A stretch of DNA of 64,000 nucleotides, taken from contig CM057144.1 in NCBI GenBank assembly GCA_029964075.1, positions 8,765,281-8,829,280 of the forward strand, in the 5' to 3' direction. Numbering within the stretch: the first letter of the stretch is position 1; the number at the start of each line of letters is the position of its first letter. Source of the stretch: Patiria pectinifera (Eukaryota > Echinodermata > Asteroidea > Valvatida > Asterinidae). Under the pieces are notes generated by a model. That model worked only from the letters and a program-made list of their open reading frames with translations. It did no database searches and had not been told where the DNA came from. A program made the position numbers and the translations under genes. Shown here piece after piece: positions 1 through 64,000 of the stretch.

Positions 1-288
1 TCAGAACATAAACAAAGGCTAAGGATAAATCGTATTTAATTTCCCCCCAGAAATCTATTGGAAAAATGTTTTGAAGTTCAGATGATTAAGTGTTATGACT
101 TTTTTCTTTCCATTAAATAAACCCCTGGAACATATTTCGTGTACCAAAGAGGTTCGTAAATAATTAACATTTTCTTTCACGCTACACGAGTATACCAGAT
201 ATACTTTTGAACTTTTTTAAAGGCCTGTGAATTTAATTACTACAGGAATATTAGATCGTAAATTGTTAGATAAAACTTACCAAAAAAA

Positions 289-560
289 ACTAGACTTACT
301 TAATATGTTTGTGGACAAACACAGGGCTGCTTCGGCAATTTTTTTTGTGACATGTGACATGAAGAGTTTTAAGTAAAAGTTCCATCCAGGAAGGATCTGC
401 AGTTCTGTTTATAATGAATGCTGGCATATAATATGTGATAACATTCTCGTAGGGCTTTGAATTATGATGTCACATGTCACACGATGACATTTTCATGACA
501 ACACATCAATTTTCATCTATAACACATCCTGGTCCAGGTAGATTATAGATACCACTTTTC
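289..560 (-). mobile_element. Solo end of the CRE/CTAG repeat family
   Basis: Starts ACTAGACTTA, then the hairpin TGTTTGTGGACAAACA, GGGCTGCTTCGGC, and a stretch matching 28818-29060 and, inverted, 43030-43225. It is the hairpin-CTAG terminus of the repeat family described at 28818-51117, here as a lone fragment; the far end is not seen. Strand is given so that the CTAG end is the 3' end. Confidence 0.6.
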
Positions 561-2271
561 TGTAAGAACAAAACAACCAGAATAAAAATCCTTTAAATTA
601 ACCTTTGTACTGAAAGGGTTCGTAAATAATTGGCTCATTCTTTTTTTTCTTTTTTTTTCTTTTTAATGTGAACCTTTTTAAGGCCTGTTAATTGAATGAT
701 CATAGATCGTAAGATACAAGAAAATCCCCTGTATAGAATATGTTAAGATTGTGTTTGGGAGTACCGTACATTTGATAGACTAATGTTTTTAGATTGTTTA
801 AATTGGATAAAAGCATACTTTTATTATACTTTAATTGGAAATTAAGAACATCTGAGAATTTACTTGGCAGTGGATTATTATTAATTTTATTTCAGATGCA
901 GTTTCCTACCATCAATGAAAAAAAAAAATGACCTTTGTCAACGTGTTGTTTCTTTGAAAATTTATTTGGAACATGATAGACCTGTTTCTTGGGATAAGTT
1001 ACATTTTAAATTACTGTTTGGGCAAAGAGAATATAAATTCAGCTGGAAACAAAATTACAAGTGCCTTCTCAGAGGAGCTTCCCGTCAATGATTGACAGCG
1101 GCCCATAAATACAATGTAGATACAATGTATCTTTCTTTGAGTTCCCGATCGGCGTTTCAGATTGATAAAGGCCTGTGAGAATATGTGCTGAACAAAGACA
1201 CAAGTTATCAGCCGATGATAATGAGGAATTTTTAGACTGAACTTCGGGATTGGAGGACAATGTTGTCACTGGGGCTTGGGCGGCACTTGGGGTTTGCGGT
1301 CTAGCTGTATTGAGTTGACTGTACCGGTGATCACAATGACTGGTGGCAGGCGGTGATCGTAGGTGAAATAACAGAATTGTGGAGGGTTTATTCAGGCATT
1401 GCCTAAGTTTTATCAAAAAACGAAAGGCCTATAAATGTCAGTTTTGATTCACTGGATACCGGATTTCAAACTTCTTTTTGGAGAATGCCAGGATATTTCA
1501 AATTTAGAATTCGTCTGTATTTTGGAATTGTGTGACGTCACATTTGCACAGCAGAAGCCAACACATCGACAAGGGATTCCCCAGTTCTGAAGCTTCTTAT
1601 TGGTTAAAAATTGTCACATGATGTGCTATGACATCATTTTTCAATTTTCTATAATCAATATTAAAGATTTGTCACCTCTGTACGTTATCAGCACTTTTCT
1701 CATCGAATACTCGTAAGCTTTTCTATGATTCTGTGCCAAAGTGACGTGTTTTGGTGGGTGCGGGCTTTACACTAACACAGAGTTATTTATGTACGGAAAA
1801 ATAGGTAACATTTCACGAATGAAAAAGGTTTAGAAATGGAGGAATATGCAACGAAAATTGTAAAAGGCCTAGTGTAGTTTTATTAGGATATACCACGTGC
1901 GCTGCATGCATGCATCGTGCATGCGTGGTGATATATCTTGCTAGCCCGTAGTGCAGCGGTTGTTTATTGTGCATGATTATTGTGCATGTTGTGCACAATG
2001 TTGGAAATTTTCACATGAGCTACACGTCTAAAAAACATGTTTCTGCATTCATTAGACTGCACAATTTTTGTGCCTCTCGTGCACTAGGCGGATGTTGACA
2101 GTTCAAATTGCCGCATCAGATCCACCTTTTGCATTCCCATTTGATCGTGATCTGCCAATTGCCGGATCTGATCCACCAAATGGGGGATCTGTATCCTAGT
2201 CCAGAGATGGATCAAGAAAGGTGAGTCTGATCCTAATCCACTTTATAACGGTTAGCATTTCCACTACACAC

Positions 2272-2296
2272 AATTGCCGGATCTGATCCGGCAATT
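2272..2296. repeat. 25-bp near-zero-loop palindrome
   Basis: AATTGCCGGATC, one T, then its exact inverse complement. Related half-sites occur nearby at about 2152-2175 and 2310-2335, so it belongs to a small inverted/tandem repeat cluster spanning about 2100-2350. Confidence 0.7.
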
Positions 2297-2800
2297 TGGC
2301 AAAAGGGGATCAGATCCTCCAATTGGTGGATCTAGTGGGAACGGGGTCTTGATCAAGGCATCGACTTTGCACTTAACTGCAAGTCTTTTGTGGTTTATAA
2401 TTCTCCATAAGTGGATTACGTTGACAATGCATGTTCACGATAGGATTTGTGGCCGTGCTTCTTAAATTGTAGGCTATATTGTATCTTTAAACCAAGTATA
2501 CTTTTGAACAGTATTTTCGTCAGTTACCTTTTGGATAGGTGCAAATGATGGACTGTAGCTTTGAAAAGACCGTTTCAAAGTCTTCAAGGCCTGGTGGCGT
2601 TAAAGATCATAGCTACATTGTTTAATGTTCTGAAACAATTTAATTTGGCAGTTCTGAAAGAGTTTCCTGAATTATTCATCATTTTTATTTTGTCATTTTT
2701 AGACCAAACTTGAACAATTTCATGGAGAATGGCGATCTTGTATTCATAATTTTTCAAAGCATTGAAAATTTACAAACAAACAAACAAACAAAAAATCCAC

Positions 2801-3001
2801 CTTTATCTTTTGAGGCTCCTCTTTGTCAAACTCTTTCTTGACTTTTCCTTTCTCCTTCTCCTTGGCCTCCCGTTCCCTTTGCCGTTGCTTCTCTCGCTGT
2901 CGCCTCCGCTCTTCTTCTCGCTTCTGCCTGCGCTCTTCATCACGCTTTTTCTGCTCGCGCTCTTTCCTGCGTCGCTCTTCTCTGGCCTCCTGGCGGATTT
3001 T
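2801..3001 (-). CDS. UPF3: UPF3 exon: Arg/Glu/Lys-rich tail
   Basis: Sixty-seven codons, starting KIRQEAREERRRKEREQKKR and ending FDKEEPQKIK. It is almost entirely Arg, Glu, Lys and Gln, a single long charged helix, as in the human tail that begins REEKREERRRRE. Acceptor ccatag. The donor gtggat is weak, so the 3' border is the least certain of the six; no stop codon precedes it. Complementary-strand ORFs across this exon (rich in Ser/Arg or Leu/Phe) are only its shadow. Confidence 0.88.
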
Positions 3002-3330
3002 CTATGGAGGGAAGGTAAAGGAGGTGGGGGAGGGGAGAGCAGGGCAAAAGTGAATTGAGGCCAACATTACCAAAAGTGTACAAATCAACACTGTCAAGAT
3101 TCACAAGCAGATAAACCAGATTCTGCCACTTTCCTCATGTCATGTCAGGAAAGACTGTAAGAGTGTGACACTTTTCATTGATTCCTTTCCATATGGTCTG
3201 AGTATACAGCACAATTGTATTCTGCTAAAACATCACAATGATATAATTTTTTCCCCAAAGTCGTGTGGAGAGAGTTTACTAGTGACTACCAGTACTTACC
3301 CATAGAGCCACTATTGATCAGCATGTCCTT

Positions 3331-6229
3331 AAAAAGCCATAAAAAAATCATATGATGACATCATCATGATGTCAATCAAATTTTTACCTATAACACATCC
3401 CGGTTTAACTACATACCAAGTTTGAACCCAATCAGACTTACAGTTCTCTAGATAGGACCTTCAAATATGCACCTTTAAGATGACATCACGTAACCTGTGA
3501 TAACGTGACCTGTGGCAATGACGTCATCATGACGTTTATCTTCGCGGACCATCTATGCTGCATGCTCTATGCCTATGTTTAGTTTGAAAATCACATGGCT
3601 ATGCGTTATGCCACAAGTGCTGGTGAGAAAAAAATGTGCAAAAAAATATATTGGTTTAGGGATAGAAGACCAAAAAGAACTAAAAGTGTATGTCAGTCGA
3701 AAACAGAACATAATGGCTTTTCCGCATTTTATTCAATGTAAAATAATTACCTTCATGTTCACCTTCAAAGAGTACGGTCAGTTATTTGTTTAAAGAAATT
3801 GATATATCCATTACCTAATCAACCTACAAACAGAATCTTGAATTTAGCATGAAGTAATAAAGATACACGAAGAGTACGGTCAGTTATTTGTTGAAAAAAA
3901 TTGATATATCCATTACCTAATCAACCTAATACAAACAGAATCTATAATTTAGCATTTTGCGTTCATCAGATATTCTAGGGCGCTCAACATACAATCTGTG
4001 GATGTCGTTTGGGAAATATTAATGGAAATTGAAATGCCACAATACATTTACAATGACCAAACCTGAAATCACAGCTTGGAAAATCAAGTGTTGGTTTGAA
4101 CGCAGATTACGCAATAAGTTTTCTAAATAAAAAACTTTGAAAACTGTCCAATTATTATGACGTCACATGCCCCATGATGATGTCATCGTAATAATATTTC
4201 TCCATGCACATTATTCAATTGTGGTCTTAGTTAGTACCAAGTTTGATGCCAATCAGATGAATAAAAGTGTAAAATTTTGTATGCAGAATAAAACTTAGAT
4301 TTTTCAAAAAAACAAAAAAATGTTCAGCAATTAATGATTTATCTGATTACAAGATTGGAATATAATTGATCATTTTGACCAATGACGTCATCTACCTACC
4401 TACTACCTACAAGTTTCATGACGATTGGACTTATCCCTTTATATGTGTTTAAAAAAAATAGCATTTTTGATGACGTCATCATGACGTCACACATTTTGAA
4501 AATTTTGTGCATATACCTCTTGCCTAACAAACCTAATGCAAAAAGAATTTTGAATATAGCATATTGTGTTCGTGAGATATGGCAAAGGTCTTTGAAACTT
4601 CAAAAATTATATATAAAATCACATGATGACATCATGATGTCGTCACCTCGATTTTCATCTATAACAATGTGCCGGTCTACCGGTACCTACATACCCAGTT
4701 TCAACCCAATCAGACTTACCTTTCATGAGATATAAAGGCTAATAAGATGACGTCACATGTCCAATGATGACGTCATCACCGAATCTATCTTCGCGAAAGA
4801 TCTTTGCTATGTGCTTTTTGACTAAATTAAGTTTCAATGTCATATGACTGCCCAAAGTGCCCGTGAGAAAAAATCATGTACAAAGTCTATGGGATTTGAG
4901 ATAGAAGAACATAAGAAGGAAGAAAAAAAAATAGAGGTTTGTGTTTGTCGTAACAAACGCAGATAAGAGTGGTCAGGTAGATAACTATTTCATTAGACAT
5001 TGTCAAGTTATGAATATGTTTATGTCAGAAAAAGGATCAAGAACTTTAACATTTCCAGTACCAATTATTTTGTACAAAAGAATGCGTCTTTTAGGGTATG
5101 ATGAATTTCAGTAAACATTTACACTGTTATTTCCAGTTTGATGACGTCATCAGACAAAAAAGGTAAGGGAGGACACTTGTTTATCATTAAGTAAAAATAA
5201 CGCATGGAAATATGGAAATTAATTGTATGTTATAATAACAGCCAACTTCCGGTTTGATGACGTCACAGTATTTGGAAGCAAAAGGTCAATATTAAGTGTA
5301 ACAGATGTCATTTTTGGGGCAAAAAACAAAGTCATGAGACAGGGATTAAATGAAGGATTTAAATGAAAAATAAAATGATCATTGTTAAATTCTCCCTACC
5401 GTAACTTCCAGTCTGATGACGTCATGTAGTTGCTCACGAGATACATAGGGGCAATTTCATAAAAATTTGATTGAGGGTTTTATAATATTAAAAGATTAAA
5501 GTGTTTTCGATGTGCTGCTAGAGGGCGCCCTCTCATGGGATGACGTCAAAATTATGTTTTTGTCATTGGAATTCCTCAATTAACACTTCCATAATGTATT
5601 TGTCTGTAGTAAAATGCTTCCGTTTTAGAGTTAGATTCAATTTTCTATTGCACTTCCGGTAACACCGGAAGTAAAGGTCAAGCAGTTTTGTGCCCGGGAA
5701 TAAGAAATGTTGCTCAAGGCACTGTCTACAACCTCACGGAAAAATAAATACGATACTCTATTTAGTTCAAGAGATATAGGTCAAACTATTTTGTCAAATT
5801 GTGCCATCAAATCGCTTAACATCTTTGTAACATGGTACGAGTTCACACAAGGTTGTGTGATCATACCGTAAACCGTTCGGAAGAAAATGGTGCTTTGTTT
5901 TGATTTCAGGCTAATGTCTTCATTTGAATTCACCTAACTTTGACCTGCCGGTAGAACCGAAAGTAAAGGTCAAGCGAGTTCACGTAAACAACAAAAAATG
6001 TTCATCAATTAATGATCTATCTGATTACAAGATTGGAATATAATTGATCGTTTTGTTCAAGAGTTATAGATGAAAGAATATCGTCATTTTTTTAAACGAA
6101 AATCGCTTATAATTTGACACCAGATGACGTCATAGTGACGTCAGAGTAATATGCACCACTTAGGATAAGGGTCCATATATAATGAAAGTTACAAGTTCCT
6201 ATCATAAACCGTTTAGGAATAAACGCGGA

Positions 6230-6266
<37 letters not shown>

Positions 6267-6665
6267 TAATCGTAACAACTCCAGAGTGGTCGGGTGGTGC
6301 CCGACCACTCAACAACTCCAAAGAGTGGTCGGGTGGTGCCTGACCAATCAAAAAGAAAAGTACATAAAACAAAGGCTTTTTCGCAAGTCTTTGCGAAAAA
6401 ACCTGTTTAGACTAGATCTTTGTCTCTTGTGAGAACAGAACACAGGGATTTTCCGCATTATTTTGTGTGTGTGAGTTTTTACTTTAGTTGCCGATATTTA
6501 GTTATGTGAATTATAATTATGTGTACAAACTTTATTTAATAAAGAATTTTGGGAGTAGCCCAAAACATAGCATTTATTAAAAATCAGTTGACGTCATCTT
6601 GATGTCATTTTGTATTTTGCATACAAGTAACTCTATCTACCTTCCACCAAGTTTCAGGATGAAGT
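3331..6665 (-). mobile_element. CRE-rich repeat block 1
   Basis: Same family as 28818-51117: repeated phrases such as ccaagtttcatgacgattgg, aacacatcccggt and cctaacaaacctaat, with many TGACGTCA octamers. Unit junctions carry an end-type hairpin at 6372-6402 (ggctttttcgcaa paired with ttgcgaaaaaacc) directly followed by a CTAG end at 6412-6415. That is a head-to-tail joint. Two about 100-bp tandem copies lie at 3769 and 3870. A hairpin agtggtcgggtggtgcccg with its complement lies near 6282-6309. Older and more diverged than the block at 38.7-47.8 kb. No coding capacity. Confidence 0.6.
6227..6266. repeat. (GAAA)n microsatellite
   Basis: About ten uninterrupted gaaa units inside CRE-rich block 1. 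Confidence 0.9.
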
Positions 6666-6759
6666 ATCGAGTGGATGCAGAGATCGGCTCCTACACCACT
6701 TGTAATAATGGCGTAGTCCCCTGTTGTAATTTTTTGGGTCGATGTTCTTCTACTTCAGG

Positions 6760-7860
6760 CTGCAATAGCTACAGCTCCTTGAGAAAATCCTGCCTTGCTG
6801 AGGGATTGCGTGAAAGCACCCTGCATGTCAGGTGAAGTTCCTGCAGAGCCGGGTGAAGTTTCTGCAGAGCCGGGTGAAGAAAACCTGGGAAAAGCTGGGT
6901 TGGAACAGAATGTCCAGTCTCCAAGGAAGAACCACCACTGGCCGGTGAACACAGAGTCTGGTTAGCCTTGGGAACCATGGTTGGTGGGGCCAGAAGGGAG
7001 CTATGAGGAGGACCTTGCAGTCTTTCCTCTCCAGTTTGGTCAGTTACCGAGGGATGAGGGAGAACAGGGGGAAGGTGTAGGGAATCAGCCTGTCCCACCG
7101 TATCGTCAGTGCATCCATCTGCCATGCGCCAGGGTCATGGACCCTTGCACAGGACAGCGGTATTAATTGGTGATTGATCCGAGAAGCGATCAGATCGACA
7201 TGTGGTCAGTTGATCAGCAGGAAGAGTGATTGAGTGACCTATGGGTGCAGCGTCCACTCTGTTGGGAGGTGGACTGCTGAAAGTGTGACATTATTGCGCA
7301 TATACCAATTGTGGAGTTCCCATGTGACTGCACACAGTTGAGCAGACCGTGTGTCCCCTTGGTGGTTGATGTAACCACTGCCATGGCATTGTCACATCAA
7401 ACCAGGACCAGCTGGCCTATCACTGATACCTGAAAATGTTGGAGAGCGTTGGAGACTGTTAACATCTCAAGTTTGTTTACGTGACTTGAGTGGTGTTCGG
7501 AGCCCAACCAACCTGCCACTTGGCATGAGTGGAGGGTGGCCCCCCAGCCAGAAAGTGATGCATCTGTCGTGACAGTCGGCGATGGCCAGGGTCTGCGAAT
7601 AGTATGCCCCCCTCCCTTGAGGTTGGCAATGTCCAGCCACCACCGGAGGTGCAGTATCAGCCAGGGCTCGGTCGGCAAGGGATGACTTTATTTGGCGATG
7701 ACAGGGTCGGTAGAGAGAGAATAGGTGCAGCTGGATGGGGCACATCCTTAACCTGCAAAAACCTATGACGTCCACCAGGCCACATGCCAGATGGGCATCA
7801 TTGGCGGCCTCTCTGAGGTGGCAAGCCACACTCAGCAACCCTCGGTCATTGGTCACAGTT
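6760..7860 (-). pseudogene. DIRS-like retroelement, reverse transcriptase/RNase H remnant
   Basis: Minus-strand fragments read, in order, LRMCPIQLHLFSLYRP (about 7730-7780), then the RNase H block VTTDASLSGWGATLHS with HVNKLEML (7397-7678), then WDRLIPYTFPLFSLIP and CKVLLIAPFWPHQPWFP (about 6950-7120). TDASLSGWG and the LLIAPFWPHQPWFP block are typical of DIRS1-group elements, which use a tyrosine recombinase instead of an integrase. Frameshifts and stops (for example after SLIPR) break it. The recombinase would lie below 6760 but was not found. Assignment rests on remembered family motifs. Confidence 0.7.
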
Positions 7861-8599
7861 GGGTGGCTCAAGGACAAAGGGACATACCGCACACGTTTAG
7901 CTGTGCTCCAGTGTCCCTGCCTGCAGTGCACGCTCCGCAGCCGTCAGCCATTGGTCATGGTTGGATGGCACAAGGACAAAGGTTAGCCGTGCTCCGGTGT
8001 CCCCGCTGTTTCTTGGTTCTGTGCAGCTTGCCCCTCCAGACGGCTCTCATTCACTAGAGTCAACTTGGCCCTCACATTCAGGTGGCTCATCCGATGATGA
8101 CGAGGGGGCAGACCAGTTGCAGCAGTTGTCCATTGCAGAAACAGAACTTTGTTTGATACAAAGGGACATGATTCGGGTACTATAACTACCCTCCACTGAT
8201 GAGCACAGGATGGGTTCAACAATGAAGAACGACAAGGTGTTCCCGATACTTCCTTTAGACCAGGTGTGCATGGACCGAATTCGCAACATTATGTCCGCTG
8301 ACAAATGGCAGCCATTGTCCAAGCGAGAACAAGATTATTATCGTTTCGCCCCGGTGGATTTCGATTATTTATTCACCACGCCTCCCCTCCCCGATGCAGT
8401 GAAAGATAAGCTGGCAGCTCTTGAAGGGACCACAACATCCAAGTGGCCGTTCACAGATTGGATTTGCGGCAAGCTTGAAGACACTCTAAGGAAAGTGGAC
8501 TGTCTCCCGAGAACTTGGTCCATCCCGGGGAAGAACAATCCCCCCCCCCAAGTTGTGACAGGACCGGTTCTCTGCAGACGCTTCATTTTCATGAAATAA
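7791..8599 (+). pseudogene. Possible gag-like ORF remnant beside DIRS piece
   Basis: Plus-strand reading frames, interrupted at about 8185, include two about 104-bp tandem copies encoding PSVIGHSWVAQGQR and PSAIGHGWMAQGQR, an acidic SSDDDEG patch, and a 129-codon frame (8210-8599) with FDYLFTTPPLPDAVKDKL and KLEDTLRKVD. The last part resembles the ORF1 style of DIRS-like elements, but I am not sure. Its orientation is opposite to the adjacent RT/RNase H remnant, so the locus is rearranged or holds two elements. It could be an unrelated fragment. Confidence 0.3.
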
Positions 8600-8611
8600 T
8601 CTCACTAACAT

Positions 8612-9483
8612 CAGGGTTGGAAATTAGCGGTAGCCCACTAGCCAAATGCTAGTCAAAACAGTGGCGGGCTAGTCAAACTATTCCTTATGAAGCCCGGCTG
8701 GTGAGTTAAAAAAATATTGGGATACAGCAAAGATGAAAGGACAGGAAGAAATAAATCAATAAATTCAGAAAGCAAACCTGTATCAATTTGCATCTAATTT
8801 TATCAACTGTTTTAAAGGGTTACATTTTTAGATCTGTTTATTAAAAACACTGACAAAAATGCCTCAGAATAGATGAGAAATCAGTTGGAAATGTGTAAGA
8901 ACGAATTTTACTTATTTTTATTTGAACCTATTTTCATTCCAAGGTCGTCTTGTTGAATCATGTCTGTTTTCACACCGCGTACTTGCGTGAGAACGTGATA
9001 ACCATGGAAGATTTACCTGCGTACATCCGATGGATTCTAGGTTTATTCAGGATTGTTTGGATCACGTTTTCATACAGTTCTTATTAACGGTCATTTTAGA
9101 TTGGTTTGTAAATGAAAATAAATCCTTCAAAATTATTCAAAAAAATTGTCCGTCCCAAAAGACATTTTCACGTTATGCGATTTTTCAGTTTCCATAAAAT
9201 TCTGAGGGTGATTTTCTGAAGAAATCAATGTACCCAAACTATCTTTAAAAACTCTGACTCTTACACTTTAATTTTCCTTTTCAAGGGGCATTAAAGTGAG
9301 CCACCAGGGGTCAACTTTCAGGCTCTATACATCTTTTAAATGTATGCACATTGTTGTGTAATATGAGACACTCTATAAAAGAAACAGACATGCGGGCTAG
9401 TGAAAATGTCCGCGGGGTAGTTAAGAGTCTGTTTCTGTAGCCCTGCTGGCTAGTGAAAAAAAACCCATTAAGGTCGAACCCTG
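8612..9483. mobile_element. 872-bp TIR element, CAGGGTT ends
   Basis: Begins cagggttggaaatta and ends with the inverse of cagggttcgaccttaat. The word actagcca or ctagtgaaa recurs near both ends. The hexamer ctaaca flanks both sides (8605-8610 and 9484-9489), with one extra t on the left, as a candidate target duplication. No transposase is seen: non-autonomous. Confidence 0.6.
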
Positions 9484-10113
9484 CTAACACACTACACTAT
9501 AACTCAACTACACAAACTCTAAACCGAAAACTTCTCTTTTATAGCGATAATGGACAGTCGAAAAACAAGAAATAATACGAGCGTATCATAAACACGTCCT
9601 ACCCGACCTGCCACTAAGAGAAAAGAGGAAGAGCGCGAGGCACTATGGGTAGGACACCAGAGGGCACTATTTTGTAAACTCTGAGCGTAAATACCTGCTG
9701 GTCTCAGGAAAAATGCATAAGTAGATTGCTCTACAGGTAAGTTGAGTAACATAGACATGGACATTTATTATATCTTCAGAACTACAAGCATCACAACAAC
9801 AACTGTGTTATCAAATTAAAGGGGACAGCAAGATCTGTCATTTGGTTGGAATGCCAGTGGGATGGAATGTAGTTAAGTGTGTTTTGGGTAAAAAAAATAA
9901 CATGTTTTTGTCTAAAATCATAGTCATTTTTGGCACTTCAGAGAGAAAGGTTCAAATTCTATGCCAAAAGATTTTTTTTGGATTGATTGCTCATATCTTA
10001 ATTGTTTAAACTTGTACCAAAGATGGGTGGACAAACTGTAACATAAGTTACCGCAATGAAAGTTACCACCATTTTAGGGTGTGTGGCCAAAATGGGAAAT
10101 GAAATTCCCTGTA
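9484..10113. other. Intron, nothing recognised
   Basis: AT-rich sequence without a convincing ORF, repeat or splice-bounded exon. Confidence 0.4.
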
Positions 10114-10480
10114 TTAGGCCCCCCAAAATAAATAAGTTGGTCTCTGGTCAGCGCGCGCGTCGATTTTAACCATGCGCGTCGATCTTTTTTTTTTCCAAAA
10201 TGTTCCGCGGTAGCTCTAACAGCGCCCTCTATTTCCGCACCTCCTCAATTTGTTACCAAAGAGCACCAAGGAATGGGAAATTGCACCAAAGCAAATGATC
10301 GAAAGCACCAAGGCAAATTATGGAGGACACCAATGTACATGAGGACACCAAAAAAGCAAAATAGTACCCACCTTGTCTGTACAATCCAAGCTTGAAGGGA
10401 AAAAAAAAAAGCCGCGTGGCCGCGTCAATTCCGGAACTTTGGTCTGACCAGAGACCGAATATTTTTTTTTTTTGGCCTTA
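10114..10480. mobile_element. MITE with nested inverted ends
   Basis: Outer inverted ends TTAGGCC/GGCCTTA and a strong inner pair GGTCTCTGGTCAG (10139) and CTGACCAGAGACC (ending 10456). CG-rich words follow each end inward. No coding sequence. It lies in the intron between the UPF3 exons at 10756 and 2801. Confidence 0.65.
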
Positions 10481-10755
10481 CCTTACTAATACATAGATCA
10501 ATTACCAGCATATGTATTACTTTTATCAATGCACGTCCAGTATGAGGAGACTTTTGAAACAAGACCTACACAAAATTATGCATGTCCTTTTTATGTAATG
10601 AAAGTTACCCAAGTTTAATCTGTTGCCATGTTCAAATGGAAAAAAAAAGCCCAACTGTTGAAACGAATGTGTTTATTTGTGAGACTCTTTTGTGTTTCTC
10701 GAAGAGCCTAAAAATCTAATAAAATTACCGTGAAATTGTCCTTTTTTATACTCAC

Positions 10756-10811
10756 AATCCTCTCCATCTTCTTGTTCTTGAGGAAGGCCAAAAGTGGAGT
10801 CAACTCTTGAG
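10756..10811 (-). CDS. UPF3: UPF3 exon: short LTPLLAFLKNKK exon
   Basis: Fifty-six bases. With the split Ala codon it reads AQELTPLLAFLKNKKMERI, equivalent to human TTPLLSFLKNKQRMRE. Acceptor cttttag, donor gtgagt; it ends on a codon boundary (phase 0), matching the next exon. It is too short to stand out as an ORF and was found by homology and splice sites. Confidence 0.92.
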
Positions 10812-11248
10812 CTAAAAGCAAATAAAAAAGCAACAGTTGGGTGCCCAAATCATGGTTTACCTACAGGTACAAAAATGACATCCATTTGGAGACATTTCCA
10901 AACGGTATTCATTTTGCTTTATGAGGCATCGTCTTGACACTATGCGGGGGAGGTAGCTTTGCAGCCTGTCGCCCACTTTGCAGGCAAGTCGCCTGTGACT
11001 CAAACGCTACGTTGGCAAGTCACCCTATACTTTCCCTCCTACAAAACTGATATGAGGACTCAACATATCTTTGTAAACAAAGCCGTCAATCATGACCAAA
11101 TGCCTGTTCCACGCCAAGTTCAAATAGAAGTGACTTTAACTGGGTCACTGTATTATAAAAGTAAATTATGAACTTCAGAAGAGGCAAACACTTAGTGGTG
11201 CACTGTCTGTTGAATTTCTTGACTGGCATGGCAGCCTGGACTGCATAC

Positions 11249-11356
11249 CTTCTTTTTCATGAAGTTTAGCCTCCAGTTCCTCTAGGTAGGTCTCTGCACT
11301 TGGCAAACGCTCCACCTCGGCTTGCAAGGACTCTGTAAAGGCCTTGAAATCATCAT
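11249..11356 (-). CDS. UPF3: UPF3 exon: conserved middle region
   Basis: Thirty-five full codons. DDDFKAFTESL followed by PSAETYLEELEAKLHEKE corresponds to the human middle region, where a DPEY..FLES segment is followed by TPETLLEEIEAKNRE. This acidic helical segment after the RRM is conserved in UPF3. Acceptor tctcag, donor gtatgc. The intron to the next exon is only 437 bp, the one UPF3 intron in the window without transposons. Confidence 0.93.
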
Positions 11357-12073
11357 CTGAGACATACAAAACAATTACAATATTTTAAATTCTAGGGGAC
11401 ATTAGCTAAAATGTTAGGATATCTCTGAAAGAGCATGGAATAATATGGAATCACCTTTTAGCTCTGCGAGTTTGTTTTCCCATGCCAATCAATTTTGTGT
11501 GTGTGTGCAGGCAAGTAGGAAACAGGATATTTATTTGTCTAGGTGGCATTTGGTTGAACATGAGGGGACTAGTTAGGACCAACAGATCTTTGTCATGCTG
11601 CCACCATTTCAGTCATGTTCCCTGTACCCAATAACAGTACTGAATGATAATGTGTTTTGTGCACAAAGGAACAAGACTATCTTTCCTTCCAGAGTCGCTT
11701 TGGTTACATTGATTCGAATAGGAAAAAAATCAAGATGGCCGCAACATGATAATGGTCTATAATTGCATATTTTCTTAGCTACGTTAATAACCGTTGAAGT
11801 CAAGATTTGCAATATAGGATGCAACAGTTCCCTCCTGCGTCAGCACCAGCGCCGTCGCCAGCCCAGAGCATCAGGAGGGGCCATAGTATCAACTAGGGGG
11901 CCTACTACTATACAAAATACACATGTACTGTAACAAGAGTTAATGGTCACAAGGTACAGCGCCCTCTGTATGTGACTTCAAGTTAGTACACACACACTGA
12001 AGTTTAGAAAGGTCACACACCCACACACATAAGATTGCTAAGACAAAGGAATGAGACTTGAGAGCACATGGCT
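11357..12073. other. Intron, nothing recognised
   Basis: No repeat end, exon or significant ORF that I can support. Confidence 0.4.
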
Positions 12074-12524
12074 ACCCTCCGAGCAGCTTATCAAAAAAAA
12101 TTCCACCGTGGAACCACGTGGAGAATTGTATCACCACATGTGTTTATAGGTCAATAACCCTGGCATGCCTGCACATGCACAAGATATAGGTCATTCACAT
12201 GGCCAGGGATTGTTTACAACCTGTCTGGGCTCCTGGCGGCACGAGGGGTTGACACAAAGGGATCGGCGGCACTTAGGGCTTGGCCACTAAGATCTCCCAT
12301 TACTGCACAAAGGCATTGGGCGCCATCTTGGCTTCTGTCTTTCAACACTCCTTACTCCGGAGTGGCTAGGGTCTGGCCAATGGGAGTCTACAGGCTTGTG
12401 GTGTATAGTAGGGTGAGGATTACATGGAAGCTTGGCCTTATTGGCCCATTGAAAAAAGAAATACATGTATGCACATATTTGGAAAATGTGGAGAATGAAA
12501 TCACCACTTCGCTGCTCGGAGGGT
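12074..12524. mobile_element. 451-bp TIR element, ACCCTCCGAGCAGC ends
   Basis: Starts ACCCTCCGAGCAGC and ends with its exact inverse complement. Inside both ends the sequence tggagaatnnnatcaccac occurs in the same (direct) orientation, which is unusual for a simple TIR element. Flanked by ct/ta; a target duplication is unclear. Non-coding. Confidence 0.6.
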
Positions 12525-13150
12525 TAAGAATAAGAGTTAGACAACACAACATTGTTAGAGCTTACAATAAGTCTTGTGTGAATCATTATCCTGACACAAA
12601 GATTACAACATGTACGGCTTTTGCAGTTGGGGGGGGGGGCCAATGGCTCGCCAAGGGGGGCCCGGCCCCACCAGGCCCCCCCCCCTTTGGCGACGGGCCC
12701 TGTCAGCACCCCTACAATAGTCAGAGCATGCACCATAATCGAGGAGCCCATTGTGGGAAAAGGTGAGCAGGGTGGTCCAGCAGGTACTGGACAACCAAAC
12801 ACCATAATTTGGGAGAGGGGTTGTCCAAGTTGTTCCCTACCCGTTGGACCTATATTGTATAGACTGGCACCGAGATTGGTGGTGGTAGTGGGCTGCAATC
12901 TCTTGGGTAACATAACAAAAAAGTAGTTGTTGTTTTTGAACATGCTGCCTGCATTATATCTTCCATTGGAACACCCCGCAACAGTGCCCATGACATTCAA
13001 TGTTACCGCTATCGTGTAGTGACCAGGAAGGGACTTGTTCAGAGTACTGTCTGGTATTTAGGATTGAATAGCTTTAACTATCCATGAAAAAATTGTGTCA
13101 CAGGATGCTGGGCAGCAAAGTTATAAAGAGTTGAGACTCCACTTTTATTG
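12525..13150. other. Unrecognised stretch with a weak THAP-like peptide
   Basis: G- and C-runs at 12627-12690. On the minus strand near 12950-13000 a short frame reads MGTVAGCSNGRYN, vaguely like the start of a THAP zinc finger but lacking its first Cys. I do not call a gene. Confidence 0.25.
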
Positions 13151-13174
13151 ACAAATCCAACCAGGGTACCGACA

Positions 13175-13399
13175 CTAGAGATTCACAGGGGGATTTCCGA
13201 GAGTACATAGGACCTCTCCTAAATCACAAGCTGGGATAAGTTTAGGCTGAGAAGGACGCTTAGTAAACATACCCTTGAACAAACGATTTAGTGCAGGGTT
13301 GTTCAATACAGAAGAGCCATCCTGAAAAGTGTCAAGCACAACCATGATGGCTAACTTGTAATTTCTCATTTTTGTCAAGACTAGCCCTGTGTTAAACAC
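13175..13399 (-). pseudogene. DIRS-like tyrosine recombinase fragment
   Basis: The frame reads MRNYKLAIMVVLDTFQDG, then NPALNRLFKGMFTKRPSQP and IPACDLGEVLCTLGNPPVNL. This matches the N-terminal, core-binding part of DIRS/Ngaro recombinases, where a Y..AI..VLD helix is followed by RP...P.WDL..VL..L..PP. The catalytic domain (R...HxxR...Y) is not present downstream, so it is truncated. It sits 3' of the RNase H remnant at 14180-14280 on the same strand, the expected order for one decayed element. Confidence 0.65.
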
Positions 13400-14147
13400 A
13401 TTTCTAAAATTCTAAATGCCCTGTGATGCAATCTGAGGAATTTTTCTGGCCAATTTCCCCAACTTTTTGAATAAAATGTACTCATGTTTAGGGAGATGGG
13501 AGGTTGGTCATCATCAAAGTTGATATTTTACATCACAAACATCACATCAAAACTGTAGCTTGACTCTCTTTCGAGATTTGCCCGCTTTAGCTTGAGCCAT
13601 GATTTTGAGTCATCACTAAGAATCAGCTCAATTCGTAACTACCTGCGAGTGAGCATGTGCTTGTGTTTTGCACAGCTGTAGCTGTCAACTGCCGTATATG
13701 AAGCGACCTCGTGCGGCAGATCGTGCCAACATGACAGAATGTACAGTATTTTGCCATGGGTTGCAGAACCGGATTTTAGCTTCGCGGGGTTTCGATCAGC
13801 GGTGATTAGTCAGGCATACATTTTCCATTTTTTCTTCTTCCCTCTACCTTTCCCCTTCCTTCTCCATTCTTCATTTTCTATTTAGCCAACAGCACTATGA
13901 TTTTGCTGACAAAACTGACTAATGGGGGGAGTGTGACCCCCCCCCCCCCCCCTGTAACCATGCCCTTGCCTGTCACACCTCTAATAAAAATGTTGGAGTC
14001 GGCCGTCATACATGTCTTTTTTTGTGGACATTTTTTTTTGTGATCTCTCCAAAAAAACTGCAGCTTTCTCAAAAGGCCTGCTGTCTTGGATCTGATGGGT
14101 TGATGGACCAGCAACCTGATTGGGAATGCATCGTATTCAGCTGATTG

Positions 14148-14400
14148 CTAAGGCACTGATTGCCTACACTGGTGATTTAGGACAACTTTTGGGTGTAGTT
14201 GCCACTCCGTTGGAAGGATCTTCCCTCTGGACAGCACGTCTGCAGTTATATACCACTTACCCGGTAGTAGCATGCCAGAGAAATTACGTTGTGATCCATG
14301 AACCAGAGGAGTAGCTTTTAAGTCTGGAAGCACAACTGGGGGAGTGTGTTCACCCTTAGCAATTAATGAATGACATGCAAAACAAGACTTGAAAAAAAAA
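14148..14400 (-). pseudogene. DIRS-like RNase H end fragment
   Basis: ITADVLSRGKILPTEWQLHP matches the end of the DIRS RNase H domain, where an ADxLSR block is followed by PTEW.L.P. Sequence upstream and downstream is degenerate. Together with the recombinase piece at 13175-13399 it marks a second DIRS-like element, separate from the one at 6760-7860. Confidence 0.55.
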
Positions 14401-14589
14401 CACGGATTTTGAGATCCAGTGAGAGGAAAAGATGCAAAATAGCAGAGATTATGATAGAACGTAGTAGGAACTGTTGTGTAGCCCGGCCGGTCTGGCTGCA
14501 AGTATGTCTACATAATTGTAAAATTTGATATACATTTTATAAAATAGTTCTGCTTCCGGTTACCCGACTGACCCTATGGTGCGACCCGA

Positions 14590-14730
14590 ATCGGCAATTA
14601 AAAAAAACTTTCAAAAAATTGTGCAGATACCTATTACATAACAAACCTAATACAAAATAATTTTGAATTTAGCATGTTTGAAGCCAATCGGATGAATTAA
14701 AGTGTAAAACTAGAGCTAATGTGCTTCCCG
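14590..14730. repeat. Fragment of CRE-family repeat
   Basis: Matches phrases of the family (attgtgcagatacctattac, atgtttgaagccaatcggat) but lacks TGACGTCA and termini. The remaining sequence from 14401 to 15000 shows nothing else recognisable. Confidence 0.6.
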
Positions 14731-15009
14731 AAGCACGGATATCAGCCTAAATAGCGGCTTTAATAGTTAGTTTTAAATAGCGGCTTTAATAGTTCGTTAC
14801 TTATACACATCTGTTCCTTACTCTATATGGTCTGAACTGACTCGCGTGCACTGTCAAAAACACTTGGTCTAAACCATTAACTGACAACATTTGACATTAC
14901 ACCCGCTGAGAAAATACATGAAACATTGGTAATATCTCTGTAGATGAATCCGCCTTCAACATCAAAAATTAATCACAGCGATAGTGTTGTTTATTGGCCT
15001 TCGTATTTT

Positions 15010-15480
15010 TCAATACGCAGTGTAGTTATGCCAATAACAAAACCTGCCATACATGTATCTGTGTTTCACACATTGCACGTAATGTATGCTAACCATGCCA
15101 TACCTCAGTTTCCTCAAATACACGTTATGCATGCGAACTGCGGCCCCCCCCCCCCCCCAACCAAGCTGATATCAAAACTTGCCATATCTGTGTTTCAAGC
15201 AATTCACGTAGTGTATGCTAAGCAAGTTAATACAAAACTTACCATAACTCCAATTCCATGAATACCCGTAATGCATACAAACTGGCCCGGTACCAAGCTG
15301 ATAACAAAACTTGCCATATCTGTGTTTCCCGCAATGCACGTAGTGTATGCTAAGCAAGTTTATACAAAACTTGCCATAACTCCGTTTCCTCGAATACACG
15401 TAATGCATGCGAACTGGCCTCCTACAGTACTAGCCGATTAACAAAACCTGCCATATCTGTGTTTCTTCACTGCACATAGT
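15010..15480. repeat. About 135-bp tandem repeat, 3.3 copies
   Basis: The phrase aaaacytgccatatctgtg recurs at 15039 (diverged), 15174, 15306 and 15443, spacing 132-137 bp. Each unit is two related halves of about 66 bp (aaaacttgccata...tttcc...acgta/acgtaatgcatgcgaac), so it is a dimer-based array. A C-run at 15145-15158 interrupts one copy. Reading frames through it are repeat artefacts. Confidence 0.75.
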
Positions 15481-15599
15481 GTTAGACAATCAGCTGAAGA
15501 AATGACCCCTCCTGACCATTAGGTGACCAATGGCGAAATTCTGTGAACACTTTTGTGAGGCTTAATTGGTCCAAAGATTTAACTGACCAAGTTTTACAT

Positions 15600-17386
15600 T
15601 AAGGCCAAACAAAAAAAATGGTGTGTTTACGGTAACGGCCTGAAAAAAATCCAGGTAGGTAGGTAGGGAAATAATTTTATTTTGTAATTTTTTTTTTTCA
15701 TTTCAGTTCTGCATGCCCATGCGTGTTCTTTCGCAAAAAATTGTATAAAACCACTATTCAAGCATTGAAGATATTCAATCTATACATTTCAATCCAAATT
15801 AATTTGTATAATCATGGGGTTCTCACCAGGATTTTTTCAAACATGTGGGGGAAGATTTGCTGTGATTCAACAACCCGAAAATGTTTGAACTTTAGAAGCT
15901 CTCTGGTGCATTTTAGAGCAAATCTGGGGGTCTTTATCTTAAGATGTGTCCTTGAAATTCAGAGGAGATCTTGTAGGTTATTAATATTTTTGTAATTAAA
16001 AAAAAAATCAAAATTGTTAACTAAAAAAAATTAACATTTCACAACCTGTGTTTCATTGCTTCCTAACTAGAAAAGTATGCATTACATTTACATGTAAGTT
16101 TCAAATTAAGAAATTAAGGTGGAGAAAAAAAACAACTTTTGCTTCCGATTTCATGCCTTTCAAAATAGCGTCAGTAGGTCGAAAAATTATTTCGCCAATT
16201 TTTGGGGGTGCTGATTAATGGAGCATCATTCGTACTAATCATAGAGCAAGGAATCATGTTTATTTTGTGCCTGGATTATTTTCATTCAGCCACGTTTTAA
16301 AATTATCAAGACTGGCTATCAGAAGTGATTAAAACTTGCCTCACCTAATTAAAAATATATTTGAGGTCAGTGATTCCACTTTATACTTAACATACATCAC
16401 GCTGACACCACACCCACACTTCCGCCTGGCGCGCGCCGAACATCCATGCTGCGCCACCCACGTGGCCGAAATTCTTGCACTACTGCAGAAACACTCTACG
16501 ATGTTTCCCCACAAGTTCGAGCTTTGCAATCTCATCATTTTAATGGAAAACACATACACAGAAAGTAAAGATCACGTTCTGTGAATTAATTCGCAGAAAT
16601 TCTCTTTCTCCAGCGATGTTTGTTTGGTAATATTTTTACGATCCAACTTGGCACTACACATCATCATGTGTACGAGAAGTAGTGGACGGAGAAGCGGCAG
16701 TAGTCACTGGTTCGGTCCTTCATCATAGCATTGATTCCGTTAGCTGGGCGAAGGAACCAGTGTACCATGCTGTTAGCTAACTGCTGGTGGTCGACAGAAC
16801 ACGCCATTGTGTGCATTTGATCACATGCATCGGAAAAACAGGATTTTGGTCAAGATTTTGAAATAATGGCGTATATAACGATCAAATTGTGCATTTTAAT
16901 GACGTGTATGATAATTATATTGTGCGTATCAGGGCTTAAAAATGTGGATCATTTTTTTTTGGGCGTAACGCAGTATCGCGATGTACGACGTTGTCGGCAT
17001 TTTTTTGTCGGCGTATGCGGTGAATCGCAGTACGCACGTTTGTATGGGGAGAACCATGCCGTCCGTCGGCCAGCCAGTTTGTGCGACCCCGATTGTTTGT
17101 GCAAAAATACTGCCGTATCGTACTTCGTAGTTTGAGAGTTCAAGTTTTGAGATCGTCGCGATTTTCGCACGTTTAACACAGGTATGTTTGTGTCAAATCA
17201 TGGTCAGATTCAAGTGTGGAAAATATTTTTGTTCGTGGCAAATAATTAAAAGTACTTGAAATGTTTGAAATTTGTCAATTATCAACCTTCAAAATGGCAA
17301 TAAAAAGTTTGAGGTCGGCAATTTGGCCGAAAAAATTCCAGGTCGGTCGGGTTACCGTAAACACACCATTTTTTTTGTTCGGCCTA
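15600..17386. mobile_element. 1.8-kb TIR element, AGGCC ends
   Basis: Left end aaggccaaacaaaaaaaatg then gtgtgtttacggtaac. The right end carries the inverse (gttaccgtaaacacac, then ttgttcggcct). A CCAGGT/GGTCGG-type motif lies inside both ends. An internal stretch at about 16130-16190 recurs inverted at about 21005-21075, marking a relic of the same family there. The interior has no transposase that I recognise. Confidence 0.6.
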
Positions 17387-17624
17387 ATTGGGTCAAGACT
17401 GTGGGAGAAGAAGCATTTTGTAAATATTCATTAAATGACCACTACAGTCTACTGACCATTGGATGACCATTAGCCAGATTTTACGAACATGGCTAGGTAG
17501 GGCATGGGTCAAGGTTTAATTTGACCAAGTTTGTTTGAAATCGGCTGAATAGTTGAGGAGTTATGGCCATTTTTTCATTGGTCACATGACCGTTTGCCCG
17601 AAGAAAGAAATCTGACCATCACAG

Positions 17625-17654
17625 TATATCAGCGTGCTTCGCACGGTTGATATA
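17625..17654. repeat. Terminal-type hairpin
   Basis: tatatca and cgtgc pair with gcacg and tgatata around a ttc loop. It stands exactly where the preceding sequence gives way to CRE-family sequence, so it probably marks the 3' end of another, Helitron-like, element that spans 15490-17654 around the AGGCC TIR element. Confidence 0.5.
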
Positions 17655-19380
17655 ATTTTGTAAGCAGAATAAAATTGTAAATATTAAAAAAATCGTAAAA
17701 AATCTACCGATGACGTCATCGTGACGTTATCTACCCACCCACCAAGTTTCATGACAATTGGACATTCCCTTCTATGTGTTTTGAAAAATCGCATTTTTGA
17801 TGACGTCATAATGGCGTCACACAATTTTCACAAGTTTGTGAATGTACCTGTTACCTAACAAACATAATACAAAAAGAATTTTGAATTTAGCATATTGCGT
17901 TTATGAGATATGGCTTAAAGATCCAAAACTTCAAAAATCTATATAAAATCACATGACGTCATGATGACATGACCTCAATTTTTAACACATCCCGGTCAAC
18001 CTACATACTGAGTTTCAACCCAATGGGACTTACAATTCTTTAGATATAGGGTCTTAAAGTTTGCATGTTTAAGATGACGTCACGTGACCCATGATGACGT
18101 AATCGTAACGTCAATCTTGGGGACACAAGCTCACTATGGGGTAGTTATACATTGTAAGTTTCATCAGAATGCAAATTTGATTTAGGTCAAAAGTTGCGTG
18201 GTTAATAAACCGTGCACAAAGTCTATGGGATTTGGGTTAGAACAAAAAGAAAAGGGAAGAAAAACTAGAGGTCTATGCCTGTTCGATGAACAGGACATAT
18301 GCTTTTCTGCATTTCCTTTTTTTAAATATTTATATTCAAGAAATATATTTGAAAATGCATTAAAGCATTATAGAAGAAAATGTTAAAACATTATAAATTG
18401 ATAAAAAAAAACCTTTGATGACGTCATCATGAATTTATTTCAGATTTTGCATACTATTAACAGTATCTACCTACCCACCAGGTTTCAAGTCAATCGGACT
18501 AATCCTTATATGTGTTTTGAAAAATCGTATTTTTGATAATGTCATCGTGACGTCACACATTATTCAGAAAAAATTGTGCAGATACCTAATTAATAACAAA
18601 CTTAATACAAAAAGATTTTGAATTTAGCATGTTTGAAGCCAATCAGATGAATAAAAGAGTTGAATTTTGTAAGCAGAATAAAATTGTAAATATTTAAAAA
18701 ATTGTAGAAAATCTACCGATGATGTCATCGTGACGTCATTTGAGATTTTTTGTACTAGTACTATTATCTACCCACCCACCAAGTTTTACGACGATTGGAC
18801 ATTCCCTTATGTGTTTAAAAAAAAACAACATTTTTGATGATGTCATAATGACATCACATTATTTTCACAATTTTGTGAGAATGCCTGTTACCTAACAAAC
18901 ATAATACAAAAAGAATTTTGAATTTAGCATATTGCGTTCGTTAGATATGGCCCAAAGGTCCAAAACTTCACAAATCGATGTAAAATCACACGATGACGTC
19001 ATGATGACATCATTTCAATTTTCGTCTATAACACATCCCGGTCTACCTACATACTGAGTTTCAACTCATTCGGACTTACATTTCTCTAGATATAGGGTGT
19101 TAAAGTTTGCATATTGAAGATGACGTGACGTGACCCATGATGACGTCATCGTGATGTCACTCTTCGGTACACAATGGCACTATGGGGTCTTTACATGGGA
19201 CAAGTTTCATTAGAATACGAGTTTGTTTTAGGTCCAAAATGCCACGGGAACAAAACGTGTACAAAGTCTTTGGGATTTAGGATAGAACAAAAAGAAAGAA
19301 AAAGAAATAGGAACAAAAAATCGGAACAAAAACAATGCTTTTCCGCTTTGAAGGGGAAAAGCAAAAATCCTGTTTTTCTG
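17655..19380 (-). mobile_element. CRE-rich repeat block 2
   Basis: About two head-to-tail units of the family. A CTAG end with hairpin CCTGTTCGATGAACAGG is at 18266-18300. The far-end hairpin (tgcttttccgc paired with ggggaaaagc) is at 19334-19360. TGACGTCA pairs recur every 100-200 bp. Orientation as in the outer parts of the 28.8-51.1 kb block. Non-coding. Confidence 0.6.
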
Positions 19381-20210
19381 TCTTCACAAAACACCTCTCA
19401 ACAACCATTTTGCGTCAAAAATGCTTGTACTTATTTGTTTGCCTACTTACATTCACAAAGAAACCTCTGTTGTTACATGTTTTACCAAGTTTGCTTTGTG
19501 ATAACTAGTTCGTAATTCGATGTCACGGTGATGATATCAAAACACGTCCGCAATCTCAATGCAGCGATGACTGGTTCCTGCCGCGCCGCACAAGTGCCAA
19601 AGAAGAAGTGATGGAAATGTGGTAACCAGTCTATGCATGAATGGCCAGGGCGGTGCACTGGTTGCAGGTACGGTCAGATTAGACATCGCAAAAATGCCAA
19701 GACGTCCCCACCCCCACGCTTTGTCCTTGCCCCCCCCCCCCCCAGTTTGCCCCGAACACTTTATCTACAAGAAGATAAAATTATGCTTTTTCGCTGTTAA
19801 GATCCATAAAATTTGGGGCCAATGAAAGCATTAAAACATTGGTACTTGAGACAAAACACATGCATTTATACAGCTGTAGATAGTGTGCAGCCAACGTCTT
19901 TGTACATTTGTTATACATTTGTTGTACACCATTCTGCGGTTTCATACATTTACATTTACATTTCTTTCATTTTTCGGGATATAATAACATTAAATACATG
20001 TACTCAGAAATACACATGAACATTGTAGACAAAACATACACAGTATATTTAACCAGCTCCCGCTGGATTACCCTTAAGAAACATGGTTTTTGTTGAGGGG
20101 CTTTCCAACTGATTAAATATGACACACTATAAACAATGTTAATAAATTATAACTAAGTTAAACTTCGAATTAGGTTTTGCCCTTCACCGACGTTTAAACT
20201 GTATACTCAG
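19381..20210. other. Intron, nothing firm
   Basis: A C-run at 19730-19742 next to words shared with about 20520-20560 suggests pieces of a common transposon. No gene or termini resolved. Confidence 0.35.
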
Positions 20211-20220
20211 TGTGTTACCT

Positions 20221-20300
20221 CCCGAGTGAAAGTTGGAAAAAATCACTCGGGTGGGACTCGAACCCACGACCTCCTGCTTTCTAGTGCAGATGTCTTAAGT
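20221..20300 (-). repeat. tRNA-like SINE fragment
   Basis: On the minus strand: an anticodon-arm-like stretch, then a perfect T arm with B box GGTTCGAGTCC (20254-20264), then CCCGAGTGA pairing with TCACTCGGG farther on. The D arm and 5' acceptor strand are missing, so this is not a functional tRNA gene but a tRNA-derived repeat. Confidence 0.55.
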
Positions 20301-21368
20301 TAAACTTTAAAGAAATAAAACAAGTCCTTAAATGAATAAAACTATGAATAAAACAAAACACTGCATTGTGTTTTAAATTGCTATGCACACAGTCAATGAG
20401 TAAGCATAATAAAATTATTTGTTATAGAAAAAGACTGCACCTCTAAGTTGCTCTAGTGGCTTATTTCCAGACCATTGACAATGGTATACGCGCACGTACA
20501 CAGGCTTGAGATATTTTTTCTTGCCCCCCCCCCCAATTTTTTCTTGCCCCCAAAAATTTTAGAGTCTTGCGCCGCCACTGCATGGAGAAAGAACGTTTTT
20601 GCAAGTTAAGTTACAGAACCTGATCTCCCTTGTCTGTGTATGTATACTCCGTGTTCATGAATTTATTTTGAGGTCGTACTACTTGTATTTGGAGTGATAT
20701 GATGCAGCGTGTTTCCCCAAAATTGTCTCCAGTAAAAACGAGGTTCGTCGCCCGCCACACACAGTTCATCACGCAAGATTATACCACGCGATGTACGGAC
20801 AGTGTTGGCCAGTATCCCATCTTGACTAGCATTGTGCATATGGTGTGTACGACCTAAATTTTCCATTTTTATTCCAAGTATCGACCGTAAATACTTTAAC
20901 AAAAATTAACTTAAGCTTTAATCACTTTTTGTGGCCTTTTTTTTGTATAGCTTTCAGTGTGCACTGGAATACTTCAGGCTGAAATTCGCATATATCCAAT
21001 CAGCATAAAAAAAATTCCAACCTACCGACCCTATTTTTGAAAGGCATGTAATCGGAAGCAGAGGTTTTTTTGTTTTGTTTTTGGCCCAATTTATTTCGCT
21101 CACAACTTTCTGAACTTAAGCGCGCTATTAAAAAAAACAATTTAAAACTGTAAAAACATCTGCAAATGCAATTATTTTATATGTTACAGGACGTTTTTTC
21201 CAAAATAAATTTGGAAAAGAAACTGAACTTTTGAAAAAGTATGTAGGTACCAACTTTAACATTACATGACCGTTTGTGTGGTATCAGGAAAATCTAAGCA
21301 CAATCCTAGGCTACTAAAACAGAAAGATTGTTTTTACAGGGCTGCATATCACAATTGTTTTTAGTTAC
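20301..21368. other. Intron with TIR-element relic
   Basis: About 21000-21080 matches, inverted, the interior of the AGGCC-ended element at 16130-16190. A 79-codon minus-strand frame at 20663-20902 is unrecognised and has no supporting features. Nothing else seen. Confidence 0.4.
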
Positions 21369-21467
21369 CATTCTCTATGGTACCACAGCGAGGGTCTACC
21401 TTCCGGCATTGTTTCTTAGGAATTTTCTGGTAGGGAGCAAACTCCACCACTGCAGGATATTCAGTAC
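21369..21467 (-). CDS. UPF3: UPF3 exon: end of RRM-like domain
   Basis: Thirty-two full codons with split Gly and Asp codons at the borders. TEYPAVVEFAPYQKIPKK is the hallmark of the last strand of the UPF3 domain (human EYPAIVEFAPFQK), followed by a basic stretch and GTIEN, matching the GTID of the human protein. Two additional Cys residues in the basic linker (QCRK and RCGT) are unusual but not disruptive. Acceptor ttttccag, donor gtaact. Confidence 0.95.
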
Positions 21468-22599
21468 CTGGAAAAGAACATAAAGCATAACATTAGCTTA
21501 ACAACAAAAAACATTTTGGATAATTGATAATGTTGTTACATACAGGCCGTCCCCACCCGCCAAGCGCGCTGTGCAGCCAAACGATACATGGCGCTATCGA
21601 CGACACGAACCAAATTCAGTCTTGGCGATTCGGGTGGGCCTCCCCAGAAAATTCCTCGCATGCCTCAAGCGCGGCATTAGTATGAATAATAGAGCATGCG
21701 CATAGAAGCAAAACCCTCACTGTGTAGTACTGGTGTCTGGAGATGTTTATTCAGTGCCGAATGGTCGTTGGACAAGTTATTTGTGCCGGTAAATTTCACT
21801 ACATTTCGCACGGAGCCGGCCGGTCTGGCGCTGAGTCTGACTGCCGGGCCTTGCCGCAGAGTGTGGGCGATAATGAACTCAGGCCGTTGATGGGGTCGGG
21901 GACAGGCCAGCATTTTTGCTGCGAACACGGCGACTACAGCAAGCTCACAAAATGGTTGACAGTGTTGAATTTGTAATATTGAGCGGGCCGCAGTGCATAA
22001 GTATTAAACCTTTAGGTGTGCCAAACCCCAGCGTACAACCAACTCAGACCGAATCAAGTACATTGTAGATATTTTAATTGCTTGCAAATTGCTGGAACAT
22101 CGACGTGATGAGATTGAGAAAAAAGCTCTTGGCTGATGTTTCAGTAGTTTAGGCTTATTTATTCTTTGATTGGGAATTAATTTTACAAATGGTTTATCCA
22201 TAAATTTCCACTAGCTTCCCAATATGCTGACTTCTTATTTTTCAATACACCACACAAACTACACTACGTGTACTAACACCTCAAGGTGATACGTCAACAT
22301 TATGCACAGCCCACGCTATATTATTCATGGCCGGGAGTGTGCACGCGTGAGGTATGCTCAGAATATTCCAGGGAGGCCTGCCTGAATTGACAAGACTGGA
22401 TTTGGTTCGTCTCGTTGATAGCGTCCTCTACCGTTGATGTCGTTCGGCTGCATTATAGCGTGCTAGCTAGGCGCAGGCGACCTGTTATTAAACGACCATT
22501 ATCCAAATCCAGCCTTGGACCAAGACTAGAACAATATTAGCTTTGGGTCTTGGTCTGTGCGTACTTTGAAGTCAATCTGAGTGCATTTCATGACAATTT
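21468..22599. other. Intron, nothing recognised
   Basis: Overlapping short frames on both strands at 21677-21976 reflect high local GC, not a gene that I can identify. Confidence 0.4.
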
Positions 22600-22706
22600 T
22601 TGCAATTAGAACAAAATATTAATATTTCAAAAATTGTTAAAAAAATCAGTTGATGACGTCATCGTGACGTCACTTATCAAGGTACCTACCCACCAAGGTT
22701 TGTAAC
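22600..22706. repeat. CRE-family fragment
   Basis: About 100 bp with a TGACGTCATCGTGACGTCAC pair and the cctacccaccaagg phrase. It is cut off by the LTR that follows. Confidence 0.7.
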
Positions 22707-22909
22707 TGTTACGATAATAGCACCCTCTTGTGTTACACTTAGTAAGTCCATACACGAGGTCACTAGAGCTAGACTGAGAATGGAACATGACCCTAACTTC
22801 TTAGACGAAAGTATCTAAAGAACTGTCTCTGTGTCATTTGTGTCATTCAATTATATCATTAATTGATCTCAGACTTAAAGTACTCTCCAAGAGAATACTG
22901 AACGAAACA
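22707..22909 (+). mobile_element. Ty3/Gypsy-type 5' LTR (solo, with PBS)
   Basis: A 203-bp segment starting TGTTACG and ending GAAACA, so with TG...CA ends, followed immediately by a primer-binding site. It interrupts a CRE-family repeat. The internal region is gone after about 150 bp, and no 3' LTR was found. Not the same family as the element at 55-61.6 kb, whose LTR differs. Confidence 0.6.
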
Positions 22910-22927
22910 TGGTGTCAGAAGCGTAAG
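22910..22927 (+). promoter_or_regulatory. Primer-binding site of LTR element
   Basis: TGGTGTCAGAAGCG directly abuts the LTR end. TGGTGTCAGAAG is a common PBS in Gypsy-type elements, complementary to a tRNA 3' end. Confidence 0.6.
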
Positions 22928-23397
22928 CGAATTCAACATTCGGGAAGCTGTCTACGTGTCGTCGATGACCTGACCCCGCGACCGCACTCTCCATATGGAA
23001 TTACAGACGCATGGCGGATGTACTGTGTACAACTTATCGTTGAATGAACTGACTGTGCACTATCATTGGGAATTTGTACTTAGCTGTATCGGGAATTGGT
23101 GGTACTACTACTATAAGTACCAGGTAATGCTGGGTCTCTGCCTTTAGCGAACTGGTAATATTTCATTTCTCTAAGGGAAATGAAATGACGAAAGGGTCTC
23201 CACATTTTTGCACCCGATTTTGGCATTTGTAAATGTTGTTCCAAATAAGTGGACGTAGAGACTCTTGGAGCTCTTTGTGCTGCAAGAGCACATATCGATG
23301 AATAGGCTTTCATGAAATCTTTGGTAGATACTTCCTTTTGTTTTCTTCTATAAATGACAGGAATGTCCGTTGGAAGAGTCGCCTGATGAGGACGATG

Positions 23398-23753
23398 TTA
23401 ATAATAATAGTGGATATTTATAAAGCGCACGTATCCACCAGGACTGGTGCTCAAGGCGCTACATCATTATTACCCCTGCACATTGGGCACACAACACATT
23501 CCAAATACCATCTCAGCTCCCTGGGGAGTATACAGCTCGATGCAGCCTGTTAGGCGCAAGAAAGCTAATTCACAATAACCATCTCTGCCCTCACAGGTAC
23601 CCATTTACTCCTGGGTGGAGAGAAGCAATGAGTGACAAAGTGCCTTGCCCAAGGGCACACACATCATGACCCTGCCAGGACTCTAACCCACAACCTGCAG
23701 CTTAACCCGCAGATCACGAATCAGTGCCCTTAACCACGAGGCCACAGTACTCC
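23398..23753 (-). mobile_element. tRNA-derived SINE with LINE-like tail
   Basis: On the minus strand the head carries A box TGGCCTCGTGGTTAAGGG (about 23727-23745) and B box GGTTAGAGTCC (23678-23688), an internal RNA polymerase III promoter. A about 250-bp body follows. The tail reads agcgccttgagcacc, then gtgcgctttataaa and an ATT-repeat. The LINE at 51304-54580 ends agcgccctgagcacc, then gtgcgctttataaa and (TTA)n. The shared 3' end implies that the SINE was mobilised by this LINE type. Confidence 0.8.
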
Positions 23754-25056
23754 ACATGATGGTCGGTATCAGCGCTTTAGTATTTAACGTGTTTCTTATC
23801 TTTCTTTGGAGGATGACTTACATGTAACTGTCCTCAGTACTTGAAAGATTGAGCACTTGAACGCCAGAACACTGATCAAAACCTGAGATAGATGCCATGT
23901 CATGCGAGGACAGTTAGGTTAGTGGCAAATCATTCGTTGGCAGAACAGGGGCCGTGGTATTACTGCCAGGACAACCATTGAGGGGCCGTGGTATTACTGC
24001 CAGGACCGCAGGATTTCCCCCATATGTCCTTTTGAGGACTGGCTTGATATATAATAAGCCAGCCGGTTCTGATGATGTGCATGTACTATCCGTGATCTTT
24101 TTCTTTGGTTTCAAACAGCTGGGAGTTGTTTTAGTGTTCGTCGCTTTGCTGGGCCTTTCCCATGTTGTTTCCCATTAGCCGTGTCTCCGCTGTGAGCTCC
24201 TGATACGTTTTATCAGGGGACTGTTCACCATGTCTGCTACGTGAGGCCATAGCAAGGAGTACTCAGTTGAATGCTTCTCAAGAAAGCACTAAGAACACGG
24301 TCTGCTTTCTTTATAAGTGGGTGGATTGCGGCACAATCACTGGCATACCAAGGAATGCAATTAAGTAGCAATGGCCTCACTCGCTCACAGGTCCGACGTT
24401 GCGCTGATGACCAATCAGACAGCTGTTCTTCGAGTTAAAAAAATCACTGTAGCGAGGCAGACGTGTTCCTGTCTGAAAAGGCTTATGTACGTATGCCACT
24501 GGCAGAGAATGGTTGCTCGGAAGGGTTTATCCCTGTTTCTTTATATGCATTTGACCAAAAACGACTGATGCGGAAGCAATAAATGCCCAGAGAAGAAGTC
24601 TGTTACTTCTCGCTGTGGGCAGTAGTGGTAATGTGGGTCGAGCCTGAGGTGAGTGATGGTCTTATGGCCCCCAGAAGGACCAAGCCCGCCACGGCGGAAA
24701 CGATCATGCCCCAAAAAGAAGTTGGTTTCATTCTCGCTATGGGCAGGACTACTCGAGGTAGTCCTGAGGCTAAGTCCTTGGGTTAACTGGTACCCTTCAC
24801 CCATTAAGGACTAGACTACGGTTGAGGGCGCCCTTGTTTGGCTGCCTGCTTAATCTTTTACTGCTCGTGATTTTACATTTTAATCTGTGAATATCTACTT
24901 TGTATGCGTCCATCCATGTTTTTTATTGCAACACATATTGACTGTTGTATGTTTTACGGCTATCCTTCTTTTTGTTTCACTGGAGTTTCGTTGAGGAGTG
25001 AGTATTTTTGGCTTTTCAATATCAGCCTATCTTCACAAACTGATTGACTCAAAACA
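23754..25056. other. Intron with short duplications
   Basis: ggccgtggtattactgccag occurs twice, at about 23950 and 23982. Related stretches at about 24592 and 24718 share ttctcgctrtgggcag. No gene family recognised; probably transposon debris. Confidence 0.4.
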
Positions 25057-25059
25057 AAT

Positions 25060-25494
25060 ATGGCGGCAGTCATCAACCCAGTTGCGGAACGCATTTTTCA
25101 CAAGGTGCTTGTTCTTGCCTTCCTGGAATGCCTTACTGGAAAAACTGAAATATGTATGCAGTTATGCCCTTTGGATTCACGAAAAGTCAATGCACCGAGG
25201 ATTTTGAACCAAGAACATTGTCGACCTCCCAGAATACCAGTGAGTAAACGGACAAAGCATGTGTATGTTTCACTGTTTGTTCCTGGTGCAGATCCTCTGG
25301 TTGATCTAACTGTCTTTAATGATGTGTTAAAAAATCAGGGACCAGAAACATCCACCGTATTTCGTATACGGATTTTCCATAGAGCTATTGATTCAACTGC
25401 TGTGAGTACTGACAAAACCAGAACTGCCAATTTGAGCGAACATTACGGTCGATCATTTTCAATTTTCCATTTGATTTGGCAGTCCTATTTCTAA
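25060..25494 (+). other. Unrecognised 144-codon ORF
   Basis: Starts MAAVINPVAERIFHKVLVLA and ends SIFHLIWQSYF. No motif I recognise, no signal peptide or clear domain, no splice context. It runs antisense to UPF3 within an intron. Likely a chance frame or a transposon remnant; a database search could change this. Confidence 0.2.
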
Positions 25495-25499
25495 AATTA

Positions 25500-26540
25500 C
25501 AGTAAAAAAAGAGTATAACATTGTAGATAATATTGGTACTTTTGCAACTGTCTTTGAATAAAAGGAGTAATATTTAAGTGATTATGGAAGTTGAAACTGC
25601 TACGAATAATTGTAAATCCCCTTCAAAAAATGAAGTGCGCGCCGACTGTAAACGTAAGCTCCTTTTGGCCCATGTGGTTTGTTGTAGTTTAACTAATCAC
25701 CCTGCATAGTGACCGTTTTAGCCGATTTTTGGCTAACTTTGACATATTTTTTGTTAAAAAACGAGTTTTGCCTGAAATTTCATATTACCTTTATGTGGTT
25801 ATAGATTGTTTAAAATGTAATTTGAACTTTAATTAAGGCAATATTATAACAACTGCATGTGATTTAAGGTGTTTTTAGTGTATTTCGAGTAAGTCTGGGG
25901 AATTGGCAGATTTTTGATAAATCTGACAGATTTTTGAAGTGCATTTAGCAGATTTAGTCATGACCTTACGGTCACTCTATCACCCTGAAAACGAACTCGT
26001 ACTGATCGTTTGCGGTTTGTGCCCATTTTTAAGGTTACAGAACCGCTATGCACTGAATGATGGGCCTAGTTCATCATGTTGGTTTAATTAGTTGAATCAT
26101 GTGTAATTATATTGTGGTGGTATTCTACTCAAGCTTGAAAGGCTTCGTGAGTGAGGAAAGTATGCCTACATTACGTGATATAGACCTTCCTTTATGAAGT
26201 CGATACAGAAAGGGGCTAGCTGGTATTATCAGGGATTTCCAGTACCCGGTGGGTAGATTCACGAAGCTAAGGTGTCGTTGCCGTCAAGAAAATTTGCGAT
26301 TGCCACAGTTTCTTGGGGTTTCAGAGCACTGGAAATCCCCAGTTTTCGCAACCCATGGTCAATGGAACCTCTATACCTTTTGGTGCTAGCTTAAGAAATT
26401 TGATGTTCTTCGAAATAAATGGGGAATTTCCGAAACTTACGGTATGTATGTAAATGTTGATTTGCAATGTCTTTTTTGATCCCCCAAACTAAAAGTTATG
26501 TTTAACATCTGACATTTCCAATCTAGCCCTCAGAATTCAG
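25500..26540. other. Intron, nothing firm
   Basis: A pair ggatttccagt (about 26230) and actggaaatcc (about 26328) forms a 100-bp-loop inverted repeat. No gene. Confidence 0.35.
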
Positions 26541-26547
26541 TGTTGTA

Positions 26548-26700
26548 GGACTCGGACTCGGGACTCGGACTCGAGTCCGGACTCGAGTCCTTTTTTCAAG
26601 GACTTGGACTTGGACTCGAGTCCTTTGCTCAAGGACTCGGACTCGGACTCGGACTCGGACCCCAAGGACTCGAGGACTCGGCTTCGAGTCCGGCTCGACT
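26548..26700. repeat. (GGACTC)n degenerate hexamer array
   Basis: ggactcggactcggactc-type runs alternating with the inverse word gagtcc, so the array is partly self-complementary. Its translation gives a Ser-Asp repeat, which is only a consequence of the hexamer. Confidence 0.85.
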
Positions 26701-27032
26701 CCGGCAAAATCGGGTCTGTTTTAGGTGTTTTATTTCAATTATTTTATGTCTTTCACCTTGATTTGGTTTTGCTGTGGAACCGAATTCCGCAGTTCTGCCG
26801 CTCGCAAAAATAACTTGCCGATTGATCAATGATAAAGAAAAGCAACAAATGTGAAGAATAATTACTGAAGATCATATGCTAATTGTAATTGTCACTTTAC
26901 TGTAGTATCAGCATCAATATCTGAAGGCTTCTACGCATACTAAGGTAAAACTTAATGCAAGTTTTGTTTTAATGTACATTATAAACATAATGTACATAAT
27001 GTTTTTTTACTATTTTTTTTAAATTGTGCCAT

Positions 27033-27820
27033 GGTTCAATAATTAGGTAAATAGATTAATGAATAATACTAAATAAGTAACAGAGACACCAGATTAACCC
27101 CCCCCCCCAAAAAAAAAAGAGGGGGGGGAAAGAATATTAAAATAATATTCCCCTCCCTACCCCTCTTTGCAAGTACATGTACATTTTTTATTTATTTCTA
27201 TTTTTTTGGGTTTTTTTTTGGGTAAAGGTGTGACATGTGATCGCCTGAAGAGGATCCTTGTTGCGGTTCCACTTCAACACAGCAGAGTCTGCCGCGCCCA
27301 CAACTTCTGAAAATATTTCGACAGTCTTCTCAACATTTTACATAACTGTTTATTTCAATGACATCATAGCGAGGAGGTGACAACAGTTTCATCTTGACTT
27401 TCTTCGGACCAGGCTGCAACAACCAGAAGATGGTGTTTGTACATGGACGAACATATACAGATTTATTATTAGTTGATTGTTGAGCACAGAACCATTGTGC
27501 TTGCAGGTTGCGATGAGCACACAGTGGAGAAAAACCAGCTTTCCCTTTTACCTTGGGCATTGTTACATCAGTGTAATTACGATTTGCCCTCTGAAATGAA
27601 AAAAAAATATACAAAAAATAAATAAATAACAATTTACTTGCATTAAAAATGGGGTAGGGAGGGGAATATAGCTGCGAGGGGAGGGGTATTTTAATATTGT
27701 TGGGGTTTTTGTTAAGTTTTTTTTCCCCTTTTTTTGTGGGGGGGGGGTAATCTGGTGCCTCTGTTTGTTACTTATTTATTATTTTCATTAATCTATTGAC
27801 TTAATTATTGAAACATATAG
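27033..27820. mobile_element. About 780-bp long-inverted-repeat element
   Basis: Left arm 27033-27165 and right arm about 27650-27815 are inverse copies: ttcaataattaggtaaatag matches ttcaataattaagtcaatag, followed in both by caccagattaacccc-type and cccctccctacccc words. Arms are about 130-160 bp, with a C/G-run in each. The interior holds one minus-strand frame (27337-27595). Confidence 0.65.
27337..27595 (-). other. Unrecognised frame inside inverted-repeat element
   Basis: Bounded upstream by a good acceptor (ttttttcatttcag at 27596) and read as RANRNYTDVTMPKVKGKAG through CAHRNLQAQWFCAQQS and ending SYVKC. It does not belong to UPF3: the flanking UPF3 exons join directly in phase without it. 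It could be a transposon-captured exon or the element's own peptide. No family recognised. Confidence 0.25.
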
Positions 27821-28057
27821 ATGTTAGGAACAGCACACAGCAGTCTAGAAATAAATCGCGAAACTAAGCACCACCAAATTAACTCAAAAACTTACTTGAT
27901 TGTTTTAATATTTATTGAAGAAACACTTGAAGAACTGATTGTGCAAATTAAATGTTTAGCAAATTGGCCTGCAAAAAGGGAAATATGCAAATGTAGTTGC
28001 TATTTGGGTAAGATGACGGAGTAGACTTTATAGACTTAATAAATTTTCCACTTTTTA

Positions 28058-28095
28058 GCCATGTCCACTTTCACGTGGAACTGCCCACATGCACA
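28058..28095. repeat. Solo transposon end, GTGGAACTGCCC
   Basis: catgtccactttcacgtgg then aactgccc resembles the right end of the element at 35415-37388 (catgtccactttggtgtgg, aattgccc). A lone relic end in the intron next to the UPF3 exon. Confidence 0.5.
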
Positions 28096-28126
28096 GCTAA
28101 TATCAAATGTAATACGAATGCTTTAC

Positions 28127-28233
28127 CTTTCGTATCAGTAAATGGGTACCCATCCCACTGGTCTCTGAAAGGCAAAATGTCCTCCTGATTGATAACGTTG
28201 ATGTAGGCTCGGCAGAAAGCACTGATTTCTAAA
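28127..28233 (-). CDS. UPF3: UPF3 exon: second half of RRM-like domain
   Basis: The exon starts with T, which completes the split Ser codon, and continues LEISAFCRAYINVINQEDIL, then PFRDQWDGYPFTDTK and a final G. RAYINV is the RNP1-like strand; human UPF3B has RAYINF followed by a similar QEDI segment and FRDRFDGY. Acceptor tattcag, donor gtaaag. A solitary transposon end lies just downstream at about 28058-28095, and the split old repeat begins at 28480 upstream. Homology and phase both fit, so I consider the call firm. Confidence 0.95.
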
Positions 28234-28479
28234 CTGAATAAACAAAACAAGGAAAGTTTTCACTTCAAGTTAAAGTCTGGTTCACATTTACAAGCGTCAT
28301 TGAACTAGACCCAACAGCATAATGAAAAAAATAGCATTTTTTTGCATTTATTTGTTTGACACAATAGATGACATCAAGAATTTATAAACTTTAACTTCTT
28401 GGATGTGATCAAGTACTTTATTCAATGGCTCTGTGAATTTAATAGTTTTTAACATTATTAATTCTTGGTAAGGGTCATT

Positions 28480-28817
28480 CCATGTCAATTAAACTCGATT
28501 TTTCACCCAACTCTCACAGATTGCAACAATATTTGGTGTGAAGATTGGCCTATATGATAAACCATCCAGAACTGAAATCTTTTGTAATTTGGCTTTTTTT
28601 TTGGAGATACCGTTCAATAGCCTTCTGACTAAATCATATGACCTCTTTAAGCTTTAAATGCTTATCTCCAAAACTATAGCACATACATAGCCAAGTTGTG
28701 CATCACACTTAAGCTCTTTGAATGGAATCTATTTCATAAAATAAAACCAAAATCGTAGCATGAAGGGCAGAGAAAATGCATTAACTAAATTACCGTTGAC
28801 CACGAATTACAAAAATA
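28480..28817 (-). repeat. Old repeat, first half (split by 22.3-kb block)
   Basis: Matches, on the opposite strand, 61879-62200: tttttcacccaac, atatttggtgtga, ctccaaaactatagca, agcatgaag.gcagagaaa and gaattacaaaaata occur in the same order. The match stops at 28817 and resumes at 51118. Confidence 0.85.
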
Positions 28818-30110
28818 ACTAGACTTATGTTTGTGGACAAACACAAGGCTGTTTCAGCATCTTTTTTTTGTGACATGTAAAGTTTCAAGTATAAGTTCCA
28901 TCAAGGAAGGATTTGTAGTTCTGTTTATAATAAATGGTGGCAAATATGTGATTATATTCTTATAGGGCTCTGAATTATGATGTCACATGTCACGTGATGA
29001 AATTCTGAAGACGTCACATCAATTTTCATCTATAATCATCTATAACAACCTGCCACTAGAGGGCGCTGTAATATTTTATGACATCACCGTAAATTTTGTT
29101 GAAACTTAGCCATCAGCATACATCGTTGAAAGCAAGTTCACATCTTTTACCAATTTTAAATTACGAGGCACTTCCAGTTACAACCGGAAGGAAGGGTTAC
29201 GTGATTTTGCACATATATAAAAAAAAAAGACCCTGGATTATTCTATCAATTCCCGCAAAAATCAAGTTTAGATCTCTCACGGTTGGTTTAATATTGATTT
29301 TTAAACATTAAATCTATTAATCTTTAACGTGACGTCACATAACCCATGATGAAGTCACCGTGACGTCACTTCAATTTTCATCCATAACACGTCCCGGTCT
29401 AGGCACACACTGACTTTCAACCAAATCGGACCTGTAGTTCTGGAGATATAGGCCTTCAAAATATGTACATTAAATGTGACGTAACGTGACGTGATGACGT
29501 CATGATGATGTTAATGTTAAGTGTGTGCCGAGTATAAAGGCAATTGGGTAGATGTTAGTGGTAAAAGTGCTGGGAACAAAAAAACATGTACAAATGCCAT
29601 GGGGAAAAATGACTGAAAAAGACAAAAAACTAGAGCTGTATGTCTGTTTGAAATCAGAACACAGGGCTTTTTTGCATTTTACAAATGTTCATGTTTTTTG
29701 TTGGTCCTTTTGCAGTCACTTTTAAAGTGCTTCATGCAGTTAAAGGCTGTGCCAAAATGCTTAGAATAATTCCAAAATATAATTTTATCACATGACGCCA
29801 CATGCCCTGCAATGACCTCATCTTGACAACACTTGTCATTTTTAGATTTGTCAATGCCTATTTTGTCATTGTGGTCTTGGTTTGTATGAAGTTTGAAGTC
29901 AATCTGATGAAAGGAAGTGTTCAATTTTGGAAGCGGAATAAATTGTAAATATTAAGAAAATCATAAAAAAATCTACGGATGACGTCATGGTGACGTCACT
30001 TTGGATTTTGCATACTAGTACCATTATCTAGCTATCCACCAAGTTTCATGACGACCGGACCATGTGTTTTCAAAAATCGCACTTTTCATGACATCATGAT
30101 GACGTCACAC

Positions 30111-30230
30111 ATTTTCAAAATTTTGTGCATATACCTATTACCTAACAAACATAATACAAAAGAATTTAGAATTTTCAAAATTTTGTGCATATACCTATTA
30201 CCTAACAAACATAATACAAAAGAATTTAGA
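30111..30230. repeat. 60-bp exact tandem duplication
   Basis: attttcaaaattttgtgcat through agaatttaga is present twice with no difference that I can see, period exactly 60. It is a recent event inside an old repeat unit. Confidence 0.9.
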
Positions 30231-32689
30231 ATTTTGCATGTTGCTTTCGTGAGATATGGCTTAAAGGTCAAAAAATTCAAAAAAATCATATAAAATCACA
30301 CGATGACGTCATGATGACGTCACCTCAATTTTTACCTATTTAACACATCCCAGTCTACCTACATACCAAGCTTTAACCCAATCAATCTTACAGTTACCTA
30401 AATGTACATGTAGGACTTTAAAATATGCAATTTTAAGATGAGGTCAAGTGACCCATGATGACGTCACTATGACGTCACTCCTTGGGACACATCCTTGCTA
30501 TAGGGACCATGCCTGTGGTAACTTTCAATGATGTGTGACAAAGATTAATGTTAAAAGTGCCGCACAAAAAAATCGTGCACAAAGTCTACAGGATTTTGGG
30601 TCGAACAAGAAGAAGAAGAACTAGAGCTGTATGTCAGTTTGCAAACAGAACACAGGGCTTTTTCGCAATTTCCAATGTGTATGTTTTGTTGGTCCTTTTG
30701 CAGTCACTTTTCAGAGTGCTTAATGCATTTAAATGTTGTTCAAAATGCTTACAATAATTCCTAAAATATAATTTTATCACATGACGTCACATGCCTTGCA
30801 ATGACGTCATCTGTAAAACCCTTCTCAATGCACATTTTGTCATTGTGGTCTTGGTTTGAACAAAGTTTAAAGGCAATCTGATGAAAGTAAGTGTGCAATT
30901 TTGGAAGCAGAATAAAATTATAAATATTTCAAAAATATAAAAAAATCAAACGATGACGTCATCGTGACGTCACTTCAAACTTTGGATACTAGTACCATTA
31001 TCTACCTACCCACCAAGTTTCATGACAGTCTGACCTTCCCTTATATGTGTTTTCAAAAATCGCATTTTTGATGACGTCATGATGACGTCACACATTTTTC
31101 ACAATTTTGTGCAAATACCTATTACCTAACAAACCAATACAAAAAGAATTTTGAATTTTGCATGTTGCATTCGCGAAATATGGCTAAAAGGTCAAAAAAT
31201 TCAAATATTCATATAAAATCTCAGGATGACGTCATCATGATGTCACCTCATTTTTTCCCTATAACACATCCCGGTCTAGCCACATACCAATTTTCAACCA
31301 AATCGGACTTACAGTTCTGTAGATATAGCACTTTAAAATATGCACGTTTGTGATGACGTCACGTGACCCGTGATGACGCAATCATGACGTCACTCTGCGA
31401 GACACATCTTTGCAATAAGGACAATGCATATAATGGTGACTTTGAACAATGTATGACAAAGATGAATGCCAAAAGTGCCGCACAGCAAAATCGTGTACAA
31501 AGTCTATGGGATTTTTGGCCACAAAAAGAAAAAAAACTAGAGATCTATGTCTGTTTGAAAACAGATCATAGGGCTTTTCCGCTTTATTTTATTTTGCATG
31601 ACTTTATGCTTTTTTGCCAATGTGGAGTCATGTAAATTATATTTTTGGTTCAAATATCATAAAAAGTTATATTGAGCTTCGGATTTGGCATTTGATGACG
31701 TCACATGCCCTACTATGACACCATCTTGATTACACTTGTCAATGCAAATTTTTGCCCTGTGGTCTTTGTTTGTACTTAGGTTGAAGTCAATCTGATGAAA
31801 GAAAGTGTTAAATTTTGGAAGCACAATGGTATTGTAAATATGAAAAAAATCATAAAAAAATCAACCGATGACGTCATGGTGACGTCTTTTCGGAATTTGC
31901 ATACTGGTACCATTATCTAGCTATCCACGAGGTTTTATGATGATGGGACCTTCCCTTGTATGTGTTTTTAAAAATTGCATTTTTGATGACGTCATGATGA
32001 CGTCACACATTTTTCAAAACACATTTTTCAAAACGTTGTGCATAATATACCTATTGCCTAACAAACATAATACGAAATTTTTTTGAATTTTGCATGTTGC
32101 GTTCGTGAGATATGGATAAAAGGTCCAAAAATCCAAAAAAAAATCATATAAAATCACACGATGATGTCATGATGACATCAGCTCAAACACATCCCGGTCT
32201 ACTCACATACCAAGTTTCAACCCAATCGGACTTACAGTTCTGTAGATATAGGACTTTACAATATGCACATTTAAAATGACTTCACGTGACCCATGATGAC
32301 GGCACCATTCGTCACTCTTCGGGACACAACTTTGCTATAGGGACTTTGCCTGTGGTAACTTTGAATGATGTATTACAAAGATTAATGCCAAAAGTGGTGG
32401 GCAGAAAAATCGTGTACAAAGTCTATGGGCTTTAGGCGACAAAAAGAAGAAAGAAACTAGAGATCTACCATATGTCTGTCTGCAACAGATCAAAGGGCTT
32501 TTCCGCATTATGATTTTTTTTTTTCAATAATACGTCCCTGACTATGCATGAACATAAAATCTGTCAAAGTTAGTCGAAAATCGGCTCAAACGGTCACTGT
32601 GGACAGGATTTGACCTCGGCAACACGTGCGCTGCGGGCTGACTGACATACGATGTATGTGCGTATGTACAACGTACATGCATGTGCTAT

Positions 32690-34870
32690 ACACATTGTGG
32701 AAATCCTTTGCATTTTTTACTCTCTCTGCTGCAACTTGCGTAAGGGTATTTTTTGCCGACACCGCGTCAACTGTGTGAATAATTGACAAGCTGGAAACTT
32801 GACACTGTTAAGGCAAATGTTTACGCTATCATTTAATGGGCAATTCAAGTTTATATCTGTACGGATTGATTTGTTAGCAATTTTTGAAAAAGGAAAGGTC
32901 TTTTCAACGGAACTTCCGGTCTGATGACGTCATACGCCTAAAACTTCGCACACGTCTTAAGTGGGTCAAGGTCATCATATACACCAATATTTAGGCGATT
33001 CCGACAAACTTTGCCACAGACATCTATTCAAAATACATTTTTGAAAATGTTCAACCTGTCGCTAGAGGGCGCTCGAAGATTGCATGACGTCATCGGTAGA
33101 TGATTTAAAGAATACTATCAGCTAAGAGACTAACACCATTAAAAGCAAGTTCATATCTATACGTGCCTATTGATGGGCCTTTCTAAAGTTCACTTTAAGG
33201 CTCCCAAAGTTTTTTACGTTTATTTGGCAGACAGGAACGGGCCTAGTAAAGTTTCCAATGCTTCAATCCGGCTCATAAGAAAAAACACAAGCTCACACAC
33301 TGTTCAATTCAAGGCCCTCGGATCAGTTCTATTTCCTTCAATAATGCCTTGCCTACTGTGTTCTTACAGTTTATGTGAAGCTCCTGTTATCCTCCAATAG
33401 CTCCAAAACACACAAAAAATATCCATAAGTCGAGAATAAGCTTGTCAAAAGTGTCTAAAAGGTGATACAAAACTGTTACAAAGGTTGAAAAAACTTATGT
33501 CCTCCATGCTCCTATCGATCGCTATCCCATAATGATATCTACAAACGTTTTCTGTCAACAGAGGGCGCTGTAACTGTTTCATGCGGTGAATTTGGCACTA
33601 ACAATATCTATTACCACTTTTAAATAATAAGCCACTTCCGGTTTTGGCCTTTTTCGACCGGAAGCAAGGGTCACGTGATTGCACGCACACTGAATGAAAT
33701 AAAGACCTCAACCTACTCTACCACTTGCCGGCAACAGAATGCTGCGAACACGTACGGTTGATTTCTTATGCATTTTTAAATATTAAAAGTGTCACAATTA
33801 AATTGCCTATAAATAAACACCGGATGACATCATCATGACATCATCATTACACAATGTTGTTTGAATTAGGGTCTTTGCTTGAACAAAGAGTGGTGTAAAT
33901 GAATTACTGGCAACGAGTCGAAAATGCCCTTTGAAAATCGACAATTTTTTGTCAATTTTTGTGTACAAAGTCTATGGGGAAAAAATGTAATATTCAAAAT
34001 TCTATAATATATCGCATGATGTCAGCATGACGTAATGATTCGGCACACATCTGCAGGTGATGTTTTAAGTATGTGCCAGGTTTGAAGGAAATCGGAATTG
34101 TTTTAAGGCCAAAAGTGGCGTGTAGAAAAAACGTGTACAAAGTCTGTGGGATTTTGTGCAAAAAAGAAGTGGAAGAAGAAGCAGAGGAAGAAAGAAAAAC
34201 TAGAACTGTATGTCTGTCGAAACAGAACACAGGCATGCAACTGGGAAGTCACAAAAAAAAGAGGAAATTGAAATTTTTTCAAGACTTGTACAGTGTTTTT
34301 CTATTTTCAATGGCACACTTGGGAAGTACAAAAAGAGGAAATCAGCTGATCCGAGGAAAAGTTGCATGCCTGAGAACAAAGGGCTTTTTCGCTTTCTTTT
34401 ATGTACACAATGAAAGAATGAAAACGTCTTGCAGCACCTCTATCTTATTGTGAGTTGTTCAACAAGGGAAATTAATATTCATGAGTTGACAATGTGGCGC
34501 TTGGTCGGTCCGCGCCCTCACGACCACGTGCGTGTGTGGTGTATGGGAAGCAGGCGATGCCGAATCTGGTCAATGTATACACGCACACATTTGCGGTTTA
34601 TGCTTGCTTTGGATGAGTCCGCATTTTTTACTCTCTCTGCCGCAACTTGCGCAAGGGTATTTTTTGCCGACGCCACGTCAACTGTGTGAATAATTTGACA
34701 AGCTGGAAACTTGGCACTGTTGAGGCATCATTACGTTATCATTTAATGCTTTCATTTACGCTATCATTTAATGGGCAATTCAAGATTATATCTGTACGGA
34801 TTGATTTGTTAGCAATTTTTGAAAAAGGAAAGGTCTTTTCAACGGAACTTCCGGTCTGATGACGTCAAAA
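32690..34870. repeat. Duplicated 250-bp segment within block
   Basis: 32696-32945 and 34616-34870 share gcattttttactctctctgc, caactgtgtgaataat, gggcaattcaag and cttccggtctgatgacgtca at an offset of about 1920 bp. This region corresponds, inverted, to the 2.2-kb units at 38.7-47.7 kb. Confidence 0.75.
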
Positions 34871-35144
34871 ATGCCCTTTGAAAAGCGAATTTCTGTGTAC
34901 AAAATCTATGGGAAAAATTAAATATTCGAAAATCTATAATAAATTAGTCGATGACGTCACCATGACGTCACTCTTCGGGACACATCTCTTCTATAGGGAC
35001 TATGCTTATGCAAACTTTGAATGATGTACGACAAAGATAAATGCCGAAAGTGGCGTTGAGAAAAAACGTGTACAAAGTCTATGGGATTTGCCAGGGAAAA
35101 AAAAAGAAGAAGAAGAAGAAGAAGAAGAAGAAGAAAGAAAAATC

Positions 35145-35245
35145 AGAACAAAGAGAAAGGCTTTTCCGCAACTTTGCGGAAAAACAAAAAAAAAGTCAGA
35201 ACAAAAAGAAAAGCTTTTTCGCAAATTTGCGAAAAAGCCAAAAAG
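35145..35245. repeat. Twin end-type hairpins
   Basis: Two neighbouring hairpins: ggcttttccgcaa with ttgcggaaaaa (about 35159-35185) and gctttttcgcaaa with tttgcgaaaaagc (about 35213-35238). They are followed at 35258 by a CTAG end with hairpin CCTGTTCGATGAACAGG. This is a head-to-tail joint between two repeat units. Confidence 0.7.
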
Positions 35246-35414
35246 ATAAAAAGAAAACTAGAGCTATGCCTGTTCGATGAACAGGACATAGGCTTTTCCG
35301 CATTTTGTTTTTGTTAATATTTCAGAAATCTTTTTGGAATTTCATTAAAAAAATTGTAGTCAACCGATTTTGTCATTATGGCGTCACTTTGGATTTTGCC
35401 TACTAATAACATTA

Positions 35415-37388
35415 GGGCAATTCCACGGTAACGGAAGGACGTTTTCACTCATTAAACAAAATTTCAAATGTGTGTATCACAGACACTGTTCATAGTTACA
35501 GCAAACAAATGTCACAATTGTATTGCTATAATGCTTCTTTCATTTTCCACACTTTTTGGGGGCATGAATGCCTCCCGTTTATGAATTATGAATATTAATG
35601 AGGTCGGTAACGGAAGGACGGTAAAACGGACAAGGGTTTTCCAACTTACTCACGTTTTGCAAAAACTCTGTGAATTTTATGGGGCAATTATATTTTAAAG
35701 GTAGAAAATGGAATCCCTGAAGCTTTATCTATACTATACCGCCTTTCATTTGACTTAAAGTGTTTCAGTTATATAATTACAACGTTTTAAGCAGATTATA
35801 ATTTGGTAACGGAAGGACGGTAACGGAAGGACAAAAGGTTTACTCAATTATAGCATGAAAAAAATGTGAATTTACACTAATTATACAAGTGAAACAAATT
35901 GCTTAAATGTGTAACTGAATGTGAAATCAACAATATGCAGACCTGGCATAAATAATTATACCCAAGAAACTATTGAGATAAAGATAGAAGCCTGCTAATT
36001 AATGATAACAAAAGAAAAACGAAAACAACCCAAAACACATAATTCACGAACACAGGACTACTACAGAAATAGACTTCAAACCCATCACCTCAATCCTTAA
36101 AAGTTTAAATACACAGTATTTGAACTCTTGAGTATATTGGTTACATGTTCACCAACAACTTTTAATAATAATACCGGTAGGTTCAAAGGTTTACCTAAAG
36201 GGTGGGGGGGGGGCGACCAGCCTACATGTACATTTAAGGTCAAAACATCTACCGGTAGAACTGATGGCTTCAGTTAGGTGTTGCTTTTAATTGAACTCTA
36301 AAATCAATGTTTGAAATCAAATTACAATGATTTAGAGTAGTAACAATTAATTTATAAACATCCAAACTGAAGTTGTTAACTTGGGCATAATTTGTCAAAG
36401 ACTGTACCTCACATGTCTTACACATGTAAATTGAATGAAAGTGCCCCAAAGTACCGGTACTTTCTACCATCTCATTTTTGACTTAATTTGCTTCTGGAAT
36501 GGCTTCACAGAATTTGTATCTTTCTCTATTGTCCATGAATGCTGATGGCAGCAACTTTATGATTTGATTTTCTGCAACAACTCCATACATGTACAAGTAC
36601 TGGTACATCGGCATATATGTACATGTACATTGTACATGTTGTACATGCCTGTGCCTTCAAATTGTAATAACACCTTGCCCTGCTTATCCCGCTTTTGTGA
36701 AGGTGGGTCACATGAATGTCCTTTCAGTGCTCATTATACATGCATGTATTTGCAGTGATTTTCATTTTTCAAACATGAGCGCAAATGTCGTAACATTTGA
36801 TAAAAATACGATTTGTCCTTCCGATACCGTCTTTCCGTTACCAATTTGGTAACGGAAGGACGTGATTTAATTAATTGTAATTAAAAAACGAGAAGTACAG
36901 CAGTGTCAGTTATAATGTCATATTGAAGGCCTACATAAAATTGCTTTGCACAATAACTTTCAATGCATTCATACTGCAAGTTTTAAAAATAAATTAAAAA
37001 TATGTATTTTTTCGGTAACGGAAGGACATTTTCGAAGGCTGAAATATTATAAGTCACTGAAGCGAAACAAATTACGCAAAATGTTAAAAACAAGTTTTAG
37101 TCGGTTTTTCAAGACCAATACTTTCTCATGACAGAAACTGATGGCATTAGTACATATTTTTGTGTGTCTATTGGTAGAATACTTTCATATCACTATTAAT
37201 CACATTTTTAGGATTAAAACAGGATTATTACATAATCCTATTTTTTGGTACCGAAATGTATAAAAAATTAAATTCCGACTTCAAATCTTGAAAATATAGA
37301 CTTTTAGCTTTCATTTGATGCCAAATTTGTTTAAGTCACATGTATTTGAATTTTTTGGTGTCATGTCCACTTTGGTGTGGAATTGCCC
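35415..37388. mobile_element. 1974-bp TIR element, GGGCAATTCCAC ends
   Basis: Ends GGGCAATTCCAC and its inverse GTGGAATTGCCC, flanked by atta on both sides (35411-35414, 37389-37392). The host phrase rejoins exactly across it: ggattttgcctactaataac-atta-tctgacttcccgccaagtt is the expected CRE-unit sequence. GGTAACGGAAGGAC recurs at 35432, 35606, 35804, 35819, 36837 (inverted at about 36816) and 37014, and looks like subterminal and internal protein-binding sites. No transposase frame recognised. Confidence 0.8.
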
Positions 37389-37392
37389 ATTA

Positions 37393-38672
37393 TCTGACTT
37401 CCCGCCAAGTTTTATGACGATCCCAGCAGCCCTTGTGTTTGAAAAGAATGTCATCCTTAATTAGCCAAGTTCATGATCAAATTTGTCCAAAAAGACAGAA
37501 ACAGTTAAAGTGAGCAGAAATCATTTTATCCTTACGATACCAATTTGATTCGGCACAATATTGAAGTGAACTTTTAGATTTATGGTTAAATATTTAATTC
37601 TTCGACATTTAACTTTTTTTTCTAAAGCTGTTGAGAAACGCTGTTTTTATGTACTTTCATACATGTAATAGAAGTCTCAATTATTAAAATTGTTTGAAAT
37701 ATACATTGAATTTTAAACAGGAAAAATGTTCGAATTCATGTACATGTAGTTTTTGTTGAAATTGCTGAGTGTTCTTTATCATGTCTCACATTTTACTGTT
37801 CAAATTCTGCAATATCCCATACAACAACCCCAATGGAAAAGGAAAAATACAAGTAATGCTGACAAATATAAGAAAGTGACGCCACATATTTATTGCCTAA
37901 ATTTTGACAGATTTAGGTTTGGGCATGGCAAACTGAACCTCCACAGTTTCGCTTTACAATGTATGTATGACCAGTATTTACTCGGTTTGAAAGTCTCTGC
38001 ATAATTGTCTTTGTAACTTTCTGTCTCAAATTGTGTTCTTGCTCACTTCAATTTTAAAATCAGGTCAAAGAACACAATTAATTCTTTAGAGTCATTTGTA
38101 TAATATTTGATATTTCTCACGCGAATCTTATATCTTGCAACACTCTGAGGCTCCGCTATGGAGCAATATTCGCCACAAAATAATAGGATCCAGAAAATTA
38201 AATAAAAAAACATGACATTCATAACAAATACATCAACAGAGCACGGAACTTGAGCCCGTTAAAGTTATGTACCGCCCTCCTTAGACGAGAATGATGAATG
38301 CTGGAGAAAGCTCGTAACAATGGGTGCATTCGTTCACGTGGTGAGCAAAATTTTTCAGCGGGCTGCGTACAATTTTTCCATTGCCAATTGACGTGCGATT
38401 ACGACCGCATGTTGCATCAACTGCGTGCCCCCGATATTTTGTAGAGGATGTATTTCAAATGATTAAGTGAGGAATACAAATACTATTTAATTCTACAAAT
38501 TGAACACAAGTGTACGTTTGGAAGATCATAAAATTAATCCTAAAATGTGTAATAACTACCGATCTGCAGAAGATTCTCCTGCAAGATGGATTTTGTATCA
38601 AATCAAGTTCCCTCCATAACACGTCACATGCCCCATGATGACGTCATCATAACAATACTTGGCAGTAATCAT
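37393..38672. other. Outer block continued; mostly unrecognised
   Basis: 37393-37450 and 38590-38672 are CRE-family sequence. 37450-38590 between them shows no termini, ORF or repeat that I can name, and probably represents another insertion. Confidence 0.4.
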
Positions 38673-41002
38673 TGGCTGTTTCTTTTGCCGAAACAGCCTT
38701 TGTTTTCGTTAAGATTTTTATTTTTTTTTATTTTTTATTTTTGGCTGTTTCGACACTTTTGCCGAAACAGCCTTTGTTTTCGTTAAGATTTTTATTTCTA
38801 TTTTTTTTTTTTTTTTTCCCAGTCATTTTCCCCATAGCATTTAAACACGTTTTTTTGTTACCGGCACTTTGGGCACTAAAATCAATCCAATTGAATTTAT
38901 ACTAGGCACACACTTAGACCAGCATCTGAAGTTGTGTGTTGAACATTGACATCATCATGACGTCATCGACTACTTTATCATAGATTTTTGAATATTTAAT
39001 TTTTCCCATGGACTTTGTACACAGAAATAAAAAAAAAATTGTCGACTTTCAAAGGGCATTTTGGACTCTTTGCCAGTAATTCATTTGCACCAATCTTTGT
39101 CCAAGCAAAGACCCTAATTCAAACACCATTGTGTTTTATAGGCAATTAAATTGTGACACTTTTAATATTTAAAAATGCATAAGAAATCAACCGTACGCGT
39201 CCGCAGCATTCTGTTACCGGCAAGTGGTAGAGTAGGTTGAGGTCTTTATTTCATTCAGTGTGTGAAATCACGTAACCCTTGCTTCCGGTCGAAAAAGGCG
39301 AAAACCGGAAGTGGCTTATTATTTGAAAATGGTAATAGATATGAACTTGCTTTTAACGGTGTTAGTCTTTTGGCTAAAACTATTCTTCAAATCATCTACC
39401 AATGACGTCATGCAAACTTCGAGCGCCCTCTAGCGACAGGTTGAAAATTAGCAAAAATGTATTTTGAATAGATGTCTGTGGCGAAGTTTGTCGGAATCGC
39501 CTAAATACCGGTATTGGTGTATATAATGACCTTGACCCACTTCAGACGTGTGCGAAGTTTTTTTGGCGAATGACGACAACAGACCGGAAGTTATAATAAA
39601 AAGACCCTTTTTTCATTTGAAAATTCCTGAAAAATCAACCATGGCAGTTTTTATGTTAGTTTTTACTTTAATTGTCAATTTAAGGGTAGGTCTAAAACAT
39701 TTCAAAGCTTCGAGGTAATAAGCGAACTCGTACATGCCCTGCCCACGCTTAAAACTTCAGGCTGACAATACCTCTGCTCTAAAACATGCACAGAACGTCT
39801 ATATACATACACGTACGTTACGCACATGCATGTACATGTACATCGTATGTCAGTCAGCCTGCAGAGCACGTGTTGCCGAGGGCAAATCCTGTCCACATCA
39901 CAGTGACCGTTTTAGCCGATTTTCGGCTAACTTTGACAGATTTTATGTTCATGCATGCGCACAGTCAGGGACGTAAAATAAAAAATTATAATGCCGAAAT
40001 GCCCTATGTTACGTATTTAAAGGTGCAGTTTTTCTGCAGTGGGATTTTCCACAAGTCTTTTCCTATACAACACTGATATCTTACTGAGTAGTTCTGAACT
40101 TCAGCCGAGAATTACTATGAGAAGGAAAGAGAAATCGTATTTTTTTTCGCGCTGTCATTCGATTGAACATATTCCTTAGGGTCAGAATATCAAGTAATAT
40201 TTCATAAAAATGTTTCAGTTCAAAGACAAATTACAAATTTAAAGGTGCAATGTTTCTGCAGTGGTTTTTTTTTTTAGCCCGTTAACTTTGTACATACGTG
40301 TTAGCCCATTGACTTTGTACACGTTTTCAAGCCACCAATTCTATAACTTGGCGATCTGGAATCGTCATCAATGCTACAGCATGGAGGAAGGAATAGAGCC
40401 AAGGAAGACCCTCATACAAAACTTATGCCAAGACTATGACGTCATGATGACATCATCACCTAATTTTTTTTTATTGATTTTTGAAAATTTACGTGCATAT
40501 TATGAAGTCCTATATCTACAGAACTGTAAGTCAGATTGGGTTGAAACTTGGTATGTGGCTAGACCAGGATGTGTTATAGGTAAAGAAAAAATTTAGGTGG
40601 TCGAGACCTGAACATGATTTTTGCGGGAATTGATAGAATTATCGAGTGTCTTCATTTTTAAAATATGTGCAAATAAATCACGTGACCCTTTCTTCTGGTT
40701 GAAACCGGAAGTGCTTTGTAATTTAAAATTGGTGAAAGGCGCGAACTTGCTTTCAACGAGCTCTGGCTAAGTTGTTCTTTACCATAATATTATAGTAATA
40801 GATGAAACTTTATGTGACGTCATCATGACGTCATCACGTGAGATGTGACGTCATAATTCAAAGCCCTATGCGAATGGAATCACATATTATATGCCAACAT
40901 TTATTAAACAGAACTACACATCCTTCGTTGATGGAACACATGTCACATGTCACAAAAAGCTACCGAAACAGCCCTATGTTTGTCCACAAACATATGTCTA
41001 GT
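38673..41002 (+). repeat. 2.2-kb unit 1
   Basis: First unit. Only this one retains the 5' hairpins. Ends at CTAGT (40998-41002). Confidence 0.85.
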
Positions 41003-43225
41003 TTTCTTTTTCAGTCATTTTGCCCATAGCATTTGTACACGTTTTTTTGTTACCGGCACTTTGGGCACTAAAATCAATCCGATTGACTTTATACTTGGCA
41101 CACACTTAGACCAGAACCTGAAGTTGTGTGCCGAACATTGACGTCATGGTGACGTCATCGACGAATTTATTATAGAATTTTGAATATTTAATTTTTCCCA
41201 TAGACTTTGTACACAGAAATAAAAAAAATTGTCGATTTTCAAAGGGCATTTTGGACTCTTTGCCAGTAATTCATTTGCACCAATCTTGGTCCAAGCAAAG
41301 ACCCTAATTCAAACACCATTGTGTAATGATGACGTCGTGATGACGTCATCCGGTGTGTTTTATAGGCAATTAAATTGTGACACTTTTAATATTTAAAAAT
41401 GCATAAGAAATCAACCGTATGCGTCCGCAGCATTCTGTTACCGGCAAATGGTAGAGTAGGTTGAGGTCTTTATTTCATTCAGTGTGCGTGAAATCACGTG
41501 ACCCTTGCTTCCGGTCGAAAAAGGCCAAAACCAGAAGTGGCTTATTATTTGAAAATGGTAATAGATATGAACTTGCTTTTAACGGTGTTAGTCTTTTGGC
41601 TAAAAGTATTCTTCAAATCATCTACCAATGACGTCATGCAAACTTCGAGCGCCCTCTAGCGACAGGTTGAAAATTAGCAAAAATGTATTTTGAATAGATG
41701 TCTGTGGCGAAGTTTGTCGGAATCGCCTAAATATTGGTGTATATGATGACCTTGACCCACTTAAGACGTGTGCGAAGTTTTAGGCGAATGACGACAACAG
41801 ACCGGAAGTTATAATAAAAAGACCCTTTTTCATTTGAAAATTCCTGAAAAATCAACCATGGCAGTTTTTATGTTAGTTTTTACTTTAATTGTCAATTTAA
41901 GGGTAGGTCTAAAACATTTCAAAGCTTCGAAGTAATAAGCGAACTCGTACATGCCCTGCCCACGCTTAAAACTTCAGGCTGACAATACCTCTGCTCTAAA
42001 ACATGCACAGAACGTCTATATACATACACGTACGTTACGCACATGCATGTACATGTACATCGTATGTCAGTCAGCCTGCAGAGCACATGTGGCCGAGGGC
42101 AAATCCTGTCCACATCACAGTGACCGTTTTAGCCGATTTTCGGCTAACTTTGACAGATTTTATGTTCATGCATGCGCACAGTCAGGGACGTATAATAAAA
42201 AATTATAATGCCGAAATGCCCTATGTTACGTATTTAAAGGTGCAGTTTTTCTGCAGTGGGATTTTCCACAAGTCTTTTCCTATACAACACTGATATCTTA
42301 CTGAGTAGTTCTGAACTTCAGCCGAGAATTACTATGAGAAGGAAAGAGAAATCGTATTTTTTTTTCGCGCTGTCATTCGATTGAACAAATTCCTTAGGGT
42401 CAGAATATCAAGTAATATTTCATAAAAATGTTTCAGTTCAAAGACAAATTACAAATTTAAAGGTGCAATGTTTCTGCAGTGGTTTTTTTTTTTAGCCCGT
42501 TCATTAACTTTGTACATACGTGTTAGCCCATTGACTTTGTACACGTTTTCAAGCCACCATTTCTATAACTTGGCGATCTGGAATCGTCATCAATGCTACA
42601 GCATGGAGGAAGGAATAGAGCCAAGGAAGACCCTCATACAAAACTTATGCCAAGACTATGACGTCATGATGACGTCATCACCTAATTTTTTTTATTGATT
42701 TTTGAAAATTTACTTGCATATTATGAAGTCCTATATCTACAGAACTGTAAGTCAGATTGGGTTGAAACTTGGTATGTGGCTAGACCGGGATGTGTTATAG
42801 GTAAAGAAAAAATTTAGGTGGTCGAGACCTGAACATGATTTTTGCGGGAATTGATAGAATTATCGAGTGTCTTCATTTTTAAAATATGTGCAAATAAATC
42901 ACGTGACCCTTTCTTCTGGTTGAAACCGGAAGTGCTTTGTAATTTAAAATTGGTGAAAGGCGCGAACTTGCTTTCAACGAGCTCTGGCTAAGTTGTTCTT
43001 TACCATAATATTATAGTAATAGATGAAACTTTATGTGACGTCATCATGACGTCATCACGTGAGATGTGACGTCATAATTCAAAGCCCTATGCGAATGGAA
43101 TCACATATTATATGCCAACATTTATTATAAACAGAACTACACATCCTTCGTTGATGGAACACATGTCACATGTCACAAAAAGCTACCGAAACAGCCCTAT
43201 GTTTGTCCACAAACATATGTCTAGT
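41003..43225 (+). repeat. 2.2-kb unit 2
   Basis: 2223 bp. Begins TTTCTTTTTCAGTCATTTTG and ends CTAGT. Contains nine TGACGTCA octamers by my count. Very close to unit 3. Confidence 0.9.
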
Positions 43226-45452
43226 TTTCTTTTTCAGTCATTTTGCCCATAGCATTTGTACACGTTTTTTTGTTACCGGCACTTTGGGCACTAAAATCAA
43301 TCCGATTGACTTTATACTTGGCACACACTTAGACCAGAACCTGAAGTTGTGTGCCGAACATTGACGTCATGGTGACGTCATCGACGAATTTATTATAGAA
43401 TTTTGAATATTTAATTTTTCCCATAGACTTTGTACACAGAAATAAAAAAAATTGTCGATTTTCAAAGGGCATTTTGGACTCTTTGCCAGTAATTCATTTG
43501 CACCAATCTTTGTCCAAGCAAAGACCCTAATTCAAACACCATTGTGTAATGATGACGTCGTGATGACGTCATCCGGTGTGTTTTATAGGCAATTAAATTG
43601 TGACACTTTTAATATTTAAAAATGCATAAGAAATCAACCGTATGCGTCCGCAGCATTCTGTTACCGGCAAATGGTAGAGTAGGTTGAGGTCTTTATTTCA
43701 TTCAGTGTGCGTGAAATCACGTGACCCTTGCTTCCGGTCGAAAAAGGCCAAAACCAGAAGTGGCTTATTATTTGAAAATGGTAATAGATATGAACTTGCT
43801 TTTAACGGTGTTAGTCTTTTGGCTAAAAGTATTCTTCAAATCATCTACCAATGACGTCATGCAAACTTCGAGCGCCCTCTAGCGACAGGTTGAAAATTAG
43901 CAAAAATGTATTTTGAATAGATGTCTGTGGCGAAGTTTGTCGGAATCGCCTAAATATTGGTGTATATGATGACCTTGACCCACTTAAGACGTGTGCGAAG
44001 TTTTAGGCGAATGACGACAACAGACTGGAAGTTATAATAAAAAGACCCTTTTTCATTTGAAAATTCCTGAAAAATCAACCATGGCAGTTTTTATGTTAGT
44101 TTTTACTTTAATTGTCAATTTAAGGGTAGGTCTAAAACATTTCAAAGCTTCGAGGTAATAAGCGAACTCGTACATGCCCTGCCCACGCTTAAAACTTCAG
44201 GCTGACAATACCTCTGCTCTAAAACATGCACAGAACGTCTATATACATACACGTACGTTACGCACATGCATGTACATGTACATCGTATGTCAGTCAGCCT
44301 GCAGAGCACATGTGGCCGAGGGCAAATCCTGTCCACATCACAGTGACCGTTTTAGCCGATTTTCGGCTAACTTTGACAGATTTTATGTTCATGCATGCGC
44401 ACAGTCAGGGACGTATAATAAAAAATTATAATGCCGAAATGCCCTATGTTACGTATTTAAAGGTGCAGTTTTTCTGCAGTGGGATTTTCCACAAGTCTTT
44501 TCCTATACAACACTGATATCTTACTGAGTAGTTCCGAACTTCAGCCGAGAATTACTATGAGAAGGAAAGAGAAATCGTATTTTTTTTCGCGCTGTCATTC
44601 GATTGAACATATTCCTTAGGGTCAGAATATCAAGTAATATTTCATAAAAATGTTTCAGTTCAAAGACAAATTACAAATTTAAAGGTGCAATGTTTCTGCA
44701 GTGGTTTTTTTTTTTAGCCCGTTCGTTAACTTTGTACATACGTGTTAGCCCATTGACTTTGTACACGTTTTCAAGCCACCATTTCTATAACTTGGCGATC
44801 TGGAATCGTCATCAATGCTTCAGCATGGAGGAAGGAATAGAGCCAAGGAAGACCCTCATACAAAACTTATGCCAAGACTATGACGTCATGATGACGTCAT
44901 CACCTAATTTTTTTTATTGATTTTTGAAAATTTACGTGCATATTATGAAGTCCTATATCTACAGAACTGTAAGTCTGATTGGGTTGAAACTTGGTATGTG
45001 GCTAGACCAGGATGTGTTATAGGTAAAGAAAAAATTTAGGTGGTCGAGACCTGAACATGATTTTTGCGGGAATTGATAGAATTATCGAGTGTCTTCATTT
45101 TTTAAATATGTGCAAATAAATCACGTGACCCTTTCTTCTGGTTGAAACCGGAAGTGCTTTGTAATTTAAAATTGGTGAAAGGCGCGAACTTCCTTTCAAC
45201 GATGTTTGCTCTGGCTAAGTTGTTCTTTACCATAATATTATAGTAATAGATGAAACTTTATGTGACGTCATCATGACGTCATCACGTGAGATGGGACGTC
45301 ATAATTCAAAGCCCTATGGGAATGGAATCACATATTATATGCCAACATTTATTATAAACAGAACTACACATCCTTCGTTGATGGAACACATGTCACATGT
45401 CACAAAAAGCTACCGAAACAGCCCTATGTTTGTCCACAAACATATGTCTAGT
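43226..45452 (+). repeat. 2.2-kb unit 3
   Basis: 2227 bp, differing from unit 2 by scattered single bases and 1-4-bp indels. Confidence 0.9.
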
Positions 45453-47754
45453 TTTCTTTTTCAGTCATTTTGCCCATAGCATTTGTACACGTTTTTTTGT
45501 TACCGGCACTTTGGGCACTAAAATCAATCCGATTGACTTTATACTTGGCACACACTTAGACCAGCACCTGAAGTTGTGTGCCGAACATTGACGTCATGGT
45601 GACGTCATCGACGAATTTATTATAGAATTTTGAATATTTAATTTTTCCCATAGACTTTGTACACAGAAATAAAAAAAATTGTCGACTTTCAAAGGGCATT
45701 TTGGACTCTTTGCCAGTAATTCATTTGCACCAATCTTTGTCCAAGCAAAGACCCTAATTCAAACACCATTGTGTAATGATGACGTCATGATGACGTCATC
45801 CGGTGTGTTTTATAGGCAATTAAATTGTGACACTTTTAATATTTAAAAATGCATAAGAAATCAACCGTACGCGTCCGCAGCATTCTGTTACCGGCAAGTG
45901 GTAGAGTAGGTTGAGGTCTTTATTTCATTCAGTGCGCGTGAAATCACGTGACCCTTGCTTCCGGTCGAAAAAGGCCAAAACCGGAAGTGGCTTATTATTT
46001 GAAAATGGTAATAGATATGAACTTGCTTTTAACGGTGTTAGTCTTTTGGCTAAAAGTATTCTTCAAATCATCTACCAATGACGTCATGCAAACTTCGAGC
46101 GCCCTCTAGCGACAGGTTGAAAATTAGCAAAAATGTATTTTGAATAGATGTCTGTGGCGAAGTTTGTCGGAATCGCCTAAATATTGGTGTATATGATGAC
46201 CTTGACCCACTTAAGACGTGTGCAAAGTTTTAGGCGAATGACGACAACAGACCGGAAGTTATAATAAAAAGACCCTTTTTCATTTGAAAATTCCTGAAAA
46301 ATCAACCATGGCAGTTTTTATGTTAGTTTTTACTTTAATTGTCAATTTAAGGGTAGGTCTAAAACATTTCAAAGCTTCGAGGTAATAAGCGAACTCGTAC
46401 ATGCCCTGCGCACGCTTAAAACTTCAGGCTGACAATACCTCTGCTCTAAAACATGCACAGAACGTCTATATGTACATGTATACACGTACGTTACGCACAT
46501 ACATCGTATGTCAGTCAGCCTGCAGAGCACGTGTTGCTGAGGTCAAATCCTGTCCACATCATAGTAACCGTTTTAGCCGATTTTGGGCTAACTTTGACAG
46601 ATTTTATGTTCATGCATGCGCACAGTCAGGGACGTATAATAAAAAATTATAATGCCGAAATGCCCTATGTTACGTATTTAAAGGTGCAGTTGAACATATT
46701 CCTAAGGGTCAGAATATCAAGTAATATTTCATAAAAATGTTTCAGTTCAAAGGCAAATTACAAATTAAAATTGCAATTTTTCTGCAGTGGGATTTTTTTT
46801 TAGCCCGTTCGTTAACTTTGTACACGTGTTAGCCCAATGACTTTGTACACGTTTTCAAGCCACCATTTCTATAACTTGGCGATCTGGAATCGTCATCAAT
46901 GTTACAGCCAAGGAAGACCCTCATACAAAACTTATGCCAAGACTATGACGTCATAATGACGTCATCACCTAATTTATGCTAAAGTCAATTTTCTTGATGA
47001 TATTAATCGGATTTAAGGTCAAAGCTATATGACAAATTCAAATGACGCAACGACTGCATGTAAGTTTGACTGCAAAAATTGAAGAAAAAAAAAAACGAAA
47101 AAAGGCTTAGAAATTGACCACAAGCGTGTGGCATGTGAAGAAAATTAAACTTTTTCCAAATATGGTGGGTAATACTAATACTGCCAAAACATCCCCTTCC
47201 AGTGCATGCTTCAGACACATGTGATTGCATTGGTTTTAAATACCGATCTTTGGCATTTCACCTTTTATTGACTTCCGCCAATGCCATCTTAGATTGCTCT
47301 CAGTTTCCTTTATTTTGTAAACACCCCTATACACTTATAATTGAGCACATTAATACGAACTAATCCCACATCGCCGGCTTCGAGGGGTAATGAATAAAAT
47401 AAATCACTACAAGGAAACTCTTTACAATTTATAACTGGGGAGAAACCTTGAATGAAGACCTGCTACAATTGGAGTTTTACGTAACATTAAATGGCCATTA
47501 TTCTGGTCTGTCTGCAGCACAATACTATCCAATTTGGTTGTGGTGATGATGAACCTCAGCCGCCATGTCGTATACATAAATCCAACTGACGTCATGATGA
47601 CGTCTTGACATGACATCTCACTCACATTAAAGCTGCATTTTCTACAGCCTATAAATCTACATTTGCATTTTGTTTTTACTACACCTGCATTACCTATCAG
47701 TCTGTAACATAATGCCGAAACAGCCCTATGTTTGTCCACAAACATATGTCTAGT
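45453..47754 (+). repeat. 2.2-kb unit 4, rearranged
   Basis: As units 2-3 up to about 46970, but with a deletion of about 120 bp at 46690. From about 46975 to 47700 it carries sequence absent from the other units. Ends with the shared hairpin and CTAGT. Confidence 0.85.
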
Positions 47755-48810
47755 TATTTTATTGTGGTTTTAGTCTATACCAAGTTTGAAGGAAATCGGA
47801 TGAATGAAAGTGTTAAATTTTGTAACCAGAATAAAATTGTAAATATATACAAAATCGTTAAAAAAAAAACGACCAAGGACATCATCGTGACGTCATTTCA
47901 GATTTTGTGTACTAGTACAATTGTCTACCCACCCACCAAGTTTCATGACGATCGGACATTCCTTTATATGTGTTTTGAAAAATCTCATTTTTGATGACGT
48001 CATAATGACGTCACACAATTTTCACACATTTGTGGAAATATCTGTTACCTAACAAACATAAATACAAAAAGAATGTTGAATGTTGAATTTAGCATATTGC
48101 ATTCATGAGATATGGCTTAAAGGTAAAAAACTTCAAAAATCGATATCAAATCACACGATGACATCATGATGACATACCGGTAGCCTCAATTTGTATCTAT
48201 TTAACACATCCCAGCCTACTGGTACCTACATACATGATGACGTCATAATCACGTCACCTCAAGTTTTACCTATAACACAGGTAGGTCTCCCTACCTGTAC
48301 ATACCGAGTTCCAACTCAATTGGACTTATACTTCTTTAGATATGGGGTCTTAAAGTTTCCACATTTAAGATAACGTCAGGTGACCCATGATGACGTAATC
48401 ATGACGTCACTCTTCGGGACACAAACTCACTACGGGGTCTTCACATAGTTTAGGTTTCATTAGAATACGACTTTGTTTAAGGTTCAAAATGGCCCGGTTA
48501 ACAAATGTGTACAAAGTCTATAGGATTTGGGGTGGAACAAAAAGACCAAATAAAACTAGAGGTCTGTGTCTGTTTCCAACAGAACATAGAGCTTTTCAGT
48601 ATTATGTTGTTTTTTTAAAGTGAGGTCATGTTTTTCTGTTTCGTGCAAAACTGTGTGCATTTACCTTTTGTCTAACAAACCTAATTCAAAAAGAATTTTG
48701 ATTTTGGAATAATGCGTTTGTGAGATACGACAAAAGTCTTCAAAATTAAAAAAAATATATAATATATACATAATCACAAGATGATGTCATGGTGACGTCA
48801 CCTCAATATT

Positions 48811-49420
48811 TATTTGTAACACATCCCGGCCTACCCCCATACCAAGGTTCAACCCAATCTGACTTACTGTTCATGAGATATAGGGGCTTAAAATATACAA
48901 GTTAATGATGACGTCACATGTCTAATGATGGCGTCATTGTAACAATACTTGGCAGTGCTCATTATTTTATTGTGGATTTAGTCTGTACCAAGTTTGAAAA
49001 CAATCAGATTAATAAGAGTGTTAAATTTTGTAAGCAGAATAAAATTGGCAATACTAAAAAATATTGTTAAAAAATGTACATATACCTATTGCCTAACAAA
49101 CCTAATAGGCCTACCAAAAGAATTTTGAATTTAACATATTGGGTTCGTGAGATATGGCTTCAAGTTCCAATATTTATTTGTAACACATCCCGGCCTACCC
49201 CCATACCAAGTTTCAACCCAATCTGACTTCCTGTTCATGAGATATAGGGGCTTAAAATATACAAGTTAATGATGACGTCGTCATCGTAACAATACTTGGC
49301 AGTGCTCATTATTTTATTGTGGATTTAGTCTGTACCAAGTTTGAAAACAATCAGATTAATAAAAGTGTTACATTTTGTAAGCAGAATAAAATTGGCAATA
49401 TCAAAAAAATCGTTACAAAT
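48811..49420. repeat. 364-bp tandem duplication in CRE block
   Basis: tatttgtaacacatcccggc starts at 48811 and again at 49175. The following 200+ bp, including aatacttggcagtgctcatt, match closely. Confidence 0.8.
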
Positions 49421-51117
49421 CTACCAATGACGTCATCATGACGTCATTCAAGATTTTGTGTACTTGTGTTATTATCTACCCACCCACCAAGTTTCATGAC
49501 GGTCGGACATTCCCTTATATGTGTTTAAAAAAAGCGCATTTTTGATGAAGTCATCATGATGTCACACATTTTTCAAAATTTTGTACATATCCCTGTTGCC
49601 TAACAAACCTAATGCAAAAAGAATTTTGAATTTAACATATTGGGTTCGTGAGATATGGCTTGAAGGTCCAAAACTTCAAAAATCTATATAAAATCACAGG
49701 ATGACTGGACGTCATGATGACGTCACCTCAATTTTTACCTATAACACATCCCGGTCTACCTACATACTGAGTTTCAACCCAATCGAAGTTATCCATGTAG
49801 GTCTTAAAGTTTGCACATTTATGATGATGTCATGTGACACATGATGACGTATTCATCATGTCACTCTTCGGGACATAAACTCACTATGGGGTCTTTACAT
49901 AGGTTAGGTTTCATTAGAATACGTGTAGAATACTTTTAAACAAATACTTTGTCAAATTTTGGTATTAGAAGAAAATGTAAAAAAGTTGATAAAGTAATTT
50001 AAAAAATAGGTTATGACGTCATCATGACGTCACTTCAGATTTTGCATACTATTAACACTAACTACCTACCCACTAAGTTTCAAAACAATCCGACTTACTC
50101 TTATAAGTGTTTTTAAAAATCACATTTTTGATGACGCCACACATTTTTCAAATAAATTGTGCAGATACCTATTACACAACAAACCTAATACAAAAAGAAT
50201 TTGGAATTTAGCATGTTTGAAGCCAATCGGATGAATAAAAGTGTTACATTTTGTAAGCAGAATAAAATTGTTAATATTTTAAAAATCATAAAAAATCTAC
50301 CGATGACGTCATCGTGACGTCATTTCAGATTTTGTGTACTAGTACTATTATCTTCCCACCCACCAAGTTTCATGACAATCGGACATTCCCTTATATGTGT
50401 TTTAAAAAATCACATTTTTGATGACGTCATAATGACGTCACACAATTTTGTGAATATACCTGTTACCTAACAAACATAATACAAAAAGAATTTCGAATTT
50501 AGCATATTGCCTTCGTGAGATATGCTTAAAGGTCCAAAACTTCAAAAATTGATATAAAATCACACGATGACGTCATGATGAAGTCATTTCAATTTTTACC
50601 TATAACACATCCCGGTCTACCTACATACCTAGTTTCAACACAATCCGACTTACAGTTCTTTAGATATATGGTCTTAAAGTTTGCACATGTAAGATGACGT
50701 CACGTGACCCATGATGACATAATCATGACGTCACTCTTCGCGACACAAACTCACTATGGGGTCTTTACATATTTTAGGTTTCATTAGAATAGGAGTTTGT
50801 TTTAGGTCTAAAGTGCCGCGGTTAATGAAAGGGATTTGGGTTAGAACAAAAAGAAAAGAAAAAAAAGAAAGAAAACAATCAGAACAGAAACAATGCTTTT
50901 CCACTTTCAAGCGGAAAAGCAAAAAATCAGAACAAACACAAAGACTTTTCTTAACTTTGCGAAAAAGCCCCCTCCCCCCCCCCCATTTTTTTTCCACGAA
51001 AACAAAGGCTGTTTCGGCGGGTTGCCAAAACAGCCCCCCCCCCTAAAAAAAAAAGAAGAAAAAAAAAATTCTTAAAGAAAACAAAGGCTGTTTGGCAAGT
51101 TTGCCGTAACAGCCAAA

Positions 51118-51300
51118 TATGGTTCAAATTTTTTTTTTCTTTTTCAGATGCTAAGTTTATAATGTAAGCAACAATCTGGTGATGTGTGCTCTTAAAGTTT
51201 TAGTTATGATTTTTTGAAGATACGGTAGCATCTCCAGGGAAAAACCTAGTTTGCATATATTTACACACGTATTATAGACCTGTACCCATACAGCATGTGC
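51118..51300 (-). repeat. Old repeat, second half
   Basis: tatggttcaaatttt, cagatg, ataatgtaagcaacaatct, gctcttaaagtttt and gttatga match the inverse of 61730-61878 in order. It continues exactly where 28817 stops. Confidence 0.85.
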
Positions 51301-51303
51301 ATG

Positions 51304-54300
51304 TTAATAATAATAATAATAACGAAGTTTTATAAAGCGCACATATCCAACAAGGTGCTCAGGGCGCTATTACAATGAAAACGAAACAAAACAAAATCAG
51401 TTTAATTACGAAAAAACGGATCTTTCGACATGAGGTGTGTTTTGAGAGATGTTTTGAATGAGTGAATAGAAGTGGAGGTTTTGATATGAAGAGGTAGTTG
51501 ATTTCAGAGATGTGGTGCTGCAACAGAGAAAGATCTGTCCCCCCAGGTACGATGAGATTTGACTTCTTGAAGAAGATATTTATTTCCAGATCGAAGGTTG
51601 CGAGATGGTTTGTATATATTGAGCATGTCCAGGATGTACGCAGGTGCTTGCCCATTAACTGCTTTGAAGACAATGAGCATCAGTTTGTAGATGATTCTAG
51701 ACGATATTGGGAGCCAGTGAAGATCCAAAAGGACAGGTTTTATATGGGAGTGTTTTGTCTTTAAAGTGACCACACGTGCAGCAGTGTTTTGTAGGCGTTG
51801 AAGGCAGGATAGCTGAACATCTGGAACCCCAAATAAAAGTGAGTTTCCCATATCAAGACGAGATGTAACAAAGGAGTGGACAATCTGTTCTGTGGAAGCG
51901 CGATCAAGATATTTTCGGATCTTTCCTATGTTGCGGATGTGAAATGAAGCAGAGCAAACTGTGTTAGAAATGTGATTCATGAACGACATCGACGAGTCAA
52001 AAATTACACCAAGATTGCGAACATGGCTGACTGGTTTGATGTGAGAGTCCCCAACAGTAATAAAAGGAATAGAGATTTTGGAAAGTTGCTGTGGAGAACC
52101 TATCAACATGAACTCAGTTTTATTGTCATTAATTTTCAAGAAGTTGTCGTTCATCCAATGACGAATTTCACCAACACAAGCCTCCATGCGAGTGATGCAG
52201 GACTGAGCATGTTGTTGTGAGGGATTTAAAGAGACATATGTTGGTGTGTCATCTGCATACGTGTGATATTGAAGGTTGTGTCTCTGAATGATTTCTTGAA
52301 GAGGGAATGTGTATAATGAGAACAACTGCGGGCCGAGAACCGAACCCTGAGGAACGGAAAAAGTTGGACAGGTTCTGAGGCAGCATCCCCGACATGGACG
52401 TGCTGTGGTCTACATTCCAGGTAGGACTGGCACCATTGCAGAGCACGATCCCGCAGACCGATGACGTTACGCAGACGAGCCAGAAGTATGGAGTGGTCCA
52501 CGGTGTCGAATGCTGCACTCAAATCAAGGAAAATAAGTGCAGTAATTTTTTGTTGATCAAGACCAGTAAGAATGTCATTGTGAACACATATTAAGGCAGT
52601 TTCAGTACTATGATTCGGTCTGTAGGCAGATTGAAATGAATCAGTGAGATTGTTGACCCGCATAAATTACCTGTAACCTGGAGGACACTATACGTTCAAT
52701 AGTTTTACCTAAAAAACTCAAATTGGAAATGGGTCTGTAATTGCTGAACACTTCCTTATCCAAGCCACTTTTCTTTAAGAGAGGGCGAATGTAAGAGGTT
52801 TTAAGGCAAGTGGGAAAAACACCGGTATTAAGAGATTTGTTAACAATATGAGTAATTAAAGGAACAAGAACATCACAGCAATCCTTTATAAGAAAGGTGG
52901 GAACTGGGTCAAGCTCACAGGATTTGGATGGAGATTTGGCGAGCAATTTCTTGATTTCTGTCTCACTGGCTGGCTGAAATTCCGTAAGATAAGCATGAGT
53001 AAGTTCATTTTGTGAGGGAATATTATCTTTGCTACATGCTTGAGAGAAATCATTACGTAAAGTGACAATTTTGTTGACAAAAAATTCAGAAAATTGGGTA
53101 GCTAGGGCTATGTCAGAAACTGAAAAAGGCATAACAGGAACTTTACTCTTAATGAGTAATCGATTTACAATACCAAATAATTTTTTCTGATTACCAGAAC
53201 AACCAATAACTTTAGAAGAATAATACGCTTTCTTAGCTCTAACAATACAGTCAGTTACAATACGTCGGTGGACGCAGTAATCTTGTCTGTGAACAGCCAG
53301 TTTTGTAGAGCGCCATTTCTTCTCAAGTTGTCGTCTTTTTTTCCGAGCTGAACGAATTTCCTCGTTGAACCATGGACTATTTGGTGGTATTTTTACAGTC
53401 CGCGTTCGCATAGGGGCATGCTTGTCAAGCAGACCACTGAGAGTTGATTGATATTTTTCAACACAGCAAGGTAGGTCGGTGTTCTGTAAGTCGACGTTCG
53501 AAAGTGCTGAAACCACATCATTGCAAAATTTATCAATGTTAATGTTTTTGAAGTGGCGGGAGGACACAGACATAGTTGGCGAGGGTGGCTTTTGGAGCTG
53601 AAGAGTCGCCATGACAGCAAAATGATCAGAGAGTCCAGGATGAATGCTTAAATCTGATATGAGTGAAGTATCCTCCTGGGTGATAAGCAGGTCCAAACAG
53701 TGACCACTGCGGTGAGTTGGTTCATTAATGTGCTGAATGAACCCGTAGGATGATAATAGAGATTTGAACCGCTTTGAAATACTGTCCAAGGGGTTGTCCA
53801 CATGGATGTTGAAGTCTCCGGTGAGAATAATTTCAGATGGGTGGAGCAAGTATAATTCCAATAAGTTTTCGAAATCTTCGAGGAATGTATTTATGCTGAT
53901 GCGGTGGCCAGAATTATCATTTCCAGACCGATATATATTGACAAGCCAGACTGATTTTGAGTTACAAGTTATTTCTGCATGGATGGACTCAAATGATGAG
54001 AAGTTTCCAACATCAGACTTTATGGATACTGATAAACAAGACTTGTAGAGAAGTCCTACCCCTCCACCTGTTTTGTGCAGTCTGGGAATATGATGAAACG
54101 AGTATCCAGGTGGTGTTATTTCAGCTATAATCCAGTCGTCCCTAGGTTTCAGCCAAGTTTCGGAAATAGCAACTATGTCCAGACTATATTCATGAACAAA
54201 ATCAGCAAAGTCTATACATGTAATTTTATTGCGAATAGACTGTGCGTTTAAAAGCAGAGATGAAGGTTTGAATCAATGTGGGGAGTTAAGTTTTTCAGAT

Positions 54301-54580
54301 TCGTGAGGCAAATTCCATTTTGTTTGTTGGTAGGGGGGTGATGCTTCCGATCAACAGTGCAAACTTTTATTGTTTGTTGTTTTCTTCTTCCGCCGCAAAA
54401 ACCTCTATGGGTACGAGGTTTCCTGTTAATCCTGAGCAGATTCAAGTGTCGCCATAGATCACGGGGTAATGGTCCGGTCTTTGCTTTCAGTTCTATGTGA
54501 AGAAGCTGATTTCTGTCGAGTTTGTTAACAGAAAGAAGATCGTAACTGGCCCTTGGTTTGTCAGAGTTACAGTTCTTGTG
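51304..54580 (-). mobile_element. L2/CR1-like LINE, nearly full, decayed
   Basis: Contains apurinic-type endonuclease, reverse transcriptase and the 3' tail agcgccctgagcacc, gtgcgctttataaa, (TTA)n at 51304-51322. The 5' part at 54248-54556 encodes a basic segment (RINRKPRTHRGFCGGRRKQQ) typical of the region before the endonuclease. It abuts the second half of the old repeat. Confidence 0.9.
51402..54272 (-). pseudogene. LINE ORF2: endonuclease-reverse transcriptase
   Basis: Endonuclease: LLLNAQSIRNK, AISETWLKP, GGGVGLLYKS, then TGDFNIH and a C-terminal SDHFAV block, 53650-54272. Reverse transcriptase: NYRPISNLSFLGKTIERIV (about 52690), FQSAYRPNHSTETAL, ALIFLDLSAAFDTVDH with the first catalytic Asp, and YADDT (about 52250) with the catalytic pair. 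The C-terminal L2-style block [20 protein letters not shown] and the ending SKDPFFRN follow. Frameshifts near 52650 and 52300 and a TGA in place of the usual Trp near 51500 (HL*NQLPL) inactivate it; another shift near 54272 separates the basic N-terminal segment. Otherwise complete, so it decayed fairly recently. Confidence 0.9.
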
Positions 54581-55063
54581 TTAAATGTATATGCAGCATG
54601 TTGCTAGCTCTGGACAGTGGTGTAACTATGGGGGGGGGGTGTCATTAGTTTGTGGGGGGGTACGTACATGTATCCCACAGGGGATGTCTATACTCCATAC
54701 CCCAAGGTGCCCCCAACAGAGTGAACAGTTTGAGCTAGATTTGTCTCCATGCAAAATACATACCTGTTGATGTTTATTGAATGAGATTGGAACTTGCCCA
54801 CTTTGAAAGTAATGTGTGCAATACTAGAGCCAGTAGGGTTTTAAACTTCTGGTTGGGGGAGGGGGGGGGCACACCTGGAGTGCATCCATTTTTCAAGGGA
54901 GGCACTTTAAAATAATATGCACGTACAAGGCAAATGATATAGGCCTATGGGCCAAATTATATTTTTTCAATGCAAGATTCTAAAGGAGGGGAGGGGGTGT
55001 TGGACACCTGGGGGAAAGGACATGTATTAGGAGCCATCCCCCCCCCCCCATACCCCACGAGTA
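54581..55063. other. Between LINE and Gypsy element, nothing recognised
   Basis: G-rich and C-rich runs (54629, 54861, 55039). No gene. Confidence 0.4.
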
Positions 55064-55199
55064 GAGATGGTTTATGGGAAGACAATGCAATGTGTTTATT
55101 TCAAGATGGCGACTTACATAGCAAGGTTATCACATATGTGCATAACATGGTGAACACAAGAGGGCGCAGTACAACATAAGCATGCTGGCTTACTCTACA
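55064..55199 (-). repeat. Gypsy 3' LTR (partial)
   Basis: Counterpart of 61467-61599, with a 15-bp insertion (gggaagacaatgcaa) and lacking the outermost segment on the low-coordinate side. Confidence 0.7.
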
Positions 55200-55516
55200 C
55201 CTCTCCTTTTAAGTCCAAAGAATTGTGGGAAGTGATCTTTTGTGACTTGAGCAGATTTTTGAGCTAGTATGTTGTCTCTCCATTCCTTGTCGTTCCCTTT
55301 GGCGTGATGGGAAGGAGGTGGGCATGAGCGGTTCTTTTATCTGAGGTCGTTCTTTGGCGCATGTGGTGCATTTGGTGACAATTTCCTCAATACTTTTTGA
55401 CAGTCCAGGCTATGCCGAGGTGTCCCTGATGTATGCAGTCGAGGATTTGTCTAAGGGATCACTATGCGTTCGTCATACAGCAGTAAGTCGTTGACGATTG
55501 CGAAATGGCTCCTGCT

Positions 55517-57250
55517 TTACCAGTATTGGCAAAGTACTGGGTTGTGGGGCATGTATGCTGGCCAACCTTTTAGGCAGTACAGTCTAATTTGGGAACATTC
55601 CTCATCTGCCTTTTGAGCTTGGTTGACTTCGCAAAGGCGTTGTGAGGAGGCGGGAAGTGTGTTGACAATATAGTCAATGAAGTTGTCAGTGTCCACGACG
55701 AACGCTATGTCCGATTTCTCAGGGATCCCGACTGGAGCTTGCGAAAGTGTGTCGGCTGTTGTCTGATGTTTGCCAGGCACATACATGTACATGACTTGTG
55801 GGTTGAATCTCATTGGTTGGAGATGAAACCGTAGAATACGTGGTGGCATTTTTATAGACAGTTCGGTCATGCTCAAAAAAGGGACTAGTTATCAGTTTCC
55901 ACTGTGAACTGTAATCCGAGTACGTCCTCGGAAAATTTCTCACATGCCCAGGTTGTCGCGAGTGCTTTTCATAGCATAGCATTCTCTGTGTCGCTCCGTG
56001 ATCTCGATGCACAGCACACAGGGCAGCGATTGAAGTCATCTTAAATTTGGAGCAGAACTGCACCGATACCTGTCATGAAAGCATCAGCTGCAATGATTGT
56101 TAAGCGGTTTGGATCATAGTGAGCAAGGATCATGGAGGAAATGAGTGTATCCTTTAGTTGCTGAAATGCTCGCTGTGGTGCTTCACCCCAATACGAGGCA
56201 GCTGTCCTTATGGAATAGCTGTCGTAGTGGTTCATTGAGCTCCGTTAGTCCAGGGATGAATTTCCCCAGCTGATTTACCATGCCCATGAACCGTTGTAGC
56301 TCTGTGATGTTTGTGGGTGTAAGGAACTGGGCAATGGCTGCCGTTTTCTGTGTATCTGTGTATCACGGAACTTGATTGTGTTTCTTGTGAACTCACACTT
56401 GTTACTGAGTGTTAGTCCTGCTTCTTGCAGTCATTGTAGGGTTACTCTCACCCTGTGATCATGTTCAGCTTGAGATGTACATGTACGGTGGATGAGTTGT
56501 TCATTATATGTGACATATAACTCTCTCGCAGCCCTCCAGAATACCAGACAATGTCTGCTGGAATATTTCTGGTGCAGAGCTTATGCCAAATGGCAGCCTG
56601 TTGAAACAGTATCGACCGAAGGGCGTGATGATCGGCGCAAGCAATTTTGACTGATCGTCCAGTGGAAGTTGCCAGAATCCACTGTTGGCATCGAGCTTGG
56701 AGAATATCGTGCTTTTACCCAGCTTGGCCAGACTTTCAATGGATGACATGGGGTGAATCTCGTGCTCGACCCCTTTGTTCAGCTGTGTGAGGTCAACACA
56801 TATGCGCACAGTGCCATTTGATTTGGGCACTGGAACCATTTTCTGAGCACCAATCAGTTGGTACAGTCACTGGCGAAATCACTCCTTGTTTCAGCATTGA
56901 TTCGATTTCCAGTTTCACCTTCGGAAGTAGCGAATGTGGAATTTTCCTTTGCATATGTAGACTCACAGGCTTGGCATTTGGGCGGAGTGTGATGTGGTAC
57001 TCTGTCTTGAGTTTGCCCAAACCCGTGAATATAGCTAGAAATTCAGTAAGGAAACTGGCTGATGGTGAGCTTGGTTGGACCTCATTGATTCGTTTGATGA
57101 GGCCAAGTTCGACGCATGCTCTTTTGCTGAGCAAGTAACATTGTTGGTTTTGGATGACCTAAAGTTGTTCCTTGATTTGTCCCTGCTGTAGTTAGCAAGC
57201 CAAGTACAGGAAGATGGGTGCCGCCTGGCCCACAAAGGGATCAACTCATT
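55517..57250 (-). pseudogene. Gypsy pol: protease end, RT, RNase H
   Basis: Protease end LSKRACVELGLI, then RT with KIPHSLLPKVKLEIESML, VRICVDLTQLNKGV, FSKLDANSGFWQLPLDD (first catalytic Asp) and FGRYCFNRLPFGISSAPEIF. Where YxDD is expected (about 56488-56508) a one-base shift and changes leave YNEQLIH, so the catalytic pair is lost. RNase H: RAFQQLKDTL, LTIIAADAFMTGIGAVL and PGKHQTTADTLSQAPV. The integrase zinc-binding start may be present, but the core is absent. At least four frameshifts. Confidence 0.8.
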
Positions 57251-57252
57251 GT

Positions 57253-60200
57253 ATAGTAGGGGGGCCAATGTATAGATTTGGGTTCCCGTTGAAATTTCAT
57301 GTTAATTTATGGCAACCATTATAAATGTAATCTTATGAGTCCTGAGAACAAGAAAATTTATGTTGCCATTTTTTCCATTGACCTTTAGTGACCTTGACCT
57401 GAGGTCAAAGTTCATGGGTCATTTTCACCTAAAATTTACCTTTCGGAAGGGTTTGCAAAGATTTTCGAGGCAAGTGAGCACATATTGTAATTGGTTGAGA
57501 GTTTCTCCATTATAATAAATGTTATTATTAATGTATTTATGGGTTTTGCTGAAGAAAACATGGGAAAATGTCACTTTTGCCCGAAAAACCATCTCGCGCA
57601 GATTCCGCCCCCCCCCCCATGACCTCGGCCATCGAGTGACGAAAAATTATGAAACTCGGTGCATGCATAGAACAACATAAAAAACCAAGAAATTTCATGA
57701 CTTCAGGGTTAAGGGTTTTTGAATTATTACCCATAATAATTCTCATTATTTAAATTTAATCATTCAAAATATGTGTATATGGGGAAATTGGGGAAACTAA
57801 TTTTATGGGAAAATTAGTTTTGACGGAGCGCGGCAACCTGAATATTGTTTTTTGAATTTTTTGAGATGCATCGGCAGATGTGTAAATAATTTAACAAAAA
57901 ATCAGGGACAAAAATAAATTTTCAAAAGTCTCAGGCATAAGGGAAAAAAAAAATGAAGAATTCCGCCCTAGCCCCAATTAAATATGAAATGCCCTTTAGT
58001 GCCTGGTGCCTACCATCCTAATAAACAAAGTGTTTGTGTCCTCTGTAAAGCACTCACAGTGTTTGGGTGGAGCAGGGAAAGGAACGCCACTTCTGGTTGG
58101 AGCCACTCTTTCGGAGGCGGAGGTGATTCCTCAGGTCCAGCATCCTGCATTGGATCCTGTAGGTAAGTCCTGCAGGTGCAGCATCCATCTCATGGCATGT
58201 AGGGAGGAGACGCCACCAGCCTGGTCAACCAGGAGGCACACATTTGTTCTTATTTGGCTTGGGGTTGATAGGCGCACAGGGGGTGTGTCGCACTGCTGTG
58301 ACTGGTCAAGAGCATCGGTCAACGTCTTTCCTTTGGGACCTGGTTGAAGACGTACGAAGACGTGCTCTACTCTACTTTTGAATACTACAAAGAAACGATG
58401 GTTCTTTCAGTAGAACAAAGAAAACTGGGTAAGGGTCAGGTCTGCCAGTCAGTGTAGGATCTTCTGAAGGAGTCAGCAACGGTTAACGCTAAAGCAGCTG
58501 TAAGAAAGATAAGACAAGTGAAGCGTTTTCTGATTCATTTTCTGATGTGAGCAGTCCTTAGTGTACTGAGTGAGGTCAGTGTGCTAGATTTGTGGGAGCG
58601 GATGTTCTGTGCCTGTTTTGCCTGCCTGTTTCTGTCCTGTGTGTTTCTCAGAGAAGAGGCAAGAAGGTGAGAAGCAACTTGAATGTGTGACTGAATGTGA
58701 CTTAGAAGGGGATTGGGTTTTGGAAGTTTTTGGGCATTGGGTCTTTCTTTTAGGAGGGCGAAGATGACGACGACTTTTTTGCCACACTTTGTTTATGTGG
58801 CGTTTGGGAGGTGTTTGCGAGGAGGTGTTGACCAATTTTTGATTTGGTCAAGATATTAGTTTGTTTTTTTTGATTGTGTTGATTTTATTTTCTTTATTTA
58901 GTTCATTAGCAAGGGAATGATTTGAGCCAATTAGGTCGATGGCGGGGGGTGATGGTGAGCGGAGCGTTTGTTTTTGGGGTTTTTAGAGAACGTGGCACTT
59001 TACCATTTAAATAGTTGTTTGTGTGGGCTTTTTTGGTGATGTTACAATGCTGTTCACTTGGCTGAGTTTTTTTTTTTTTTTTTTTATACTATACTCCAGG
59101 CTTGAGGCTTTTTGGCCATATTGTTGGTTGTGTTGTTGGTTTGCCCAAAGCTTGAAGCTGAAGCTGTGATTCTATGGCTGTAGCCTGCCTGTTATTCTCC
59201 CCAGATGAGATATGATGACGACAGAGAGAGACAAATTTTTATCATCATTTGTTTCTATTTCCTGTAAAGTTCAGCACTACGGGATGCTAAGCCTGGGTTA
59301 TAATCAGTGCAGCAGCGCGATGTTCTGTTCCACCACACCCACAACACAACGGTGTGTCATAGTGTCAGGAGTTGGATCAATGTCAGCTAGATGGTGTTTG
59401 GCTGTTTTGGTGTTGCCCTCCTTCAGTTTTAAACTAACTTGGAGCGGTGGAATGGAATTGTTGCGAAGAGACAGACAGCAGCACTCACGATAGGGCGATG
59501 TCGTGTGAGGTCTTGGGGTGGAGACCATCTTGTTCTTGTTAGTAAGTAAGTGATGTTGTGGCTCATGGCTAGAGGAGCAGGTTGAAACTTTTAGCCTCCT
59601 CCTCTGTGGAAAAAAAAAACAGTTTCTTTCTTGTTGTGAAGGCTCAGTTGGACTTGCTTCTGCCAGCGATTCAAAAGCGTCGACGTCTGTGCTGGAATGA
59701 TAGCCAATGATGCTGCTGTGGCTATTAAATCCCCGATAATTATGCGTGGCTTGGGCTGTTTTGTGGATTGTGGCGGTGGCATTAGGATGGAAGACTTGGA
59801 GGTGCTTAAATCACTTCCGCTCTGGAGTGGCTCACACCAAAAGCACCATGCAGAAGTGGGGATTTTCCTCAACCGACAAACACCCTGTCTGAGCGCGGTA
59901 CTGCAGAGGACACTTCACAACATTTCATATTTAGATGCCAGGCACTAAAGGGTTGGTCATATTTTGGCCCTAAAAGGGGGGTGAAGTTCCCCCCCCCCCT
60001 TCCAACTTTTTCCGCGATACTCTTGAAAAGTTCTCAATTTCGCGGCCTGAGCTGTCCTGACTTTTTAGCCTCGAGTCTTGCACATCTCTTGATACCAAAA
60101 ACATAAAATTCGAACCACAGGTTGCCGCGCAGCGAAATATTTTCGGCGCTACCCTCCGTCAAAACTGAATTTCCCCATACATAGTGTTTACATTTGAATT

Positions 60201-60715
60201 ACCATACGTGCTTATGAATAATTAATTAGCCGTAATTCCAAAACCCTTTGACCTTTAGTCATGAAATTTCTTGGGTTTGTTCATGTTAAGTTGTTCTATG
60301 CATGTACCGAGTTTCATCATTTTTCATCACTCGATGGCTGAGGTCATGGGGGGGCGGAATCTGCGTGAGATGGTCAAAACAACCCCGCCCTTTTCGGGCA
60401 AAAGTGACATTTTCCCATGTTTTTTTCAGCAAAACCCATAAATACATTAATAATAACATTTATTATAATGGAGAAACTCTCAACCAAATACAATATATGT
60501 GCTCACTTGCCTCGAAAATCTTTGCAAACCCTTCCGAATGGCAAATTTTAGGTGAAAATGACCCATGAACTTTGACCTCGGGTCAAGGTCACTAAAGGTC
60601 AATGGAAAAAATGGCAACATCAATTTTCTTGTTCTCAGGACTCATAAGATTACATTTATAATGGTTGCCATAAATTAACATGAAATGCCAACGGAAGTAC
60701 ATTGGCCCCACCACT
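57253..60715. mobile_element. 3.46-kb transposon with about 590-bp TIRs
   Basis: Arms 57253-57840 and 60118-60715 are inverse copies: ggggccaatgta, aaatgtaatcttatgagtcc, ggtcaaagttcatgggtcat, gggttttgctgaa and ggagcgcggcaacctg recur inverted. Flanked by TA on both sides as a probable target duplication. It inserted into a Gypsy element. Between the arms lies a further TIR element. No transposase was recognised, so it may be a passenger. Confidence 0.85.
57992..59952. mobile_element. 1.96-kb TIR element nested in the long-TIR one
   Basis: Ends CCCTTTAGTGCCTGG and its exact inverse. gtgtcctctg also occurs inside both ends. The interior has only short frames: minus 59591-59872 with IIIGDLIATAASLAIIPAQ, minus 58584-58835 rich in Lys/Ser/Pro, plus 58006-58347. 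I could not assign any to a transposase family. A T-run is at 59067-59085. Confidence 0.65.
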
Positions 60716-60719
60716 AAAA

Positions 60720-61440
60720 GCTCAGTCTTTGGTAGGGCAGTGAGTATGGGTATGTCATTCTTTCCCACACCATGGGCACCAACTTCCCTGGCTAGGTGGG
60801 GCAGATGACCGTGCATTTTACCTTTTCCGGCTCTACTCGTTACCATGTGGGATGCAGATGACAACTGGAGGTGATTGATTTGTGAAGGTGAGTTTATTTC
60901 ACCTCATCTCGGTTTTGTTTTTGTGATTCTGCCTGGTGGTAACACTGGACCGCTTTGTCAAAGGCGAGGTCAGATTTGGACTGGAGATGATCCGACAATT
61001 TCTCATCTGACACCCCTACGACTATTCTATCTAGACTGTCTTTCAGTTCTGCATATTCATAGTAGTTGGCTAGACGGTACAGGTCCTGTATGAAAGCATC
61101 GATAGGTTCCCATGGCTGTTGCTTTCGTCTGTTAAAGCGAAGCCTTTTGTACGATGACATGACATTACGGCAGCCTTATTAAAGTGATTTCACCTTGCAA
61201 TTTCTTCATTGAGTCTTAGAGTTATTAGTATGTCATCAGCACAATCACCCATAGCATAGAGCAAGTGCTCACCTGTTCCTTTTGTTGCTTTTTGGTCAGG
61301 CCTGATGCTATTCGATAGCGTTCATAGCGCTTGATCCACTTTGGCCTTCGATTCATTTCCGCCATCAAATTTCCCTGGTAGCGGGAGATGAGTTGTTACT
61401 TGTAGCAGTCTTGATGCTTGGGGTGGATTAGAAGGCATTT
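60720..61440 (-). pseudogene. Gypsy gag with zinc knuckle
   Basis: Starts MPSNPPQASRLLQ and has PLPGKFDGG. After a frameshift it reads WIKRYERYRIASGL and LLYAMGDCADDIL, then RFNRRKQQPWEPIDAFIQDL and LDRIVVGVSDEKLSDHLQ, the standard Gypsy capsid order. A CCHC knuckle (CPWCGK, His, Cys spacing 2-4-4) lies at about 60745-60790 but with an internal stop. Several frameshifts. Confidence 0.8.
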
Positions 61441-61449
61441 TGCAGGTTC

Positions 61450-61466
61450 AGAGACCGCTGCCACCA
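61450..61466 (-). promoter_or_regulatory. Gypsy primer-binding site
   Basis: TGGTGGCAGCGGTC on the minus strand begins at the LTR border, the usual form of a tRNA primer site. Confidence 0.6.
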
Positions 61467-61599
61467 TGTAGTAATGTGACAAGAGATGGTTTTATGTGTT
61501 TATTTCAAGATGGCGACTTTTGGCAAGGTTATCGTATGTGCATAACATGGTGAACACAAGAGGGCGCTTTACAACATAACCACGTTGGCTTACTCTACG
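61467..61599 (-). repeat. Gypsy 5' LTR
   Basis: Shares tttatttcaagatggcgact, gcataacatggtgaacacaa and gagggcgc with 55064-55199. On the minus strand it ends ...attactaca directly before the PBS. Confidence 0.75.
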
Positions 61600-61699
61600 C
61601 CACGTTCTACAGCCACATGTAGCAAGATGCTGCATAAACATTGGACATAGGGCTGTTAAGGGCAAGTACCTGTATGTACAGTTGAACATGCATATATAT

Positions 61700-62200
61700 A
61701 TGCAGTATGTAATATACATTGTAAGTGTGTTGTGAATGAGGTTTTTTCCCAGGACATGCTATCTTTAAAAATTCATAACTTAAAAACTTTAAGAGCGCCC
61801 TCACAAAAAGTTCCCAAGATTGTTGCTTACATCATAAACCAACATCTGGAAAAAAGTTTCCAAAATTTGAAGCGTATATATTTTTGTAATTCAAAGGTCA
61901 TTTCATTAAGTAATTTCTCTGCGCTTCATGCTACAAATTTGGTTTTATTTCATGAAATGGAGACCATGCAAAGAGCTTTAAATAATAGACCTATGATGTA
62001 CAACTTTGTAGGTGCTATAGTTTTGGAGATACAAGTATTTCAAGTTCAGATGTCATGCTAATTAGCCAAAAGTTCATCTCAAAAACTAACAAGCCAAATT
62101 GCAAAAATAATTCAGTTCTGGGGGTATCTCATATATATACATGTAGGCTAATCATCACACCAAATATTTAAATTTGTTAGGGTTGGGTGAAAAATGACCA
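61700..62200 (+). repeat. Old repeat, uninterrupted copy (empty site)
   Basis: Full-length reverse-orientation homologue of 28480-28817 plus 51118-51300. The position equivalent to the 22.3-kb insertion is between 61878 and 61879 (agcgtata/tatttttg). About 75-80 percent similar by eye. Function unknown; probably an old DNA transposon whose outer end is ggtcattttcacccaac-like. Confidence 0.85.
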
Positions 62201-62419
62201 GTAAAACAAAGGTGGAAGGTAGATGGGGTACATGTAAGTACAAGGCATGGTACATGTATCTTACAAAATACAAGATTTCTTTTTAAGATATGTGTTACGT
62301 TTAAAGTTTGGGAAACAGATTTTGATGATTTTTCATATGAATATTCAAAGCGTAAACTATAGTCAAAAAGAGGAATAAGTCCTAAGAGGCTTTACTGTGC
62401 TTGATGCATTTTTATTGAT

Positions 62420-62576
62420 ATAGACCACTTGCAGATGCGTTTGATAATTGACGCGCGAAGGCGCGCGACGCCATGTTGTGGGACAGGCGTATATCTATCC
62501 ACGCACATTTTGTCCCATAACATGGCGTCGTGCACCTTCGCGCGTCAATTATCGATCGCATCTGCAAGCGGTCTAT
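62420..62576. mobile_element. 157-bp foldback MITE
   Basis: Two arms of about 65 bp, nearly perfectly complementary (tagaccacttgcagatgcg with cgcatctgcaagcggtcta; tgacgcgcgaaggcgcgcga with tcgtgcaccttcgcgcgtca), around a loop of about 25 bp. Flanking TA suggests a TA target. Transcribed with UPF3 it would form a long RNA hairpin. Confidence 0.85.
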
Positions 62577-62942
62577 TCGGTACAGATGATCAAAGCTAAC
62601 TCAGCCGTATTACCGTTTTAGCCTCGGTCTCAGAATAACAATAAAATTGCTGGGAATATGAGATTTGTCAATACGATTTAACAAATTAAAAATAATAAAA
62701 ACCATAACAAAAATAAATATCACCCAATATTTTCCAAATTATGTACACGTTTTGTCTGCATTAAGTCAAACAGGAATACGGGGATACAGAATATAGGACT
62801 GGAATTAAAAGTGTCCCTCAAAACTTTGTTTAGGAGACACAATAAATATAAATTGAACCCTGAAACGACATATACATCGCCCCCCCCCCCAAAAAAAAAC
62901 CAAGTAAGTTATTTGATTTGTCGGCTTTTTAAAGGATCCTAC
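62577..62942. other. Intron, nothing recognised
   Basis: AT-rich, with a C-run then A-run at 62881-62899 close to the UPF3 exon. Confidence 0.4.
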
Positions 62943-63049
62943 CTTCTGTCAGCTTTAACAAAACTCAGGTAGTTATTGTCTGGGAGTGGGGAAATCTGCT
63001 CCAGGAAATCAGCTTCAGTCAGGGTAGGAGGAAGGCATCGAATAACGAC
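62943..63049 (-). CDS. UPF3: UPF3 exon: start of RRM-like domain
   Basis: Thirty-five codons plus two bases. It begins VVIRCLPPTLTEADFLEQI, the first beta strand and helix of the UPF3 RRM-like domain; other animals have VVIRRLPP here, so Cys replaces the second Arg. It ends with FVKADR and a split Ser codon (AG/T). The acceptor is tgtgtag and the donor gtagga. The exon ends at the same place as the corresponding human UPF3B exon (recalled). This domain binds the MIF4G domain of UPF2 rather than RNA. The next exon lies 34.7 kb away, beyond a Gypsy element, a LINE and the 22.3-kb repeat block. The preceding exon with the start codon is not in 63050-64000. Confidence 0.95.
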
Positions 63050-63129
63050 CTACACAAAATGTGTACATTTGCCACAAAATAAAAAATTGAGCTCCTTTCA
63101 ATCAAAAAAAGAAAGAAAACTTGTGTTAA

Positions 63130-63650
63130 AGGGAATGTACATCATTGGCTTTTGCTGTAATTTTCAGAAATGGAGTATTTGAGGGGTTAGTATAATATAT
63201 CAAATATTGTTACACTGACATGTTTGAAGTTTTATTTTCGAAAATGCTGGAAAAACCAAGAAAAACAAATTGTTCAAGTAGTCTGGTTCCCTGACTCCAC
63301 TAAAGATGAAATGGATCAATTTATAGTTGCCAGAAAATTGTACGGTAAAGGAACCAGTCTAGCTGGCCTGCACCCGTTCATGAACATGTAACCAATACCA
63401 AACAAAATTTGGACTGAAAAAAGGTAAATTTGGAGCAGTAGTTGAAATATAGTTAGTTTTTTCCAACGGTGGTCGGCCGACCACCGTTGGAAATGTATAC
63501 AAAAATACAATTTTCTTGAAAATGACTTCACACCAGGTGCCATGATTTTACAGGATGCTTTAGACTCTCATTTACCAACATCCTAATAAGGTATTTCTTA
63601 AAAACTTGGTAGTTTTATTTTTCGATGTTTGCAAATGTTGTATATTCCCT
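63130..63650. mobile_element. 521-bp TTAA-flanked MITE
   Basis: Starts AGGGAATGTACA and ends with the inverse of AGGGAATATACA. TTAA lies directly on both sides (63126-63129, 63651-63654), the target of piggyBac and Kolobok elements. It lies just upstream of a UPF3 exon. Non-coding. Confidence 0.8.
63460..63493. repeat. 34-bp perfect palindrome
   Basis: TTTCCAACGGTGGTCGG followed immediately by its exact inverse complement, no loop. It sits within the TTAA-flanked MITE. Confidence 0.95.
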
Positions 63651-64000
63651 TTAAACACATAAAGCATGCCCTGCAACCCTAACTGTTCCCATGACACTTT
63701 TTGCCACCAAGAAGCCAGTGTATGTGATTAATAAATTGAATAGAATGTGAATATGAATCGAATAGATCATGTAGAAGGAATGAGTAAAAAAGAGACAAGA
63801 ACAGTGGTCCCATTCAAAAATTCAGCCAAAATCAACCTGTGGAAATACATGAATGTTAATTAATTTAAAAAACAAAAAGGATGTGCAATATATATATATA
63901 CAAGGCATGTATTTCCTTCTGTACTAACTTAAACTGTTGCATATGTCTTAAAGTAGCAGGGCACTAAATATATCTCATTTCTTGTTCTCAAAAACATGCA

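Follow-up and report, generated by a model that had tools for sequence, protein, structure and literature searches.

The large block interrupting a repeat in a 64,000-nucleotide stretch of the Patiria pectinifera genome (contig CM057144.1, here called the window) is, by its structure, a nest of HINEs, i.e., non-autonomous elements of the DINE-1/Helentron type. Very probably, one such non-autonomous rolling-circle element inserted into an old DNA transposon and was then enlarged by nested relatives and by tandem duplication. The kind of element is already known and it is the way of growth that is the interesting part. Besides, a single locus supplies here the nearly base-exact ends and the targets of a high-copy rolling-circle family, with the empty sites at hand (Table 1).

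Table 1. Features of the block and its host repeat (window positions).
Feature	Position	Strand	Basis
Left half of interrupted host repeat (terminal inverted repeat, old DNA transposon)	28472..28818		Alignment, genome copies
Inserted block, read as HINE-type element, 22,299 bases	28819..51117	-	Empty site, end motifs
3' end type 1: subterminal repeat, hairpin TGTTTGTCCACAAACA, CTAG	28819..28861	-	Motif, genome copies
Diverged internal repeats, left of nested element	29345..32522		
Internal 3' end type 2, adjoining T-tract and body start	31537..31580	-	
Internal 3' end type 2, adjoining T-tract and body start	32457..32505	-	By eye; detector missed
Two stacked type-2 palindromes	35160..35238	-	
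Internal 3' end type 2 (hairpin, CTAG), then T-tract and two palindromes	35258..35304	-	
Nested element, 9,082 bases, inserted at TCA^TTATTTT	38672..47753	+	Empty sites
Two stacked 5' palindromes of nested element	38672..38772	+	
2.2-kb unit 1, closed by type-1 3' end	38808..41001	+	
2.2-kb unit 2	41002..43224	+	
2.2-kb unit 3	43225..45451	+	
2.2-kb unit 4	45452..47753	+	
Same kind of internal repeats, right of nested element	47754..50907		
Further stacked palindromes at 51035, ca. 50968 (degenerate, by eye) and 50921	50894..51035	-	
5' end, TT(T)GGCTGTT palindrome	51080..51117	-	Motif; fold z -4.2
Right half of interrupted host repeat	51118..51306		Alignment, genome copies
Uninterrupted host repeat copy in window	61683..62195	-	Alignment to joined flanks

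The insertion and its empty site

Joining the flanks of the block rebuilds a repeat that aligns with an uninterrupted copy at 61.7-62.2 kb of the window. On its own, the left host half matches the reverse complement of 61891-62195 (73.7%, E 1.5e-18), and from the right half short stretches align with that of 61760-61854. Once joined, 28300-28817 and 51118-51500 give a single alignment to the reverse complement of 61760-62195 (73%, E 1.5e-25), which was also compared base by base. This bears out the first-pass annotation, which took 28480-28817 and 51118-51300 for the halves of one old repeat and placed the intact copy at 61700-62200 on the other strand.

The window's own genome was searched with a 461-base joined-flank query, and 40 matches among 202 candidates were scored. 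Two are the window's own split halves (query 1-258 and 258-461), and the other 38 all cross the block junction; the diverged copy that the window has at 61.7 kb is not one of these 38. Intact copies of the old repeat, which the first-pass annotation had left to a genome search, are thus present. Seven fetched genomic copies and the window copy are gapless exactly at the junction, with no gap or overlap of many bases such as would have told against a split repeat; the one-base length difference among host copies lies three bases away, within a T-run. Alignments and genome copies therefore agree with the original claim of one large element inside an earlier transposon copy, both its ends being set by the empty site. 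As to its limits, the insertion between host bases stands, but the left border does not: base 28818 is better counted with the host, which makes the element 28819-51117, or 22,299 bases, with one or two bases of border ambiguous owing to the Ts at both ends. The host is a ca. 0.6-kb terminal inverted repeat of a ca. 4-kb DNA transposon, and the description of the locus as an intron site found no support. Two ORFs near the host transposon had no Pfam match.

The host repeat is common in the genome (at least 40 other matches listed), which would make it conceivable that an assembly error united two unrelated places in copies of it. We consider this highly improbable, since the host halves meet at the junction without the loss of a base, and both borders coincide with ends, defined independently, of a single transposon family.

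Termini and identity of the element

The outer block lies at A^TT without target duplication and has type-1 ends on both of its borders. Measured by eye, GCCGAAACAGCC lies ca. 28-40 nt, and a hairpin ca. 9 nt, before the 3' end; taken alone, this hairpin folds little better than shuffled sequences (z -1.6, 15 of 200 as good). End motifs in the window were located with BLAST. The 3'-end detector gave 12 sites there, 10 followed by T and 9 also with the subterminal repeat (a motif drawn up only once the sites were known), against means of 1.42, 0.49 and 0.02 in 100 first-order Markov sequences.

Throughout the genome the exact 3' pattern has 132 matches, with T after the CTAG in 131 and another base in one; the reversed-pattern control gave 0. 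Among 30 fetched 3'-end loci (the window's own included) CTAG was kept in 24, always with T next (24/24), and the end was altered or truncated in six. As for the type of 5' end that the nested copy has, 10 of 30 loci that were fetched show a boundary at TTGGCTG, with unrelated DNA upstream of it. At least two Ts precede GGC in 19 of 20 correct-strand palindromes, the exception being that at 51035 in the window; where there are exactly two (10 copies), the preceding base is A in eight and G in two.

HINE or DINE-1-like elements are non-autonomous Helentrons (Thomas et al., 2014, PMC4067079). Three of their marks were found here: a palindromic repeat placed subterminally, 2-4 nt in from the 5' end (in the fetched copies TT and then the palindrome, 2 nt), an inverted copy of the repeat near the 3' end together with a palindrome 8-35 bp from that end, and a T-rich target without duplication. 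Internal tandem repeats are also shared with the elements of PMC4067079. The block differs from these in its CTAG 3' end, its A^TT target and its far larger size as a block, as well as in its stacked palindromes and in copies lying inside each other's T-tract, neither of which is described in the portions of PMC4067079 on which we draw. Cg_HINE of the Pacific oyster, in the part of PMC7492417 considered here, likewise has HINE ends around satellite-like arrays and T-rich sites, and its empty sites were also found by joining flanks; however, its arrays are short, with monomers of ca. 140-180 bp, whereas the block has 2.2-kb units each with a 3' end. A proto-Helentron of Phytophthora infestans (PMC4067079) has in common with the block the 5' TT, the 3' CTAG and A/T insertion without duplication, but it is coding and ca. 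14 kb long, while the block is non-coding in the 10 of 18 ORFs scanned and has palindromic subterminal repeats. With canonical Helitrons (PMC4067079, PMC5876387) the block shares the 3' hairpin, a CTRR-type end behind it (CTAG), tandem arrays and, in both window insertions, A^T without duplication; yet its 5' end is TT(T)GGCTG, i.e., TT plus a palindrome instead of TC, and its array junctions skip the 5' palindrome.

Other identities were rejected. A coding element is at odds with the 10 scanned of 18 block ORFs of at least 90 aa, which gave no Pfam match above the cut-off and one weak match below it. Nor does the block look like a terminal-inverted-repeat transposon: its outermost 700 bases on either side have only a 17-base inverted match in common, which is internal. 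An RNA- or tRNA-derived unit was discarded with 0 Rfam and 0 tRNA hits in the window. The genome has 148 rows of Helitron_like_N. An autonomous partner bearing these ends did not turn up; 20 Rep loci and one 4-kb piece, covered short of their element ends, share no sequence with the block. Movement would have been by rolling circle, with Rep/helicase supplied in trans.

The nested element and its tandem units

The plus-strand element nested in the block has the same kind of ends and was also inserted at A^TT without target duplication; seven copies of its empty site exist in the window, one of them weak (69%). Its 2.2-kb units closely resemble one another for the greater part of their length; unit 4 is like units 1-3 for ca. 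1.6 kb, then differs, and agrees with them again in its last 39 aligned bases. The minus strand of the block carries six palindromes versus four bodies and four 3' ends.

One explanation would be that the block entered near its present size, as a single giant composite element that moved as a unit, arrays included. The type-1 ends at both outer borders fit such a move, and rolling-circle elements are reported, in the part of PMC4067079 cited, to run past termination signals. We regard it as unlikely, however, because within the block the plus-strand element has a clean empty site of its own and is thus readable as a separate insertion (although it could predate the move of the block), and because the 2.2-kb units are nearly identical, so that their duplication looks late. 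The same nested 9.1-kb element and alike units favour in part the earlier surmise of growth by amplification; its other half, a small size at entry, we only infer, and it would come to ca. 3 kb were the 3' ends at 31537, 32457 and 35258 those of later insertions.

Head-to-tail arrays are on record for Helitrons and have been interpreted as rolling-circle read-through concatemers (PMC5876387, PMC4067079, as far as these accounts go), and the tandem units could have this origin rather than nested copies and unequal exchange. To our mind the chance of this is low, since read-through predicts CTAG joined to the 5' terminus, while here the palindrome is skipped and CTAG meets the T-tract lying inside it; in addition, unit 4 has a different 3' part.

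In the history that we favour, a HINE-type element would have inserted, on the minus strand, between the A and TT of one host terminal inverted repeat; further family members, among them the 9.1-kb element, would have followed, some into the T-tract beside the 5' palindrome; and the 2.2-kb unit of body plus 3' end would have duplicated in tandem, probably via unequal exchange. At the level of sequence, the insertion, termini, nested insertion, tandem units and 3'-end-to-T-tract junctions can be read off directly, the last also elsewhere in the genome.

Copies in the T-tract beside the 5' palindrome

A less usual trait is that copies lie in the T-tract next to the 5' palindrome of another copy. 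There are 24 exact 3'-end-to-T-tract junctions in the genome, three of them in the window. Such a junction occurs in 10 of the 30 loci also used for the nested copy's type of 5' end, two being the window's own array and two belonging to one other array. At locus L075, the one case with empty sites, a copy lies between another copy's palindrome and body, and the join is crossed by all 38 other scored matches; many of these are ca. 26 bases longer than the query and the join is therefore not base-exact. Locus L065 has two palindromes and a single 3' end, and the following 94 bases gave no match to the family; because of it and of the minus-strand count, the idea that palindromes and 3' ends are strictly equal in number was abandoned. 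Next to type-1 3' ends, another family 5' end forms the flank in one of 24 cases (flanks that differ within their first 40 bases, some of them nearly duplicates), a count that speaks against a strong preference for 5'-end T-tracts.

Tentatively, and with rather less than even confidence, we propose that these elements may carry their own landing site, the T-tract inside the 5' palindrome being a preferred target for relatives. A first copy would then seed a growing nest, in which palindromes stack on the 5' side and bodies with 3' ends on the 3' side, and unequal exchange among the stacked bodies would turn it into a satellite-like array. If copies truly prefer each other's T-tract, the junctions would separate nested satellite arrays from those made by rolling-circle read-through. 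Besides read-through, self-landing nests would then be a way in which rolling-circle transposons become satellite DNA, with CTAG joined to a T-tract as its signature.

The interrupted host repeat and its empty site

The first-pass annotation had described 28480-28817 and 51118-51300 as halves of one repeat, intact at 61700-62200 on the other strand, and this was borne out: the joined flanks gave a single alignment with the reverse complement of 61760-62195 (73% identity, E 1.5e-25), and were also compared base by base. The genome searched was the window's own assembly (613,548,705 bases, 1,020 contigs), where 202 candidate matches to a 461-base query of the joined flanks were obtained and 40 of them scored; all 38 besides the two split window halves cross the junction. 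The gap or overlap named beforehand as telling against the insertion was not seen at the junction, where seven copies fetched from the genome and the copy in the window all align without a gap; the aligned copies have one base more than the joined sequence, in a T-run three bases away. The empty site, which on the minus strand reads CATA^TTATTTTTG, defines both ends of the block as annotated, but the start is better placed at 28819, and the borders are ambiguous by a base or two because Ts flank both sides.

The left host half has at least 40 genomic matches listed besides the window, many of them inverted pairs ca. 2.4-4 kb apart. The copies of one fetched pair, aligned in inverted orientation, are 96.5% identical over 624 aligned positions, with outer ends GGGTCATTCC; two ORFs near this pair had no Pfam match. 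The host repeat is one of the long terminal inverted repeats of a ca. 4-kb DNA transposon. The intron site formerly proposed is not supported; the main interpretation, a large element inserted in an older transposon copy, is upheld.

Features in the window and loci fetched from the genome
Feature	Position or locus	Strand
Block	28819-51117	minus
Nested element, 5' end to closing CTAG	38672-47753	plus
Stacked palindromes at its 5' side	38674, 38743	
3' ends of units 1-4	41001, 43224, 45451, 47753	plus
Empty-site copies of nested element	48911, 49272, 4160, 30784, 31698, 29795, 4750 (weak, 69%)	
CTAG-to-T-tract joins, block	32457, 31537	minus
CTAG-to-T-tract join, outside block	18265	minus
CTAG, then T-tract and two palindromes	35258	minus
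Compact ca. 1.1-kb copy outside block	18265-19363	minus
Palindrome preceded by G-run	51035	
Block stretch (ca. 3 kb) without repeats within window	35320-38600	
Non-LTR-type retrotransposon remains	51507-54272	minus
Inverted repeat pair, 89% identical	57286-57726, 60233-60694	
Type-1 3' end (290) and type-2 palindrome (6404)	290-6404	minus
Loci with 5' boundary near TTGGCTG	L061-L064, L066, L067, L071, L081, L084, L087	
Loci with CTAG-T-tract join	L073, L074, L077, L079, L080, L082, L083, L085, L086, L088	

The retrotransposon remains, with reverse transcriptase and endonuclease domains, lie a short way to the right of the block. The ends at 290 and 6404 may bound another ca. 6-kb copy. One ORF scanned in the stretch without repeats had no Pfam match.

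Ends of the block and family placement

On the minus strand, the 3' end of the block comprises a subterminal repeat followed by the hairpin TGTTTGTCCACAAACA (fold z -1.6, equalled by 15 of 200 shuffles) and CTAG, here a type-1 3' end (type-2 ends likewise have a hairpin and CTAG). A genome search with this end gave 961 candidates, of which 40 were scored; among 30 fetched loci, the window's own included, CTAG was kept in 24, always followed by T, and six were altered or truncated there. The exact 3' pattern through CTAGT occurs 131 times in the genome (reversed control 0), and just once is CTAG followed by a base other than T. A hairpin-plus-CTAG detector found 12 sites in the window, ten followed by T and nine of these with the subterminal repeat, against means of 1.42, 0.49 and 0.02 in 100 first-order Markov sequences, the subterminal motif having been picked only once the sites were known.

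The 5' end, on the same strand, reads TTT-GGCTGTT and has a palindrome whose fold (z -4.2) was equalled by none of 200 shuffles. Genomic evidence for it came from a query with the 5' region of the nested copy (3,039 candidates, 40 scored): in 10 of 30 fetched loci, with a variant in L064, the match stops at TTGGCTG or no more than a few T-rich bases from it, and the upstream DNA looks unrelated by eye. Among 20 distinct palindromes on the correct strand, stacked ones included, 19 have two or more Ts before GGC, and the exception, at 51035, comes after a G-run. Of the ten with just two Ts, eight have A as the base before them and two have G.

As described by Thomas et al. (2014; PMC4067079), HINEs have palindromic subterminal repeats, a 3' palindrome and T-rich targets without duplication, poly-T preference and clusters are discussed, and a Phytophthora proto-Helentron has TT and CTAG ends and is inserted between A and T. 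On structural grounds the family of the block is a HINE, with terminal bases that resemble those of the proto-Helentron. Helitron_like_N accounts for 148 rows in the genome (some genes giving several), with several long frames carrying this domain; contig C7 alone holds 86 rows. No autonomous element with the ends of the block was found in this genome, and the block had nothing in common with the Rep loci compared (20 and one 4-kb piece). A stretch related to the inverted repeat pair of the window lies in the flank of one Rep locus, L044.

The nested element and its units

The joined flanks of the nested element restore an empty site of which the window holds seven copies, with zero gap at TCA^TTATTTTATTG. 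Its interior is made of four head-to-tail units of ca. 2.2 kb, all closed by 3' ends of one kind. Past the first 300 aligned columns, units 1-3 agree at 97-100% (150-column steps), and within those 300 columns unit 1 is 89-96% identical to units 2 and 3; unit 4 matches units 2 and 3 at 94-100% for ca. 1.65 kb, then is unlike them until the last 39 columns, which are identical. Insertion of one element in another, followed by unequal exchange to a four-unit array, would yield this pattern and would fit the stacked palindromes. Oyster HINEs are described as carrying satellite-like arrays (PMC7492417), and head-to-tail Helitron junctions are cited as support for rolling-circle transposition (PMC5876387).

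Copies joined to T-tracts

Units 2-4 start directly after CTAG, in a T-tract just inside the expected position of the 5' palindrome, and similar joins are found on the minus strand. The compact copy has a type-2 palindrome and a type-2 3' end, and the latter runs into a further T-tract and body start. A CTAG end is joined to the T-tract of a CAGTCATTTT body in 10 of 30 fetched loci, two of which (L080, L088) belong to the window's own array and two (L079, L083) to a single other array; CTAGT-N{2,16}-CAGTCATTTTSCC has 24 occurrences, spread over 11 contigs and including three in the window (reversed control 0). At L075, a 1.3-kb copy lies between the palindrome and T-tract of another copy and a diverged body start. 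The joined flanks (283 bases) gave 38 scored matches besides their own halves, of 2,107 candidates, and all 38 span the join, 29 including the palindrome and nine beginning at or after its end; this join is not base-exact, because many matches exceed the query by ca. 26 bases.

Nesting is not the usual fate of a copy, since only one of 24 type-1 3' flanks (L020) is another family 5' end; the flanks are distinct over their first 40 bases, with some near-duplicates. Stacks are also possible without nesting, as L065 has a single 3' end for its two palindromes, and the 94 bases after that end match no family sequence. The minus strand of the block itself has six palindromes versus four bodies and four 3' ends, one degenerate palindrome and the 3' end at 32457 being recognized by eye only.

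Six type-1 3' ends (L019, L021, L024, L025, L035, L036) share a similar flank (TTTGAATTATAACTTT...): either one repeat was hit repeatedly, or flank and element move together. Other copies (L023, L033/L034, L037/L038) stop just before sequence resembling, by eye, a 3' splice site (pyrimidine tract and CAG), as would be seen if T-rich stretches ahead of exons served as targets.

A limited literature search found no account of copies nested in the T-tracts of one another. The block is a nest of rolling-circle transposons of a kind already known; the interesting part is its mode of growth, which is only partly shown.
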